Of a stretch of DNA of 64,000 nucleotides, positions 1 to 64,000 are shown piece by piece. Numbering within the stretch: the first letter of the stretch is position 1; every line of letters starts with the position of its first letter. The position numbers were made by a program, and so were the translations under genes. The stretch is from NCBI GenBank assembly GCA_016932715.1, contig JAFGCG010000092.1, forward strand, positions 1 to 64,000, written 5' to 3'. Under the pieces are notes generated by a model. It was given only the letters and a program-made list of their open reading frames with translations. It made no database searches and had not been told where the DNA came from. Origin of the DNA: Anaerolineales bacterium (GTDB lineage Bacteria; Chloroflexota; Anaerolineae; Anaerolineales; Villigracilaceae).

Positions 1-66
1 AGGACACGAATTTTCACGAAAAACCAAAAGAAATTCGAGTTTCTTCGTGAACTTCGTGGATAAAAA
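1..66. repeat. Interspersed imperfect inverted repeat (CACGAATTTTCACGAA...TTCGTGAACTTCGTGG)
   Basis: Self-complementary arms CACGAA/TTCGTG; a related arm (CACTGATTTCACGGATT...AATCAGTGAAATTCGTGG) occurs at 41933-42000. Confidence 0.5.
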
Positions 67-220
67 AGTAAATTCGGATAAAGTCTATTGTAGAAACGAC
101 GAAACGCTGAAACCCTTGTCACGCACACTCACATCGAACTCTTCATTGCCGCGCAAGTATCAGACCGGCCAGGAGTATGTCTCTGGCTGTCTGGAGCATC
201 GTCGTTACTTTAAAATACTG

Positions 221-250
221 GCAAAACCGGCCTGTTGGCGCCGGTTTTGT
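221..250 (+). terminator. Hairpin / probable Rho-independent terminator of the gene upstream of the window
   Basis: CAAAACCGGC-ctgttggc-GCCGGTTTTG followed by a T-rich stretch. Confidence 0.5.
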
Positions 251-270
251 TCGTTTAAATAAGTAACTCC

Positions 271-380
271 TCCCTGAGCGGAGCCGCCGTTCGCAGGCGG
301 CGCAGTCGAAGGGTGAATTTTCGGTAAATGTACGCTTCGACTGCGTTCCTCGCTATAGCTCGTCACTACGCTCAGCGAGG
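271..380. repeat. Intergenic inverted repeat (CCCTGAGCGGAG..GCAGTCGAAGGG / CGCTTCGACTGCG..CGCTCAGCGAGG)
   Basis: Complementary outer arms and inner GCCGCC/GGCGGC hairpin; abuts the TTG start at 387. Confidence 0.6.
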
Positions 381-386
381 AATGTC

Positions 387-1277
387 TTGAATACAAACAA
401 TCTTGTGGAACAAAACATAGATACGATCCTGGACGACCAATACTGGACCATGGACATCGAGCCACAGCGCGGCCTGCTCGACCTGCGCTTTGGGGAACTC
501 TGGCGTTACCGGGATCTGGTCATGCTCTTCGTGCGCCGGGATTTCGTCGCGGTCTACAAGCAGACGATCCTCGGTCCGCTCTGGTACCTGATCCAGCCGC
601 TGCTGACCACCGTCATTTTCACATTCATCTTTGGACAAATCGCCCGTCTGCCCACGGACGGCTTGCCGCAGTTCCTGTTCTATATGTCTGGAACGGTGGT
701 CTGGTCATACTTCGCCGAATGCCTGAACAAGACTTCCAATACCTTTGTGCAGAACGCCAACTTGTTTGGCAAGGTCTACTTCCCGCGCATGGCAGTGCCA
801 GTCTCGATCCTGATCTCTAACCTGATCACTTTTTCGATCCAGTTTGCTTTGTTCGTTGCTTTCATCCTGTATTTCGTTCTGCGCGGTACACCCATTCAAC
901 CCAATTGGTTGTGGATCACCCTCTCGCCGCTCCTGATCCTGATGATGGCGGGACTTGGTCTCGGCTTCGGCGTCATCATCTCCTCGTTGACGACTAAATA
1001 CCGCGACCTGCGCTTTCTGGTGACCTTTGGCGTACAGCTGCTGATGTATGCCACGCCGGTGATCTACCCGGTCTCTGCCATCCCGGAGCGCTTCCAGTGG
1101 ATCATCCTCGCCAACCCGATGACGCCCATCGTGGAGGCGTTCCGCTATGCTTTTCTGGGCGCGGGCACCGTGGATCTGGGTCATCTCCTGTACAGTTTTG
1201 TGTTTATGCTGATCGTAGTTTTCCTCGGCAGCGTCATCTTCAACCGCGTCGAGCAGACGTTTATGGATACGGTATAA
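387..1277 (+). CDS. ABC-2 type transporter permease, polysaccharide/polyol phosphate export (Wzm/TagG-like)
   Basis: Hydrophobic; ...YRDLVMLFVRRDFVAVYKQTILGPLWYLIQPLLTTVIFTFIFG... is typical of the family; TTG start. Confidence 0.85.
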   Translation: MNTNNLVEQNIDTILDDQYWTMDIEPQRGLLDLRFGELWRYRDLVMLFVRRDFVAVYKQTILGPLWYLIQPLLTTVIFTFIFGQIARLPTDGLPQFLFYMSGTVVWSYFAECLNKTSNTFVQNANLFGKVYFPRMAVPVSILISNLITFSIQFALFVAFILYFVLRGTPIQPNWLWITLSPLLILMMAGLGLGFGVIISSLTTKYRDLRFLVTFGVQLLMYATPVIYPVSAIPERFQWIILANPMTPIVEAFRYAFLGAGTVDLGHLLYSFVFMLIVVFLGSVIFNRVEQTFMDTV

Positions 1278-1286
1278 TTTCTCGTT

Positions 1287-1988
1287 ATGAAAAACGTCCA
1301 ACCTCGGCAGCCCTCACATTTATCCCCATACGCGCGAGCCTGCCTGGATGCGTTGGTGAAGGCAAACCTTGCAAATTGCATTTCTCTCGGGGGCGCCTTG
1401 GGATTGTTCCACTACCTTGACTATCGTCCGACGCACGATGTGGATGCCTGGTGGTCTGATTCCGTAACTGAGAAACAAAGACAGGTCGTGGTGCAGACAC
1501 TTGAGACCGCCCTATCTGCTTTCGGTAGTGTCCGTATTCGCTCCTGGGGCGATGTGGACAGCGTAGAGTTGGATCGGGAAGGCAAAACAGTGTTCAGTTT
1601 TCAAGTCGCCCATCGTTCGGTGCGCCTGGAAGAGCCTGTTTCCGCCGGCTGGATCGATGTTCCCCTGGATAGTCTCGCCGACCTGGCGGCAAGCAAGATG
1701 GTTGCCCTGGTCGAGCGGGGCGCCCCGCGGGATTTTCTGGATATTTACACAGTCTGCCGGTCGGGATTGATCAGTATTGGTGAGTGCTGGGATCTCTGGC
1801 GTACGCGGCAAACACTGGCGGGCAGCGATGTGGACATTTCACGTGCCTTGCTGGCAATCGAAACCCACCTCGAACGGATTGCTTTGCATCGCCCACTGGA
1901 GAAAATCGAGGATCCCCAGCAACGCGAACAGGCCCGTCAGGTCCGAGATTGGTTTTTGCGTGAATTCCAGAAGGTGAATGGTGAATAA
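1287..1988 (+). CDS. AbiEii-like nucleotidyltransferase
   Basis: LGGALGLFHYLDYRPTHDVDAWW (GG...DxD NTase signature), ASKMVALVERGAPRDFLDIY. Confidence 0.65.
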   Translation: MKNVQPRQPSHLSPYARACLDALVKANLANCISLGGALGLFHYLDYRPTHDVDAWWSDSVTEKQRQVVVQTLETALSAFGSVRIRSWGDVDSVELDREGKTVFSFQVAHRSVRLEEPVSAGWIDVPLDSLADLAASKMVALVERGAPRDFLDIYTVCRSGLISIGECWDLWRTRQTLAGSDVDISRALLAIETHLERIALHRPLEKIEDPQQREQARQVRDWFLREFQKVNGE

Positions 1989-2292
1989 CTCTCCCTGGCT
2001 GGATGGAACACTGTACCCGGACGTTCAAGTTCCGGACCGGCTGGAAACACTGGCGGACCGTGTGGATTATCTTGCCCGCCTGTGTGCCGCCTGGGATTTT
2101 GGCTTATTGCCCGGCGCTGATACGGTTGCAGAACTCCGTCGTGAGGGTTGGCGCGCGGCTGTGGAAGCATGCCGCTTGTTGACTTCCCCATCCTATCACT
2201 TGCTCCGGCGCTGGCATGGGCTCGCGCCTTTGCCCTATTTGGGTCAGCAGATCTCCCTGATCCGGGATGACCCCTGCCTGGAGTGGGTTTGA
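1978..2292 (+). CDS. Small protein overlapping the NTase gene (unknown)
   Basis: ORF overlapping the 3' end of the NTase gene, suggesting translational coupling. Confidence 0.4.
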   Translation: MVNNSPWLDGTLYPDVQVPDRLETLADRVDYLARLCAAWDFGLLPGADTVAELRREGWRAAVEACRLLTSPSYHLLRRWHGLAPLPYLGQQISLIRDDPCLEWV

Positions 2293-2395
2293 GGACGGGG
2301 GACGGGAGATGGAGGACGGGGGACGGGAGACGGAGGACGGGGGACGGGAGACGGAGGACGGGAGACCGAGGACGGGAGACCGAGGACCGGTCCGA
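2290..2395. repeat. Purine-rich tandem/degenerate repeat (GGACGGGAGACGGA-type)
   Basis: gaggacgggggacgggagatggaggacgggggacgggagacggaggacggg...; at least 5 units. Confidence 0.85.
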
Positions 2396-2472
2396 TGTCC
2401 TTCATTCTGCTCGGGTGCTTTTCGCTTGACAGCCGTACAGCGTAGTGCTAACATGTACGGCAGGAGATGCTT

Positions 2473-2709
2473 ATGGAACAAACCAAATTGACGGTCCGGG
2501 TTCCGCGCGATCTGTTGGAAAATGTCAAGCGTTATGCTGCCCAGAATAATACAACCCTTACGGACTTGATCGAGGCATATCTGCGTCGAATCCCCACTCA
2601 AGGATCACTGGATGGCGCTCCTATTGTTCGCCGATTGAGTGGTATTGTGCCCAGGGATGTCTCTCGACGGGATTATCGCAGGCACCTGGAAGAAAAGTAT
2701 GGCCAATAG
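2473..2709 (+). CDS. RHH/DUF6364-like antitoxin
   Basis: MEQTKLTVRVPRDLLENVKRYAAQNNTTLTDLIEAYLRR; overlaps downstream PIN gene. Confidence 0.65.
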   Translation: MEQTKLTVRVPRDLLENVKRYAAQNNTTLTDLIEAYLRRIPTQGSLDGAPIVRRLSGIVPRDVSRRDYRRHLEEKYGQ

Positions 2710-3118
2710 ACTGAGAGTCGTGATCGATCTCAATGTTATCCTGGATGTTCTGCAGCAAAGGGAACCTTTCTATGAAGCTTCTGCTGCCTTGCTGGCGGCT
2801 GCAGAAACAGGTCGTATCGATGGATACATGGCTGCGCATAGTGTCACGACATTGTTTTACCTCATCCAAAAAGGCAAATCTTCTGCTGAAGCGCGCGCAG
2901 CGATAACAAACCTTTTGCAGTTCCTGAAAATTGCCCCTGTTGATCAGGCGACAATTGAACAATCGCTAAATTTGGACTATGGCGATTTCGAAGATGCAGT
3001 TCAAATGATGTCTGCTGTGCAGTGCCGGGCGGATTATCTGATTACTCGCAACGTCAAGGATTATCAACCTGCACTCCTGCCCGTTGTCCAGCCAGTTGAT
3101 CTCCTCGGGACGCTCTAA
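2699..3118 (+). CDS. PIN-domain (VapC-like) toxin
   Basis: VVIDLNVILDVLQQREPFYEASAALLAAAE ... ADYLITRNVKDY; start taken at internal ATG 2699 rather than 2639. Confidence 0.75.
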   Translation: MANRLRVVIDLNVILDVLQQREPFYEASAALLAAAETGRIDGYMAAHSVTTLFYLIQKGKSSAEARAAITNLLQFLKIAPVDQATIEQSLNLDYGDFEDAVQMMSAVQCRADYLITRNVKDYQPALLPVVQPVDLLGTL

Positions 3119-3155
3119 AGACATGCAAGCCCTAGCTTTTTGGAAAACAATCACA

Positions 3156-3644
3156 ATGGATCAATCCAACTTGCTCGAAGACCTGCTTGCTCTTTTGAAT
3201 GAGCATGGGATTCAGTTTTGTGTGATTGGCGGTCAGGCTGTCAATGCCTACGTGGAACCATTGGTAAGCCTGGATCTCGATCTGGCTGTTGCGCTCCATC
3301 AATTTGACCAGGTCGAGGCTCTTCTCGGACAACACTTCGAACTAAAGCGATTCCCCCACAGCCTGAATATTTCAGCAGCGGGTTCTGACCTGAGAGTACA
3401 GATCCAGACGGACGAGCGATATGGTCGTTTTGTCGAACATGCCACCCGGCGAGATGTGCTGGGATTGGAGCTGCCGGTTGCCAGTTTGGAAGACGTCTTG
3501 CAGGGAAAGATCTGGGCTGCCCAGGACGCGGACCGCCGGGGGAGCAAGCGACAAAAGGACCTGGCTGATATCGCCCGCATTCTTGAGAAGTACCCTGACC
3601 TGCGCGGTCAGGTCCCCCAGAATATACTCGACAGATTGGTCTAA
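3156..3644 (+). CDS. Nucleotidyltransferase (AbiEii/MNT-like)
   Basis: IQFCVIGGQAVNAYVEPLVSLDLDLAVAL (GG..DLD); start taken at MDQSNLLEDLL. Confidence 0.65.
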   Translation: MDQSNLLEDLLALLNEHGIQFCVIGGQAVNAYVEPLVSLDLDLAVALHQFDQVEALLGQHFELKRFPHSLNISAAGSDLRVQIQTDERYGRFVEHATRRDVLGLELPVASLEDVLQGKIWAAQDADRRGSKRQKDLADIARILEKYPDLRGQVPQNILDRLV

Positions 3645-3646
3645 CT

Positions 3647-3690
3647 GTGGGGACGGGAGACGGAGGACCGAGGACGGGAGACCGATGACA
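3647..3690. repeat. Purine-rich GGACGGGAGACGGAGGACCGAGG repeat copy
   Basis: Same unit as 2290-2395. Confidence 0.7.
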
Positions 3691-3775
3691 GATTCTCTGC
3701 CTCCAGTCGCCGGTCTTTCACTTTCCGGGCGCGGTATAATTATCAAAGTGAATTCGACTGAGATGTGAGGCTGTT

Positions 3776-4012
3776 ATGTCAACCGTTAACCTTGACGAGA
3801 GAATTACCGTTAACCCAAATCAATGTGGAGGACGACCGTGTATTCGCGGCATGAGAATCCGGGTCATAGACGTACTTGAACTGCAAGCCAATGGATTAAC
3901 ATCTGATCAGATATTAGAGGAAATGCCGGACCTGGAAATAGAAGACTTGAAGGCGGTGGCGCGTTATGCGGTTCGTAGGCTGGATCATCCCGTATTGGCG
4001 GTGGCGGCATAG
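3776..4012 (+). CDS. DUF433 family antitoxin
   Basis: ITVNPNQCGGRPCIRGMRIRVIDVLELQANGLTSDQILEEMPDLEIEDLKAVARYA. Confidence 0.9.
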   Translation: MSTVNLDERITVNPNQCGGRPCIRGMRIRVIDVLELQANGLTSDQILEEMPDLEIEDLKAVARYAVRRLDHPVLAVAA

Positions 4013-4351
4013 ATGATCCTCTGGATCGACGCTCAGCTTTCCCCCGCTTTGGCGAAATGGATTTCAGAAAACTTCGCCAACATCGAAGCGACTGCCGTAC
4101 GCGATCTGGGACTGCGTGAAGCAGAAGATCAGGTCATATTTTTCTCTGCACGTGAGGCCGATGCCTCCGTGATGACCAAAGACAGCGATTTTCTTGAATT
4201 GCAAAAAAGGCTTGGTGCGCCGCCGAAAATTATTTGGGTTACTTGTGGGAATACTTCAAATGCAAAGATGAAAGAGATTCTTGCGGCAAGTTTACAAAAA
4301 GCGATTGAACTGCTTGAGGGCGGGGAAATTCTCGTGGAAATTACCGGGTAA
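4013..4351 (+). CDS. DUF5615 PIN-like toxin
   Basis: MILWIDAQLSPALAKWISENF...VMTKDSDF; adjacent to the DUF433 gene. Confidence 0.88.
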   Translation: MILWIDAQLSPALAKWISENFANIEATAVRDLGLREAEDQVIFFSAREADASVMTKDSDFLELQKRLGAPPKIIWVTCGNTSNAKMKEILAASLQKAIELLEGGEILVEITG

Positions 4352-4526
4352 CTCAGCAGGGCGCATTTTTATTCTTCATCAATCCCAAATCGTCAATCTA
4401 GAATCGTAAATCATCCCATGCCTCCCGTCACCTCCGTCGAACGCCTATCGCCCTGCGCGGCAAGAGCCAGCTGTTCGAAACGATCGGCGTGCTGCATCGA
4501 AGAAGACCGTTGTAAAATGTAAGAAA

Positions 4527-4567
4527 GACGGAAGACGGAGGACCGAGGACGGAAGTCGGATGAGAGA
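4527..4567. repeat. Purine-rich GACGGAAGACGGAGGACCGAGGACGG repeat copy
   Basis: Same unit as 2290-2395. Confidence 0.65.
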
Positions 4568-4772
4568 GGTACATAGAGATAAGCAGGAAGTAAGTAGAAA
4601 GTAAGCAGGAACAATCGAATATTGGTAGGGGGACGACGGCAGGGGGGATCACTCTGTTTCCACGTGGATTCAGTCTTTTGCCTGCCCGAGTCTCAGGATG
4701 GCGCGTTGCACGCCGAAAGGCGTGAGGTGGATAGGCGATATTCGCAACCCTGAAACAAGGAAAGGAGTAACT

Positions 4773-5345
4773 ATGGCAAAAGTCAAACTGAATCCAGTCC
4801 TGGAGCAAGTACGCGGCCAGGTTGGCGATCTGGTGTTCAAACGCTCCGGCGGAGATGTGATCATTGCGCGGAAGCCGGATTTCTCAGACCGCAAGCTTAC
4901 CGAAGCGCAGATTGCAGCCCAGGAACGTTTCCGGCAGGCGGCGCTGTATGGCAAGCTGGTGATGGCCGACCCGGACACCAAAAAGCTTTACGAGGAGGCA
5001 GCCAGGGCGAAACACCAGCCTATGTTCAGCCTGACCATCGCTGACTTTTTCAATGCCCCTTCAGTGGATGAAGTGGACCTGAGAGGCTACAATGGGCAGG
5101 TTGGCAACCCGATCGTTGTGCTGGCGCACGATGACTTCGAGGTATGTGCAGTGCACGTGGCGCTCAACGACGCTGAGGGTAACTCTATCGAAAGCGGAGA
5201 AGCCGTCGAGGAGCCGATCAAAAGCGGACGGTGGGTCTACACGGCTACGACCGCAGTGGCTGCCGGCACGCAGGTGCGCATCCTGATCACTGCCAAAGAC
5301 CGCCCCGGCAGTATGGGCAGTTCGGAAACCCAGAAGACTCTCTAA
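4773..5345 (+). CDS. Hypothetical protein (MAKVKLNPVLEQVRGQVGDLVFKR...)
   Basis: RBS-like AAGGAG before ATG 4773; coherent ORF. Confidence 0.6.
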   Translation: MAKVKLNPVLEQVRGQVGDLVFKRSGGDVIIARKPDFSDRKLTEAQIAAQERFRQAALYGKLVMADPDTKKLYEEAARAKHQPMFSLTIADFFNAPSVDEVDLRGYNGQVGNPIVVLAHDDFEVCAVHVALNDAEGNSIESGEAVEEPIKSGRWVYTATTAVAAGTQVRILITAKDRPGSMGSSETQKTL

Positions 5346-5410
5346 ACCCTGAATCCATCTTACGCCTGGTGTAATGAGTTTGAGATAGTCGGCGTGCAGC
5401 GCGAATTTTG

Positions 5411-5450
5411 TGGGAAGACGGAGGACCGGACCTCGATCCTCTGTCTCCCT
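5411..5450. repeat. Purine-rich GAAGACGGAGGACCGG repeat copy (partial)
   Basis: Same unit family as 2290-2395. Confidence 0.45.
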
Positions 5451-5543
5451 GCTTAGTTTTATTCCCATGTCAAAATCTGTACTTCGCCTATGTTACTCTG
5501 CCAAAGTCTACATCCGGTTCTGGATTCCCAAGGAAGACATTTA

Positions 5544-6389
5544 ATGATTAGTCCAAAAACAAGAATTCTTGATTATTTAGAACGGCGTGTTGGCTGGAAG
5601 ATCCATCGTCAGGAAACTGTTTCATTGCTGGGTAAATCATACCGTTTGATTCGAGGAACGGTACGCCAAAAAGCAGATTATGATGATGCCTGGCTGCTGG
5701 CCCTGGCCCGGGAAGCACATATTGTCTTTGATGTGGGCAGTAATATTGGGCAGTCAGCTGTTTTGCTTTTCCATAGTGGTCCAATTGAACAGATGATCTT
5801 AATAGATCCTAATCCTTCTGCGCTTTCACAGGCTGCTGAAAACCTTATTTTAAACGGCTGGTCTGACAAGGCGCGGTTTATATGTGCTTTCGCATCGGAT
5901 CAATCAAATGAAACAAAAGAGTTTTTTACAGTAGGTACAGGTGCAGCGGGAAGTATGTATGCCGCAAATGCTGCTACGGCATCTGCATTAGGTGCAAGCT
6001 TTACTGTTTCGACCGTCACAGTGGACGAACTTGTTGAGAGACACCAAATTGTTCCCGATCTCGTAAAGATAGATGTTGAAGGCGCTGAGACTTTGGTGTT
6101 ACAGGGTGCACGAAATCTGGCTCAAAAGCAGGTAACCCGTTTCTTCGTAGAAATGCATTCTGTTCCTGGTGTGACAATGTCTGAAAATGCACGCCAGGTT
6201 TTGGATTGGTGTAACCAATATAGTTACAATGCCTGGTACTTAAAAGAGAAAACTCAATTGATCGAGCCTGCACAAATTGCGACGCGTGGACGTTGTCACT
6301 TACTGCTTCTTCCCGCTCACTTTTTGTTTCCATCCTACCTGTGTACTTTGGCACAGAGTGATCCACTTGAAAAGGTTCACATATCTTGA
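5544..6389 (+). CDS. FkbM family methyltransferase
   Basis: VFDVGSNIGQSAVLLFHSGP ... LVKIDVEGAETLVLQGA. Confidence 0.9.
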   Translation: MISPKTRILDYLERRVGWKIHRQETVSLLGKSYRLIRGTVRQKADYDDAWLLALAREAHIVFDVGSNIGQSAVLLFHSGPIEQMILIDPNPSALSQAAENLILNGWSDKARFICAFASDQSNETKEFFTVGTGAAGSMYAANAATASALGASFTVSTVTVDELVERHQIVPDLVKIDVEGAETLVLQGARNLAQKQVTRFFVEMHSVPGVTMSENARQVLDWCNQYSYNAWYLKEKTQLIEPAQIATRGRCHLLLLPAHFLFPSYLCTLAQSDPLEKVHIS

Positions 6390-7906
6390 CAATAGACGTA
6401 CCCGAGCCAAAACCTATTGATGGCATCACTACAAAAGTCGTGCGCAGCAGTGCATGGATGTACGGGCGCGGGATAGTGACCAGTATCATCAACCTGGGGA
6501 TCATGGCAATTCTGTCACGTACTCTGTCTCCAACAGAATTCGGCCTGGTAGCCCTGGCATATGTCATTCTGCGTTTCATTTCGATTTTGGCAACCGATGG
6601 TGTTAGTGATTATGTGATCTACGACAACAAAGAAGGCCGTGAGGAGCGCGCCCAAGCTGCCTTCTGGATGGATTTGGCTCTTTCCAGTGGTGTGGCATTG
6701 CTGGGGGGCGCATGTATCCCTATTATTACCCGCTTTTATACGGAACCCGGCCTGGGATGGGTGCTGGCCGCTCTTCTTTTGCGTTACCCCATCGACTCGA
6801 TGGCGGCAGTACCGGATGCCCTGATCAAAAAAAGCCTGAATTTTCAGAAGTTAGTGATCAGGGATACGTTTCTGGAGATCGCGACCGGTCTGGCAAGTGT
6901 TATCCTGGCTTTGACCGGCTTTGGGGTGTGGAGCCTGGTCCTACCCGGTTTGTTTCTCGCTCCCCTGCGAGTAGGTATGGTAATGTTGATGGCGCGTTGG
7001 ATGCCGCGCCTGCCGCTGCGTATCCCTTTGTGGCGTTCGGTCTTTCACTTCTCGATCAATATCATTGGCGCTAATCTGGCAAATACAATCTCTGCCGAGG
7101 GGGACACCCTGATCATTGGTAAAACCCTGGGGGTTGAGTTGCTCGGGTTGTATAATCTTGCCTGGCAGGGTGCTAACCTGGTGGGACGCAATGTCACCAG
7201 CACGATTGGTAAACTGGCTATGCCGGCTCTTTCCGCCGTCTCCCAGGATAAAGCTCGTCTTCGCCAGGCGTTCAACCGCATGCTGCGCCTGCTCGCGATT
7301 GTGAGCTTTCCGCTGCTCATGGGCTTGTTCGTGGTGGCTGACTTGTTTGTTTTGGTCGTGTATGGCCCGCAGTGGCAGGCATCTATTTTGCCTTTGCGTA
7401 TTTTGATCATTTTTGCATTACGCCAGACGGTAGGTAGTCCAGCCAGTGTTATTTACAATGTTGTCGGAAGACCAGACCTGGGAATGAAGTTCGGTTTTGG
7501 TTTTATCCCGTTCTATCTGCTCTCGATCTGGCTGGGCAGCTTTTATGGGATTGTGGGGGTAGCAGCCGGTGTTACTCTGGTTAGAACGATAGGTGGCATC
7601 GTTACGTTTTGGCTTGGGGCCCGCCTCGTGAATGAGAGATTGCTCGATTTGCTTAAAGAGTTTACTCAACCATTGATTGCATCGCTCATCATGGCAACAG
7701 TTATTCAGATTTTGCGTCTAGGGCTTTTGCACATGGGTATTTTCCAAGTTGCCGAGCTGCTCGTCTCAATTATTGTAGGAGGTATGGTTTATCTTCTGCT
7801 TTTAGTCACTCTTTATCGCAACTTGCTTTCTGATTTGTTAACTGTGGTCGAATCTTTGTCTGTCTCATCGGCTCGTCGTCTACGACAGTTACTTGTTATT
7901 GCTTAA
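6386..7906 (+). CDS. Wzx-type lipopolysaccharide/oligosaccharide flippase
   Basis: Multi-TM; MAILSRTLSPTEFGLVALAYVILRFISILATDGVSDYVIYD. Confidence 0.9.
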   Translation: MTIDVPEPKPIDGITTKVVRSSAWMYGRGIVTSIINLGIMAILSRTLSPTEFGLVALAYVILRFISILATDGVSDYVIYDNKEGREERAQAAFWMDLALSSGVALLGGACIPIITRFYTEPGLGWVLAALLLRYPIDSMAAVPDALIKKSLNFQKLVIRDTFLEIATGLASVILALTGFGVWSLVLPGLFLAPLRVGMVMLMARWMPRLPLRIPLWRSVFHFSINIIGANLANTISAEGDTLIIGKTLGVELLGLYNLAWQGANLVGRNVTSTIGKLAMPALSAVSQDKARLRQAFNRMLRLLAIVSFPLLMGLFVVADLFVLVVYGPQWQASILPLRILIIFALRQTVGSPASVIYNVVGRPDLGMKFGFGFIPFYLLSIWLGSFYGIVGVAAGVTLVRTIGGIVTFWLGARLVNERLLDLLKEFTQPLIASLIMATVIQILRLGLLHMGIFQVAELLVSIIVGGMVYLLLLVTLYRNLLSDLLTVVESLSVSSARRLRQLLVIA

Positions 7907-7911
7907 ATTAA

Positions 7912-8574
7912 ATGTCTATAAAGATTAAAGAGCGCATCCAGCAAAAAAGATGGCAGATTAGTGATGCCTGCTTTCAATTCATTGAGCGCTTATACTGGTC
8001 CAACAAAATCCATATGGCTGCTGATAGCCGGGTTTCTCTGGCTGCCCGAATTACGGTGGGCGGAAATATATGCTTAGGATCTAGGGTGCGCGTTTTTCGA
8101 GATGCAGTTTTGAACTGCTCAAGTTCGCCCTTTAGCTTTTCAGGAAATCCGTATTTTGAAGATAATGGGACAATTCAGATCGCCGAGAAGTCAAGTATCC
8201 GTTCGTATGCCTGCCTGTATAGCTACAGCGGCAGTATTTCAATTGGCAAAAAATGTACCATCAATCCTTTTGTTGTGATCTATGGGCATGGGGGGGTAAC
8301 TATTGGAGATGATGTCCATATTGCTGCACAGACCGTAATTGTTTCGGCTAATCACTCTTTTGATCTGCTTGATGTGCCAATTTCTCAGCAGTCAGAAACG
8401 CGCCGAGGTATTCATATTGAAAGTAACGTTTGGATTGGTAGTGGTGCGCGTATTCTAGATGGAGTTAGTATTGGGGCTGGGACAGTCATTGCGTCAGGCT
8501 CTGTAGTCACCAAAGATCTTCCCGGACAAGTGGTGGCGGCAGGCGTACCTGCTCGTGTAATTAAGAACCGTTAA
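7912..8574 (+). CDS. Acyltransferase with left-handed beta-helix hexapeptide repeats
   Basis: VWIGSGARILDGVSIGAGTVIASGSVVTKDLPGQVVAAGVPARVIKNR. Confidence 0.92.
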   Translation: MSIKIKERIQQKRWQISDACFQFIERLYWSNKIHMAADSRVSLAARITVGGNICLGSRVRVFRDAVLNCSSSPFSFSGNPYFEDNGTIQIAEKSSIRSYACLYSYSGSISIGKKCTINPFVVIYGHGGVTIGDDVHIAAQTVIVSANHSFDLLDVPISQQSETRRGIHIESNVWIGSGARILDGVSIGAGTVIASGSVVTKDLPGQVVAAGVPARVIKNR

Positions 8575-8602
8575 ACGTGTTAACAAAAATTCGGCATAGC
8601 AA

Positions 8603-9421
8603 ATGACGGAATTTTCTCCCGAAGCTTATTATAAACATGGAACCAGCCTGGCTCTTTATCGTCCCATCGGCGAGATGAAGGATTACTGGGAAGCCTACTG
8701 GGGACAAGATGACTTGAAGCCACTCTTCGATCAGGCTCGCCAGGGCAGATTAGGTGAATTTGAATATCCTTTTAGCAAATACCTGCCCAGGGATGGTGTC
8801 ATCCTGGAGGCGGGTTGCGGGAAGGGAAAATATGTCTGTGCACTGCAGGCACGCGGTTACCGAATCGAAGGACTGGACTATGCGGTGGAAACGATAGAAC
8901 GCATCCGGCAGGCTGCCCCGGATTTGAACGTGCGTGTTGGGGATATCTATGCTATAGATCGGCCGGACGGTCATTATGATGCTTACATCTCGATCGGCGT
9001 GATGGAGCATAATTTCGATGGCCCGGAAGCTGCTCTGGCGGAAGCCTACCGTGTTTTATGTCCCGGAGGAATTGCTCTGATCACCGTTCCTTATCTGAAC
9101 TTCCCGCGCCGCCGACTCTACCGCCGGGTCCCTGAAATGCATCGGCTGGAGCTGGGAAATGGATTGCGTTTCTACCAGGACCATGTCAATGTCGATCATT
9201 TTGCTAATTGTGTCCAGAGAGCGGGCTTTACGATTTTAGATCGCATCCCCTATGGACTCCTGGGCGGACTGGTCCGTGACTGGCGCTTGGGACGCTGGTT
9301 ATATAGTCATCATTTCTTTTTTTATCGTGTCTATCAATTAATAAGTCGATCCTGCAAACGTGCGCCGCTGTGGCTGCGAAAAGATCTCTCGCACATGCTA
9401 ATGTTCGTGTGCCAGAAGTAA
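8603..9421 (+). CDS. Class I SAM-dependent methyltransferase
   Basis: ILEAGCGKGKYVCALQARGYRIEGLDYAVETIE. Confidence 0.9.
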   Translation: MTEFSPEAYYKHGTSLALYRPIGEMKDYWEAYWGQDDLKPLFDQARQGRLGEFEYPFSKYLPRDGVILEAGCGKGKYVCALQARGYRIEGLDYAVETIERIRQAAPDLNVRVGDIYAIDRPDGHYDAYISIGVMEHNFDGPEAALAEAYRVLCPGGIALITVPYLNFPRRRLYRRVPEMHRLELGNGLRFYQDHVNVDHFANCVQRAGFTILDRIPYGLLGGLVRDWRLGRWLYSHHFFFYRVYQLISRSCKRAPLWLRKDLSHMLMFVCQK

Positions 9422-9951
9422 CGCCCTATCAAACTTTAATTCGCCAGGAGATAGAACCAAATATCGTCATGCCAATCACCAATTCGCTCCCAAAGGATTT
9501 TTCAATTGTGCGGCTTACAACTGTCGTGCTGGAGCAATATCTCGATCCACTCCTGAAGATCGACCACGAGATGCTCGCGGAGCGCTGGTCGTCTGAGCAT
9601 TTCACTTCCGATTATCCGGGCAAATGGGAAGCCTCCCGGCTGGCGTTTGTCGATACGGAAATGGTCGGCTATATGATCGCTACCTTTAAAATGGAGAGTG
9701 TTCACGTCAATCGTATCGCTGTTGGCGCCGCTTGGCGACGCTCCGGCATCGCCAGGCTCTTGCTGCGGGAAGTCGCTCAGACTGCGATTGTAGCTGGCAA
9801 ACCGCTCGTCACGCTTAAGGTGGCTTGTCAAAATAAGATTGCCCGTAGGTTCTATCAACGTTGCGGTTTCACAGTTCATTCTGCCGACGATCAGAATCTC
9901 AGTTTGCAAATTGTCCCGCAACTGCTGCTGGTAGATACCAAAACGGGTTAG
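9370..9951 (+). CDS. GNAT family N-acetyltransferase
   Basis: VNRIAVGAAWRRSGIARLLLREV ... ARRFYQRCGFT. Confidence 0.85.
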   Translation: MAAKRSLAHANVRVPEVTPYQTLIRQEIEPNIVMPITNSLPKDFSIVRLTTVVLEQYLDPLLKIDHEMLAERWSSEHFTSDYPGKWEASRLAFVDTEMVGYMIATFKMESVHVNRIAVGAAWRRSGIARLLLREVAQTAIVAGKPLVTLKVACQNKIARRFYQRCGFTVHSADDQNLSLQIVPQLLLVDTKTG

Positions 9952-10006
9952 GTCTTGCTGAACGGGCAAAATAAAAAAAGATCCTCATAGAGTAATTGGA
10001 GAACCT

Positions 10007-10627
10007 ATGCTGAACCTGCAAGGCAAGACTATTCTCGCGATCTCTGCGCATTTGGATGATGTCGAGCTGGGGTGTGGCGCGACTGTCTACGAGCTGGGCA
10101 AATCCAATACGGTCTATTATGTTGGATTGTCTTTGCCACCGCTGGTCGAGCGGGAGACCCTGGTGCAGGAGTTCTACAATGCCACTCACTGCCTGAACCT
10201 CGACCCGCAGAAATTCATTCTACGCGACTACGACCCGCGCAACCTATTCAGCGTGCGCATGGACATCCTTCAATTGTTATATGACCTGAACAAGGAGTTG
10301 AAACCTGCCCTGGTTCTGGTCCCCAACAGCAAGGATATTCATCAGTCGCATGAGGTGGTCTATGCGGAAGCGCGGCGTGCGTTCAAATATACCAATATCC
10401 TCGGGTATGAACTTCCCTGGAACAGCATGGAATTTTCAATGGATGTTTTTATGACGCTTAGCCGCGAAGCTGTGGAAGCCAAAATTGCTGCCATTAATGC
10501 ATATAAAACCCAGATGCAGCGCGTCTTCTTTGCTAACAATATTCTCGAAGATCTAGCGCGGGTGCGTGGAAAGCAGATCGGGCACGAATACGCGGAGTGC
10601 TTCGAAAATATCAGACTGATCTTATGA
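10007..10627 (+). CDS. PIG-L family deacetylase
   Basis: ILAISAHLDDVELGCGATV ... NSKDIHQSHEVVYAEA. Confidence 0.9.
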   Translation: MLNLQGKTILAISAHLDDVELGCGATVYELGKSNTVYYVGLSLPPLVERETLVQEFYNATHCLNLDPQKFILRDYDPRNLFSVRMDILQLLYDLNKELKPALVLVPNSKDIHQSHEVVYAEARRAFKYTNILGYELPWNSMEFSMDVFMTLSREAVEAKIAAINAYKTQMQRVFFANNILEDLARVRGKQIGHEYAECFENIRLIL

Positions 10628-11346
10628 TCGTTTCCATTCATCAACCCCATTTCCTTCCCTGGATGGGCTACTTTAATAAGATCCTGAACAGCGATGCTTT
10701 TGTAGTCCTGAACACCGTGCAATACCGGACGCGCTATTACCAGAACCGAGCCAAGGTGCGGCGCCAGGAAACCTGGCAGTGGGTCTCGATCCCGGTACGT
10801 TTCAACCGCACCACACGCATCGACGAAGTCACCGTGGCGGACGACGGCTGGCGTGAGTATGCCTGCCGCACCATCGAATACACCTATCATAAAACGCCCC
10901 ATTTCGATGCCTGTTGGCCCCTAATCCGCGAGTCGCTCCTGCAGCCCGAGACAACTCTGGACGATGTCAACTACAATCTTCTCCTTGTGTTACTCGATAT
11001 GCTGGATATCCATGTCCCGGTCCAGCGCGCCAATCGGATGCCGGTGGAAACCCTCGATCCGACTGACCGCCTGGTGGAATTGTCCAAGTGCCTGGGTGCG
11101 ACTCACTACATCTCCGGGCGCGGCGGACGGGATTACATGCGTGTGGAGGCGTTCGAACAGGCTGGCATCGAGATCATCTACCAGGATCTGGATTTCAATA
11201 CGATTACCTACCCTCAACAAGGCAAAGAGTTTCTGCCGGGATTGTCGATCATCGATGCAGTTTTTAATGTTGGGCCGGAAAAAACCCGCCAGATGACCGA
11301 GCAGGCCTGGAGCCCTTCCGGCAATAAAGGAAGCATTAATGGGTGA
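10624..11346 (+). CDS. WbqC-like family protein
   Basis: MIVSIHQPHFLPWMGYFNKILNSDAFVVLNTVQY; ATGA overlap with PIG-L gene. Confidence 0.92.
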   Translation: MIVSIHQPHFLPWMGYFNKILNSDAFVVLNTVQYRTRYYQNRAKVRRQETWQWVSIPVRFNRTTRIDEVTVADDGWREYACRTIEYTYHKTPHFDACWPLIRESLLQPETTLDDVNYNLLLVLLDMLDIHVPVQRANRMPVETLDPTDRLVELSKCLGATHYISGRGGRDYMRVEAFEQAGIEIIYQDLDFNTITYPQQGKEFLPGLSIIDAVFNVGPEKTRQMTEQAWSPSGNKGSING

Positions 11347-12397
11347 GCCAGACCGACCTCTCAAGATCCTCTTTGCCCCCCACGAGATCGGCGGGCAGAT
11401 GCAGCTCATGGTCGAAGAACTGCGCCGCCGCGGGCATTTTGCCACAGCCGCCACCTACAGCCAGGAATGGTTCGGACACGTGAACGATATTCATCTGAAT
11501 ATCGATTCGGTGCGCGGACGCCTGAAACGCCAGTTATTGTTACTATCCTTTACGCTCTGGGCGGCACAAAATTACGATGTTTTCCATTTTTTCTGGGGCG
11601 AGTCGCTTTATGGTTTGGGACGATTTCCGCATCTCGATCTGTGGTTACTGCGCCGCCTGGGCAAGAAGATCTTTGTTCATTTCCGCGGGCTGGATGTGAT
11701 CGACCTGGCTTATTTTGACTACTTGCGCGCCCGCACCGCCGGTGACAACCTGCCCGAGCCTCCCATCAATCGCCCGGATCAGCAGCGATCGCTGGCGCAT
11801 TGGCGCCGTTACGCGCACAAGATGCTTGTCTCAGAGCCGGACCTTTTACGGGTCGTTCCCGAAGCCCTCATGGTCCAGCAGGCAATTGACTTGAGGTACT
11901 GGAAACCGGAACGATCGGCACCGCAAAGTCAGCAGGATGGGATCATTCGTATCGCTCATGCACCCTCCATGCGCCGCAAAAAAGGAACGGAATTTGTCGA
12001 ACGCTCAGTTAGTGAATTAAAAGAGCAGGGTTATCCAGTGGAGTTGGTCTTGATTGAGAAAGTGCCTTTCGATCAGGTGAAGGCGCTTTATGAATTTTGT
12101 GACATTGGCGTAGATCAAGTGTTGTATGGCTGGTATGGGAAGGTTTCCATTGAGTTGATGGCATTGGGCCGTCCTGTGATATGTTATATAGACCCGGCAT
12201 GGTTCCACTATCGCACCGATATGCCCATTGTCAATGCCAGCACTCGGGATCTGACAGATCGTTTACGTGAACTGGTGCAGGATGCAGATTTACGGAAACA
12301 TTTGGGGAAGGCTGGAATGGCTTATGTGCACCGATATCATGATATCAAAATAATCGTTGATCAGTGCCTACAACTTTACCAGGAGACTAAGGCGTGA
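11339..12397 (+). CDS. Glycosyltransferase (GT4-like)
   Basis: IRIAHAPSMRRKKGTEFVE ... SIELMALGRPVICYID. Confidence 0.8.
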   Translation: MGEPDRPLKILFAPHEIGGQMQLMVEELRRRGHFATAATYSQEWFGHVNDIHLNIDSVRGRLKRQLLLLSFTLWAAQNYDVFHFFWGESLYGLGRFPHLDLWLLRRLGKKIFVHFRGLDVIDLAYFDYLRARTAGDNLPEPPINRPDQQRSLAHWRRYAHKMLVSEPDLLRVVPEALMVQQAIDLRYWKPERSAPQSQQDGIIRIAHAPSMRRKKGTEFVERSVSELKEQGYPVELVLIEKVPFDQVKALYEFCDIGVDQVLYGWYGKVSIELMALGRPVICYIDPAWFHYRTDMPIVNASTRDLTDRLRELVQDADLRKHLGKAGMAYVHRYHDIKIIVDQCLQLYQETKA

Positions 12398-13476
12398 GAG
12401 TCCTGATGATTGGTGCCGGATCTCCACCACCGACCTTCATCCAACGTCAGGTGGATGGTCTGCGTGATATTGGGGTCGAGATCGATTTCCTGCCACCAAT
12501 CCGGCGCTATTTAGGTATCCGTCAACGGCTTTTACAGCATGGGTTCGTTTTTCAGTTGCCGCGTGATGTCTCAGTTCGGGTGGAGCAGGCCGACCTGTTG
12601 CACTTCCAGTGGCCGGGGCATTGGTTAATCTACCGCAATCTGGCACGCAAATACCACAAAAAATCTGTCCTGAGTCTGCGCGGGCGTCAGATCAACGTTC
12701 AGCCTTACCTGCCAGGTTACGAAGAGTATGCGCGGGATCTTACTCTCCATCTGCCAGAATGTGATGCTTATCACTGTGTTTCCTATGAGATGCTGCGCCA
12801 GGCAGAAGCATTTGGAATGCCGCCAGCCCGTGCACGCGTGATCTATACGGCCGTAGATCCTTTCTTTTTTGTGCCTTGTGCGGAACCGATCCCTTCGTCT
12901 CCGTTGCGGATTGTCATGACAGGTGCCTTGATATGGCGCAAGGGATATGAATATGCCTTGCTGGGATTTCGCCGAGCCCTTGACCAGGGACTGGATGCTC
13001 ATTTGACAATCGTTGGCGATGGTGCTGAACGTCCTCGCGTGGAATATACACTTCAAGACCTGGGTCTTGATAAGCATGTGACCCTTACCGGTATGCTTGG
13101 GAACGGGTCTGTACGTGACTTGTTGCAACGATCGCACGTTTTCCTGCATGCGGCTCTAAGCGAAGGGCTGCCGAATGGATTGATTGAGGCGATGTCCTGT
13201 GGACTGCCAGTTGTTGCTACAGCCGCCGGTGGAACAGCGGAGGCGGTTACCGATGGAGTGCAGGGGTTCATTGTTCCCACGCGCCAGCCCGAGGCGATTG
13301 GTGATGCACTCCTGCACTTGGGACATGATTCTGATTTACGCACGCAGATGGGGCAAGCCGGGAGACAAAAAGTACTTCAGGCATTTAATCTACAGGATCA
13401 AGCCCAACAGTTCCGGTCGTTTTACGAGTGGGTACTTTTGGGGACACCATTGTCTGCAGAAGAGGCAATTTCATGA
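12394..13476 (+). CDS. Glycosyltransferase family 4
   Basis: GALIWRKGYEYALLGFRRALDQG ... SEGLPNGLIEAMSCGLPVVATAAGGTAE. Confidence 0.92.
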   Translation: MRVLMIGAGSPPPTFIQRQVDGLRDIGVEIDFLPPIRRYLGIRQRLLQHGFVFQLPRDVSVRVEQADLLHFQWPGHWLIYRNLARKYHKKSVLSLRGRQINVQPYLPGYEEYARDLTLHLPECDAYHCVSYEMLRQAEAFGMPPARARVIYTAVDPFFFVPCAEPIPSSPLRIVMTGALIWRKGYEYALLGFRRALDQGLDAHLTIVGDGAERPRVEYTLQDLGLDKHVTLTGMLGNGSVRDLLQRSHVFLHAALSEGLPNGLIEAMSCGLPVVATAAGGTAEAVTDGVQGFIVPTRQPEAIGDALLHLGHDSDLRTQMGQAGRQKVLQAFNLQDQAQQFRSFYEWVLLGTPLSAEEAIS

Positions 13477-13901
13477 TCGAGATTCTGACCATCGCAGCTT
13501 TGGATTGGCGGAACGGACATGAATTTGCTTTACAGGCCATGCAAATCCTTCAGGACCGCGGACAGGATTTCCAATACAAGCTTGTAGGTGATGGAGATTT
13601 TCTGGAAGCTACCGCCTTTGCCCGCCATGAGCTGGGACTTCAAGAACGCGTTCACATAATCCGCTCGGCTTCTGAAAAAGAACTGGACGATCTCCTGAGA
13701 CAAGCGGATGTCTTTCTTCTGGCAGCTGTTTCAGCTGATGGCAGGCATGCCCTGGTTCATGCCGTAGAGTACGATCTGCCTGTTGTCGTGACAGACATAC
13801 CCCAATTGCTCGTAGATATTCCACCGGATGCCAGATATTGGGTTGTCTCCCGTCGGGATCCACACGCTATGGCGGATTGCCTGCAAATTGTTTTTTTCTG
13901 A
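13473..13901 (+). CDS. Truncated glycosyltransferase (C-terminal GT-B lobe only)
   Basis: LDWRNGHEFALQAMQILQDRG...LVGDGDFLEATAFARHELGLQERVHI...; no N-terminal Rossmann domain; ends at a T7 run. Confidence 0.6.
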   Translation: MIEILTIAALDWRNGHEFALQAMQILQDRGQDFQYKLVGDGDFLEATAFARHELGLQERVHIIRSASEKELDDLLRQADVFLLAAVSADGRHALVHAVEYDLPVVVTDIPQLLVDIPPDARYWVVSRRDPHAMADCLQIVFF

Positions 13902-13934
13902 ACTAGCTGATTCTCAAATTGAACTGAGAGGTTC

Positions 13935-14840
13935 ATGAAACCGCTTCCCCTGACTTCGGGTTTTGAACGACCTGTCTGCGCCATCTGTCAGAGTCCACAG
14001 TCACGGCATTTTCCCTGGGGAGATCATAATCTCAATCTTGTACCACCTCTTCAGGTAGTCCGTTGCCAGGAGTGTGGCATGATCTACTTATCTCCTCGTC
14101 CAGATCACAAACTACGCACTGCATTCACACAAGATAGTGTGCCACAGGAATTGCTACCGTATACACAAAACCCGGCAAATTACTTTGCTGTCACGAATCA
14201 GCGTACTACCATATTTTTAAAACGCCTGCGCCAATTGGAATCTATTTATGGTCCTGTTGAAAAGAATGCACATCCTAAGGTCTTGGATGTTGGGGCATCT
14301 GCAGGGACATTTGTCAAACTGGCGGGAGATCAAGGCTGGCTTGCTTTTGGGATTGAGCCATCCTGGAGTGGAACACGTGAAGCCTTACGGAAGGGATTGG
14401 ATATTCCAATTGCTGTAGCGGAGAAGTTGCCTTTTCCAGATGAAACTTTCGATCTGGTTCATTCTCATCATGTTTTTGAACATTTGGCTAATCCCATGGA
14501 CGCGGCGCAAGAAGCATGGCGAGTTTTAAAACCAGGAGGCGTGATCTTTATCGAGGTTCCCAATCAATTCGACAATATCATGTTTCGCCGTGATATGCTT
14601 TTCCGCCGTGTGCCCCAGCGCCAGCGCAATATTCGCTCGATTCACCATCTATGGTTTTTTGGTCGTAGCACATTACAACGATTATTAATACAGGCTGGAT
14701 TTCAAAAGGTACAGGTACATGATTTTTTTGGCGGGCCGCTGGTGGGCTGGCGTATTCCGTTTACAGTAGTAACGCGCCTAATTGGCCAATTGGTGTACGG
14801 CGGAGATTTTCTCAACGCCTGGGGATGGAAGCCCGGCTGA
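13935..14840 (+). CDS. SAM-dependent methyltransferase with N-terminal CxxC motifs
   Basis: CAICQSPQ...CQECGMIYLSPRP; VLDVGASAGTFVKLAGDQGW. Confidence 0.88.
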   Translation: MKPLPLTSGFERPVCAICQSPQSRHFPWGDHNLNLVPPLQVVRCQECGMIYLSPRPDHKLRTAFTQDSVPQELLPYTQNPANYFAVTNQRTTIFLKRLRQLESIYGPVEKNAHPKVLDVGASAGTFVKLAGDQGWLAFGIEPSWSGTREALRKGLDIPIAVAEKLPFPDETFDLVHSHHVFEHLANPMDAAQEAWRVLKPGGVIFIEVPNQFDNIMFRRDMLFRRVPQRQRNIRSIHHLWFFGRSTLQRLLIQAGFQKVQVHDFFGGPLVGWRIPFTVVTRLIGQLVYGGDFLNAWGWKPG

Positions 14841-15949
14841 TGCGTGTATTATATTTTGTTGGTGCGCTGGAAATTGGCGGGCTGGAACGTTATGTAACAC
14901 GTATGGCGCTCAGAGCCAGAGCAACAGGGGTTTTTGAGCCAGTAGTCTGTTGTTTGCACGAAAAGCGCGGTCCCTTTTTACAAGTCTTGCAGGGTGCCGG
15001 TGTATCTGTGTATCAGGCACCTGTCAACTGGAGACGTACACCGGGGGCTTTGCATGAATTTAGCCGTTTGATCCGTCAGATCAGACCATCCCTGGTACAC
15101 AGCCAGAGCAATTTTTCTCTACTGCAGCAGTTCCTGGCAGTTCGTTTGGCTGGTGCAGCGGCCTTTTGTGTGACAGAGCGGAGCGAATATGTGCTCAAGG
15201 GAGCCGCGCGTCTGCGCCGGATGCTGCAATTCCACCTCCTGAATGTATTTGGGGGCCATTACAGTGCGAATAGCGCCTCGACAGCTCTGCACGTTGCCCG
15301 CCAGTCCAAAGGAGATGTGCAAAAGGTTCAAGTTCTGCCGAACGGCGTAGCGATCATTCCTCCTGATGATGAGCAACGCGCCAGGATACGTGCACAGTTA
15401 GGTTGGAAAGCGGATGATATTGGGCTGGGGTATATCTCGAATCTTCGTCCAGGCAAGGGGCAGGATCTTTTTATTCAAGCACTTCATACTTTGTATACCG
15501 AAGGACTTTCGGTGCGAGGCTGTCTGTTAGGGAGTGGCCCGGAGCGAGACATCCTCAAGAAACAATTACAAGAACTACATTTGGCACAAGTTGTTGACAT
15601 GCCCGGAACGGTGTCTAATGTGGAAGACTACCTGCAAGCTTTCGATATCACAGCATTGTTCAGCGTGCGCGAGGGTATGCCCAACGCGGTCCTGGAAGCT
15701 ATGGCCGCCGGGAAAGCGGTGATTGGCACGCCAGCGGGAGGGATTCCTGAGATGTTTGATAAAGGAAAAGCCGGGCTGGTTGTTCCGCGCGAACTTCAGG
15801 CAATTACAGATGGCTTGCGCCTCCTGGTACAGGATGGCAACCTGCGCCAAAAACTTGGACGCAATGCTGTTTATCGGGTCGAAAGATCATTTGGATTGGA
15901 GAAGACTTTTTTTGAGCTTTACAGATATTATCAGGAGATAGCCTGCTAA
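14840..15949 (+). CDS. Glycosyltransferase family 4
   Basis: FVGALEIGGLERYVTRM ... REGMPNAVLEAMAAGKAVIGTPAGGIPE. Confidence 0.92.
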   Translation: MRVLYFVGALEIGGLERYVTRMALRARATGVFEPVVCCLHEKRGPFLQVLQGAGVSVYQAPVNWRRTPGALHEFSRLIRQIRPSLVHSQSNFSLLQQFLAVRLAGAAAFCVTERSEYVLKGAARLRRMLQFHLLNVFGGHYSANSASTALHVARQSKGDVQKVQVLPNGVAIIPPDDEQRARIRAQLGWKADDIGLGYISNLRPGKGQDLFIQALHTLYTEGLSVRGCLLGSGPERDILKKQLQELHLAQVVDMPGTVSNVEDYLQAFDITALFSVREGMPNAVLEAMAAGKAVIGTPAGGIPEMFDKGKAGLVVPRELQAITDGLRLLVQDGNLRQKLGRNAVYRVERSFGLEKTFFELYRYYQEIAC

Positions 15950-17301
15950 TGTCCTTCCGTTCCAACACATCGAACACAGTTTTTGCGTTGAAAAGAGCCA
16001 GATATGAAGAACAGGAACAAACGAAAATTGGCGCACCTGTCCTCGTTTTGTCTGTCCTGATTACTTCTTACTTCTACTGCGTGCCATTGGCTCGCCTGGA
16101 AAGCGCAGGTACCGATTGGCGAATTTATGATATTGTTTTTGCGCTTTTTTTTCTGTTTTTTGGACTACATTTCTTGCCGCGGCTGCAACAGCTTTTTAAA
16201 GACCGGAACACATTCTTATATTGGGCGGGTTTGCTTCTGGTTATGGTTTGGCTGAGCCTGATCCTGACAGTAGGGATTGGAGGTATGTCAAGACTGCCGC
16301 CTGCCATTATTCGCAGTATTCGCTTTAGTGCCTATTTTTTCACGGCCGGGTTTGTGGTGCTGCTGGCAGATACGCCGCGGCGCTATCGTTTCCTGTTTGG
16401 AGTGATCTATATCAATATTGCTACCCAAGCAGTCCTGGCATTTGCGCAGGGCATGGGCAGGTTGGGTTCTTTTTGGCCAGTATACTATACTGCCATTTAT
16501 GGCGTTTTACCCGTTGGTACTCTTTCCCCTCATCACAAACAAATTGGGGTGGTAATGCTTCTGGGGATCAGTATGTCTCTCACTTTACTGCGCTCAAAGT
16601 CTGGTGCCTTACGCGTAGTTGTTTTGGGCCTGCTGGCTATCATGGTAATGGTGCCTATCTTCGCAAAATCCCGTACTGCCTGGCTAGGTTTTGCTTTTCT
16701 GTTTGCTGGCTATGTGTTTATTAATCGTCAGCAGTCGATTCGGATATTGTTAGCGGTAGGCGTTGGCCTGATGGTGATTTTTACGGTTGGCAGCAATTCA
16801 CTTGTTTCCGTTTTGCAGGACAATGTCAATGAGGTTTTCATTGATCGTTACGAACGGTTGGGTTTTGAGGGAATTGCCGGCGACCGCCTACTGGTTTACG
16901 ATAATTATCCTGATGCTATTGCTAAGTCTCCATGGGTCCTGCTGACAGGGGTTGGATTTCAAAATGTCTTAAAGTTTATTAGCGCTGCTGGGGCACATAA
17001 TAATTATGCTCAGGCATGGTTTGAGTTGGGTATCTTTGGCTTTGTTTTTTATATGCGTATGCTATTCAGCGTGTTGAAATCATTGCGCAGTACGGCTGAT
17101 GTGACAGAGAGTTGTTTTGAACGTGCTGCGGCACAGGACGCGTGGGCTGCTTTTATCGCTGTTATGGCAACCATGCTGGTGGGAGAAACTCTTTGGGCTC
17201 AATCCAGTATGTACACCCTTACCGGGCAGATTATGACTTATATGGCACTTGCTGCCGCGCCATTGCATTATCCAAGCTTTGCAAAAAAAGAGCAAAAGTA
17301 A
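15949..17301 (+). CDS. O-antigen ligase/polymerase family protein (Wzy/WaaL-like)
   Basis: Multi-TM with SRTAWLGFAFLFAGYVF and late AHNNYAQAWFELGIFGFVFYM motif. Confidence 0.85.
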   Translation: MSFRSNTSNTVFALKRARYEEQEQTKIGAPVLVLSVLITSYFYCVPLARLESAGTDWRIYDIVFALFFLFFGLHFLPRLQQLFKDRNTFLYWAGLLLVMVWLSLILTVGIGGMSRLPPAIIRSIRFSAYFFTAGFVVLLADTPRRYRFLFGVIYINIATQAVLAFAQGMGRLGSFWPVYYTAIYGVLPVGTLSPHHKQIGVVMLLGISMSLTLLRSKSGALRVVVLGLLAIMVMVPIFAKSRTAWLGFAFLFAGYVFINRQQSIRILLAVGVGLMVIFTVGSNSLVSVLQDNVNEVFIDRYERLGFEGIAGDRLLVYDNYPDAIAKSPWVLLTGVGFQNVLKFISAAGAHNNYAQAWFELGIFGFVFYMRMLFSVLKSLRSTADVTESCFERAAAQDAWAAFIAVMATMLVGETLWAQSSMYTLTGQIMTYMALAAAPLHYPSFAKKEQK

Positions 17302-17307
17302 CAAAAG

Positions 17308-18882
17308 ATGCATTATCTGATTTCCGATATTGATTCGAATCGTTCGTTCTCATTAGAGCGTTCTACTCAGTATGTAGATATCGGTGAGGCTTTGGCTGCG
17401 ATTGAGGCTAAACAGGTAGAAGATGTCTTGCTTTGTGATGCTAAATTAATGGATCAATCAATACCAGAGTTGCCGGCCGATCTTGAGATGTTCGATTTAT
17501 TGCACTCCGGACTGTCTCTAGGTGCCAGACAAACGCTTAGTAGCTTATGGTTAACAAGCACGAACTGGTTTTTTCTTGACCCGCCAGCACACAAGCAATG
17601 TACCAGTTGGAAAGCAACTCCAGCGTTTTGCTGGTTGCGTCCACCTGCCGTGCGCGACCTGGGGGGCTTTGACCGTGCTTACCAGTCACCCGTCATGCAA
17701 TTGATGGATTTGGCTTATCGTATTCTAATGGCAGGCGGCAGAGTATGCCACCAGCCTCTGCCTTTTGTGTTACCCGATCTGTCTGATTTAGCGCCGAAAA
17801 TACCTCTTGTCGATGAGTTGCTCTTCGTTTACCGCCACGTGGGATGTTCGGCAGCTCTATACGTAGCCTTTTGGAAAAGTATTCTGACACACAGACCATT
17901 ATATGTGTTGCGTTCTCTTCAAGAGGCAAGACGTAAATTCTTATCCGTTTCTGCACCTATTCCATCAAGTCAATTAGAGATAAATTGGCATACTTTGAAT
18001 ACTGATGAATATCAATATGTTGATTCGGTTTCAGCTATTATTCCAACAATTAATCGGTATAGTTACTTGCCCCAGGCGATAGACTCATTACTTAAACTAG
18101 ATCCGCAACCACAGGAAATCATTGTTGTTGATCAAACCCCAGCGGTTGAGCGGCAAATGGAAATTTATTCATCTTATCAAAATAACCCCAAGATTCGTGT
18201 CTTTTATCTTGACGAGGCTGGTCAGTCAATCGCACGTAATGTAGCTATAAAAGTCGCACGCTGCAGATGGTGCCTTCTATTCGAAGACGATACAGTAGCT
18301 TGGGATAATTTATTGGCGGAGCACATTCGTGTACTAGAGCATTCAGGTGCTGTTGCGTCAACTGGTGTGTCGCTAGCACCGTGGAAAAAAGTTGAGCATA
18401 TACCTCCCGGCATCCGTATGTACCGAGTTGCAGATGTTCTTGCAACCGGAAATTGTTTGGCACGAAAAGATGCATTGCTGGCTGTTGGTGGACTAGATCA
18501 AGCCTTTGACCATGGTTCTGGTGCGGATAATGATCTGGGATTACGCTTATATATGGCAGGATATGAAACTATTACCAATCCAAAAGCAATTGAGACACAT
18601 TACAAGGCTGCCAAAGGTGGAATGCGTACTTACGGGGCGTGGTGGCGAAATCATGCCACAATTTGGGGAGCTTATCCCCAAGCTACCCAAGTTTATACAA
18701 TTCGGCGTTACTATCCAAAACAGTTCTGGCTTCCGTTATATCTTCTCTATTATATAAAAGCTTGGAAACAGATGAGCCTGCTGCAATATGTTTGGCTATG
18801 GATCAGTCTACCTTGGAAACTTGGACGCTCAATCCATGCTGCTCGTAAACTGCTGCCAACTTTTATTCAAAATGATAAATAA
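17308..18882 (+). CDS. Glycosyltransferase family 2 with extended N-terminus
   Basis: SVSAIIPTINRYSYLPQAIDSLLKLDPQPQEIIVVDQTP ... LLFEDDTVAWDNLL. Confidence 0.88.
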   Translation: MHYLISDIDSNRSFSLERSTQYVDIGEALAAIEAKQVEDVLLCDAKLMDQSIPELPADLEMFDLLHSGLSLGARQTLSSLWLTSTNWFFLDPPAHKQCTSWKATPAFCWLRPPAVRDLGGFDRAYQSPVMQLMDLAYRILMAGGRVCHQPLPFVLPDLSDLAPKIPLVDELLFVYRHVGCSAALYVAFWKSILTHRPLYVLRSLQEARRKFLSVSAPIPSSQLEINWHTLNTDEYQYVDSVSAIIPTINRYSYLPQAIDSLLKLDPQPQEIIVVDQTPAVERQMEIYSSYQNNPKIRVFYLDEAGQSIARNVAIKVARCRWCLLFEDDTVAWDNLLAEHIRVLEHSGAVASTGVSLAPWKKVEHIPPGIRMYRVADVLATGNCLARKDALLAVGGLDQAFDHGSGADNDLGLRLYMAGYETITNPKAIETHYKAAKGGMRTYGAWWRNHATIWGAYPQATQVYTIRRYYPKQFWLPLYLLYYIKAWKQMSLLQYVWLWISLPWKLGRSIHAARKLLPTFIQNDK

Positions 18883-20008
18883 ACGTCCTTTTTATATTAT
18901 GCATGTGATTGATGCATTGCCGCTAGGTGGGGCAGAACGGATGCTGGTGGAGATCGCTAATGCGACCTGTGATCCGGACTTCCGTGTTTCGGTCTGTGTG
19001 ACACGATCGGTTACTTCTTTAGCCAGTGAACTAAATCCAAACATCCGTTTGCACGTGCTTAATCGTACAAGCCGTTTTTCACTTGACGGTGTAAAAAAAA
19101 TGGCTGCAATTCTTCAAGAAGAACCAGTAGACCTGTTTCATGTACATGGGCGACCTTCCTTTGCTTTCCTTTCCTATGCTAGCTTTTTGTGTCGAATTAA
19201 AGGGGCAATACTTTTACATGATCATGATGGTTGGGTCGAGACTGTTCATATAATGCCACTGTGGTTTCGAATTTTGGCAAGAATCAAAATAGACTATTAT
19301 GTTGGCGTTCATGAACAAATGTGTCATTGGGCACGACAGGGCGGAATTCCGAGCTTTCGTGTAGGTTTTATTAGTAATGCTTTGAATCTGATGCGGTTTC
19401 AAGAGAACCGTCTGCCGGTGTCACGGGCAGAGATTGGCGTGTCAGATGAAGACTTGCTTGGTGTTTGGGTGGGTGGTATCCGTCGCCAAAAAGGATTACA
19501 TTTTTTGATTGAAGCATTGCATGGTTGCCAGAGGCTATCTAAAGTCAAAGTGCTTATTATAGGAGATATTAATGAGCGGGATTATTACTTGGAATGCCTG
19601 CAGAAAATTGCCGCCTACAAACTGGAAGATGTTCTTGTTTTTACAGGGCGTAGGACAGATATTCCTTCACTGGTGAAGATAGCTGATTTTGCATTACTGT
19701 CGTCTCAATCTGAATCTGGCCCTTTAGTATTAATCGAGTACTTGGCCAGCGGTTTGCCAATTGTAGCAGTGGAAACAGGTTCGATTAGTCATCGTGCTGC
19801 ACAACACAACATACCTGGTTTTGTTCCTGTAGGAGATACAATTGCTTATTGCCATGCGCTGGAAGAATTATTCCAACTTTCCCCAGAGGAGCGACGCTCA
19901 CGTGGTGCCTTGGGTGTTCAGGTCGCTACAGAACATTTCGAAATTAGTCAAGTAATGCCTGAATGGTACCATGTGTATCGAGTAGCCCTAAAGAAGACGT
20001 CAAAATGA
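18872..20008 (+). CDS. Glycosyltransferase family 4
   Basis: IMHVIDALPLGGAERMLVEIANA; SESGPLVLIEYLASGLPIVAVETG. Confidence 0.9.
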   Translation: MINKRPFYIMHVIDALPLGGAERMLVEIANATCDPDFRVSVCVTRSVTSLASELNPNIRLHVLNRTSRFSLDGVKKMAAILQEEPVDLFHVHGRPSFAFLSYASFLCRIKGAILLHDHDGWVETVHIMPLWFRILARIKIDYYVGVHEQMCHWARQGGIPSFRVGFISNALNLMRFQENRLPVSRAEIGVSDEDLLGVWVGGIRRQKGLHFLIEALHGCQRLSKVKVLIIGDINERDYYLECLQKIAAYKLEDVLVFTGRRTDIPSLVKIADFALLSSQSESGPLVLIEYLASGLPIVAVETGSISHRAAQHNIPGFVPVGDTIAYCHALEELFQLSPEERRSRGALGVQVATEHFEISQVMPEWYHVYRVALKKTSK

Positions 20009-21189
20009 GGCTTCTAATTGTCTCGCACATGCCGCATTATATACGGGATAGACAGATAGTTGGTTGGGGACCTACAGCACAAGAAATTGATTACCTGGCA
20101 CAGTTTTTTGATGAAGTTAGGCATATTGCTTGGCTACACCCGGACTTACCGCCAAGTAGTTCATTACCGTATAAGGGAAAGAATATTCACTTAATACCAG
20201 TACCCCCTTCAGGAGGAAATTCCCTTTTTAAAAAAATCAACATACTACAAAGGTTTCCTTCTTATTTACGAGTAATAAATTGCGAAATGGAAAAAGCGGA
20301 CGTAATCCATGTTCGTGCACCTGCTAATATTAGTCTGCTTGCAATGGTGTTACTAGCGTTCAAACGACGACCTGCCTATCGCTGGGTGAAATATGCGGGG
20401 AACTGGCAACCTGAGATTCCCAACTCATGGTCATATGCATTTCAACGGTGGTGGCTTAACAAGAATTTTCATCATGGTGTGGTTTCCATTAACGGACAAT
20501 GGAAAGGTCAAGCCAAGCATATATATAGTTTCCTAAATCCATGTTTAGAAGAAGATGACATCAGTTGGGGCCAACGTGCAGGAATAGACAAAGGTATTAA
20601 CCTGCCATTACGCTTGCTCTTTGTCGGTGTGATGGCAACCTTCAAGGGAGGGGGCAGGGTTCTACAGATTGCTAAGTTGCTACAGCAGAGAGCTGTACCC
20701 TTTATTTTAGATATGGTAGGCGACGGACCAGAACGGAAAGAATTTGCGACTCAATCAGTAGAACTGGGCTTACAGGATCAGGTGCGCTTTCATGGTTGGC
20801 AGCCTAAGCATGTATTATCTAAATTTTATTCTAGTGCCCATTTCATTCTTTTGCCTAGTGCCACTGAGGGTTGGCCTAAAGTGTTGAGTGAAGGAATGGC
20901 ATATGGGACTGTTCCTTTAGCAGGCGCTGTTTCCAGTATCCCTCAAATATTACGGGAAAGTGGGGCGGGTCTGTGTTTTCCATTTGAAGACACTACCGCT
21001 TTTGCTAATGCAGTTGAAATGTTTCTAGAGTATCCACATAGATGGAAATTTGCAAGTTTGGCAGGAATGGAATATGCGTCACGATTTACTTATCACACAT
21101 ACCTGGAATCTGTAAAAGATATGTTCCGTAGTGCCTGGGCTTTAGATATCGATGAACCTGCACCCCGAACCCTTGAAGGACCATCTTGA
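20005..21189 (+). CDS. Glycosyltransferase family 4
   Basis: LLFVGVMATFKGGGRVLQIAKLL ... ATEGWPKVLSEGMAYGTVPLAGAVSSIP. Confidence 0.88.
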   Translation: MRLLIVSHMPHYIRDRQIVGWGPTAQEIDYLAQFFDEVRHIAWLHPDLPPSSSLPYKGKNIHLIPVPPSGGNSLFKKINILQRFPSYLRVINCEMEKADVIHVRAPANISLLAMVLLAFKRRPAYRWVKYAGNWQPEIPNSWSYAFQRWWLNKNFHHGVVSINGQWKGQAKHIYSFLNPCLEEDDISWGQRAGIDKGINLPLRLLFVGVMATFKGGGRVLQIAKLLQQRAVPFILDMVGDGPERKEFATQSVELGLQDQVRFHGWQPKHVLSKFYSSAHFILLPSATEGWPKVLSEGMAYGTVPLAGAVSSIPQILRESGAGLCFPFEDTTAFANAVEMFLEYPHRWKFASLAGMEYASRFTYHTYLESVKDMFRSAWALDIDEPAPRTLEGPS

Positions 21190-21905
21190 TTATGAGGCAT
21201 GTTGAGGCGGTTCAGTCTTATTTTGATAAAACTCAATTATATTTAGCTAGGAATACAGGAATACAAATCCGGGCTCAAATAGTACGGGAATTGCTTGGTG
21301 AAATTGAAAACAGTCGCATTTTGGATCTTGGCTGTGGCGATGGCAGTCTTTCAATCCAGTTTTTGATGCCGTCGAACCACATTACTTTGTTGGATGTTTC
21401 TAAAAAGATGCTTATGTTAGCTGATCAAAAAATACCTGTCGCTTGTAAGCATCAAATTGCCTTATGCAATTTAGACTTCTTGGAATTTACGTGCGAACAA
21501 CCATTTGATCTTGTTTTATGCGTAGGGGTATTGGCACATGCCTCATCAATTCAAGCTGTGCTACAAACAATTAACCGTCTGCTCCGACCAGGCGGTCGCT
21601 GTTTACTTCAATTTTCTGATCAAGAGCAATTGGTAGCTCGAATTACCTCTTTATATTACGAGTTTTGGCGCGGGCAAAATGACTCTTACACTTATAGGAT
21701 CAATTCCATCCGTCGGAGCGAGATGCAGTCTTTGATTAGGCAAAATAACTTCCTTTTGATAAAGGAAAAAAAATATTGGGCGATGCTACCTGGAATTGGC
21801 AAATTACCAACAAAAGTAGCATATAGATTCTTGATGAGACTTTCTCAAAATGATCTCATATCCAGCCTAGGTGGGGACAAAATTTGGCTCTTAATTAAGG
21901 AATAA
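21186..21905 (+). CDS. Class I SAM-dependent methyltransferase
   Basis: RILDLGCGDGSLSIQFL. Confidence 0.88.
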   Translation: MIMRHVEAVQSYFDKTQLYLARNTGIQIRAQIVRELLGEIENSRILDLGCGDGSLSIQFLMPSNHITLLDVSKKMLMLADQKIPVACKHQIALCNLDFLEFTCEQPFDLVLCVGVLAHASSIQAVLQTINRLLRPGGRCLLQFSDQEQLVARITSLYYEFWRGQNDSYTYRINSIRRSEMQSLIRQNNFLLIKEKKYWAMLPGIGKLPTKVAYRFLMRLSQNDLISSLGGDKIWLLIKE

Positions 21906-21908
21906 AAC

Positions 21909-22949
21909 ATGGGATTGCCTCGTATATGTGTTGTTGGACAGATGCCCAGCCCTAATGTTGGTGGGCTTCCCACACAGGGAGAATCGCTAGCAGTTCTTTT
22001 TGCACAGGATGGATACTCTGTGACACAAGTATCGGCTCTATCCAATCCATATCTTTGCTTGGTTGATATTATCTACACCCTCCTTTTCCGGCATAAAGAG
22101 TTTGACATCATTGTCTTACAGACTTTTAGTGGTAAAGCGTTCCTGCTATCAGATGTGGCAAGTTTGATCAGTAAATGGATGCGGAAGCGACTTGTCATCT
22201 GTTTACGTGGTGGTAACCTGCCGTTGTTTTCCCGAAAGTATTCAAGATGGGTATATCGTGTATTCCAACGGGCTAATCAAATAGTTGCACCTTCTAGTTT
22301 CTTGGCGCAAGAATTAGCCTGGCTAGGTTTCCCGATTCGAGTGATACCGAACATAATTCGCCTTTCTGTTTATCCTTTTCGACCTCGAAGCCAATTTCGC
22401 CCACGCTTATTGTGGATGCGCAGTTTCCATCAAATCTACAATCCAGAAATGGCTGTGAGGGTGCTGGCTGAGCTGCTGTACCAAGTGCCTGAGGTGACTT
22501 TAACTATGGCTGGCCCAGATAGAGGTCTGTTACCAACGGTACAGCAACTCGCTCAAGAACTTGGTGTATCCACTCGAATTACGTTTTTAGGCTTCCTCGA
22601 TGAGTATGGGAAGATCAAAGCGGGGCAGGAGCATGATATCTACCTAAATACAAATCAGGTTGACAATATGCCCGTTTCAGTCTTGGAGATGGGAGCAATG
22701 GGATTGCCGATCGTGGCAACTGCAGTGGGTGGCATTCCATATCTACTAGAGGATGGGAAAGATGCACTTCTTGTTCCTCCCAACGAGCCAGAAACAATGG
22801 CGTTGGCAATCTACCGCATTTTGACTGAACCGGCTCTAGCCCAAGAACTTTCAAGGAATGCGCGAAAAAAAGTGGAACAATTTGATTGGTCTGCAGTTTT
22901 GCCACAGTGGAAACAATTGTTCGATACGATTGGTAAGGCAGGTAACTGA
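21909..22949 (+). CDS. Glycosyltransferase family 4
   Basis: VDNMPVSVLEMGAMGLPIVATAVGGIPYLLEDGKDALLVPP. Confidence 0.9.
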   Translation: MGLPRICVVGQMPSPNVGGLPTQGESLAVLFAQDGYSVTQVSALSNPYLCLVDIIYTLLFRHKEFDIIVLQTFSGKAFLLSDVASLISKWMRKRLVICLRGGNLPLFSRKYSRWVYRVFQRANQIVAPSSFLAQELAWLGFPIRVIPNIIRLSVYPFRPRSQFRPRLLWMRSFHQIYNPEMAVRVLAELLYQVPEVTLTMAGPDRGLLPTVQQLAQELGVSTRITFLGFLDEYGKIKAGQEHDIYLNTNQVDNMPVSVLEMGAMGLPIVATAVGGIPYLLEDGKDALLVPPNEPETMALAIYRILTEPALAQELSRNARKKVEQFDWSAVLPQWKQLFDTIGKAGN

Positions 22950-22954
22950 TTAAG

Positions 22955-24343
22955 ATGTCTGGCGTTTCAGATTTCATATATCGTAATTCCCCTGTTTGGC
23001 TGCAAAATGTTGGTATTAGCCTGTACGGGCTAAATTGGCGACGACGAAGATATGGAGGAAAATTTAGACAGTATGTTGAACAGTTTGTTCAACATGAATC
23101 TTACTCTCGTACTGATTGGCATCATTATCAAACCAGAAAGCTGCGCGAGTTATTAACTTATGCAGGAAAGTATGTTCCCTATTATGAGAATTTGTTTTTC
23201 AAAATCGGGCTTACTCTTCCTGATTTGCAAAATTTTGAGATTCATGATCTGTCAAAACTACCATTGCTGGAGAAAGAAACTATTCGTCAAAACCCAGATC
23301 TATTCGTATCTAGAAAACCAATGGGTCACCTTAATACTCATTATACAAGTGGAACGACAGGTACTCCACTAGCTATTAAGTGGTCAACAGAAACAGAACG
23401 TTTGAATGCAGCTGCCTATGAGGCTAGAGTTAGACGTTGGGCAGGCGTGAATCATTACATGAGCCGGGCTATGATAGGCGGCCGTCTTGTTGTTCCAGGG
23501 GGAAATGCACAGCCGCCTTTCTGGCGCTACAACGTCGTTGAACGGCAGTTGTATATGTCGGCTTTTCATATTTCTCCTGCCAATGCGCCTGATTATGTAA
23601 ATGCCCTTAATCGATTTCAACCTGACTATTTGGTGGGCTATGCTTCCAGCCATTTTTTTTTGGCGCGGATGATTGATGAACTCAAATTGAGTGTTTATCA
23701 GCCCAAAGCTGTATTGACCAGTAGCGAAAAACTGACAAGTGAAATGCGAGCTCTTCTTGAGAAGGTTTATCGTTGTCCAGTCTTTGACGCATATAACGGA
23801 GTTGAGGGAAGTTGCCTTGTTTCTGAATGTGGATGCCACCAGTTACATATCAGCCCTGATGTGGGAATTGTGGAGCTTTTAGATAAAGATGGTGGACAGG
23901 TTGTTCCTGGGCAGATGGGTGAGATCGTCACGACTGGTTTCTTGAACTTTGAACAGCCTTTGATTCGGTATCGTATGGGTGATGCGGCTTCTTTTTCCTC
24001 TTCCGTGTGCAGTTGTAACAGAGAAATGCCCTTGATAAATGAATTAATTGGCCGTCTTGAGGATGTGGTCATTGGACCTGATGGACGAGAACTGGTTCGA
24101 TTTCATGGAATATTTATAGGGTTGCCTCACGTAAGTGAGGGGCAGATTGTCCAGCATGGTTTCACTAAATTTGATGTCAATCTTGTGGTAGATGCTGGCT
24201 TCAGTGAAAAAGAGCGACAGATTATTCGCCGAAGATTTGAAGAACGATTAGGCCCTGTAGAGTTGAAATTTGTTTTCGTTGATCAGATAGAGCGGACAGA
24301 ACGAGGCAAGTTTCGGGCTGTTATCTCTAAAGTACGGCGATAG
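22955..24343 (+). CDS. Phenylacetate-CoA ligase-like adenylate-forming enzyme (PaaK/CapK-like)
   Basis: HYTSGTTGTPLAIKWS ... DAYNGVEGSCLVSECGCHQLHISPDVGIVEL. Confidence 0.9.
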   Translation: MSGVSDFIYRNSPVWLQNVGISLYGLNWRRRRYGGKFRQYVEQFVQHESYSRTDWHHYQTRKLRELLTYAGKYVPYYENLFFKIGLTLPDLQNFEIHDLSKLPLLEKETIRQNPDLFVSRKPMGHLNTHYTSGTTGTPLAIKWSTETERLNAAAYEARVRRWAGVNHYMSRAMIGGRLVVPGGNAQPPFWRYNVVERQLYMSAFHISPANAPDYVNALNRFQPDYLVGYASSHFFLARMIDELKLSVYQPKAVLTSSEKLTSEMRALLEKVYRCPVFDAYNGVEGSCLVSECGCHQLHISPDVGIVELLDKDGGQVVPGQMGEIVTTGFLNFEQPLIRYRMGDAASFSSSVCSCNREMPLINELIGRLEDVVIGPDGRELVRFHGIFIGLPHVSEGQIVQHGFTKFDVNLVVDAGFSEKERQIIRRRFEERLGPVELKFVFVDQIERTERGKFRAVISKVRR

Positions 24344-24376
24344 CCATTGGTAAGTTAATCGGCTGTTGATAAAATC

Positions 24377-25603
24377 TTGAACATTCTTCTCATTAACCAT
24401 TATGCTGGCTCCATATGCCACGGTATGGAATACCGCCCGTACTACCTTGGGCGGGAATGGGTGCGTTTAGGGCATGAAGTCACTGTTGTTGCGGCATCTA
24501 TCTCACATGTGCGTACTAATCCACCAAACATCCGAGGATCGATAACACAAGAAACAATAGATGGTATTTGTTACTTATGGTTAAGAACTCCCGCATACAA
24601 TGGAAATGGAATCCCTCGGGCGCTCAATATCTTTACGTTTGTAATACAACTCTTGCTTCATCGAACTTGGATTGCCAAAATTGTTAGGCCGGATACTGTA
24701 ATCGCATCGTCAACATATCCATTGGATATTGTTGCGGCTCGTGCCATAGCCATGAAAAGTCAGGCTAAGTTAGTTTTTGAAGTACATGATTTATGGCCGC
24801 TGTCTCCTATAGAATTGGGGGGTATGTCTCGACATCATCCATTTGTCATTCTGATGCAATGGGCAGAAGATTTTGCTTACCGCACTGCCGATATAGTAGT
24901 ATCGATGTTGCCCAAAACCATGGAGCATATGCTGCAACATGGTATGGACCCTCAAAAGTTCGTCTATATTCCAAATGGAGTGGATGTTGCAGAGTGGCGT
25001 GTAGAACCAGATTCGATCCCTGAAGAACATCGAAGGGCAATTTGGGGCTTGAAAGCAAAGGAACACTTCCTGATAGGCTATGCAGGTGCGCATGGGTTGG
25101 CGAATGTACTTGAAATCTTTGTTGACGCCGCCTACCAACTCCAGGAATACCCTGTAACATTTTTACTTATTGGCCAGGGCCCGGAAAAGGAAAAACTGAT
25201 ACGGAGAGTTCAAGAGCGGTGTCAGACAAATGTGGTTTTCCTTTCTCCGGTGGAGAAAAGGGTAATTCCAGCTATTTTGCAAGAGATGGATGCCCACTAT
25301 ATCTCCTTGAAAGGAGATCCACTTTTCAGGTTTGGAGTCAGCCCAAACAAGCTGATGGATTATATGATGTCCGCGAGACCAGTGATCTATGCTGTTCAGT
25401 CTGGGAATGATATGGTGGCGGATAGTGGTTGCGGTATTTCGATCCCACCGGAAGAACCGGAGGAAGTCGTTCAGTCCATATTGAAGCTGATGAGTCTTGC
25501 AAAAGAGGAAAGAATAGAAATGGGGAAGCGAGGCAGAGACTATATTTTGGCTAACCATGATTATCAAGTATTAGCCAGACAATTTGTTGCCTCTCTTAAG
25601 TAA
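24377..25603 (+). CDS. Glycosyltransferase family 4 (WbuB-like)
   Basis: MNILLINHYAGS...GMEYRPYYLGREWVRLGHEVTVVAAS; LVFEVHDLWPLSPIELGGMS; TTG start. Confidence 0.9.
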   Translation: MNILLINHYAGSICHGMEYRPYYLGREWVRLGHEVTVVAASISHVRTNPPNIRGSITQETIDGICYLWLRTPAYNGNGIPRALNIFTFVIQLLLHRTWIAKIVRPDTVIASSTYPLDIVAARAIAMKSQAKLVFEVHDLWPLSPIELGGMSRHHPFVILMQWAEDFAYRTADIVVSMLPKTMEHMLQHGMDPQKFVYIPNGVDVAEWRVEPDSIPEEHRRAIWGLKAKEHFLIGYAGAHGLANVLEIFVDAAYQLQEYPVTFLLIGQGPEKEKLIRRVQERCQTNVVFLSPVEKRVIPAILQEMDAHYISLKGDPLFRFGVSPNKLMDYMMSARPVIYAVQSGNDMVADSGCGISIPPEEPEEVVQSILKLMSLAKEERIEMGKRGRDYILANHDYQVLARQFVASLK

Positions 25604-25609
25604 CAAGTT

Positions 25610-26305
25610 ATGATCGATGATATTGCCCGCCTGCGAAATGAATATGAGGACCGTAAGCGTCGCTTTGCAACAAGCGATCTGTATTCAGTCTTTAATACAG
25701 CTACTCTCTTTGCTATCCATCAGAGACAACGAGTAACTCTGCATATGCTAAAGAAATTCGGCTTCACGCGGCTTTCGGATCTCCTTATCCTCGAAATGGG
25801 TTGTGGTGGTGGTGGCGTTTTGACGGAGTATCTGGATTTTGGAGTATTCCCCGAAAATCTTCATGGTGTGGATTTGCTCTTTGACCGTTTACTCCATGCA
25901 CGACATGTGCTCCTAGGCTCCAAATTTGCCAACGCGGACGGACAGGCTTTGCCATATTGTTCAGAAACATTTGACTTGATCTTGCAATATACGGCAATTT
26001 CATCTGTTCTTGATCCGGAGATACGCCGCAATATTTGCGCTGATTTGCTGCGTGTACTCAAACCTAGTGGGTTGATTCTCTCTTATGACTTCTGGCTCAA
26101 CCCCACGAACCTTCAAACGCACGGTATTCGTCCGTCTGAAATTCGCCGCTTGTTTCCTGGTTGCAGATTTGATTTTCAGCGTATTACTCTGGCTCCACCC
26201 ATTGCACGTAGATTGGTGCCTGTCTCCTGGTTGTTCTGTGCATTTTTGGAAAAGCTGAAGATTTTCAACACACATTATCTCGTTGCCATCTCGAAGATCT
26301 CATGA
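25610..26305 (+). CDS. Class I SAM-dependent methyltransferase
   Basis: LLILEMGCGGGGVLTEYLDFG. Confidence 0.88.
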   Translation: MIDDIARLRNEYEDRKRRFATSDLYSVFNTATLFAIHQRQRVTLHMLKKFGFTRLSDLLILEMGCGGGGVLTEYLDFGVFPENLHGVDLLFDRLLHARHVLLGSKFANADGQALPYCSETFDLILQYTAISSVLDPEIRRNICADLLRVLKPSGLILSYDFWLNPTNLQTHGIRPSEIRRLFPGCRFDFQRITLAPPIARRLVPVSWLFCAFLEKLKIFNTHYLVAISKIS

Positions 26306-26362
26306 TCTGGGATGTCCACTGACTGAATACTGCTAACTGATCACTGACCTGGGGAGGTCAAC

Positions 26363-27961
26363 ATGACCGATACACTTACAAGAATAAAACCTGAAGTTAT
26401 TGCAGTCCGTCCAGCTTTCAACCGTTATCTTGCTGGGTTCCTCAAGCGCGCCTTCGACCTCCTGGCATCCGTCCTCGGTCTCCTCTTCCTGTTTCCCGTC
26501 TTCTGTGTCCTGTCCATCCTCATCAAGCGTGAAAGCCCGGGACCCGTCTTCTACCGCGGACCGCGCCTGGGGAAGGATGGGGAGCCTTTCGGGATCCTCA
26601 AGTTCCGAACGATGTATGAGCATCCGGATAGTTACCGGGGTCCGCGCATCACAGCCGATGGGGATGGGCGGGTCACGCCGCTCGGTCACTGGCTGCGCGC
26701 GACAAAGATCAACGAACTGCCGCAATTGTGGAATGTGCTGGTAGGCGAGATGAGCCTGGTCGGTCCGCGCCCGGAGGACCCGGAGATCGCCAGGTCCTGG
26801 CCGCGGGCTGCGCGCCAGGAGATCCTTTCGGTGCGCCCTGGCATCACCAGCCCGGCTTCCGTTGCCTACCGGGATGAGGAGAAATTGCTTAACGGTGCCA
26901 GCGCGCTGGATGATTACCTGAAAATCGTCATGCCAGATAAACTGCGCCTCGACCAACTGTACGTCCGCAACCACCGTTTTCTCTCGGACCTGGACATTAT
27001 CTTCTGGACCCTGCTCGTCCTGCTGCCCCAGCTGCGGGCACATACGATCCCCGCCGAGTCTCTTTATAATGGTTTGCTGAATCGCTTTATTAGCCGCTAC
27101 TTCAACTGGTTCGTGATCGATAACCTGGTGGCGTTCGCGGCGGTCGGCACGACGGGCGTACTGTGGCGCCTGAGCGGTCCGCTCGACCTGGGGATCGCGC
27201 AGGCTTTCCTGCGGGCAGCCGTTATCGCGCTGCTGTTCAGCCTGGTCAATTCCCGGATGGGACTGGGGCGGATCTGGTGGCGCTCTGCCAAGCCGGCGCT
27301 GGTCTTCGACCTGGCGCTTTCCTGTGGGATTTCCACGCTTTTTATCGTGATATTCGACGCGTTCTGGCCCAGCCCGCAGCATATGCCGCTGGGAATGATC
27401 CTCGTTTCAGGGCTGCTGGCGTTTCTGGGTTTTGTTTCCGTTCGGTATCGTGAGCGCCTGTTGACCGGGCTGGCGACGCGCTGGCTGCACGGTCGAGAGA
27501 AGCAATACCTGGCAAGGGAACGTGTGCTGGTGGTGGGCGCAGGCGAGTGCGGACTCCTGGCAAACTGGCTGGTCCAGCGCAGCAAGCTCGCCTCCTCTTT
27601 TGCGATCATCGGCATGGTGGACGATGACCCGGCTAAAACAGGAATGACCGTGGACGGTCATCATGTCTTTGGACTGACCCATCGCATTCCGGAAATTGTC
27701 GAGCAGCAGAATGTCGATGTGATCCTGTTTGCGATCGAGACGATCCGGCCGGAAGAACAGGAACGCATCCTGAAACTGTGCCGCCAGACTCCGGCGCGCC
27801 TGGTCCTGATCCCCGATCTGTTCACCCTGTTCCAGGAACGGATTTCTTCAGCCGGGGATTCCTTTACCGACCGTACTCCCGAAGTACATCCGGACAGTGA
27901 GCAGGCTGCTGAGGATTTCAGCAGGATGCGAACGCAATCCCTGTCAGAGGAGGACCGATGA
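26363..27961 (+). CDS. Polyprenyl-phosphate sugar-1-phosphate transferase with permuted domain order (catalytic N-term; TM + Rossmann C-term)
   Basis: KRAFDLLASVLGLLFLFPVFCVLSILIKRESPGPVFYRGPRLGKDGEPFGILKFRTM...INELPQLWNVLVGEMSLVGPRP first, then TM segments and ARERVLVVGAGECGLLANWLV. Confidence 0.9.
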   Translation: MTDTLTRIKPEVIAVRPAFNRYLAGFLKRAFDLLASVLGLLFLFPVFCVLSILIKRESPGPVFYRGPRLGKDGEPFGILKFRTMYEHPDSYRGPRITADGDGRVTPLGHWLRATKINELPQLWNVLVGEMSLVGPRPEDPEIARSWPRAARQEILSVRPGITSPASVAYRDEEKLLNGASALDDYLKIVMPDKLRLDQLYVRNHRFLSDLDIIFWTLLVLLPQLRAHTIPAESLYNGLLNRFISRYFNWFVIDNLVAFAAVGTTGVLWRLSGPLDLGIAQAFLRAAVIALLFSLVNSRMGLGRIWWRSAKPALVFDLALSCGISTLFIVIFDAFWPSPQHMPLGMILVSGLLAFLGFVSVRYRERLLTGLATRWLHGREKQYLARERVLVVGAGECGLLANWLVQRSKLASSFAIIGMVDDDPAKTGMTVDGHHVFGLTHRIPEIVEQQNVDVILFAIETIRPEEQERILKLCRQTPARLVLIPDLFTLFQERISSAGDSFTDRTPEVHPDSEQAAEDFSRMRTQSLSEEDR

Positions 27962-29115
27962 ACTGGCGCGTGCCGCTGGCAGATATCGATTTTGGTCCGG
28001 AGGAAGAAGCGGCGGTTATAGGAGTTTTGCGCAGCCGCTGGCTGAGCATGGGAAGTGTGACACAGGAGTTTCAACAGGAATTTGCGGCATTCACCGGAGC
28101 GAAGCATTGCCTGGCGGTGGCGAATGGGACCGCAGCCCTGCACCTGGCTTGTTTAGCCCTCGGTGCAGGACCGGGCGATGAAGTGATCGTGCCGTCCCTG
28201 ACCTTCGTTGCCACTGCCAATGCGGTGCGATATACCGGCGCCGTGCCGGTCTTTGCCGATATCGAAAGCCTGGATTGGCTGACTATTTCTCCGGCTGCCA
28301 TCGAAGCCTGTATTACGGAGCGGACGCGTGCCATCCTGGTCATGCATTATGCGGGCTTTGCCTGCAACATGCCAGCCATCCTGGAGATCGCCAGACGTCA
28401 TCAGTTGAAAGTGATCGAGGATGCGGCGCATGCCATCGGCTCGGAGTTGGAGGGGCGCATGCTGGGGACCTGGGGGGACATCGGCTGCTACAGCTTTTTC
28501 CCGAACAAGAACATGACCACCGGGGAGGGCGGCATGCTGGCGACCGATGACGATGCCCTGGCGGAGCGCCTGCGCATCCTGCGCTCGCACGGGATGACCT
28601 CGCTCAGCTGGGACCGCCATCAGGGCCGCGCCTCCACGTACGATGTGGTGGACCTCGGGTACAACTACCGGATCGACGAGATGCGTTCGGCGCTGGGCCG
28701 CGTTCAACTGAAAAAATTGTCCTCGAATAATCAGCGCCGCAAACACTTAACCACTCTGTATCGGGAACTACTGGCAGAGCTGGCTCCCGATCTCCATATC
28801 CCTTTTCACGAAAGGCGCGGCGCCCCCTGTTACCACATCATGCCCGTCCTGCTGCCTGCAGGAGCAGATCGTTTTCGATTTATGGAAGGCATGAAAGCCG
28901 AGGGAGTGCAGACGAGCATTCATTATCCGCCGGTTCACCAGTTTCACATCTACCAGCAGGATGGGTTCCGAGGCAGGAACGCACTCACGCTCACGGAAGA
29001 AGCCGCCGAGCGTGAAGTGACCCTGCCTTTGTATCCCACGATGCAGGATGAACAGGTGGAATGGGTTGCCCGCGCCGCACAAAATGTTTTACGGGCAATG
29101 GGTGGGAGTGACTGA
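27958..29115 (+). CDS. DegT/DnrJ/EryC1/StrS aminotransferase
   Basis: EDAAHAIGSELEGRMLGTWGDIGCYSFFPNKNMTTGEGGMLATDD. Confidence 0.95.
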   Translation: MNWRVPLADIDFGPEEEAAVIGVLRSRWLSMGSVTQEFQQEFAAFTGAKHCLAVANGTAALHLACLALGAGPGDEVIVPSLTFVATANAVRYTGAVPVFADIESLDWLTISPAAIEACITERTRAILVMHYAGFACNMPAILEIARRHQLKVIEDAAHAIGSELEGRMLGTWGDIGCYSFFPNKNMTTGEGGMLATDDDALAERLRILRSHGMTSLSWDRHQGRASTYDVVDLGYNYRIDEMRSALGRVQLKKLSSNNQRRKHLTTLYRELLAELAPDLHIPFHERRGAPCYHIMPVLLPAGADRFRFMEGMKAEGVQTSIHYPPVHQFHIYQQDGFRGRNALTLTEEAAEREVTLPLYPTMQDEQVEWVARAAQNVLRAMGGSD

Positions 29116-29129
29116 CATCAGAAACATAA

Positions 29130-29266
29130 TGTCATTCTGAGCCGAAGGCGAAGAATCCCCGGGAATTTGAGCCTATTGGCTCAATTCCCGGGAGACCCTT
29201 CACTTGCTCCTTCGCTTCGCAGGGCAGCATACGCCTGCTACGCTCAGGACAAGGCTCAGGGTGACA
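29130..29266. repeat. Intergenic inverted repeat (TGTCATTCTGAGCC...GGCTCAGGGTGACA) with inner CCCGGGAATTtGAGCC/GGCTCAATTCCCGGG
   Basis: Nested complementary arms read directly. Confidence 0.8.
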
Positions 29267-29366
29267 TACTGTGGTATATCCTCGAAGTCAGGTACTCCCG
29301 AATGGGTTCATTCATCACCAGATAATTGTTGTATACTAAAGATGTCATAACGCAGGAGATGCTTCC

Positions 29367-31277
29367 ATGGAAATCAGACAATACCTCTCCATTGCCCGCC
29401 GCTGGGCCTGGCTCTTGATTTTGGGCCTTGCCCTGGGGACTGCCGGCGGCTATGGCTATGGCAACATGCAGACGCCGGTCTATCAGACGGCCACGAAGAT
29501 CATGGTAAGCTCCTCATCGAATGCGGTGGCGTCTAATCCTTATGCCATCTACAGCGATCAGCAGCTTGCTCAGACGTACGTGCAGCTGCTGACAACGCAG
29601 CCCATGCTGGATGGGGTTACGGAAGCGCTGGGATACCCGGTCTCGCGCGGGGACATCACGGTCCAGCAGAATCAGCAGGGATCGCAGATCATCAAGATCA
29701 CCGTGGAGAATTCCGATCCTCAGAAAGCTGCCGACATCGCCAATCAGCTGGTGCAGGTCCTGATCGAGCAGAATGAGATTCTCCAGGCTGGCAGGTATAC
29801 TGCCTCGGATGAGACCCTCCGGATACAGATCGAGCAGGTGGAACAGCAGATCGCCAAATACCAGACCGACCTGGACAATGTATCGACGAAGAGCGTCAGC
29901 GAGCAGCTCGAGCTGGTGACTGCCCAGATGGAGCCGCTGCAGGCAGAAGTATTGCAGTTGCAGAAAGAAATTGCTTTGCTGTCGCCAACCACAAGCCAGC
30001 AGCGTAAAGCCCAGATCGCTGAAAAGCAGGCGCGGCTGGATCAGATCACGCCTTTACTGAATCTGTATCAACAGATCTACAGCAACCTGGTCGTGCTCGG
30101 AAACCCCGGCGCAAACGTAAGTAACGACAGCCCAATGGTAGCGCGCTTACAGTCTACTTTGAATTTATACCAGCAGATCTATCTGAATCTCATCAACTCC
30201 AGGGAATCGATCCGCTTGGCGCGTTTGCAGAACACACCCAATGTCGTCCAGATCGAGGCGGCGCCTGTCCCGCAAAACCCGATCCGGCCGCAGCCGGTGC
30301 AGAACGCCATGCTGGCCGGCGCGGTCGGCTTGATGCTTGCTGCCGGAGTCGTGTTCCTGGTCGAGTACCTGGACGACACGCTCAAAACGCCGGAAGATGT
30401 CGACCGGCTGCTGGGGCTGCCGCTGATCGGTTATATTGCCGAGATGCAATCGAAGGGGAAAACCGATGCGGAGATCTATGTCTCCCGTCAGCCGCGCTCG
30501 CCGGTATCCGAGTCGTTCCGCTCCCTGCGCACGAACCTGGAGTTTTCGTCTGTGGACAAGCCCCTGCGGACGATCCTGGTGACGGGCGCGGAGGCAGGTG
30601 ACGGCAAGACGACCATTTCTGCGAACCTGGCTGCGATCTTCGCCCAGGGCGGTAAGCGTGTCCTGCTGCTGGATGCGGACCTGCGCCGCCCGCGCCTGCA
30701 TCGTTTCCTGGGTATCCAGAACCGCCTGGGCCTGACCGACCTCTTCCGCGACGGCCTGGATGTGGAGGCGGTCACCTACCAGTGGAGCGATTCGAACTCC
30801 AAGACCATGTCCGTGATCACCAGCGGAAGCCTGCCGCCCAACCCGGCTGAGCTGCTCGGTTCCCATAAGATGGACAGCATCCTGGCTGAACTGGCGAGCC
30901 GCGTGGATGTGCTGATCATCGACAGCCCGCCCTCCCTGGTGGCAGATGCCCAGCTCCTGGCTGCCAAAGTGGATGGCGTGCTGCTGGTTGTCCAGCCGGG
31001 CAAGACCCACGCCGATGCCGCGCGTGCCACCCGTGAGCTGCTGGACCGGGCCGGTGCGCGTGTAGTGGGCGCGGTCTTCAACCGCATCCCGCGCAGCCAT
31101 GGCCATTATTATGGCGGCTACCGTTATTATTCTCCATATTATTACCGGAACGATCGCTACCTGACCGGCAGTGATGTGGTCGCGGCTGCCTCGCCGGAGG
31201 TGACCGCGCCGCGCGAAAAGGCAGCCCAATCCCTATTGAGCCGGTTGTGGAAGCAGCAGAGCAGGTCTAACAAATGA
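29367..31277 (+). CDS. Wzz/Wzc-like polysaccharide co-polymerase with BY-kinase domain
   Basis: TGAEAGDGKTTISANLAAIFAQGGKRVLLLDADLRRPRLHRFLG; Tyr-rich tail GHYYGGYRYYSPYYYRNDRY. Confidence 0.93.
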   Translation: MEIRQYLSIARRWAWLLILGLALGTAGGYGYGNMQTPVYQTATKIMVSSSSNAVASNPYAIYSDQQLAQTYVQLLTTQPMLDGVTEALGYPVSRGDITVQQNQQGSQIIKITVENSDPQKAADIANQLVQVLIEQNEILQAGRYTASDETLRIQIEQVEQQIAKYQTDLDNVSTKSVSEQLELVTAQMEPLQAEVLQLQKEIALLSPTTSQQRKAQIAEKQARLDQITPLLNLYQQIYSNLVVLGNPGANVSNDSPMVARLQSTLNLYQQIYLNLINSRESIRLARLQNTPNVVQIEAAPVPQNPIRPQPVQNAMLAGAVGLMLAAGVVFLVEYLDDTLKTPEDVDRLLGLPLIGYIAEMQSKGKTDAEIYVSRQPRSPVSESFRSLRTNLEFSSVDKPLRTILVTGAEAGDGKTTISANLAAIFAQGGKRVLLLDADLRRPRLHRFLGIQNRLGLTDLFRDGLDVEAVTYQWSDSNSKTMSVITSGSLPPNPAELLGSHKMDSILAELASRVDVLIIDSPPSLVADAQLLAAKVDGVLLVVQPGKTHADAARATRELLDRAGARVVGAVFNRIPRSHGHYYGGYRYYSPYYYRNDRYLTGSDVVAAASPEVTAPREKAAQSLLSRLWKQQSRSNK

Positions 31278-31322
31278 TCCTGTATTCCGGGGAGGTTATG
31301 ATGTGGGTTTTATCGGGGAAAT

Positions 31323-32189
31323 ATGAGTGATCGAGGCCGTGGCAATCCAGCCTGCCCCTATCTCGGGCTGGAAGATGATGCCGATACATCCCTGGCATTC
31401 CCCTCGGTTTGGAACACCTGCCACCGCAGCCGGCGCGTCGTCTCTCCGAGCCTCCAGCACCAGGCTGAATATTGCCTCAGTGAAAATCATCGGAATTGCG
31501 TGGCGTTCCCGGCCGGGCAGGCTACCCTGCCTTTGCCGCATCGTTTACGTGCTTCCCGCCGTCGGACAAGTCTATACGGGCGCAGCCCCTTCCGAGGCCT
31601 GGTTTTCGTTTTCATTGGGATCCTGGTGTTAGCTGGCATAGGCTGGGGATTGTGGGCGCAGGGATATATCCTGCCCACAGGGACTGAAATTCCCTCCCTG
31701 ACGATGACCGTTTTGATGACACCTGTCCCCACCCAGACTACTGCTCTCACCCCTACTCCTACTTCTGCCATGATAGTGACGCCGAAGCCGATATCGACCG
31801 GCGAAGCCGTGCCGAAACGCCAGCTGGATCAGCCGATCGGGAGCGACTATCAGTTTGTGATCCACCGGGTGCTGGACGGTGAAAATTTGAACCAGTACGC
31901 CGCCAAATACAATACCAGTATCGAAGCCATTCTGATGGTCAACTATGATTTCAAAACGCCGTTGTGGGTGGATGCACTGGTGATCATCCCGGTCGGGTTC
32001 ACCAATGTATCCAGCCTCCCGGCTTTCGAAGCCTATGAGGTGCCGCGCGCGGACATGTCTCTGAAGGTGCTGGCACTGGGATTCGGTGTGAGTCTCAAGG
32101 ACCTGCGCTATTACAATGCGATCGGCATGGATGAGTCTCTCCAGGTGGGGGACTGGCTGCTTATTCCCCGTCCCCGGGTGGCGCCGTAG
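31323..32189 (+). CDS. Membrane-anchored LysM-type protein
   Basis: TM GLVFVFIGILVLAGIGWGLWAQG; LysM-like YQFVIHRVLDGENLNQYAAKYNTSIEAILMVN. Confidence 0.7.
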   Translation: MSDRGRGNPACPYLGLEDDADTSLAFPSVWNTCHRSRRVVSPSLQHQAEYCLSENHRNCVAFPAGQATLPLPHRLRASRRRTSLYGRSPFRGLVFVFIGILVLAGIGWGLWAQGYILPTGTEIPSLTMTVLMTPVPTQTTALTPTPTSAMIVTPKPISTGEAVPKRQLDQPIGSDYQFVIHRVLDGENLNQYAAKYNTSIEAILMVNYDFKTPLWVDALVIIPVGFTNVSSLPAFEAYEVPRADMSLKVLALGFGVSLKDLRYYNAIGMDESLQVGDWLLIPRPRVAP

Positions 32190-32208
32190 CATTCACAGTG
32201 AGGTGAAA

Positions 32209-32694
32209 ATGCCTTCCGTCTTATTTGTGTGTACTGCTGACCGTTTCCGTTCGCCCCTCGCGGCGGCTTTGTTCAGGCACCGGCTGCAAGGGGAATCGGA
32301 CGCGCGGGACTGGTCGGTTCGGAGCGCCGGCACCTGGGCGGACCCTGATAAAGTGGTCATTCCACCTACCCGGTGGGTGGCGAATCATTTGCACCTTGAC
32401 CTGGGCGCCCACAAATCCCGACGGATTAACAGGGAGTTACTCGATACGTATGATCTGATCCTTGTGATGGAAAACAACCATCGGGAGGGCCTCCTGGTCG
32501 AGTTTCCCGAAATGGAGAAGCGCCTTTTCCTTCTCTCCGAGGTAGCCGCCGGACGGGCATACAACATTCCGGATCCCCATGTCCAGCCGGGGGATACCTT
32601 TCAGGATGTTGCCGCTGAGTTGTCTGATTTGATCGATAAAGGGTATCATCACATTTGCGATCTGGCGCGCCAGTTGCACGACGGGAGTGGCTAA
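32209..32694 (+). CDS. Low-molecular-weight protein tyrosine phosphatase (arsenate reductase-like)
   Basis: MPSVLFVCTADRFRSPLAAALFRHRL (CX5R) and DPHVQPGDTFQDVAAELSD. Confidence 0.88.
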   Translation: MPSVLFVCTADRFRSPLAAALFRHRLQGESDARDWSVRSAGTWADPDKVVIPPTRWVANHLHLDLGAHKSRRINRELLDTYDLILVMENNHREGLLVEFPEMEKRLFLLSEVAAGRAYNIPDPHVQPGDTFQDVAAELSDLIDKGYHHICDLARQLHDGSG

Positions 32695-32714
32695 AAGAAT
32701 GGGCTACGTATGTT

Positions 32715-32790
32715 CTCACCACGGAGAACACAGAGTTCACAGAGATTTTTAAAAGGTTTTCTCCGTGTTCTCAGTGCACTCCGTGGTGAA
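32715..32790. repeat. Intergenic inverted repeat (CACCACGGAGAACACAGAG...CTCCGTGTTCTC..CTCCGTGGTG)
   Basis: Terminal arms CACCACGGAG/CTCCGTGGTG. Confidence 0.8.
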
Positions 32791-32876
32791 GGTATTGGGC
32801 AAGCCCACACAATTAGCCACTCTCTGCACGACAAAGAAGCTGCGTGATCTTTTGCTTTCATCTCTCTAGTCTTTCC

Positions 32877-34064
32877 ATGCCATCCCGCATTGACAACCAC
32901 ACCCTTAGCCAATTGATCTCCGACCACCCACGCGCCGTGGATGGGGCTTCCCTCTCGCCATCAGACTGGCCGCTCCTGCTTCAGGCGGCGCATCAGGAGG
33001 GGGTCGGTCCACTCTTATACTGGCGACTCTCGAAATCCGGAGAACTCGTATCTCTCCCAACAGAGGCTCGAAATTCCCTGCGGGGCATGTATGCCCGCAC
33101 GTGGGCACAGAACCAGAAAATATTCGAGGAACTGAGTGTAATCACACGGCTGTTCCATGAAAAAGGGATCCCGGTGGTGGTCTTGAAGGGCGCCTGTTTC
33201 GCCCTGACGATCTATCCGGACATTGGCTTGCGTCCGATGGGGGATCTCGATGTATTAGTGCCTGCCTCGAAGTTAGCCGAAGCGGTTGAAATTGCAGAAT
33301 CGCTCGGTTACGCAGATACGATTCCGGAAGCCTCTCCGGGCTTGCATGATCTGCTGAGTCACCATGCCTGCCTGCAAAAATCAGGTTCCGGGTCGATTAC
33401 ATTGGAAATCCACAATAGCCTGGTAGCCGATAAAACCTTTGCCTATGCTGTGCCCGTGGATTGGTTTTGGGAGCAAACCGAACCATTGAATGGTTCATCG
33501 AAAAACAGGTTTGAAAACCTGCTTGTGTTAACTCCCACAGCCCAGTTGCTCTATGCTGCCTCACACGCCATGCTGCAGCACGGCGGCGATAAGGCGCCGT
33601 TGCGCTGGTATTATGACCTGGACCAACTCATTCGGTCCTCTGGCAGCCGCCTGGACTGGGACCTGCTCCTCGAGCAGGCACAAAAATTCGCATGGAGTTC
33701 TGCCTTGAAGGCGGCGCTGGCTCAAACGCAGGATTACTTCGGTACTCCTGTCCCGGATACGGTCCGCATCCGCCTATCCCGGCAAACGGATCACCACGAG
33801 TCCCTGGTGAAGAAGAAACAAAGTCAGCCTGGAACGAAAATCCTACTGGAAAATCAGACATTAGCTTCGCTGAACTGGCACGGAAGAGCCAGGCTGGTTT
33901 TAGCGCTCCTTTTTCCCAGCCCGGCGTATATGCGCTGGCGGTACCGATTGAAGAGTTCGTGGTCACTGCCAGTCTATTATCCGTTCCGCTGGTGGGGAAT
34001 TGCCAGGGACGCACTTGCTACAGTGATCGAGCTCCTGAAGAGACAATCTGTCCCGCGAACCTAA
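32877..34064 (+). CDS. Nucleotidyltransferase family protein (PF14907-like), lasso-cluster associated
   Basis: GIPVVVLKGACFALTIYPDIGLRPMGDLDVLVPAS (GD-LD NTase motif); directly upstream of B1/B2. Confidence 0.8.
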   Translation: MPSRIDNHTLSQLISDHPRAVDGASLSPSDWPLLLQAAHQEGVGPLLYWRLSKSGELVSLPTEARNSLRGMYARTWAQNQKIFEELSVITRLFHEKGIPVVVLKGACFALTIYPDIGLRPMGDLDVLVPASKLAEAVEIAESLGYADTIPEASPGLHDLLSHHACLQKSGSGSITLEIHNSLVADKTFAYAVPVDWFWEQTEPLNGSSKNRFENLLVLTPTAQLLYAASHAMLQHGGDKAPLRWYYDLDQLIRSSGSRLDWDLLLEQAQKFAWSSALKAALAQTQDYFGTPVPDTVRIRLSRQTDHHESLVKKKQSQPGTKILLENQTLASLNWHGRARLVLALLFPSPAYMRWRYRLKSSWSLPVYYPFRWWGIARDALATVIELLKRQSVPRT

Positions 34065-34132
34065 ATCCCGTCCGCTCGCGACTGTGTTACTAATGGCGTA
34101 AAATACTATTGCAATCACTGTAATCGATTACC

Positions 34133-34423
34133 ATGACCATCAACCTCGACACCCAGATCAGCATCCCCGAAACCGTTTATACCCAGGAGGTCGGCGAGGA
34201 AACCATCCTGCTCGACACCCAGGGCGGGCGTTATTTCAGCCTGGACCCGGTCGGCACGCGCATGTGGCAGCTCCTCCGGGAACATGGCGTGCTGCGCACG
34301 GTCTATGAAACCATTTTGAAGGAGTACGAAGTAACGCCTGAGCAGCTGGAGACGGATCTCCTGGCTTTAGCCGCGAAAATGATCGAGAAGGGCCTCGCCC
34401 GGATCCAGGACGACGCCGAATGA
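34133..34423 (+). CDS. PqqD-family RiPP recognition element protein (lasso B1)
   Basis: QEVGEETILLDTQGGRYFSLDPVGTRMWQLLREHG...LETDLLALAAKMIEKGLARI. Confidence 0.93.
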   Translation: MTINLDTQISIPETVYTQEVGEETILLDTQGGRYFSLDPVGTRMWQLLREHGVLRTVYETILKEYEVTPEQLETDLLALAAKMIEKGLARIQDDAE

Positions 34424-34863
34424 CTGTAACAACTGTGCTTCACAAGTTGAACAGCGCCTCCCGGCTTTCTGCCGAGGATTGGATGCTGTTCCTGCAAGCC
34501 TGGGTCTGGTTGCTGATTTTCGACATCGGTTTGCGCACACGCCCATTTTCGGAATTACAGGCTTTTGCCGCCCGACTGACTTCCCATCCTATCCCATCAC
34601 CCGAGCAAACGGAGAAACAGCTTCGCATGCTGAAGGTCGCTGTTGCCCGTGCGGGCAGCCATCACCTCTACCCAATGACCTGCCTGCGCCGCTCCCTGGC
34701 ATTGCAAAAAATGCTGGCTCAAAGAGGGGTCGCTGCCGAATTGAAGATTGGTGTGTACAAAGAGCTTGACTTGTTGAACGCCCACGCTTGGGTAGAGTGT
34801 CAGGGTAAACCGATAGGTGAACCGGAGAAGGTCATGGACCACTATGTGATGCTGAGGAGGTAG
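34420..34863 (+). CDS. Lasso peptide B2 transglutaminase-like leader protease
   Basis: MTCLRRSLALQKMLAQRGVAAELKIGVYKE...NAHAWVECQGKPIGEP: Cys and His of the B2 fold; 4-bp overlap with B1. Confidence 0.93.
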   Translation: MTVTTVLHKLNSASRLSAEDWMLFLQAWVWLLIFDIGLRTRPFSELQAFAARLTSHPIPSPEQTEKQLRMLKVAVARAGSHHLYPMTCLRRSLALQKMLAQRGVAAELKIGVYKELDLLNAHAWVECQGKPIGEPEKVMDHYVMLRR

Positions 34864-34937
34864 TATCAAGCAAAATAATTGCAGCAGCAGGTTCTGTAAA
34901 TGTCTGGTGGAATGCTTGAGCAACTTATAAGAGTTTT

Positions 34938-34968
34938 TTTGCACTTGAATTGTGAAAATGTGTACAAT
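34938..34968 (+). promoter_or_regulatory. Putative sigma70-type promoter upstream of precursor (TTGCAC ... TACAAT)
   Basis: TTGCAC - about 18 bp - TACAAT, about 75 bp upstream of the precursor ATG; coordinates approximate. Confidence 0.35.
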
Positions 34969-35040
34969 GCAGTGACTACTGCCTGTGCGCACTGTGACAA
35001 ATAGATTTGATAAAGATAAACCGCACATAGGAGAGACACA

Positions 35041-35196
35041 ATGGAGACCAAAGACATGATTGATAACGAAAAGAAAGTTTATGCCACGCCTGAATTGGTG
35101 GAGCATGGCGATCTGGGGGAAATGACCCAGGGTGGTGCCGGTGGAGATCCTGAGACACTAGGGGGGACAAATCCAGAAGGGAAGATTCTTCCATAA
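35041..35196 (+). CDS. Lasso peptide precursor 1 (51 aa, not in ORF track)
   Basis: METKDMIDNEKKVYATPELVEHGDLGEMTQ|GGAGGDPETLGGTNPEGKILP: leader motif YxxPxLxxxGxxxxxT, T at -2, Gly1, Glu8; AGGAGAG RBS. Confidence 0.9.
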   Translation: METKDMIDNEKKVYATPELVEHGDLGEMTQGGAGGDPETLGGTNPEGKILP

Positions 35197-35371
35197 AAAA
35201 CGTCTTACACTTAACCTATAGCGGATTGCTAACAGATTGATGGCATGCACCAGGAAAACAGGCTGTTTTTGCGCATTCGCAAGAGTCTGTGCCATCAATT
35301 GATCAGATATTCGCTCTAAAGAGCTTCTTTTGTCTTCTGTACATAATTGATATTCTTGCCAAGGAGAAGAA

Positions 35372-37078
35372 TTGTTAGTCAGCTGGGCAAGCTCTTCGCC
35401 AGATCCTGTTTTGTTAGATACTGAATGGTCCAGACCGTTGCAACCAAATGGCTTGAGCCTATGGAGCAGCGGATACGTTGCCAACCAGGATGAATTGATT
35501 AGTCGTTATGGGTTGTCCAAGCAATTATCTACGTCAGACTTACTGTTGTTTTTATTTCGAAAAATGGGAGCAACTGCCAGTGCCAAATTGGTAGCTGGAC
35601 CTTGCTCCTGGATGGTCTGGGATCCTGCACAAAAACTTCTGCTTGTTGTTTCTGATCGTATGGGTCTGGCGCCACTCTACTATGCCCAATTTAAGGGATG
35701 TTTGTGGATTGCAGATGATGAAAATGTTCTACTCACAAAAGCCGGGATTCCGCGTCAGTCCAACCCGTCTGCCGTTGTTGCCCAAATTGATTCCCTCTCA
35801 ATGTTGGAAGACGAAACCATCTACAAGGATATTTATAAACTTACACCGGGTACTGTTTGGACTTGCGGCAGTGACCATTCAATCCGTGAAATTTACTGGC
35901 GAGCTGAATTGCAGCCAGTTTTGCGTTTAAAAGACAACCGGGAATACGCTGAAGCGCTCCGTGCCCTGTTGGTCCAGGTGGTGGATGAGCATGTCCCGCG
36001 CAAACAATTTGCACTGACCCTGAGCAGTGGTATGGATAGCAGCAGTATTGCTGGAGCGCTTCGCCTAGCCCGTCCCAGCGATCGTATTCCTAGCATAGGC
36101 CAAATTATGCCAGCACTTCCGGGTAGTAACGAGCAAGAGTGGATTCTGGCGACCAGTCAAAAACTCAACTTGGATTTGACAGAACTGCAGGTCGATCAAT
36201 TTTGGCCATTGAAACCGTCTGGCCCTTGTGAAAATCTCCCTCGAATAACCGCCTATCAGGAAATATGGGGTATCACCTGCCTGGAGGCGCGGAAACAAGG
36301 CGCTCGCATTCTTATTACCGGAGCCATGGGGGATCAATGTTTCGGAAGTTCTATTTGTAGTTATTCTGATCTATTGCTCAACTCGCGTTGGATCGAACTC
36401 GGTCGACAAATTCGGCATGAATGGGTTCAGGGGTATTACATCCGCCCTCCGGATTGGAAAACACCTTTGCGCCGGTCGCTGCGGCCGCTAAAACAATATA
36501 TTGATAATCTGCTTTTACCCCTGAAACAGATGAAGCCTGTTTCCTGGCTGCACCCATCCCAACAAGCTGTTTACGAGCAAGTAAGATACGCCAACCGCAG
36601 GCCATTCAAAATTGGATTGCCCGCCAGGGTAATGCGCTGGTGGCAGATTATAGATCCAGGAAGTCTCCAAAATATCCTGCAATTCCATAAGTTCGCGCAA
36701 AGGCTTGGTATCGAGATGCGCCATCCTCTCTGGGATCATCGCATTCTGGAATTTGTCTTGCAACTTCCAGCTGAGCAAACCTATCAGTCTGGTACTCAAA
36801 AAATCGTCTTGCGCAATGCCATGCGCGGTATATTGCCAGATAAGGTTGTTGAGTTAAGAAAAAAAATAGTGCCATTTGATCTGTTCCATCGCGGTCTACG
36901 TGAACGCAGTGTCGAGCAGGCAATGGATTTGATGACCAATATGAGGCTAGCCGATATGGGATATGTTTTACCCTCCGAGTTGCAAGCCGCCTATCAGCGT
37001 TATCTCAGGGGAGAAACCAACCATCAGAATTTCTTTTATACATTGATGCTTGAATCCCAGGTGCGTGCATGGTATTAA
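35372..37078 (+). CDS. Lasso cyclase 1 (asparagine-synthetase-like, C protein)
   Basis: ALTLSSGMDSSSIAGAL (ATP-PPase), RHPLWDHRILEFVLQLPAEQTYQSGTQKIVLRNAMRGILPDKVVELRKK; degenerate glutaminase half; TTG start. Confidence 0.9.
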   Translation: MLVSWASSSPDPVLLDTEWSRPLQPNGLSLWSSGYVANQDELISRYGLSKQLSTSDLLLFLFRKMGATASAKLVAGPCSWMVWDPAQKLLLVVSDRMGLAPLYYAQFKGCLWIADDENVLLTKAGIPRQSNPSAVVAQIDSLSMLEDETIYKDIYKLTPGTVWTCGSDHSIREIYWRAELQPVLRLKDNREYAEALRALLVQVVDEHVPRKQFALTLSSGMDSSSIAGALRLARPSDRIPSIGQIMPALPGSNEQEWILATSQKLNLDLTELQVDQFWPLKPSGPCENLPRITAYQEIWGITCLEARKQGARILITGAMGDQCFGSSICSYSDLLLNSRWIELGRQIRHEWVQGYYIRPPDWKTPLRRSLRPLKQYIDNLLLPLKQMKPVSWLHPSQQAVYEQVRYANRRPFKIGLPARVMRWWQIIDPGSLQNILQFHKFAQRLGIEMRHPLWDHRILEFVLQLPAEQTYQSGTQKIVLRNAMRGILPDKVVELRKKIVPFDLFHRGLRERSVEQAMDLMTNMRLADMGYVLPSELQAAYQRYLRGETNHQNFFYTLMLESQVRAWY

Positions 37079-38046
37079 GTCTTTCTGATTCATTTTACAA
37101 CTACCGGGTTTATGGTCTGACCATAACCAGCAACCTGCCGCTCGACCCCTGGCTTCCGCTTTCGGAGGAGCCAGCCAGTCTAGCTATTGAAGGTTGGTTG
37201 GCCAGTGAGAACCTGCCTGTTCTCCCGCTTCGTTCCGCTCGTCATACGGAGCAATCCGGAGCACCTCATTCATCTTTCTATCACAATAAAACCTTGCGTT
37301 TAAATATACCAAGAGTGGGTCATTTTCTGATTGCTCAGGATAAAATCCTGGTTCAATTCTCAGCGGATGCAAATTTGGCTTCAGTCTGTGCAAATTTGCT
37401 ATCAACGGCATTATCATTATGGCTTGAGCAGCATAGAACTAGGGTAATCCATGCCTCCTGCCTGGTATATCACGGGAAAGCGGCCGCTTTCATGGCGAAT
37501 AGCACAACTGGCAAATCAACTCTGGCGGCAGCCTTTTTACAGTCTGGTGCCGAATTGCTCAGTGACGATGTTGTTCCAATTGTAGAAACTGCAAATGGTT
37601 TTTTCGCCAGTCCAGGGTATCCAACTGTGCGCTTGTCTGAAGAGCAGATCGAGTATTTCCTGGGTACGCAGGCCAATCTCGCGCGTTGGTTTCCTAAATG
37701 GAGAAAAGCACTGATCCCAATTGGGGAAAACGGCTGGGGCGGCTTTTGTAACCTCTCTCAAAAAATTCAGCGCCTATATGTTTTGAATCGGACACTCAAC
37801 GATCCTGGTGGTCAAGTGCGATTCGAGCCGCTTTCGGATGTCGATTCCGTGCTTTCCTTGATCCGATTTTCCTTTCTTATTCGGGACACATGGGAGATGG
37901 AAATTGCAGCGGAAAGAATGGCGTTTTTTGCACGCTTAGTGGCACAAACAGGTGTAACTCGCTTGACCTACTCATCGGGATACGAACACCTGACTGAGGT
38001 TATTCGGCAGGTTTTTGGGGATATGGATAAAAACGAGGTTAAATGA
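37069..38046 (+). CDS. HPr kinase-like protein (lasso tailoring kinase homolog) 1
   Basis: AAFMANSTTGKSTLAAAFLQSGAELLSDDVVPI (P-loop + DD). Confidence 0.85.
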   Translation: MVLSLSDSFYNYRVYGLTITSNLPLDPWLPLSEEPASLAIEGWLASENLPVLPLRSARHTEQSGAPHSSFYHNKTLRLNIPRVGHFLIAQDKILVQFSADANLASVCANLLSTALSLWLEQHRTRVIHASCLVYHGKAAAFMANSTTGKSTLAAAFLQSGAELLSDDVVPIVETANGFFASPGYPTVRLSEEQIEYFLGTQANLARWFPKWRKALIPIGENGWGGFCNLSQKIQRLYVLNRTLNDPGGQVRFEPLSDVDSVLSLIRFSFLIRDTWEMEIAAERMAFFARLVAQTGVTRLTYSSGYEHLTEVIRQVFGDMDKNEVK

Positions 38047-38178
38047 CAAAATGGAATTCTTACCTATTGCGCAGGAAAGTGGGACAGATTTCGACCTTTT
38101 TGAGGATATTCTCGCGACTAACCATACAGGAAAATTTTTCAAACTGCATTTTTCAACGCTCAGAACAAGGAGAAAGGT

Positions 38179-41100
38179 ATGAAAACAAAATTCAATTTCA
38201 GGAAGTGGCTGCGCAGCCGGAATGGTCTGATCAGCATGATCAGTGCACTGCTGGTGTTGATCGTGGTGGCAGTTATTTTCGGCGGCGGCCTGAGTGGATT
38301 GACAGGTACCGCGGGAGTGCCGGCGGAACTGCCGCCGGGCGCGAATTGCTTGCCTACCTGTGATGTCACCGATGGGCGTATGTTTACGATCGCGAGCGAT
38401 GGGCTTGTAACATTGGCTGGACAGTCCATTTTTATTAAAATTGCTGTTCCTGAATCGGTCGCCTCGTTTGATATCGGCATTTTTGATGGCGATACATCCG
38501 GGATTTGGGATTTAAACTCCGGTCCATTGACCTATACACTATATGCCGACCCTACAGCTGCTCAGGTGGGGACAGAACAAGTCGTTCAGTGGCTGGGGGA
38601 TAGTATGGCAGATAATGACTGGACCAATTTCACCATTGATCAAGACCCTCGGGCACAGGCACCCAGCGGGGATTATTTCTACTATCTGCGTGTGGACCTT
38701 CCCAATGCTGCCACAGCAACAAAGATCTTTAGCAGCTTCAAAGTTCGCTCAACTTCGCCGATCGAATTGGCTACCAACCAGTCTTTCGGTTATATGGCAC
38801 CTCTCAGTTCGACGAATCAAGGTATCATTTATCCTTCTTATCCGGACCTCACCCAGACAACGTTTGATGGAACCTGGGATATGTACCTGAACGTGCCTGT
38901 GTCCCAGTCATCTTTTGTGATTTGGGATGGCGACTTTGATTATGGGAGCTATGACTGTAGTGTGAATGACACCGACGATCCAGACACACCGAACGACACA
39001 CACCCTGCCTGGGCCGCACCCAATTCTGACGTTCTTGAAGGAGTTGCTGTCTCAACCAATCCTTGTAAAGATTCAGCAGGTGCCAAAATCACAGCAGCGA
39101 ATGGTCAGACCACGACCACTGGTCAGCCAAGTGATGACAATGTATACGCAGCATACCGAAGGGACGCACCAGTTACTTATGATGTCATCGATCCGAATGG
39201 AAATGTCTATCACAATGCTAATCCATCTGGAAACACAGAGTGGGAACAATTCCTGATCTCGTCGGATCACTCTGTTGCAGCCGATCACTACACAGACGCC
39301 CTCCTTCCTGCCGGGACGTACCACGTTCGCATTACCGGGCTGGATCTGTCAAATTTGAACGCCTGGCATCTGATCTATGACGCTGTCTGCGTTTACGAAG
39401 ACGGCACTCCCTGTGTGCCAGTGCTGCGTCCCTACAAGATCGGGGATACGGTCTGGGCGGACACCAATGGCAATGGTGTTCAGGACGCGGGCGAGGCTGG
39501 CATTGCAGGCGTGACGGTTACGCTGCTCGACTCTTTCGGGAACCCTGTGCCGAATGGCACAGCGACCACCGATGCCAGCGGGAATTACTTCTTCAAAGTG
39601 GAGGCTGGGGCCTACACTGTCCAGGTCGACGCCGCGAACTTCGAGGCGGAGGGCGTCCTGACAGGATATGCTCCGACAACCTCGGGCGGGAACTCCCAAA
39701 CCAACACGGTGACCACCGACAATGTTCTCACGTATGACTTTGGCTATAATGTTGCCCCGGCTTCGCTGGGTGATTTCGTCTGGAATGACCTGAATGGTAA
39801 CGGTATCCAGGAGGACGGCGAAGGGGGACTCGCGGGCGTCACGGTCAACCTGCTCGGCAGCGACGGAACGACTGTGGCTGCCACCACGACCACCGACGCC
39901 GCGGGCAGCTACAGCTTCACCGAGCTTCTGCCTGGCACATACTATGTCCAGGTTGTAGCACCGGCGGGACAGGTCTTCACGACAGCCGATGCAGGCAGCG
40001 ATGATGCCAAAGACAGCGATGTCGATGCCACCGGAAAGACCGCCGCGATCTCGTTGAGCGCCGGCGAGACAAATACCTCCGTGGACGCGGGCTTGCTAGA
40101 CGCTTTAGCCTGTCCCGCCAACCTGGTCCTGAACCCGAGCTTCGAAGAGAACAAAGGCTCACCGCCCAAGTCTTGGAAGTACGGCACCGCTGGACCTGTC
40201 GGTGTGCCGGTTGTGGATGGCTTGAATGCTGGTTACATCTCCGGCTCGGGTACAATGTATCAGGCAGTGAATGTGACCACTGGCAACAGCTACACGTTGA
40301 CCTTCTACTCAGGCTCGCACAAACCGTCGAAACAGACTGTCAAGCTCCAGTATTTCAACAAAAGAGGCAAAGGCATCGGGACAGCGGCGACACACATCAT
40401 CACGAGTGACTTGGAGGACAGCGGCTTTGGCGGACCATACACCCTGATGCTCGATCCGGCGCCATCCGACGCGACCTCCCTGAGGATCATGGTCAGCGCC
40501 AACAGGTTCGACTATGCCAAGGTGGATATGCTCTGCCTGCAGCCGACTACCCCGCCGGCCACTGCCTCGATTGGCGACCTTGTCTGGAAAGACACGAACA
40601 ACAACGGCGTTCAGGATGATGGCGAACCCGGCATGGCAGATGTCACCGTCAACCTGCTCGGCAGCGACGGAAAGACTGTGGCTGCCAGCACAACCACCGA
40701 CGCCGCGGGCAATTACAGTTTCACCGAGCTTCTGCCTGGCACGTACTACGTCCAGGTCGTGGCGCCGGCAGAGACATCCTTCACGAAAGCCAACGCGGGC
40801 GGCGACGATGCCAGGGATAGCGATATCGACCCCGCCAGCGGAAAGACCGCTGCCATTAGCCTGAAGGTTGGTGAGGCAAATAATACGGTGGACGCGGGTC
40901 TCAAAGAGTCGCTGAGCCTGTCCTGTCCCGCCAACCTGGTCCTGAACCCGAGCTTCGAAGAGAACACCGGCTCCCCTCCGAGGTCCTGGACGAACGGCAC
41001 CGCCGGACCCGTCGGTGTACCGGTCGTGGATGGCAAGAACGCCGGCTACATCACCGGCTCGAAGACCATGTATCAAAGTGTGGATGTAACGGCCGGCAGC

Positions 41101-41817
41101 AGCTACACCCTGACCTTCTACTCCGGGTCGCATGTTCCATCGATCCAGACGGTGAAGATGCAATACTTCGCAGGCGACTCAGCCATCGGGGAGCCGGCGA
41201 CGCACACCATCACGGACGACCTGGAAATCGTCGGCTTCGGTGGACCCTACAGCCTCACGCTCGGTCCGGCGCCATCCGATGCAACTTCCTTGCGGATTAT
41301 GGTCAGCGCCAACAACAAGGACTATGGCAAGGTCGATAGTTTGTGTCTGGAAGCGACGGAGCCTGTGGAGCCGCCTCCGCCTCCGCCCATGTGCACGACT
41401 GGCAACACCTACAAGGTAGAGACGACGAATAATCCATTCTATAGCGTGAAGTTTAACTTCGCCTCTGGCACGGAAGTCAAGGATGGCGGCTACGACATCT
41501 TCAAGTACACGCTGCCGGCGGATGTGGTCGCGGCGATGACCAGCATGCAGGTCGAAGTCAAGGCAGCGACAGACTCCCGCACCTACAACCTGACCTGTGA
41601 TTTCACCAGCCCGGAAGGCTGCGGCTCGCCTGTGGGCGACGATGCTTACGCGGTCTCGTTCGACGGCGCTGTCGACAACGGCGATGGCACATACACGCTG
41701 AAGTTCAAAGTGTATGTCTATGGTGAGCACGGCCTGAGTCATGTCTCCTTCAGCCTGCCTGAAGGGCAGACAGCCGGCGGCCTGACCGGGAGTTACACCA
41801 CGGAGGGCTGCGAGTAA
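38179..41817 (+). CDS. Large surface protein with SdrD B-like repeats and DUF642-like CPANLVLNPSFEEN modules
   Basis: N-terminal TM; IGDTVWADTNGNGVQDAGEAGIAGVTVTLL type repeats x3; duplicated NPSFEE module x2. Confidence 0.85.
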   Translation: MKTKFNFRKWLRSRNGLISMISALLVLIVVAVIFGGGLSGLTGTAGVPAELPPGANCLPTCDVTDGRMFTIASDGLVTLAGQSIFIKIAVPESVASFDIGIFDGDTSGIWDLNSGPLTYTLYADPTAAQVGTEQVVQWLGDSMADNDWTNFTIDQDPRAQAPSGDYFYYLRVDLPNAATATKIFSSFKVRSTSPIELATNQSFGYMAPLSSTNQGIIYPSYPDLTQTTFDGTWDMYLNVPVSQSSFVIWDGDFDYGSYDCSVNDTDDPDTPNDTHPAWAAPNSDVLEGVAVSTNPCKDSAGAKITAANGQTTTTGQPSDDNVYAAYRRDAPVTYDVIDPNGNVYHNANPSGNTEWEQFLISSDHSVAADHYTDALLPAGTYHVRITGLDLSNLNAWHLIYDAVCVYEDGTPCVPVLRPYKIGDTVWADTNGNGVQDAGEAGIAGVTVTLLDSFGNPVPNGTATTDASGNYFFKVEAGAYTVQVDAANFEAEGVLTGYAPTTSGGNSQTNTVTTDNVLTYDFGYNVAPASLGDFVWNDLNGNGIQEDGEGGLAGVTVNLLGSDGTTVAATTTTDAAGSYSFTELLPGTYYVQVVAPAGQVFTTADAGSDDAKDSDVDATGKTAAISLSAGETNTSVDAGLLDALACPANLVLNPSFEENKGSPPKSWKYGTAGPVGVPVVDGLNAGYISGSGTMYQAVNVTTGNSYTLTFYSGSHKPSKQTVKLQYFNKRGKGIGTAATHIITSDLEDSGFGGPYTLMLDPAPSDATSLRIMVSANRFDYAKVDMLCLQPTTPPATASIGDLVWKDTNNNGVQDDGEPGMADVTVNLLGSDGKTVAASTTTDAAGNYSFTELLPGTYYVQVVAPAETSFTKANAGGDDARDSDIDPASGKTAAISLKVGEANNTVDAGLKESLSLSCPANLVLNPSFEENTGSPPRSWTNGTAGPVGVPVVDGKNAGYITGSKTMYQSVDVTAGSSYTLTFYSGSHVPSIQTVKMQYFAGDSAIGEPATHTITDDLEIVGFGGPYSLTLGPAPSDATSLRIMVSANNKDYGKVDSLCLEATEPVEPPPPPPMCTTGNTYKVETTNNPFYSVKFNFASGTEVKDGGYDIFKYTLPADVVAAMTSMQVEVKAATDSRTYNLTCDFTSPEGCGSPVGDDAYAVSFDGAVDNGDGTYTLKFKVYVYGEHGLSHVSFSLPEGQTAGGLTGSYTTEGCE

Positions 41818-41844
41818 GCTTCAGCCATTCCAGCGTTTCAAAAA

Positions 41845-41884
41845 AAGGGTCACCCCGGTTGCAAGATTGGGGTGACCCTTTGTC
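41845..41884 (+). terminator. Rho-independent terminator
   Basis: AAGGGTCACCCC-ggttgcaagatt-GGGGTGACCCTT then TTGT. Confidence 0.85.
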
Positions 41885-41932
41885 GTCTAGGCAGTTTGTC
41901 GTCGATGCAGATTTGCTGGTTCTCCAGTTTTT

Positions 41933-42000
41933 AGCCACTGATTTCACGGATTCTCACTGATCTTTTAAGACAGTCCGCGCGAATCAGTGAAATTCGTGGC
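41933..42000. repeat. Intergenic inverted repeat (GCCACTGATTTCACGGATT...AATCAGTGAAATTCGTGGC)
   Basis: Complementary arms. Confidence 0.7.
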
Positions 42001-42020
42001 AGAGGTCTTTGGTTTTTCCA

Positions 42021-42482
42021 CTAAAAACGGTATCCGGATTTTCTGCGGGCTCTCCACGTCGTAATGCCAAGCAGGACAAGGATGCCTGCTAATGATGCCA
42101 GGCTGTCCAGCAGGATGTCGCGACCTGATGCGGAGCGCCCGGGCGTCAATGCCTGATGAATCTCGTCAGTGACCGCATACAGCGAACAGATGACCAGGGC
42201 GGTTAGCGGAGATCCGCGCGCGTGGTTCAGAGCATACAATACCGCAAATCCCAGGCAGAAATAACCGATCCCATGGCCGACTTTCAGCCACTCGATTTCG
42301 GGAGAGAAGGCAGGTGCGCCTGAACTGGCTGGGGATATGGTCTGCACTGCGGCGCTCAAGTTGTCGAATGAATGGGAGACTTCCCTGCCCGGGATGGATG
42401 AAAACATGAAGATCGCTCCGGCAAAGAAAATTGCAGGGAGCCATCTTAACCGGGTCCGTCCATGATCTGGAGTGAATCGCAT
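42021..42482 (-). CDS. VanZ family protein
   Basis: IEWLKVGHGIGYFCLGFAVLYALNHAR...VICSLYAVTDEIHQALTPGRSASGRDILLDSLASLAGILV. Confidence 0.9.
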   Translation of the reverse strand: MRFTPDHGRTRLRWLPAIFFAGAIFMFSSIPGREVSHSFDNLSAAVQTISPASSGAPAFSPEIEWLKVGHGIGYFCLGFAVLYALNHARGSPLTALVICSLYAVTDEIHQALTPGRSASGRDILLDSLASLAGILVLLGITTWRARRKSGYRF

Positions 42483-42754
42483 CGTTTTTGTTTATCCCAG
42501 TTCGGTTGATGATCGAGTTTATCATAACAGTATTCCAAATCAGATTTCTGACTACGAATATCCTCTTCTTGTATCTTGTTTCCATATATCCTGACGTTTC
42601 TTCGAATAGTTTGCATATTTGTTGTGATAAGTGGGCAGCACCTTTCAAACGCGTAACACTTTCTTGATGCGCTGTCCAAAATTGTTGACGGGCACACCAT
42701 ACACCCTTAGAATCACAATAAATTATGAAAGACTAAGTCTGCAAATTATAAAAT

Positions 42755-42848
42755 ACCGCGAGGGCGATGACCCGGTGACTTCAGGCCTCTAGCCTTGAGA
42801 GGGCGGCACCGGTGATCAAGTCACGAAACCTGCCGCGGTTCTGTTTTT
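42755..42848 (+). ncRNA. Structured 5' leader of the giant protease gene (class not recognised)
   Basis: P1 ACCGCG-AGG/CCU-GC-CGCGGU closing a multi-stem region; CCGGTG/CACCGG and mutually exclusive GTGACTT/AAGTCAC; U-tract follows. Confidence 0.5.
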
Positions 42849-42880
42849 TCAAATTTTTGTTGTTGCATGTCGAGGCTAAC

Positions 42881-45800
42881 ATGAAAGATCATTCCCGTTC
42901 CATTTTTCATTTTGTTCTGTTATTCATTTTCATCTTTTGCCAGGTGACCGTTCAGCCTGCATCTGCGGCCGTCACCGCTCGTTCAGAGAGCGAAACGGTT
43001 TCTCACGGCGCGCAAAGCGTCCCATCGCGACTCTCGGAAGCCAGGCCGGGACCCGCGCCGGCTGAGAAAGGTTCGGTGATTGTCCCCGCGGAGAGCTTCA
43101 AATCGACTGACTCGGCTCTGCAAATCGCAGCGGATTTGCAGTTGCTGGCATACACCCTGCCATCCTACCCCGTTTATAGTGAACAAAACAATTTAAGCGT
43201 CGAGCCATTGGTTGCTTACAACCTGGTGGTTGATTCCAATGTCCTGGCGCCCTCTTCGTATGGTCCTTCTGCGGCAACCTTCGGTGCCAGGTACTGTAAC
43301 ACCGGCTCCAGCGATCTGACGGACGTTTGGGCGTATATTGGCAACTACGATTCGGATTATAACGGTACGCTCGGAGACACTGTTCCCGGCTCCTTCCCCA
43401 GACGAAGTGAGACGGGACCGGCCTACGACCCGGCTGCATTTGCGTCCGCGTATGGTGCAACGAGCACGAATCCACTGGTCGGTTCCACTCTCACCGATTA
43501 TGGCGCAACGAGTACACCGTTTGCTCTGCACCTGGCATCCGGGACGACCCCACCCGAAGTGGACGCCTCGCGCTACATTGGCACCCTGGCCCCCGGGGAA
43601 TGTAAAACGGAATACTGGATGATTACGTATCCGCGCAAAGCGTTCAACGGCGGCAGCTGGATAGATGTCACCGGCGGTGTGAAACCGGAGGATGACCTCT
43701 GGCTGCCCTATTTCTTCTGGGGCACCTCTACCAGCGGTGCGACCACCGCGACCTCCTATCGCTGGAATGCTGTTACCATGCGCAACGAGATTTCAGCCGC
43801 TGCCAATAAGATCTGGCCAAATGGCGACAATAAGGTTCCTGACCAATATGTGGAAGCGATCGCACAGCTGGTAGGCTGGGATACGCTGACTCCCAGCGGC
43901 ACGGGCAGTGTCTATCCGGGCGATACGGTCGTCAGCCAGGGCATCTGGTACGACCTCGGCAACGTGGGCGCCGGCTTTGATAATAATGGAGACTTCGTCC
44001 CTGATCGCAATGTCTGGCTTCAACCCATTGGCGATGCGTCCGGATATGATCCCGGTTGTTTTCGCCTGGTGCGGACGTACGGCCTGGTCATTGTCAAACT
44101 GAATAATGGTACAGAGCAGCTCATTCCGTTTGTGGATCAGATGTATTTCGAGAACATTCCGGAAAATAATATTGGCGTTGTCGGTCTGGTCTACTATGAA
44201 TATGCAGCCCTGGACGGGATCTGTACTGCAAATTTGACGCCTTACCAGGAAGCGGCATCGGGTTATGATAATGAAAAATTCAACGCCGATTACGGCGCCG
44301 GCATCCCTCCCCTGCAGAGCCGGGAAAGCAACATGACCCTGGATAAGACAGGTCCGAACTCGATTGGTCTCAACGATACCATCGATTACTCGTTGACCTT
44401 TACCCTGCCGGATATCGATGACGATCCTGCCAATACAACCACGGTCATCATCGGCCAACCCTCTTATGGCATGCCGTTGACATATTCCGATGCCGTGCCG
44501 GTGGGGCTGCAGTATGTCGCCAATTCCGCCAGTACCACAGTGGTCATGTCTGCCAACTATGCGGCAGGGGATATCCCTGCCACATTATGGCATTCCAAAG
44601 ATGGCGGCGCGACCTGGATCCTGGGCGACCCCGGTAATTACACAAGCACCTCCACCAGTGACCAGTTGATTCTGCAATGGAGATTGGAGGATGGCGTCAC
44701 CAGTCCCGCCAGTGGAGCCGCGTACACCGGGACGGTCCAATTCCAGGCAGTTGTTCCGGGTACATATCCTTCGGTCAGGGTGGAGAACGAAGCCTGCCTG
44801 AAGATCGGACAAGGTCCGGGCTTTACGTGCGATGAGCATACAACAGTTGTAACAGGCAACTCGTCCATTACCGGGCTCGTTTGGCGGGATGATGCGATCT
44901 CGAGCGGCGTGCTGGGTAACGCCATCCAGGATGGGACCGAGGCGGGTATTCCCTCTGTGACAGTTAATCTATATTGGGATAACAATGGAGATGGTGATTA
45001 TACCGATGCAGGAGATTTCCTGTACGCGACGACCACCTCCATGAATTACGCCATTGTAGACGGCTATGTCGATGTGGATGGCGGCGGGATCAGTTCGAGC
45101 GATGATGCGACGCTGTCGGGGGTCAGCATTATCGACGGCGGGCTCGACCTCAATGGCGATGGTGTCGTCAATACAAACGATGATGGGTTTTTCGGCGGCT
45201 ATACGGTCTATGACGGGCGCCTGGATGTCAGCCGGAATGGTACCGTCGGTACGGAAGATGACGGCACGCTGGCAGGCGTCTATAACTTTGGCAGCCTGCC
45301 CGCCACAACCAGCATCTCCGCGCGTTATATCGTTGTAGTGGATCAAGGGGATAGCGATATTCCCACTGGCTATGGTCCTACGACCCGCACTTCCTATGCA
45401 GGTATAAATCTTGCTGCCGGTACGGCTTACGGGGATGCTGCGGATGCCTCGGAGCCGAGTGATTTTGGCTTTGGTCCGGCGCTTGACATCGATAAATATA
45501 TTTCGCCCACATCCTATATCGTAGGCGATACGATGGCGTATACCATCAACGTTACCAACCTTCTGCCCGGCGCCGGGGATGGTACCTCAACCTGTTCCTA
45601 CCCGGTCTGGGCCTCGCGCGCTATCAACGATAACTCGGAAGTTCCAAATGGGTCTTCGAATAATAATGGCCGCTGGCATAACACAGGCAATAATTTTGGC
45701 AGCGGGGCGGAGCCGGTTTATATTACCGGTCGTCCGGATGGATTGCGCGCCTATACCGATATGGCCAACAGCAATAACTACGTGGGCCTGACGGGCTATA

Positions 45801-48800
45801 ACCTCGGTGCGCAGGCTGGAAACATCACTTCCGTTAAGTTCGTCGTGTATGCCTATGAGTATGAAGATACTCAGGGCGATGCGTTGATCGTAGATCTCTA
45901 CTACAACAACAGCCTGCTCGCTCCTGCCGATACATATTCCTATGATGGTACATATTTTAGTCAGCCTGTGGGTTCGCTGTATGTGATCGAAGCCGATATC
46001 ACATCCCTGCGAACCTGGACCTGGAGTGATTTTTCGAGCGAATTGACGGAAATGCGCCTGACCGGGGATAAGGATGGCGGCACGCTTGGAGACTACCAGG
46101 TGGACGCGGCCGGTTTTATCATCACGACCGATGGTACCTGCGGCGGCGCCTCCCAGACTCTCAACCCCGTCCCCCTGACTGATACGTTCGATGACAGTTA
46201 TTTTGATTTTATTTCTGCCGACCCGCCTGTTTCATCTTCAGGCACGGGAACTCTCACCTGGAATAATGTCGGTCCGCTTTACCCCGGGCAGACACGCACG
46301 ATCACCGTGTATATGCGTGCCCAGGCGACCGGAACCGCGCCAGGCACAACCAATACCGCCACCAGCACCAACGCCAGGTTCTCGAACGGTTTGCCCGCCA
46401 ATTCACCCGTGTCGGATACTGCCGCGGTCACGATTTCCGCCAATACGAACACACGTTCGTTAACCGGTGTCGTGTTCGATGACAACAATACCAATGGCTG
46501 GCAGGGTTCCCTGTGGACTGCCGGTGGCTCTGGTTACGATACCGGTGATGTGGGGATTCAATATATCCCGGTGGATCTTTATGGTTGTGTTGACACAGTT
46601 ACAGGTGCACTGATCACGAATGAAGGCAACAACCAAAGTTGTTCGGTGGCAGGCGGCACATGGCGCCTGTTGCGAAGTACCTCCACCTCCCCGGATGGTG
46701 CTTACACTTTCGGTAACCTGGCGCAGGGTTATTACCGGGTTCATGTGCAATCCTCGTTGATCGTTGGCACGCTGACGGCAGATGTGAACCAGTCTGCAGC
46801 CGGTGTGTGCAGCGGCGTCTCCTGTGACAGCTGGTCCAATGGTGAGTACGACTATCTCAATGCGGCAACCTTCGTTGGTGATGTGGATAATTTCACTGAC
46901 GTGACGCGCGTCAATTTTGGCTACGACGTTCCAACCGGCGCTTATGACATCGGCGACCTGGTCTTCTTCGACTGGGATGGTGATGGAGTCCAGGACGCGG
47001 AAGACGAGCCGATCCCGAACGTGACCATGCGCCTGCTGGCTGCCGACGGCACGTACCTCGACGACACTGATACGAGCGGCATTTATGGCTTTGCAGATCG
47101 TATCCCGGCGTACTATACGGTCGAAGTTGACACCAGCACACTGCCATCCGGATTGGTGCAGACGGAAGACCCGGATTCCACGATGGATAACAGGAGCAGT
47201 TTCTCGCTGACAGCCGACAGGCTTGATGTTGACTTTGGCTACCAACCCTATGGCTCCGGAACGATTGGCGACACTGTTTTCAAAGATATTAATGGAAATG
47301 GCACCCAGGATGGCACCGGCGAGACCGGGATCGCCGGGGTTACCGTCCAATTGCAGGTGGATTGGGATAACAATGGTACGTATGTGACGATCGCTACGGA
47401 CACCACCGATGCGAATGGTCACTATCTGTTCACCGGCCTGCCTCAGGGAACCTACCGTGTCTCGATCGATCTAAGCTCCAATGCTGCTGTGATCCCGGAT
47501 GATAGCTTTGACAACAATTATTACCCCAGCAATGGCACGGATACGGGGACCGTGGTCTACATGGATAAGACCCTGGCGACCTCCACCTCAAGCGACCTCA
47601 CAGCCGATTTCGGCTTCGCGCCGCCGGCATCCATTGGCGATACAGTCTATCAGGATGTGAATCGCGACGGCACACAGGATACGGGCGAGCCGGGCATCAA
47701 CGGGGTCACTGTTACCCTCTATACCTTTACCGATTCCAATGGCAACGGCCGCTACGATCCGAGCGAAAGCGGAACCCTGGTCTCCACTGGACAGACTGCA
47801 GTGACTGCGACTGTCGGTGGGAAAGATGGCATCTATCAATTCGACGGACTGGAACCGGGATACTACGTTGTTCAGGTCACGCCTCCGGCGGGTTCCGTTT
47901 TGACGGGCGATCCCAACACCGACGGTTTCTCCTGCGATGACCTCAGCGAGCCGCCGGGCGCCGGAGAGCCAAGCGTTAATCTGTGCGACAACCGGGATGG
48001 CATGCGCCTGTATAACGGGACCAGCTACACGGGCGCGGACTTCGGCTATTACCTGTCCGGCTCATTCGGTGACAGGCTCTGGATCGACGTGGACAATGAT
48101 GGCATCTCGGATGCTGGGGAGCGCGGCATCTCCAATGTCACTGTCAATTTGTATTCCTATACGGATAACAATAACAACAACATATTCGACGCCGGCGATG
48201 TGCTGGGCGCGCTGACCTCGTCGGTTGTGACGAACGAGAACGGGAATTACATGTTCACAAATGTCCCGGACGGCAAGTATGTTGTTCGCGTGGATGTAGC
48301 CGATCCCGATATCGCAACTCTCATCACGAACGGGTTGGCGCAGACGTATGACCCGGACGGGGTGAATGACAACGAAACCAGTGTCACCCTCTCCGCTGGC
48401 GCGGTGACCCATACCGGCGGCTGTACCACAACCCCGAATGGCTGTGACGGCGAGTCCGACGCCCTCTACCTGGACGCGGATTTTGGTTATGACTACAGCG
48501 GTGACGGAGCGCTGAGCGGCACGATTTGTCTGGAAACCCTCGACAACGGAATTTGCGGCACCGGCGCCACCGGCGTGGAATCAACGGAGAGCGCCTACGA
48601 TACTGTAACGGTATACCTCTATCGCTGGATAGATGCTGATAGTGATGGCGATATCGATCCGGGCGAAACGACCCAGTTTGGTGCAACGCAGACGGGTCCG
48701 AATGGCGATTACTCCTTCACGGACCTGCCGGATGGTTACTACTACATTGTGGCGATCGGCGCACCCCAATCCGGGCTTGCCCTGAATACCGACGCATCAG

Positions 48801-51800
48801 ACCTGCCGGAAGTGGGCGATGACACACTGCTGTACGAAGATGTTGTCCCCACCACGAACATGGATGGCACCGTTCTTTCCGTCTATCAGATCGTCGAAGT
48901 GCCTGCAAGTGACCCGGTCGTCGAGAATGTCGACTTTGCTTTCAGTCTCGACGGCGCCTTCGACTTTGGTGATTTACCTGCCAGTTATGCGACAACGTTG
49001 GAGGGTACGCCCGATGGACCTCGACACGAACAGCCTGCTGGCGGCTATACACTTTATTTTGGTACAAGCCCTGACGTTGAAGCCAATGGGAATCCCACCC
49101 TGGCTGCCAGCGGTGATGGCGCGGATGAGGATGGCGTCCTTCTCCCCAGTGGTGGGCTGAACACCAGCTGGGCAGACGCCGACGGCGGCACGCTCGAGTT
49201 CAATGTTGTCGGTTCCGGCTGGCTGGTCGGCTGGATCGACCTGAACCAGGACGGTGATTTCGCCGACGCGAACGAAATGGTGGTGAACCAGTCGGTCAGC
49301 ACTGGCACACTGAGTGTGAATATCGCTTCCCTGTCGAACCTGGCTGATGGTTCGTACTACGCCCGCTTCCGCCTGTTCACCGCCCAGCCGACTATTCCGG
49401 TACTGGCGTACTCTGGCGCGACCACAGATGGCGAAGTGGAGGATTATCGCTTTGATATCAACGGGGGCGCGCCCACACCCGTTACGTTGTCCTACTTCTA
49501 TTCGAGGCGAAAAGGGAGTACTGTCAGCTTTGAATGGTCTACCGCTACCGAGACGGGCAATGTTGGATTCAACTTATACGTCCAGGGAAAAGATGGATTG
49601 GTTCAGCTGAACGGCGAGTTGATCCCATCGAAAGTGATCGACTCGCTCGACCGCCAGGACTATTCCTTCAGCATCGATGTGGCTGGCAGCCAGTTCTACA
49701 TCGAAGATGTCAGCGTGCTGGGCGAGACCGAACTGCATGGTCCGTTCCAGCTGGGACGCATACATGGCAGCCGGCAGGCAGCAGACAGGATCGTTCAAAA
49801 GACGATTTCAGCAGAGCATATCGAGAAGGTCACTACACGTTCCGCGGCCCTGCGGAAGAATTTGAAGGTCCCGGCAGCCGCCCGGAAAGCGCCGGCCTGG
49901 CTCTGGTTCCAGAACGAACTGCAATTGAATACTACTTTCAATCTGAAAGTGAATGAGACAGGTATCTACCGGGTTACCTATGAAACGTTGAAGGCTGCCG
50001 GCCTTGACCTGAATGGTGTCCCGATCACGAAAGTGACCATAACCAATCGCGGCAGGCAGATTCCGGTCTTTGTGGCGGGCAAGAGCAAATTTGGCCCGGG
50101 CAGCTTCATCGAATTCTATGGCGAGGCGCTGGATACGATCTACACCGATACCAATATTTATACGCTGCAAGTTAGCAGGACGCGTGCCAGCCGGGTCAAA
50201 GAAGTAAATGCCAACCCTGCGAAGAAGGTAATTCCCTCGACTTCTTACATCCATACCTTGACGGTGAACAATCAGCGCGCCTATGCCAATTATGCTCCCG
50301 GTGAGGATGCCTGGTACGACACCCGCATGCTGGTATACACCACTCCCAAGACCTGGAAAATCCCGTTCCAGGTAAACGGGTTGGCAAACGCCTCGGCTCC
50401 TGCGGCGCTCGACCTGGTCGTCTGGGGTGTGACAGATTGGCCGCAAAGCCCCGATCATCATCTGATCGTGAGTGTCAATGGAACGACCGTCGCGGATCAG
50501 ACCTTCAATGGGCTGGTGGAGAAGAATATCGTAGTCACTCTTCCGGCTGGTGTGCTGCATGAAGGGGAGAATCTGCTAGAGCTGAGCCTGCCCGGAGATA
50601 CGGGTGTGAAATACGATATGGTCAATCTCGACAAGTTCAGTTTGACCTATCAGCGTTCCCTGCAGGCTGTCGATGGGCGGCTAACTTTCGAGGCTGCGGG
50701 CAAAGCCCTCAGGGTAACCAATCTGCCTGGCAAAAACGTGGTTGTATACCGCATGAGCGCAGATGGAACTCTCGTGCGCCTGAAGAAGGTCCAGGTACAG
50801 GCATCGGGCAAGACCTATACAGCCACATTTGCCGGAACCGGGAATAAGGTCGCGAAGTATTTCGTCACGACGACGGACGCGCTGTACAGTCCCGGTGTCG
50901 AGGCGACGCGCCTGGACGCGGACCTGGACCGGCCCGCCCAATACCTGATCATCTCTCACCCTGATTTCATCGACGGGTTACAGCCGCTCGTGCGGGCGCG
51001 TCAGGCGCAGGGATTGTCCGTCAGCGTGGTGGATGTGACCGATGTGTATGCACAATATACAGGCGGTATCTTTGATCCACAGGCTATCAGGGATTACATT
51101 GCCTTTGCAGCCAGGAGGCTTGGCACCGAATACGTCCTGCTGGTCGGCGGCGACACCTATGATTATCGCAACTACCTGGGTCGCGGCACCCTTAGCTTCA
51201 TACCCTCGCTGTACATCACAACAGGGGATGTGGCAAAATTTGTCCCGGTCGATCCACTCTATGCCGATGTGAACAATGACAATGTGCCCGACCTGGCAAT
51301 CGGTCGTTTCCCGGTCCGGACTACGGCGGAACTCGAGTTAATGGTCAAGAAGACATTGGCGTATGCAGGCAAGGATTATGGCCGGACCGCCTTGTTCGTC
51401 TCGGATGAATATGACGGGATTGTGTCCTACAAATATATTAATACCAACCTGGCTGCAGGCTTGCCGGCAGACTGGTCCGTCAAAAGTATCCACCTGGATG
51501 ACGTGGATGTGTCAACTGCCCGGTCGCAGATCGTCTCGAGCATGAACGATGGGGTCGCGCTGGTGACCTTCACCGGTCACTCCAGCTCGACGGTCTGGAC
51601 GTTCAGAGACCTGTTCAATATCAAAAACGCCAAGGCACTGACAAATCATGGCAGACCGTTTGTCGTTGTGCAGTGGGGCTGCTGGAACACCTATTACGTG
51701 GATCCGGTCAACAACTACCTGGTCCAGGGCTTCCTGTTTTCGGGAGATCAGGGCGCGGCTTCCGTGCTGGGCGCTTCCACGCTCACCGATTCCAAATCGG

Positions 51801-51970
51801 AGGAACTGCTCGGAGATCTGCTGACCCCGCGGATGGTCACGCCGGGCACTTCTATCGGTTTTGCTTTGCGGGATGCCAAGATCGAACTGGCGCAGACTCA
51901 CCCCGAGCTGCTGGATGTCCTGCTTGGATGGTCGCTCATGGGTGACCCGGCATTAAGTGTGACACCCTAG
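42881..51970 (+). CDS. Giant secreted multidomain protein: SdrD-like repeats, dockerin-like insert, GEVED-like domain, C-terminal C25 gingipain-like peptidase
   Basis: Signal peptide MKDHSRSIFHFVLLFIFIFCQVTVQPASAA; many (I/V)GDxV(F/Y)xDxNxDGxQDxGE repeats; DLPASYATTLE...GPRHE GEVED-like; VALVTFTGHSSSTVW / VVQWGCWNTYY and terminal LMGDPALSVTP typical of C25. Confidence 0.88.
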   Translation: MKDHSRSIFHFVLLFIFIFCQVTVQPASAAVTARSESETVSHGAQSVPSRLSEARPGPAPAEKGSVIVPAESFKSTDSALQIAADLQLLAYTLPSYPVYSEQNNLSVEPLVAYNLVVDSNVLAPSSYGPSAATFGARYCNTGSSDLTDVWAYIGNYDSDYNGTLGDTVPGSFPRRSETGPAYDPAAFASAYGATSTNPLVGSTLTDYGATSTPFALHLASGTTPPEVDASRYIGTLAPGECKTEYWMITYPRKAFNGGSWIDVTGGVKPEDDLWLPYFFWGTSTSGATTATSYRWNAVTMRNEISAAANKIWPNGDNKVPDQYVEAIAQLVGWDTLTPSGTGSVYPGDTVVSQGIWYDLGNVGAGFDNNGDFVPDRNVWLQPIGDASGYDPGCFRLVRTYGLVIVKLNNGTEQLIPFVDQMYFENIPENNIGVVGLVYYEYAALDGICTANLTPYQEAASGYDNEKFNADYGAGIPPLQSRESNMTLDKTGPNSIGLNDTIDYSLTFTLPDIDDDPANTTTVIIGQPSYGMPLTYSDAVPVGLQYVANSASTTVVMSANYAAGDIPATLWHSKDGGATWILGDPGNYTSTSTSDQLILQWRLEDGVTSPASGAAYTGTVQFQAVVPGTYPSVRVENEACLKIGQGPGFTCDEHTTVVTGNSSITGLVWRDDAISSGVLGNAIQDGTEAGIPSVTVNLYWDNNGDGDYTDAGDFLYATTTSMNYAIVDGYVDVDGGGISSSDDATLSGVSIIDGGLDLNGDGVVNTNDDGFFGGYTVYDGRLDVSRNGTVGTEDDGTLAGVYNFGSLPATTSISARYIVVVDQGDSDIPTGYGPTTRTSYAGINLAAGTAYGDAADASEPSDFGFGPALDIDKYISPTSYIVGDTMAYTINVTNLLPGAGDGTSTCSYPVWASRAINDNSEVPNGSSNNNGRWHNTGNNFGSGAEPVYITGRPDGLRAYTDMANSNNYVGLTGYNLGAQAGNITSVKFVVYAYEYEDTQGDALIVDLYYNNSLLAPADTYSYDGTYFSQPVGSLYVIEADITSLRTWTWSDFSSELTEMRLTGDKDGGTLGDYQVDAAGFIITTDGTCGGASQTLNPVPLTDTFDDSYFDFISADPPVSSSGTGTLTWNNVGPLYPGQTRTITVYMRAQATGTAPGTTNTATSTNARFSNGLPANSPVSDTAAVTISANTNTRSLTGVVFDDNNTNGWQGSLWTAGGSGYDTGDVGIQYIPVDLYGCVDTVTGALITNEGNNQSCSVAGGTWRLLRSTSTSPDGAYTFGNLAQGYYRVHVQSSLIVGTLTADVNQSAAGVCSGVSCDSWSNGEYDYLNAATFVGDVDNFTDVTRVNFGYDVPTGAYDIGDLVFFDWDGDGVQDAEDEPIPNVTMRLLAADGTYLDDTDTSGIYGFADRIPAYYTVEVDTSTLPSGLVQTEDPDSTMDNRSSFSLTADRLDVDFGYQPYGSGTIGDTVFKDINGNGTQDGTGETGIAGVTVQLQVDWDNNGTYVTIATDTTDANGHYLFTGLPQGTYRVSIDLSSNAAVIPDDSFDNNYYPSNGTDTGTVVYMDKTLATSTSSDLTADFGFAPPASIGDTVYQDVNRDGTQDTGEPGINGVTVTLYTFTDSNGNGRYDPSESGTLVSTGQTAVTATVGGKDGIYQFDGLEPGYYVVQVTPPAGSVLTGDPNTDGFSCDDLSEPPGAGEPSVNLCDNRDGMRLYNGTSYTGADFGYYLSGSFGDRLWIDVDNDGISDAGERGISNVTVNLYSYTDNNNNNIFDAGDVLGALTSSVVTNENGNYMFTNVPDGKYVVRVDVADPDIATLITNGLAQTYDPDGVNDNETSVTLSAGAVTHTGGCTTTPNGCDGESDALYLDADFGYDYSGDGALSGTICLETLDNGICGTGATGVESTESAYDTVTVYLYRWIDADSDGDIDPGETTQFGATQTGPNGDYSFTDLPDGYYYIVAIGAPQSGLALNTDASDLPEVGDDTLLYEDVVPTTNMDGTVLSVYQIVEVPASDPVVENVDFAFSLDGAFDFGDLPASYATTLEGTPDGPRHEQPAGGYTLYFGTSPDVEANGNPTLAASGDGADEDGVLLPSGGLNTSWADADGGTLEFNVVGSGWLVGWIDLNQDGDFADANEMVVNQSVSTGTLSVNIASLSNLADGSYYARFRLFTAQPTIPVLAYSGATTDGEVEDYRFDINGGAPTPVTLSYFYSRRKGSTVSFEWSTATETGNVGFNLYVQGKDGLVQLNGELIPSKVIDSLDRQDYSFSIDVAGSQFYIEDVSVLGETELHGPFQLGRIHGSRQAADRIVQKTISAEHIEKVTTRSAALRKNLKVPAAARKAPAWLWFQNELQLNTTFNLKVNETGIYRVTYETLKAAGLDLNGVPITKVTITNRGRQIPVFVAGKSKFGPGSFIEFYGEALDTIYTDTNIYTLQVSRTRASRVKEVNANPAKKVIPSTSYIHTLTVNNQRAYANYAPGEDAWYDTRMLVYTTPKTWKIPFQVNGLANASAPAALDLVVWGVTDWPQSPDHHLIVSVNGTTVADQTFNGLVEKNIVVTLPAGVLHEGENLLELSLPGDTGVKYDMVNLDKFSLTYQRSLQAVDGRLTFEAAGKALRVTNLPGKNVVVYRMSADGTLVRLKKVQVQASGKTYTATFAGTGNKVAKYFVTTTDALYSPGVEATRLDADLDRPAQYLIISHPDFIDGLQPLVRARQAQGLSVSVVDVTDVYAQYTGGIFDPQAIRDYIAFAARRLGTEYVLLVGGDTYDYRNYLGRGTLSFIPSLYITTGDVAKFVPVDPLYADVNNDNVPDLAIGRFPVRTTAELELMVKKTLAYAGKDYGRTALFVSDEYDGIVSYKYINTNLAAGLPADWSVKSIHLDDVDVSTARSQIVSSMNDGVALVTFTGHSSSTVWTFRDLFNIKNAKALTNHGRPFVVVQWGCWNTYYVDPVNNYLVQGFLFSGDQGAASVLGASTLTDSKSEELLGDLLTPRMVTPGTSIGFALRDAKIELAQTHPELLDVLLGWSLMGDPALSVTP

Positions 51971-52015
51971 AAATGTAATCCCTGAAAGTCCAACCTTTTA
52001 GGGTCATGAGAACAC

Positions 52016-53869
52016 TTGAGCGGTTTCGCGGTTGCTTTCGAACGTTCCAACATACCGGTTGATCCCGGTGTGTTGGAACGCGTCGCGCCTCGACTGGCAC
52101 ATCGTGGCCCGGATGGGTACGATGAGTACCGGGCAGGGCAGATTGCCATGGCTCACTGGCACTTTTGGACTACGCCCGAAGAAGTCGATGAAAGGCAGCC
52201 GCTACAATTGGCAGGGATGCCTTTCCGGCTCGTGTTCGATGGCAGGCTGGATAACCGCTCCGAGTTGTTGAGCCGTCTCCATATCGACCCGGCGCAGGGC
52301 ATTTCTATCTCGGACGCGGCACTGGTGCTGCATGCCTTTGGCTGTTGGGGTGAGCTTTGTTTCGAGCATTTCATCGGTGAGTTTGCACTGGTGATTTTCG
52401 ACGAGCAAAGCAACCGTTTGATCTGTGCCCGGGATGCCCTGGGGGACCGAACCTTGTTCTATGCCTCCCGGGGACCCCGCCTCATCATCGCCTCCGAACC
52501 CTGGGCGGTTGCCGGTGCTGACGGCTCGGAACCCCAAATCAATGATCGCGCGGTCGCTCACTATTTTGCGTTGAAAGCCACCGAAGATGGGCAAACCTTG
52601 TTCACGGGCGTTTACGAATTGCTCCCAGCCCATGTGATGGTCGTCGACTCGTCCGGCGAGCACAAGCGGCGTTACTGGAGGCCGGACCCATCCAAAAAAG
52701 TGCGCTACAAAACGAAGGAAGAATACGGCGAGCATTTCCGGTCGCTGCTCGAAGAGAGTGTCCGCTGTCGCCTGCGTGCCAGGACGCCCGTCGGCGTGTT
52801 GATGAGCGGCGGGCTGGATTCGACGTCGGTAGCCTGCCTGGCGGCGCGCATGATCGCTGCGGAACCGCTGACTACGATCTCGTATGTCTTCGATGAACTG
52901 GCAGAGTGTGACGAACGGGTTTATATAAACGCGGTGAGGGACCAATACGGTCTTCGCTCGATCCAGATCCCATGTGATGATGCCTGGCCCTACAAAGACT
53001 GGCAAGCCTGGCCGCACAATCCAAATTATCCGGAGGGGAATCCTTATCGCCCCCTGAAAGAGCGTGCTTATGATCGGGCGCATACAGAAGGTCTGCGCGT
53101 CCTGCTGACCGGTGGGTTTGGCGATCATCTCTACAGTGGGGCAGATGACTGGCTGGCAGATTTGATCAGCGAACGAAAATTGCGGGAAGCCGTTCGGGAA
53201 GCAGCCATCCACCTCCGCTATGCTGGGTTGCGTTACACAATTGAACAGGGATCTCTCCAGCGCATTGCCAGGCGTTTCCTTAACACCATCCCTGGTGGAA
53301 GATCCTTGCACCGCAGGCAAATTGCGTCCGCCTGGTTGACGCCTGCCGCAGCCGGATGTCTGTCCATGGGCATTGCCGGAGTGGATGCCGCGTTCGAAAG
53401 CCGCGCCAATCTGATCGGAGTGTTGGCTGCCAGGGGCAGCTCAGGCGAAATCTATCATTCCAACCGGCATACGCTGGAACTGCGCCATCCCTACCGGGAT
53501 CGCCGGCTGGTCGAGTATGCGCTGGGACTTCCGGCTTACTTGCTCTATTATCGCGGCTTGTATAAGCGCGTGCTTCGCGTGTCAATGCGAGACATCCTGC
53601 CAGAGTCTATCCGTACGCGACCTCGACCGACGTCTTTGGTGTCATTGTTTTCCCGGGGAATCGAGCGGGAAAAAGCATTTCTTCAAAGCTGCTATCAAAC
53701 ACCTGATGCAGTCTGGCGTATATTTGTGCGCCCTGACTGGCTCTTGAAGCGTTGGGATGTTCATGTCACGCCCGAGACAGATGGACCGCAGGCTTTGGTG
53801 CCCTGGTTGTGTGCTTCCTATGCTTTATGGTATCGATCGCATCGAGTTCTGAACCAATTAGCTCTTTAA
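52016..53869 (+). CDS. Lasso cyclase 2 (asparagine-synthetase-like)
   Basis: MSGFAVAFER...LAHRGPDGYDEY (Ser instead of the Cys2 nucleophile), VLMSGGLDSTSVACLAARM; TTG start. Confidence 0.88.
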   Translation: MSGFAVAFERSNIPVDPGVLERVAPRLAHRGPDGYDEYRAGQIAMAHWHFWTTPEEVDERQPLQLAGMPFRLVFDGRLDNRSELLSRLHIDPAQGISISDAALVLHAFGCWGELCFEHFIGEFALVIFDEQSNRLICARDALGDRTLFYASRGPRLIIASEPWAVAGADGSEPQINDRAVAHYFALKATEDGQTLFTGVYELLPAHVMVVDSSGEHKRRYWRPDPSKKVRYKTKEEYGEHFRSLLEESVRCRLRARTPVGVLMSGGLDSTSVACLAARMIAAEPLTTISYVFDELAECDERVYINAVRDQYGLRSIQIPCDDAWPYKDWQAWPHNPNYPEGNPYRPLKERAYDRAHTEGLRVLLTGGFGDHLYSGADDWLADLISERKLREAVREAAIHLRYAGLRYTIEQGSLQRIARRFLNTIPGGRSLHRRQIASAWLTPAAAGCLSMGIAGVDAAFESRANLIGVLAARGSSGEIYHSNRHTLELRHPYRDRRLVEYALGLPAYLLYYRGLYKRVLRVSMRDILPESIRTRPRPTSLVSLFSRGIEREKAFLQSCYQTPDAVWRIFVRPDWLLKRWDVHVTPETDGPQALVPWLCASYALWYRSHRVLNQLAL

Positions 53870-53879
53870 TGGAGATAAT

Positions 53880-54092
53880 ATGTCGAATAAAGAAAATACA
53901 TTTCATGATGGCCAAAAGATTGAAGATATACCCAAATCTCGCAAATCCTATCAAAAGCCTCATTTGCAGGAATTGGGTGATCTGCGTACTGTGACTTTGG
54001 GCGGATCTCCTGGTGCAGGGGATAGTGGCGTAGGAGATCCACGCTACCCGCTCGGATTTCATGGAGATTTTCTCCCACCTCCAGAGTTTTAG
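53880..54092 (+). CDS. Lasso peptide precursor 2 (70 aa)
   Basis: ...SYQKPHLQELGDLRTVTL|GGSPGAGDSGVGDPRYPLGFHGDFLPPPEF: YxxPxLxxxGxxxxxT, T at -2, Gly1, Asp8. Confidence 0.9.
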   Translation: MSNKENTFHDGQKIEDIPKSRKSYQKPHLQELGDLRTVTLGGSPGAGDSGVGDPRYPLGFHGDFLPPPEF

Positions 54093-54100
54093 TTGCGTGA

Positions 54101-54946
54101 ATGAGCACGGACTTAATTTGCGGTAAGGAATCTTTGCGCACGATGTTTCCTCATCTTCTTTCCAAAGATAGCTCTGCCGCGCCCTTGCCGGCTCCTTTGA
54201 CTTTATCCTGCCGTACAGCCGGCTGGATAGGCGGCGCAGAGCGTCAAGTGGAAATCTGGTCGGTGCCGCCGGGTGTCCTGATGAGGGTATCGGGAGGCAG
54301 TGACTTCTACATCGCATCGCTTGGGGAAACAATTATGCGTGTGCCGCAGATGCGGGGCGATAACGAGCCGGATCCGGCTTTGTCAGAACTCGACCATGAA
54401 ATCCTGCTTGGTCCCGCGTTAGTCCTGGCGCTTGCCTTGCGCGGTGTCTGGAGTTTACATGCCAGCGCGGCGAGGTTTGCAGGGAACGTGTTCGTCTTTC
54501 TCGGAGAATCCGGGCAGGGTAAATCCACACTTGCCGCGTATTTATCTGCCAGCCCGAATTGGCGACTGGTTGCGGATGACATCCTGCCTGTGAAAATGGA
54601 CCCGGACGGAGTGAAGGTGTTACCGCATTTTCCGCAGCTCAAGCTGCCTGTGGATGCTCAGCCCGGGGCTGGCTTGCCGGAACATCTTCCTCTTCATAAA
54701 CTTTGCGTTTTGATGCCTGCCAGGACGGATGCGATGCCTCAACTGCACCTGCTCACAAACGTCTCGGCAGCTCAGAGCTTGCTCCGTCACACAGCCGGGA
54801 CTCGCCTGTTTACCCCTGAATTGCTTGGAAAACATTTATCGTTTTGTTCTCTGGCTGCCGGTCAAATACCTGTATACCGGTTGGACTATCCGCATCGAAA
54901 AGAGATGCTTCCCAGGGTCAAGGAGCTTCTGGAAGGTTTAGGTTGA
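54101..54946 (+). CDS. HPr kinase-like protein 2
   Basis: VFVFLGESGQGKSTLAAYLSASPNWRLVADDILPVKMD. Confidence 0.85.
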   Translation: MSTDLICGKESLRTMFPHLLSKDSSAAPLPAPLTLSCRTAGWIGGAERQVEIWSVPPGVLMRVSGGSDFYIASLGETIMRVPQMRGDNEPDPALSELDHEILLGPALVLALALRGVWSLHASAARFAGNVFVFLGESGQGKSTLAAYLSASPNWRLVADDILPVKMDPDGVKVLPHFPQLKLPVDAQPGAGLPEHLPLHKLCVLMPARTDAMPQLHLLTNVSAAQSLLRHTAGTRLFTPELLGKHLSFCSLAAGQIPVYRLDYPHRKEMLPRVKELLEGLG

Positions 54947-55103
54947 CTTTCGATGCCGCTTCACATATTCCGGTACATGTCTTGTTTGCCACAGTTGAAC
55001 GGGATGCTGCATAGGGCTCGGTTGCAGAGCAACGCCATAAAGTAAAATAGTTACTGCGGCAAGGAAATAAGCCGCAAATCTTTAATCCAAAGTCGTTCCC
55101 CAA

Positions 55104-57632
55104 ATGGTAAACGTCACTACTGAATCCGTTGAAAGCCTGAAATACATCCTCGAGAACAGTCTTCATCCCGAGTGCCTCGATGCACACCCCTGGACGTCGA
55201 GCCCGATCCTGCAGGAGGTCGAGGCAGATAAATGCCCCGGACAGCGGCTGGTGCTTGCCGTCAGCGAGTTGTTTGCCCAGATGATGCCCAGCACACCGGT
55301 GAAACGCGGCAAGCGTCTCGACAGCCGCTGGGCTGAATTTGGAATTCTGGCTGCCCTGTATTTTGCGCCGATCGAGTTCGGTACGCCTTCGCCGGCCTCC
55401 CTGCGCGATGCCTGGGGGCGGATCGATCAAAGCATTCTGTATTTTGTGTACGGAAAAAGGCAGGCTGAACTTTCCGATGCTGAGGTCGAAGCCTATAAAC
55501 TGGTCGGTGATGAACCGGAGGTTGCTTCCATCAGTACGCTCAGCGACTGGCATCGCAAAGGATTGCAGCGTCTGGCGGATCTGGTTCAGACGCGCGAGAA
55601 GTATTTGACGAAGAGCACATCTGAAGTGGGTGCATCCTCGTCACGGGCTGGCTCGATGAAACGGTCGTCCAAGCGTGCATCGAAAGTATGGCGGTTGGTG
55701 ACCCTGTTCCTCGTGATGCTGCTGTTGAGCCTTCTGGCTATTGGCGGGCTCAAGGCTCGGCGCGTCTATAATCTCGCTCTGATCGTCCGCCAGGATGCGC
55801 AGGATCTCCAGACCCTGATGGCAAAGGACGCCTCCCGATTGGAACGTGTCAGGGAAGCGGGTCCCGCTCTCATTACCTTGCGCCAGGATTTCGACGCGCT
55901 GAAGGCTGAAGTTAAGCCTTATCTCTGGATCGGACCGTGGCTGGCTTGGGTGCCGACCTATGGCGGTGACCTGGCCGCCGCGCAGGATCTGGTGACCCTC
56001 GCCGACTCACTGCTGGCGACGGCCGACATCTCCTATCAGGCTGTCCTGCCGCTGGTGGAAGAAAACGATCACGCCGGCCTGGACCTGCCGCGCCTGACTC
56101 AGGAATTGCTCCAGGCTCAGCCGCAGTTGTCCGAAGCCGAACAGACGCTGGAAGTGGCGCGCGCGGCCCGGGGCCGTCTCGCCCCTGAGATGCTGACTCC
56201 CGAGCTTCGTGACCTGATCCTGGACGACGTCGATCGTCTCCTGCCTCTGCTCGAAGATGGGCTGGCGGTTGGATTGGAATTACCGCGCATGTTGGGCGCC
56301 ACGGACGAAGGTCCCAAGACCTATCTGCTGCTCGTTCAGAACGAGGATGAGTTGCGCCCCACGGGCGGATTCATCACCGCGGCCGGTACCTTGCTCCTCC
56401 GAGACGGAAGGATCGGCAATCTGAAATTTTCCAATTCGAATACCCCCGATGACTGGACCAAGCCCTATCCGAACGCGCCCTGGCAGCTCCAGGCATATAT
56501 GAATAGTCCGGTTCTGATTTTTCGGGACACAAACTGGTTTACAAACTATCCCACAGCCGCCCGTTATGCCGAGCAGCTGTATTCCTATTCCAATGACCAC
56601 TCCGTGGACGGGGTGATTGCCTTCGATCAACAGACGCTGGTGGAAATCCTGCGGGTCACCGGTCCGATCGAAGTGGAGGAGGCGGATTATCCGATCGATG
56701 CAGGGAATGTGATCGCTTATATGCGCGCCGCCAAGACCCCTACGCCGGAGGAGGCGGCTTCGCCTGAATGGAATAACAAAGCCTTCATCAATAGGATTAC
56801 CCGGGCGCTCATGCACAAAATATTCGATGGCGAGGTGGAGTTGGAGCAGCTTGCGGCGCTGTCCCTGAAAGTATTGAAAGAACGTCATGTTCTATTGCAG
56901 GTGGATAATTCTGTGATTACTTCTGTTCTGGAGAAGTATCGCTGGGATGGTGCTGTTCGTCCCGCCGGGGGAGATTTTTTGATGGTGGTCGACACCAATG
57001 TCGGTTTCAACAAGACCAATGCAGTTGTCGAGTCGAGTCAGGTCTATGAGGTGGACCTGACGAAAACCGGATCGCCCCAAGCGTCACTGACGGTGATTCA
57101 CACCAACAAGGCGACCGGCGTCGATTCGTGTAACCACTGGGAGAAGATTCGCGTGGAAGGGGAAAAGGATTACCCGATCCAGGATTGTTACTGGAACTAT
57201 CTGCGCGTGTACACGCCAAAGGGAACGTTCCTGCTGGATGCGACGCCCCAATCCATCCCCGCGGACTGGATGATCTTCAAGAAGAGTCCCCCGACCCGGG
57301 TGGACGTTTTGAACGAGGAGATCGATGGCGCACAAGGATTTGGCACGCTGCAGGTCGTACCGGCCTCCGATTCCCTGGCGACCCGTTTTCAATTCCTTTT
57401 GCCCGCTGACGTGATCCGGGCCGGACCCGAAAGCGGACAGTGGCTATATCGCCTGCGAGTACAGAAGCAGCCTGGCACACAGGCGATCCCGCTCGCGATC
57501 CGCATTCAACTGCCCGCGCATGCCTCCGTGATGCAAGTCCCGGATGGGGCGGAGGTAGATGGGAACAGTGTCCTTCTTCAAACGGACCTGCGTGTTGACC
57601 TGGAAATCGAGGTTTTGTACCAGACTCCGTAA
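55104..57632 (+). CDS. DUF4012 domain-containing membrane protein
   Basis: KTYLLLVQNEDELRPTGGFITAAGTLLLRDGRIGNLKFSNS; single TM near the N-terminal third. Confidence 0.85.
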   Translation: MVNVTTESVESLKYILENSLHPECLDAHPWTSSPILQEVEADKCPGQRLVLAVSELFAQMMPSTPVKRGKRLDSRWAEFGILAALYFAPIEFGTPSPASLRDAWGRIDQSILYFVYGKRQAELSDAEVEAYKLVGDEPEVASISTLSDWHRKGLQRLADLVQTREKYLTKSTSEVGASSSRAGSMKRSSKRASKVWRLVTLFLVMLLLSLLAIGGLKARRVYNLALIVRQDAQDLQTLMAKDASRLERVREAGPALITLRQDFDALKAEVKPYLWIGPWLAWVPTYGGDLAAAQDLVTLADSLLATADISYQAVLPLVEENDHAGLDLPRLTQELLQAQPQLSEAEQTLEVARAARGRLAPEMLTPELRDLILDDVDRLLPLLEDGLAVGLELPRMLGATDEGPKTYLLLVQNEDELRPTGGFITAAGTLLLRDGRIGNLKFSNSNTPDDWTKPYPNAPWQLQAYMNSPVLIFRDTNWFTNYPTAARYAEQLYSYSNDHSVDGVIAFDQQTLVEILRVTGPIEVEEADYPIDAGNVIAYMRAAKTPTPEEAASPEWNNKAFINRITRALMHKIFDGEVELEQLAALSLKVLKERHVLLQVDNSVITSVLEKYRWDGAVRPAGGDFLMVVDTNVGFNKTNAVVESSQVYEVDLTKTGSPQASLTVIHTNKATGVDSCNHWEKIRVEGEKDYPIQDCYWNYLRVYTPKGTFLLDATPQSIPADWMIFKKSPPTRVDVLNEEIDGAQGFGTLQVVPASDSLATRFQFLLPADVIRAGPESGQWLYRLRVQKQPGTQAIPLAIRIQLPAHASVMQVPDGAEVDGNSVLLQTDLRVDLEIEVLYQTP

Positions 57633-57708
57633 AGTCGGATGAAATCCGAAGTGCGTTTTGGTCGGTTGGGAATAAAATATCGTCAGACGTTTCCTGTGGA
57701 GGATCAGC

Positions 57709-58773
57709 ATGAAAAAATATATCCAAATCATCGTTGCGCTTGTCATCGTCGTGTCTGTCGTTTGGATGGCAAAGGGTGGTATTGCCTGGGCGAGCGGCTT
57801 GCCCGCTGCGCAGGCTCCTGTCCCGCTCTCCGAACCGATCTCTCAGAATGACTCCAGTTTGGCTCCGCCTCCCTTTGTAACTGACGTCAGCGAGTCGGGG
57901 ATCTACAACATTGGCGGCATCTGCCTTCTGGACGTGGAATACAAGAACACGGAAGTTGAACTGAAAGACAAAGCCGATGCGGAAATCCCCATAGAGGAAT
58001 CCGGCAAGGTTCCTTTCTCCGGGGATGGGCAGCTCCTCTTTCCAGGCTGTCATGTAGTTCACTACATGGATGGAGAAATCATCCGCGAGATGTCCTCCAA
58101 GGATGGCGACTGGAAAGTCTGTTTCGGTGACAATCCCGACCTTCGCGATGTGAAGATCTACTATTACCTGGATGAGCCCGAAAATGGGGACAAGGTTTGG
58201 ATCCCGCTTGAGACCTACAAGGAAGACACGCTGGTTTGTGCAACTGCGCATTTCACTGGTGTGTATATGCCAGCCGGGGAGACGCCCGAAGGCCCTGAAG
58301 GCGTCTTCGAGGCGGAGACTGTGATGCAGGATGGCGGCCGGGTAGGCTCTGTAGTTGTGCCTCCTTCTGAAGTCACCATCAGTGAATCGGGCACCTACTC
58401 GGCCGGTGGGATCTGCTCTGCCATCGTCAAATACTACATCCCCGGACTTGGGGACAGCCTGCATGTCCAGTTCCCGACGGAAGACACCCACATTATTCCT
58501 TTCCCCGATAATGAAGACCTGTTGTACCTGCCAGGCTGCCATTTCCTGCATTATCGAGATGGCAAGGTCAAGCCAACGATGACGCGCGAGGAGGGAGAGT
58601 GGGAGATCTGCTTCGCTGCTATTCCGGGCAAGGAAATGACCCTCTATTACTATCGGGACGATAATACTGACGTTAACCCACCCTGGATCGCGCTCGAGAC
58701 GACGACCGAGAATGGCCTGGCCTGCGCGCCCCTGGCTGATTTCTCTGCTGTCTATGCACCAGCCGGCAAGTAA
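57709..58773 (+). CDS. Secreted protein with two tandem Cys-containing domains (unknown family)
   Basis: Signal-like N-terminus; repeated SESG(I/T)Y..GGIC...LPGCH.LHY.DG...GEW..CF...YYY..D...PW.(P/A)LET. Confidence 0.75.
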   Translation: MKKYIQIIVALVIVVSVVWMAKGGIAWASGLPAAQAPVPLSEPISQNDSSLAPPPFVTDVSESGIYNIGGICLLDVEYKNTEVELKDKADAEIPIEESGKVPFSGDGQLLFPGCHVVHYMDGEIIREMSSKDGDWKVCFGDNPDLRDVKIYYYLDEPENGDKVWIPLETYKEDTLVCATAHFTGVYMPAGETPEGPEGVFEAETVMQDGGRVGSVVVPPSEVTISESGTYSAGGICSAIVKYYIPGLGDSLHVQFPTEDTHIIPFPDNEDLLYLPGCHFLHYRDGKVKPTMTREEGEWEICFAAIPGKEMTLYYYRDDNTDVNPPWIALETTTENGLACAPLADFSAVYAPAGK

Positions 58774-58796
58774 CCTGGTATCCCGTAAATGATTGG

Positions 58797-58833
58797 GACA
58801 GGGTGGAGGCGAAAGCCTTCACCCTGTCTTTTA
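58797..58833 (+). terminator. Rho-independent terminator
   Basis: GACAGGGTGGAGGC-gaaa-GCCTTCACCCTGTC + TTTT. Confidence 0.92.
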
Positions 58834-58836
58834 AAC

Positions 58837-60390
58837 ATGCGGCTTTCGTTGAGACATACCCGGACGATCCTGATTGGCATTCTGGCGATTTCCCTGATGG
58901 GGCTGTATTTGAGCAGCATTGCTCCCGGCCTGACCTGGGCAAATTACGGCTCGGATGGCGGCGACCTGATCGCTGCCGCAGCGACGGGTGGAGTGGCACA
59001 CCCGAGCGGCTACCCGCTCTACCTGCTGCTGGCGCGTCTCTTCCAGTTCCTGCCGATCGGATCGCTGGCGTTTCGTACCAATCTGCTCTCGGCGGTGACT
59101 GTCACGCTTGCAGCACTGCTCGTCTTCGAATTGACGGCTCGTTCGCTCCCGCTTTCGAGTGGGCAGCCAAACTGGTCGGTGGGTCTGGCATCCGCTTACG
59201 CTTTCGGACTCGCCCCGCTGGTCTGGTCGCAGGCCGTCATCACGGAAGTTTATGGGGTGCAGGTCCTGTTCGTGGTCGTCATACTTTTTTTATCGTCTGT
59301 CCCTCTGCCTTCCCCTTTTACTCCGCATCGTCTTGACCTCTGCCTGGGGTTGGCGTTTGGCCTTGGAATGGGGATTCACCTTACTACGATCTTACTCCTG
59401 CCTCTCCTTTTTTCTGCCCTCCCTGAGAGTCAGCCGCGTTTTCCTTCGTCCCTGCGCCGGATCGGCTGGATGGGCGCGGGCTTGCTCGTCTACCTGACCC
59501 TGCCGCTGCGCGCCCTCCGGGAGCCTCCGATCAACTGGGGTAATCCTGTCACGCTGGATGGTTTCAGGTGGCTGGTTACGGCTGGTCCATATCAGGATCA
59601 ACTCCTGACTCTGAATTCTGCGCTGGTCTGGGAGCGTCTCCGTGTCGTCGCAGCGTTGTTGCTCGATCAGGCTGGTCTGCCTGGCTTGATACTCGCCGCC
59701 CTGGGGATGGTCTTCTTTTTCAAGTCCGGCAGCTTGCACCGAAACGCCATCTGGATGATGGCGGCATTTTCGGCTTTTGCCGTCGTTTATGGCACGCCCG
59801 ATTCCTTTGTGTATCTGCTGCCGGTCTGTCTGGGATTCTCGATCTGGATTGGGATCGGGCTGGCCGGGATCATGCCTGTGCTTCCCCAACGTCTTTCGCG
59901 CCTGGGACCTTATTTGAGTCCGGGGTTTATCCTCTTCCTGTTTCTCCTGATCGGGAATCATCTGCCTTTGGTAGATGCCTCCCGCGACTTGCGCGCGGAA
60001 ACCTTTGGCAGGGAGGTGCTTGCGCGTGCTCCTCAGGATGCGATCATTTTTGCAAGGGGCGACAAGGCAATTTTTACGATGTGGTATTTCCATTTTGCTT
60101 TGAAGGAACGGCCAGATGCAGCGATCGTGGCAACGGAGCTTCTGGGTTTCGACTGGTACCAGCAAACCCTGCACGCAACGTATCCCGAACTGGAACTGCC
60201 GGGTCCATTCCCCTTTGCTGAGAGGCTGGCTGCTCTGAACCCTGCTCGGCCCGTGTGCTTTGTCGAATATATGGAAGAAGCGCGGATCCAATGCCGGGCT
60301 GCCGTGGACGTTAATTCGACCCGATTGATACAGTTCCCGCAACTAAGTTTCATATCACAATTGAAAGGCCTTTCCGGCAATCACAATTGA
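58837..60390 (+). CDS. DUF2723 / GT117-like membrane protein O-mannosyltransferase
   Basis: GLTWANYGSDGGDLIAAAATGGVAHPSGYPLYLLLARLFQFLPIGSLAFRTNLLSAV. Confidence 0.88.
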   Translation: MRLSLRHTRTILIGILAISLMGLYLSSIAPGLTWANYGSDGGDLIAAAATGGVAHPSGYPLYLLLARLFQFLPIGSLAFRTNLLSAVTVTLAALLVFELTARSLPLSSGQPNWSVGLASAYAFGLAPLVWSQAVITEVYGVQVLFVVVILFLSSVPLPSPFTPHRLDLCLGLAFGLGMGIHLTTILLLPLLFSALPESQPRFPSSLRRIGWMGAGLLVYLTLPLRALREPPINWGNPVTLDGFRWLVTAGPYQDQLLTLNSALVWERLRVVAALLLDQAGLPGLILAALGMVFFFKSGSLHRNAIWMMAAFSAFAVVYGTPDSFVYLLPVCLGFSIWIGIGLAGIMPVLPQRLSRLGPYLSPGFILFLFLLIGNHLPLVDASRDLRAETFGREVLARAPQDAIIFARGDKAIFTMWYFHFALKERPDAAIVATELLGFDWYQQTLHATYPELELPGPFPFAERLAALNPARPVCFVEYMEEARIQCRAAVDVNSTRLIQFPQLSFISQLKGLSGNHN

Positions 60391-60473
60391 AAGGCAATGT
60401 TTTTGTGATCAAACATACAATATAATCCTTGTCGTGCTTTCGCAGGTTTAAAGACGACCTCAGAGATGATCCT

Positions 60474-61805
60474 ATGCAAGACAGACTTTCAAAAATGCTT
60501 CGATTCAGGCCGGGTGAAATCCGTCTTGTCGCTGTGCTGGGCATGATCCTGTTCGTTAACTATACTGCGATGGGGATCACCAAAGTTGTTTCGGTCAGCG
60601 GTTTCCTAAGCCAGGTCAGGGATCAATACATTCTGCTCGTCTGGGCTGTGGATATGGCTTTGCTCATCCTGGTCACAGGCCTGCAGTCCCTGATCGTGGA
60701 TCGTTTCGATCGTGTGAAGCTTATGGTGGCTGTTTTGTTAGTCTTCGCCGGTCTCTACGCAATTTTGCCGTTCTCCTTCCTCTTCAAAATATTCCCGGAA
60801 TCGATCGCGTACGCGTTGATTTATCTGCTCAACGATCAGCAGTGGCGGTTCTTTCCGGTGGTCTTTTGGATTTTGGTCAACGACATCTTCGATCCCGCGG
60901 CTGGACGCCGCCTGTTGCCGGTCATCGCCAACTTCGCTTTTGTTGGCACGATTGTCGGTCTGGGCATAGCTGCGCTGGATGCAAGCGTGCACTTTGGCAC
61001 CATCAAATTACTTTACCTGAACGCCATCATTTTCCTGGCAGGCTCTATTGCGGCGTACTTCGGTCTTCGCAAAGTGCATATCGACCGCGTCACGAAGGCG
61101 GACGTTTCGGTGAAGAAAACGCTTGTCGAAGGCTGGGAGTTTATCAGGACCGTCCCGGCGTTCGCTTACCAGGCTCTCGGAATGCTGGTTGCGGGGACGG
61201 TCATGACGATCCTGCTTTACGACGCGCTTTCAGACGCGCACCTCGACCTGGGAAGCGGCTTCCAGGCCTTCTATGCGTGGTACAACCTTTTGATCGCCAT
61301 CGCCTCGATCATCATCCAGACATTGAGCGCGCGTATCATCGAGCAGTTGACCCTCAGGAACAGTTTCCTCATCCAGCCTTTCGTGATGCTGGTCAGCAGC
61401 GTCCTGAATTTTTTTGTGCCGGGTTTCCTGAGCAGTGCAGCTGCGCAGGGTGTGGCGCGGGCATCCTATGACACGATTGACTTATCGAATCGCAAAGCCT
61501 TCCAGGCGTTGGTTCCAAATGAGAAGCGCGGACGCGTCAGCATGTTCATCGACAGCTATCTGCCTTCCTTCGGGACGATCGTAGGCAGTCTGGTCACGTT
61601 TGGGATCATCGCGGCGGGTCTGAGCTTGGGATGGAAGCGCGACCTGTCTGGCGCGGTCTATCTCGGACTGGGAGTCGTGCTGGCCGTCCTTGCAGTCTGG
61701 GCAGCGTTCCGGGTCCGGAAAACATATGAGGCGAGCCTGCTGAATTGGCAATTGAAGCGCCGAACGCGCGGCTCGTCAGGGGTGTTGGATCATCTGGATT
61801 TTTGA
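60474..61805 (+). CDS. MFS / NTP-NDP exchanger (Npt)-like transporter
   Basis: 12-TM-like; FFPVVFWILVNDIFDPAAGRRLLPVIANFAFVGTIVGLGIA. Confidence 0.65.
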   Translation: MQDRLSKMLRFRPGEIRLVAVLGMILFVNYTAMGITKVVSVSGFLSQVRDQYILLVWAVDMALLILVTGLQSLIVDRFDRVKLMVAVLLVFAGLYAILPFSFLFKIFPESIAYALIYLLNDQQWRFFPVVFWILVNDIFDPAAGRRLLPVIANFAFVGTIVGLGIAALDASVHFGTIKLLYLNAIIFLAGSIAAYFGLRKVHIDRVTKADVSVKKTLVEGWEFIRTVPAFAYQALGMLVAGTVMTILLYDALSDAHLDLGSGFQAFYAWYNLLIAIASIIIQTLSARIIEQLTLRNSFLIQPFVMLVSSVLNFFVPGFLSSAAAQGVARASYDTIDLSNRKAFQALVPNEKRGRVSMFIDSYLPSFGTIVGSLVTFGIIAAGLSLGWKRDLSGAVYLGLGVVLAVLAVWAAFRVRKTYEASLLNWQLKRRTRGSSGVLDHLDF

Positions 61806-61818
61806 TTATGGAGACATC

Positions 61819-62565
61819 ATGGCATCACAGTTGGTTCGAAGCGAAGGGGATGTCAAAATCTGGTCATTGCTTGGGTTGGGGGATAGCGCGCGTATCGAGG
61901 CATTGCTGAGTCTGTATGCGGAGCTTTTTCCGCAATACGCACATTATGTCCCCCGCATGCGGCGGCGGGCAGAGTATGGGGAGGAACATCGTGCTGGACA
62001 CATCGTCCATTACTGGCTGCTCGAGGTGGATGGACAGCCCGCCGGACTGCGTACGTTCCGCTATGTGCGTGAGCGCCGCGTCGGATTGGCACATGCACTG
62101 GCAGTGAAGCCTGCCTATCGTACTGTGAATGTGGGCGAGCAGAGGCTTTCCATGTTCCTGGTGCGCGCCTGCCTCGATCAAATCATCGCGGATTCGGAGC
62201 GGCTGGGTGATGAGTTCACGTTTGGCATGGTCAATGAAGTGGAGTCGCCCAACCTGATGGAGCATTACAGGAGAAACGGAATTTTGGAACTGCCCGTCAA
62301 ATACATGGAGCCGGTTTTCCCCGGGGAACATCCAGGCCGGACGCGCGCGGAGGAAATTGCATTGGTCCGTTTTGCCCCCATGTTTTTGGGCATTCTTCCG
62401 GATACGCGCAGGGGCATTCCCTTCTATACCAGCGACATGGTTGCCAGTTTTGCCCTGGCTTTTCTTGTTGATCACTATGGTTTACCTGTCGAACATCCAC
62501 AGGTCCAGTCTATGCTGAATTCGATCCCAGCTTTATCCAGGAGGATAGAATGGATACCGCAATGA
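61819..62565 (+). CDS. Hypothetical protein, GNAT-like
   Basis: YWLLEVDGQPAGLRTFRYVRERRVGLAHALAVKPAYR. Confidence 0.4.
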   Translation: MASQLVRSEGDVKIWSLLGLGDSARIEALLSLYAELFPQYAHYVPRMRRRAEYGEEHRAGHIVHYWLLEVDGQPAGLRTFRYVRERRVGLAHALAVKPAYRTVNVGEQRLSMFLVRACLDQIIADSERLGDEFTFGMVNEVESPNLMEHYRRNGILELPVKYMEPVFPGEHPGRTRAEEIALVRFAPMFLGILPDTRRGIPFYTSDMVASFALAFLVDHYGLPVEHPQVQSMLNSIPALSRRIEWIPQ

Positions 62566-63626
62566 AACAATCACCCGCACGTTATGTCAGTCTGCGCGTC
62601 AAGATCTGGATCGGCTTTATCTTGATCTTTACGCCGGTTTTTATTGCCAGTTATTACTGGTTCTATCAGTACACCACCTCGCGCGTGCTCCAAAGCATCT
62701 CCGACAGCCTTGTGGATACGATTGACGGCGCGATCAAGGTGATGGATATAGACGGTTTTGTCAAGTTATACGAGGAGGAGAGTACCACCGATCCAAATTG
62801 TTCGCCGTCCAGTGGTAAAGCGGAAGGATATTATCCCGAAGACAATCCGCTTTACATGGAACATGTTAACTGGCTCTATACGGTTCAGCAGATCGCGCCC
62901 AACACTCGTATCTACACGTATGTGAAAGGACCCGGCGCGGGAGACATTGTCGCGATTGGAAGCACCGGATATTTTCGCGAGCCGCGCGGTGGTTTTAAGT
63001 TCTGCGAGCTTTACAACTCCCAGGGCAAAACCCAGATCGCAGAGGGATTGATTCACCGTGTTGACCGCTGGAATGTTTATACGGATTCGTTTGGCAGTTG
63101 GATCACAACCTATCAACCAATCACCGACGCGAATGGCCACAATGTCGGAGCGATCGGCGTCGATATTTCTGCTGATTACGTGAAGCAGGTCAGACAGGGG
63201 ATCCTCGTCAGCGGGGCGATCGCCTTTGTGCTGAGCTATGTTCTGATCTTCCTGCTTGTGTACTGGTTCTCGGGTTTGATGACGCGCCCGATCGTGTCGC
63301 TGGCGGAGATTGCAACCGATATTGGAGATGGGGAATACGATCAGGAATGGAGTCGAGTTGGCAAAATCGGGTCGTTCCGCGATGAAATCGATACCCTGAC
63401 CCGTATCTTCCACGCCATGGTCGATAAAGTGGCGGAACGCGAAAAATCCCTGCGCGCCCGCGTGGCACAGTTGGAAATCATGATCGACCGCTCGAAACTG
63501 GAAACCCAGGTGCAGGAAATCGTGGAAAGTGATTTCTTCCAGGATCTGCGCGCGAAGGTTCAGGACATGCGCAGTCGCTTCAAGGATGAGCCGACTACAG
63601 ATAAAGATAAAGATAACGAGAAATAA
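62550..63626 (+). CDS. Sensor protein: TM - extracellular domain - TM - HAMP - coiled coil
   Basis: Two TM segments; SGLMTRPIVSLAEIATDIGDGEYDQEW HAMP; no output domain. Confidence 0.75.
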   Translation: MDTAMKQSPARYVSLRVKIWIGFILIFTPVFIASYYWFYQYTTSRVLQSISDSLVDTIDGAIKVMDIDGFVKLYEEESTTDPNCSPSSGKAEGYYPEDNPLYMEHVNWLYTVQQIAPNTRIYTYVKGPGAGDIVAIGSTGYFREPRGGFKFCELYNSQGKTQIAEGLIHRVDRWNVYTDSFGSWITTYQPITDANGHNVGAIGVDISADYVKQVRQGILVSGAIAFVLSYVLIFLLVYWFSGLMTRPIVSLAEIATDIGDGEYDQEWSRVGKIGSFRDEIDTLTRIFHAMVDKVAEREKSLRARVAQLEIMIDRSKLETQVQEIVESDFFQDLRAKVQDMRSRFKDEPTTDKDKDNEK

Positions 63627-63650
63627 CGGATTTCCCGAGCCGAATCTTTC

Positions 63651-63690
63651 GAACCTGCCGTTGGTTGATATAATAACCAACGGCAGGTTC
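63651..63690. other. Perfect 16-bp inverted repeat hairpin
   Basis: GAACCTGCCGTTGGTT-gatataat-AACCAACGGCAGGTTC. Confidence 0.85.
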
Positions 63691-63724
63691 GCACAGCAGA
63701 TTCGATGATGAGGAACAATTTTCA

Positions 63725-64000
63725 TTGAAGCGCATCAGGCAGGCAGTCGAGGCAGTGGGCCAGGGAGAATACAACCCGGCTTCTTTGGCTGAACTGGTCC
63801 GCCGGACGGACGAGGTCGGGCAGTTGGCGCGCGTCGTGGATGCAATGGGACGCGACGTCGCTTTCCGCTATAAGCAATTGCGGCTGTTGGGAAAGGTGAT
63901 TCCCATTGGCGTTGCACTCTCCGCCGAAAAGGATTTCAACCGCTTGCTTGAGTCACTGGTGATCGAGGCGCAGGACGTGACCGGCGCCGATGCCGGGACG
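63725..64000 (+). CDS. 5' part of a HAMP/GAF-like regulatory protein (truncated by window end)
   Basis: LKRIRQAVEAVGQGEYNPASLAELVRRTDEVGQLARVVDAMGRDV... FNRLLESLVIEAQDVTGADAGT; start uncertain (TTG). Confidence 0.5.
   Translation, partial: MKRIRQAVEAVGQGEYNPASLAELVRRTDEVGQLARVVDAMGRDVAFRYKQLRLLGKVIPIGVALSAEKDFNRLLESLVIEAQDVTGADAGT

Follow-up and report, generated by a model that had tools for sequence, protein, structure and literature searches.

Several lasso peptide systems have been described that resemble the locus analysed here. The bsf cluster of Bradymonas sediminis (BsfA/B1/B2/C/D/K/N) combines discrete B1 and B2 proteins with a cyclase, an HPr-kinase-like protein K and a nucleotidyltransferase N, and its precursor carries the YxxPxL motif at positions −17 to −12 and gives an 8-residue ring from Gly1 (PMC10368454). 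The paeninodin and pseudomycoidin clusters likewise contain a kinase gene and separate B1 and B2, with a nucleotidyltransferase in pseudomycoidin; N genes in lasso clusters have been associated with sugar attachment to phosphates on lasso peptides (PMC8498205). The locus in our window, that is, the whole 64,000-nucleotide stretch of DNA that was analysed, is of this already known lasso peptide type, with a mildly unusual architecture. Its interest lies in the arrangement of two cyclase modules and in a mismatch between the kinase-like proteins and known phosphorylation sites, and not in the precursor of the first module, A1, alone.

The first module lies on the forward strand in the order nucleotidyltransferase-like gene, B1, B2, A1, cyclase C1 and HPr-kinase-like K1. 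The first of these, a probable tailoring gene N (32844–34064), encodes a 406-residue NTP_transf_5 nucleotidyltransferase-like protein (PF14907, E=1.1e-53) of a family that recurs beside lasso loci in related genomes, and it probably belongs to the lasso cluster. B1 (34133–34423, 96 residues) is a PqqD-family leader-recognition protein, or RRE (PF05402, E=1.9e-15). Its match to NF033536 (E=1.7e-11) is below the strict cut-off; it also matches the solved lasso RRE TbiB1 (5v1u) over residues 9–87 (E=1.4e-9), and TfuB1 more weakly. B2 (34420–34863, 147 residues) is a leader peptidase of the transglutaminase-like Cys protease type (PF13471, E=1.1e-20), scoring 81 bits against NF033537 (cut-off 33), with Cys88 and His122 invariant across 8 aligned B2 sequences. 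The original prediction had set the cluster at 34133–38046; the gene order B1-B2-precursor-cyclase-kinase is as it described, but the probable member at 32844–34064 had been left out. A dedicated ABC transporter is a common, not universal, component of lasso loci. None was recognised among those window genes that were scanned against Pfam, whereas the bsf cluster has one (PMC10368454).

A1 itself is a 51-codon ORF at 35041–35196 (forward strand), 177 bases from the end of B2 and 175 bases from the cyclase start, with AGGAGAG, a strong ribosome-binding site, ahead of its ATG. Reading the DNA bore out the sequence originally given for it, a leader of residues 1–30 (METKDMIDNEKKVYATPELVEHGDLGEMTQ) followed by a core of 21 residues (GGAGGDPETLGGTNPEGKILP). 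All residues of the proposed YxxPxLxxxGxxxxxT leader motif were also found, with Tyr at −17, Pro at −14, Leu at −12, Gly at −8 and Thr at −2. The YxxPxL motif thus spans −17 to −12, the same register as in A2, the precursor of the second module, and both have Thr(−2); this is the register reported for lasso precursors, although BsfA itself has Ile(−2), as well as a phosphorylated Ser3 in place of the Ala3 of A1 (PMC10368454). The suggested check against the lasso leader family NF033521 gave 21.4 bits, above the cut-off of 19, while NF033528 (lasso_cyano) matched only the leader part and fell below its cut-off. When the whole 4.94-Mb assembly was searched with NF033521, only two stretches exceeded the cut-off, A1 and 53949–54008; both adjoin lasso-type cyclases and both are within the 64-kb window. 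A strict pattern (leader motif, T-x, an allowed residue 1 and Asp or Glu at core position 7–9), applied to all six frames of the window, likewise gave two matches, A1 and the ORF at 53880–54092, against an average of 0.017 in 60 codon-block shuffles. The ORF at 35041–35196 is, on these sequence features, almost certainly a lasso peptide precursor: the family matches, leader register and genome-wide specificity support this assignment with a Gly1 core, as do a homologue in a related genome and the enrichment of Asp/Glu at core position 8, both described below. Between A1 and C1 there is also an inverted repeat, ATTGATGGCA...TGCCATCAAT, at 35235–35305. It was considered as an attenuator, a reading that was dropped because the fold of 35190–35375 was not clearly better than that of shuffles (z −1.1) and no terminator pattern was found.

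The first module is most closely matched in genome G137 (L065/L107/L114), where B1, B2, precursor, C1 and K1 follow in the same order, the cyclase has the same short N terminus and an SdrD_B protein is adjacent. Its core, GGTWGNPEDF..., has the same skeleton, GG--G[ND]PE, as that of A1, GGAGGDPETL...; the G137 core differs in having Thr3 and Trp4 and in carrying an aromatic residue in its tail, and the cyclases are 33% identical. Gly-rich cores also occur at L115 (GTGGGDTD) and L079 (GGAAGATD). In A1, Gly1 is able to cyclise and Glu8 falls within the acceptor range 7–9. We compared 20 candidate precursors lying beside lasso-type genes, which are not phylogenetically independent of one another: Thr(−2) is present in 18 and Gly1 in 14, while Asp or Glu stands at core position 8 in 12 of the 20 (shuffle mean 2.0; none of 20,000 shuffles reached 12) and at positions 7–9 in 16 (shuffle mean 5.6). 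Since these precursors were picked by their leader motif and not by the acceptor, this enrichment is not circular, and it makes Gly1–Glu8 the best ring prediction for A1, with Glu8 most likely the acceptor. The 8-residue ring and 13-residue tail of the original prediction were correctly counted, and the G137 skeleton and the Asp/Glu8 enrichment both lend it support.

How A1 might be matured can be outlined from these assignments. B1 would bind the YxxPxL leader, B2 would recognise Thr(−2) and cleave behind Gln(−1), and C1 would adenylate one of the core carboxylates (Glu8 is the likeliest to provide it) and join it to the Gly1 amine. The predicted product has a macrolactam ring of 8 residues, a tail of 13 residues and a calculated monoisotopic mass of 1917.943 Da. 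We regard it as highly probable that B1, B2 and C1 convert A1 to this Gly1–Glu8 macrolactam, the same B1/B2 pair probably also serving A2 and the second cyclase, C2. Whether the macrolactam would be threaded is a separate matter. The remark that no aromatic residue is available to plug the ring holds for A1, whose core lacks Phe, Tyr, Trp, His and Arg altogether, and lasso lock residues are mostly bulky aromatics (review PMC13352647). With no bulky lock in its Gly-rich tail, the peptide made by B1, B2 and C1 could thus be branched-cyclic and unthreaded, or its thread could slip back out of the ring. Four other candidates with an allowed ring acceptor (L058b, L077a, L077b and L079) also have no Phe, Trp, Tyr or His after residue 9. 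Against this, Lys18, Ile19 or Leu20 might act as a lock in A1, and the homologous G137 core has a Phe in its tail, so that an unthreaded product seems rather unlikely, if still a serious prospect.

A more radical departure is suggested by a recently described Bacillota RiPP family that has enzymes common to paeninodin-type clusters but no cyclase (PMC13381572). The existence of these linear peptides, together with the kinase-like and nucleotidyltransferase-like genes flanking the cluster, raises the thought that A1 ends up as a linear peptide that is phosphorylated or glycosylated. Yet A1 is followed by the cyclase gene C1, which keeps the invariant SxGxDS ATP-site residues in the alignment, Asp/Glu is enriched at the ring positions, and the A1 core, which ends in Pro and has Ala3, possesses neither of the phosphorylation sites reported for lasso peptides, a C-terminal Ser and Ser/Thr3. 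A linear end product is therefore extremely unlikely.

C1 (35372–37078, forward strand), which begins with TTG, is a 568-residue cyclase of the Asn-synthase/macrolactam synthetase type (PF00733, E=9.1e-32) with a shortened N-terminal GATase-like domain. C2 (52016–53869, forward strand) has 617 residues and a full-length N-terminal domain. The best NCBIfam match of both is the lasso cyclase family NF033535, though at 187 and 370 bits, respectively, they remain below its strict cut-off of 525. The modelled fold of C1 (pLDDT 78.6) matches the TsnB9 hydroxyamidotransferase, beta-lactam synthetases and AsnB/asparagine synthetases. C1 and C2 are only 26% identical and fall on separate tree branches, which rules out a recent duplication as their origin. 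Asn-synthase-like genes on contig C59 were also considered; the genome-wide leader search gave no lasso precursor beside them. About 60 N-terminal residues of the GATase-like domain that are present in other aligned cyclases are absent from C1 and from its G137 counterpart. This short N terminus, together with the P-loop of K1 (ANSTTGKS), whose first Gly is lost, might be taken as a sign that the first module is decaying and no longer turns A1 into a lasso peptide. A frameshift was ruled out, however: all frames are open, and no other frame upstream encodes the missing piece of C1. The G137 cyclase has the same short N terminus and forms a clade with C1 (support 100/99), and the first P-loop Gly is also absent from the K1 proteins of G137, L037, L080, L081 and L079. 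Because both features occur in relatives, they are lineage traits, and decay of the module is very unlikely.

The second module (52016–54946), absent from the original prediction, is 17 kb from the first and consists of C2, the precursor A2 and the kinase-like K2, separated by gaps of 10 and 8 bases. A2 (53880–54092, forward strand) is 70 residues long and exceeds the NF033521 cut-off of 19 with 24.1 bits in the genome search and 23.2 in the protein scan. Its core, GGSPGAGDSGVGDPRYPLGFHGDFLPPPEF (GGSPGAGD...), has Ser3 and a C-terminal Phe, with a predicted Gly1–Asp8 ring. Neither a B1 nor a B2 was found alongside this module. The whole assembly, which is 94.7% complete, contains a single B2 match and a single stand-alone PqqD protein, counts that refer to the assembly as such; two further PqqD matches lie inside larger ORFs on contig C88. 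Given these counts, the simplest reading is that one B1/B2 pair probably serves both divergent cyclases: it would also free the A2 core, and C2 would close the Gly1–Asp8 ring. A comparable arrangement is seen at locus L056 (positions 1–5271) of genome G026, where two cyclase-type genes and two candidate precursors surround one B1/B2 pair and the genome again has a single B2 match; the contig ends within one of the cyclase genes, and the precursor adjoining that gene (core TCNVKTFGLYD...) has no Asp or Glu at positions 7–9.

Both modules end in an HPr-kinase-like protein: K1 (37069–38046, forward strand, 325 residues; PF07475, E=6e-5, below its cut-off) and K2 (54101–54946, forward strand, 281 residues; TIGR04352, E=6e-5, below its cut-off). 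K2 has an intact P-loop, GESGQGKS; in BsfK the glycine equivalent to the one absent from K1 mattered for solubility (PMC10368454). Known lasso kinases target either the C-terminal Ser, as those of paeninodin and pseudomycoidin do (PMC8498205), or core residue 3 (PMC10368454). The paeninodin-type C-terminal Ser is absent here, the last residue being Pro in A1 and Phe in A2. The BsfA-type combination of Ser/Thr3 with an intact kinase motif is found in A2 and K2 but not in A1 and K1. With its Ser3, A2 is a candidate substrate of K2, whose action on it would fit a BsfK-like role. A1, on the other hand, offers K1 neither of the known sites, and K1 may therefore have a role different from phosphorylation of Ser3 or of a C-terminal Ser. 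When the kinases were inspected by eye, no consistent link appeared between P-loop type and core residue 3. The full combination, in which one B1/B2 pair supplies two divergent cyclases that each have a separate precursor and kinase-like partner, the N-terminal domain of C1 is cut down and K1 acts elsewhere than on the known lasso phosphorylation sites, is a picture that we advance tentatively, at slightly short of an even chance.

Sharing of B1 and B2, if true, would provide a natural two-substrate, two-cyclase system for studying the division between leader recognition and core specificity. The mismatch of kinase-like proteins and known phosphorylation sites can be put to a direct test. The locus would also add Gly-rich lasso peptides from a Chloroflexota genome of the Anaerolineales type; among the open-access papers searched, only one, on Ktedonobacteria, names Anaerolineae together with lasso peptides. 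A lasso B2 over the cut-off is present in 57 of 299 genomes of the class. In the family to which the window belongs, G148 is the only other genome with such a B2, and none of the three other listed congeners has one. The B2 alignment, used as a query, retrieved ten relatives in the named genome collection, where C1 alone as a pattern query retrieved none. The lasso genes of G148 are located near genes that, judged by protein starts, resemble the window's Wzz-type, LysM-type and DUF4012 genes.

As to the wider surroundings, a polysaccharide locus at 6386–31277, with a flippase, a Wzy-type ligase, several glycosyltransferases, a sugar transferase and a Wzz-type protein, is directly upstream of the lasso genes. 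Large surface-type proteins with SdrD_B repeats are encoded beside the lasso genes at 38179–41817 and 42812–51970. Such proteins are also found beside the lasso loci L037, L040, L065, L080, L081, L115, L117, L118 and L121, and are common in the class anyway. The ORF at 42812–51970, which lies between the two lasso modules, encodes 3052 residues and combines SdrD_B repeats with a GEVED domain and, at the C terminus, a peptidase C25 domain of the gingipain type.

Follow-up and report, generated by a model that had tools for sequence, protein, structure and literature searches.

We propose, from comparison of its gene, its neighbors, and its relatives, that the HPrK-like protein K1 belongs to a distinct clade of lasso-precursor kinases, is active, and phosphorylates an internal hydroxyl of the precursor A1, likely that of Thr13, and that the nucleotidyltransferase N may decorate the product, a reading whose chances we put at roughly even. 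The predicted A1 core offers K1 no C-terminal Ser to act on, and the main interest of the case is that it yields a testable prediction of the phosphorylation site. If that prediction is true, a single kinase fold serves as many as three sites (the C-terminal Ser and ring residue 3, and perhaps also the loop), the siting of phosphate in lasso peptides becomes readable from gene clusters, and a new position becomes available for engineering.

The DNA analyzed here (the window, 64,000 nucleotides) lies on contig 143 of a 4.94-Mb genome that is 94.7% complete in 195 contigs. Glycosyltransferase-like genes are abundant in the window, and a region with polysaccharide-type genes precedes a compact N-B1-B2-A1-C1-K1 run. 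A second set, C2-A2-K2, lies about 14 kb beyond the first, after two large SdrD_B-repeat proteins. The genes of the two sets are as follows.

32883 to 34064, forward strand: N, nucleotidyltransferase of the NTP_transf_5 family (PF14907, 1e-53)
34133 to 34423, forward strand: B1, PqqD-type leader-binding protein (RRE) (PF05402, 1.9e-15)
34420 to 34863, forward strand: B2, leader peptidase (NF033537 lasso_biosyn_B2, 81.2 bits, cutoff 33)
35056 to 35196, forward strand: A1, lasso precursor, with an alternative ATG upstream at 35041 (lasso_leader_L3, 21.7 bits, cutoff 19)
35372 to 37078, forward strand: C1, asparagine-synthetase-like lasso cyclase (PF00733, 9e-32; lass_lactam_cya, 7e-55, below the model cutoff)
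37069 to 38046, forward strand: K1, HPrK-like lasso kinase homologue of 325 amino acids, whose ATG start overlaps the last codons of C1
52016 to 53869, forward strand: C2, second lasso cyclase (lass_lactam_cya, 2.2e-110, below the model cutoff)
53880 to 54092, forward strand: A2, second lasso precursor (lasso_leader_L3, 23.2 bits)
54101 to 54946, forward strand: K2, second HPrK-like kinase, with the P-loop GESGQGKS

No second copy of B1 or B2 was recognized within the window, and the two A-C-K sets may therefore share the single pair; since their predicted sites differ and a single B1/B2 pair apparently serves both, they would provide a built-in comparison of how such kinases choose a residue. 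The two SdrD_B-repeat proteins that separate the sets are encoded at 38179 to 41817 (1,212 amino acids) and 42878 to 51970 (about 3,030 amino acids), and the larger carries a C25 (gingipain-type) peptidase domain at its end. Immediately upstream of N is a gene of the low-molecular-weight protein-tyrosine-phosphatase family (32116 to 32694), which could be a polysaccharide gene or could act on phosphorylated products.

A1 has the leader YATPELVEHGDLGEMTQ and the core GGAGGDPETLGGTNPEGKILP (35131 to 35193, forward strand), the latter assigned from the reading frame and the leader spacing common to relatives. We inferred the cleavage site from the distance to the leader Tyr, 17 residues as in most relatives, which puts Thr at −2. 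A Gly1-Glu8 ring is predicted for this core, which ends in ILP, so that its C-terminal residue is Pro, has Ala at position 3, and contains Thr9 and Thr13 as its only hydroxyl residues. The original prediction, that the cognate core of K1 lacks a C-terminal Ser and offers no hydroxyls other than these two, was thus borne out. Furthermore, A1 and A2 were the sole matches above the cutoff in a whole-genome search for lasso leaders, which means that no hidden Ser-ending precursor was detected.

K1 matches the Hpr_kinase_C model (6e-5, 23.1 bits) and HprK_rel_A (1.2e-7, 31.1 bits) below their curated cutoffs of 33.3 and 200, respectively, and its score of 19.9 bits against the HPrK equivalog TIGR00679, far under the cutoff of 240, sets it apart from full-length HPrK/P. 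A PDB sequence search with K1 gave a single match (E of 0.82), and a fold search was needed. The AF2 model of K1 is confident (pLDDT 84.8, pTM 0.85), and its top Foldseek matches were PEPCK and HPrK/P (3tqf and 1kkl), which resemble K1 in fold and in the P-loop region; the match of K1 to this family and fold is not due to chance. The P-loop ANSTTGKST and the SDD motif reported earlier are present, at residues from 143 and at 165 to 167, and we can extend that description in that positions 1 and 4 of the P-loop are Ala and Thr, not Gly; K1 therefore departs from the GxxGxGKS P-loop of paeninodin-type kinases. The catalytic elements map as follows.

37450 to 37452, forward strand: His128, counterpart of BsfK His148, 15 residues ahead of P-loop position 1, as in BsfK (PMC10368454)
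37495 to 37518, forward strand: P-loop ANSTTGKS (residues 143 to 150), with Lys149 and Ser150 kept and with Ala and Thr at positions 1 and 4
37564 to 37569, forward strand: Asp166-Asp167, counterpart of BsfK Asp186-Asp187, invariant among close homologues

His128, Lys149, Ser150, Asp166, and Asp167 are invariant in all 12 of the closest relatives (12/12), and K1 shares only 27 to 34% identity with its relatives. K1 thus shares with lasso-precursor kinases in the broad sense an HPrK-like fold, the His-Lys-(Ser)-Asp-Asp set, and A, B1, B2, and C encoded alongside it.

In paeninodin and its relatives, it is the C-terminal Ser of the precursor that is phosphorylated (reviewed in PMC9266682 and PMC8498205), and the known lasso kinases use the linear precursor, with BsfK being greatly accelerated by B1 (PMC9266682, PMC10368454). 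PadeK, ThcoK, SyanK, and PsmK resemble K1 in being HPrK-like, in having His-Lys-Asp-Asp, and in being encoded with A, B1, B2, C, and sometimes an NTP transferase (PMC9266682, PMC8498205), but paeninodin-type kinases differ from it in their Ser-ended precursors, in the P-loop GxSGAGKS of most sampled Bacillota members, and in belonging to another clade. The original prediction implied that lasso kinases always use the C-terminal Ser, a rule contradicted by BsfK of Bradymonas sediminis (2023), which phosphorylates core Ser3 of an Asp-ended precursor and still acts when Ser3 is replaced by Thr (PMC10368454), and by LppK (2026), which phosphorylates Ser3 of a linear peptide and refuses S3T (PMC13381572). 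A lasso kinase whose substrate lacks a C-terminal Ser is therefore not new in itself. BsfK, like K1, is a lasso-cluster kinase with a precursor lacking a C-terminal Ser and an NTP transferase in the cluster, and its important residues (H148, K169, S170, D186, and D187) are matched in K1 by H128, K149, S150, D166, and D167 at the same His-15-P-loop-16-Asp-Asp spacing; unlike K1, it targets ring residue Ser3, where core 1 has Ala3, and keeps all three P-loop glycines (PMC10368454). LppK is likewise an HPrK-like kinase with an RRE and an NTP transferase, but its product is linear and its leader is cut by a signal-peptidase-like enzyme; LppK-related lasso clusters are embedded in capsular polysaccharide loci (PMC13381572). 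In a literature search that covered few subscription papers, we found no report of a clade combining a loop-region site with the loss of the first P-loop Gly.

To place K1, kinase homologues were drawn from genomes at three taxonomic levels (class, 396; family, 152; phylum, 400) and from a genome-contig scan; canonical kinases came from K1 matches and from that scan, whereas a tblastn search of plasmids with the paeninodin core gave no match. Further sampling of the class containing the Nodosilinea genome and of the order containing the Chromatiaceae genome added only one genome to the clade. In the resulting unrooted tree of 76 kinases, which was built with the P-loop columns removed and without BsfK, PadeK, or PsmK among its rows, K1 falls in a 21-row clade (support 98/83) of mostly Chloroflexota, some cyanobacteria, Chromatiaceae, and a few others, whereas the Bacillota paeninodin-type kinases form a separate 14-row clade (100/99) with which K1 does not group. 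K1 is a long branch whose nearest row is that of locus L040, a join between two long branches that has weak SH-aLRT support, and K2 branches immediately outside the K1 clade (83/80, not starred). The original prediction named a phylogenetic position outside lasso kinases as evidence against it; this holds in part, as K1 is outside the paeninodin-type clade but groups with kinases encoded in lasso clusters. P-loop position 1 is Ala or Ser in 21/21 members of the K1 clade and Gly in every Bacillota member, while the clade keeps the Lys and the Asp-Asp, so that the change looks like a clade trait rather than the decay of a single gene. On one cyanobacterial contig (L063, 5290 to 6981), a K1-clade kinase region and an FkbM-type methyltransferase domain share one open frame, and the kinase ORFs of L063 and L107 both carry extra upstream sequence.

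Thirteen precursors of the clade were readable, and we compared them with representative Bacillota paeninodin-type cores (n = 8) and with other kinase-linked lasso cores (n = 23). A C-terminal Ser is present in 0/13 of the K1-clade precursors, in 8/8 of the Bacillota cores, and in 7/23 of the others; the last residues of the 13 are P, R, F, F, E, F, V, P, T, T, R, P, and T. Inside the core, Ser or Thr occurs at positions 13 to 15 in 12/13 clade members versus 5/23 other kinase-linked cores (Fisher, 6e-5) and a Gly-Ser/Thr pair occurs within positions 10 to 17 in 10/13 versus 4/23 (Fisher, 9e-4), figures that serve as a guide and not as a test because both windows were selected post hoc (the cores are also few and partly related). 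With the same reservation, shuffling residues within each core gave 4.0 cores with a Gly-Ser/Thr pair expected versus 10 seen (0/5,000 shuffles as high), and with one row per lineage the pair was seen in 7/10 versus 3.05 expected (p of 0.008) and Ser/Thr at 13 to 15, a weak signal, in 9/10 versus 5.71 expected (p of 0.024). The A1 version of the clade pair is Gly12-Thr13. The closest-looking core, TGNQGLQDSEGGSTPETF from L033, aligns with that of A1 without gaps and has an acidic residue at 8, Ser/Thr at 9, Gly11-Gly12-Ser/Thr13, and Pro-Glu in common with it. Against the pattern, the core of L040, the row nearest to K1 in the tree, has no hydroxyl at 13 to 15. A shared hydroxyl at core position 3, of the BsfK/LppK type, was rejected for the K1 clade, as Ser/Thr is found there in only 2/13 cores and core 1 has Ala3. 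Elsewhere, a lasso-like precursor near an HPrK-like kinase on a Butyrivibrio plasmid (L055, 8844 to 9059, reverse strand) appears to end in Arg, and precursors without a C-terminal Ser may thus also occur in Clostridia.

Taking the known systems as a guide, we infer that B1 would hold the A1 leader while K1, with a nucleotide as donor, would phosphorylate linear A1 at an internal hydroxyl, most likely that of Thr13 in the predicted loop, within the Gly12-Thr13 motif. B2 would take off the leader after phosphorylation, and C1 would close the Gly1-Glu8 ring. N is of the kind that in pseudomycoidin adds a hexose to the phosphorylated peptide (PMC8498205), so the phosphate may be further decorated, with N perhaps putting a sugar or similar group on it. 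The two candidate acceptors in core 1 are as follows.

35167 to 35169, forward strand: Thr13 codon, favored candidate (Ser/Thr at core 13 to 15 in the clade; Gly-Ser/Thr dyad)
35155 to 35157, forward strand: Thr9 codon, second candidate (Ser/Thr at position 9 in 4/13 clade cores)

The sequence pattern of the clade favors Thr13 over Thr9, a distinction absent from the original prediction, which had K1 acting on an internal Thr, on another substrate, or by a different chemistry; the first of these is the strongest remaining option, in view of the internal Gly-Ser/Thr of the clade, whereas a different chemistry is without direct support and the catalytic residues are intact. One point against the Thr13 reading is that changing P-loop position 1 of BsfK to Ala (G163A) left the protein poorly soluble and less active, whereas G166A (position 4) was nearly normal (PMC10368454), and K1 has Ala at position 1. 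The low identity between K1 and its relatives also counts against this reading, and the internal Gly-Ser/Thr pair may instead be conserved because it shapes the loop or aids threading.

The second set appears to follow a different pattern. The A2 core, GGSPGAGDSGVGDPRYPLGFHGDFLPPPEF, has Ser3 and Ser9 and ends in EF, with a C-terminal Phe. Three cores orthologous to A2 (L233, L238, and L240) begin GGS-x-G-x-GDSG, show no variation at Ser3 or Ser9, and have a K2-like kinase alongside. The K2-type loci are as follows.

53880 to 54946: the window
6827 to 7897: L233
3685 to 11175: L238
7149 to 8235: L240

As K2 has a canonical P-loop, A2 has Ser3 and Ser9, and the three relatives are alike, K2 is a candidate Ser3 (or Ser9) kinase, which suggests that K2-type kinases act on one of these two residues.

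These observations bear on the other substrates that K1 might have. Phosphorylation of Thr9, directly after the ring-closing Glu8, seems rather unlikely: Thr9 is the sole other hydroxyl of core 1, the L033, L035, and L064 cores have an acidic residue 8 followed by Ser/Thr 9, and Asp8-Ser9 is found in each of the four K2-type cores, but a hydroxyl at position 9 occurs in only 4/13 clade cores, compared with 12/13 at positions 13 to 15, and a bulky phosphate beside the ring-closing residue could hinder cyclization. That K1 acts not on A1 but on Ser3 or Ser9 of A2, or on a molecule belonging to the polysaccharide locus around it, we regard as clearly unlikely. A2 does have the Ser3 that BsfK and LppK use, apparently one B1/B2 set serves two A-C-K sets, and glycosyltransferase-like genes are plentiful around K1; however, A2 adjoins its own kinase, K2, in a pair also present in L233, L238, and L240, where both Ser3 and Ser9 are retained, and K1 overlaps C1 and neighbors A1.

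It is quite improbable that K1 is dead as a kinase or carries out another phosphate or nucleotide chemistry. The Gly missing from P-loop position 1 in 21/21 clade members would fit such a reading, as would the PRTase-fold and RRE fusion encoded near the kinase gene in eight clade loci (see below), but the invariance of the Lys, the Ser, both Asp residues, and His128 in the 12 closest relatives argues against decay, the fusion is absent from the window genome, and the near-normal activity of BsfK G166A and G168A implies that P-loop glycines are partly dispensable (PMC10368454). Finally, K1 might be a paeninodin-type kinase whose target is the C-terminal Ser of a precursor that went undetected in another part of the genome. 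Something could be missing from an assembly of 195 contigs and 94.7% completeness, but with A1 and A2 as the only leader matches above the cutoff, K1 outside the Bacillota clade, and 0/13 clade precursors Ser-ended, we consider this most improbable. We therefore retain phosphorylation of A1 at an internal hydroxyl, likely Thr13, as the preferred reading.

The phosphoribosyltransferase (PRTase)-like ORF found in eight K1-clade loci has a C-terminal PqqD/RRE domain in all but one or two cases and lies between the precursor and the kinase wherever both could be read. The ORFs are as follows.

L036, 15803 to 16810, forward strand: PRTase-RRE
L035, 10125 to 11192, reverse strand: PRTase-RRE
L038, 8026 to 9006, forward strand: PRTase-RRE
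L064 (Chromatiaceae), 4018 to 4944, forward strand: PRTase-RRE
L066 (Nodosilinea), 4506 to 5711, forward strand: PRTase-RRE
L068, 811 to 2799, forward strand: PRTase-RRE
L067, 1776 to 2834, forward strand: PRTase-RRE, matching in its N-terminal part only
L034, 80 to 886, forward strand: PRTase-RRE, apparently frameshifted or cut

A search of the window genome for such a fusion found none, so that it does not explain K1, and we rejected it as K1's own partner. We found no report, in the literature searched, of a PRTase-RRE fusion as a lasso tailoring enzyme or of a phosphoribosyl or phospho-sugar group on a lasso loop. All six fusions that were aligned share an invariant PRPP-type motif, VVVDD, and in an AF2 model (pLDDT 76) the C terminus resembles the lasso RRE TbiB1 and the rest resembles xanthine-guanine phosphoribosyltransferases. 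This suggests that some clade members couple the kinase to sugar-phosphate chemistry. More tentatively, and with considerable doubt, we raise the possibility that an unreported lasso kinase clade lacking the first P-loop Gly modifies a loop Gly-Ser/Thr and that several relatives couple to it an RRE-fused PRTase that would furnish the loop with a phosphoribosyl or phospho-sugar group; the fusions hint at a possible new lasso tailoring reaction.
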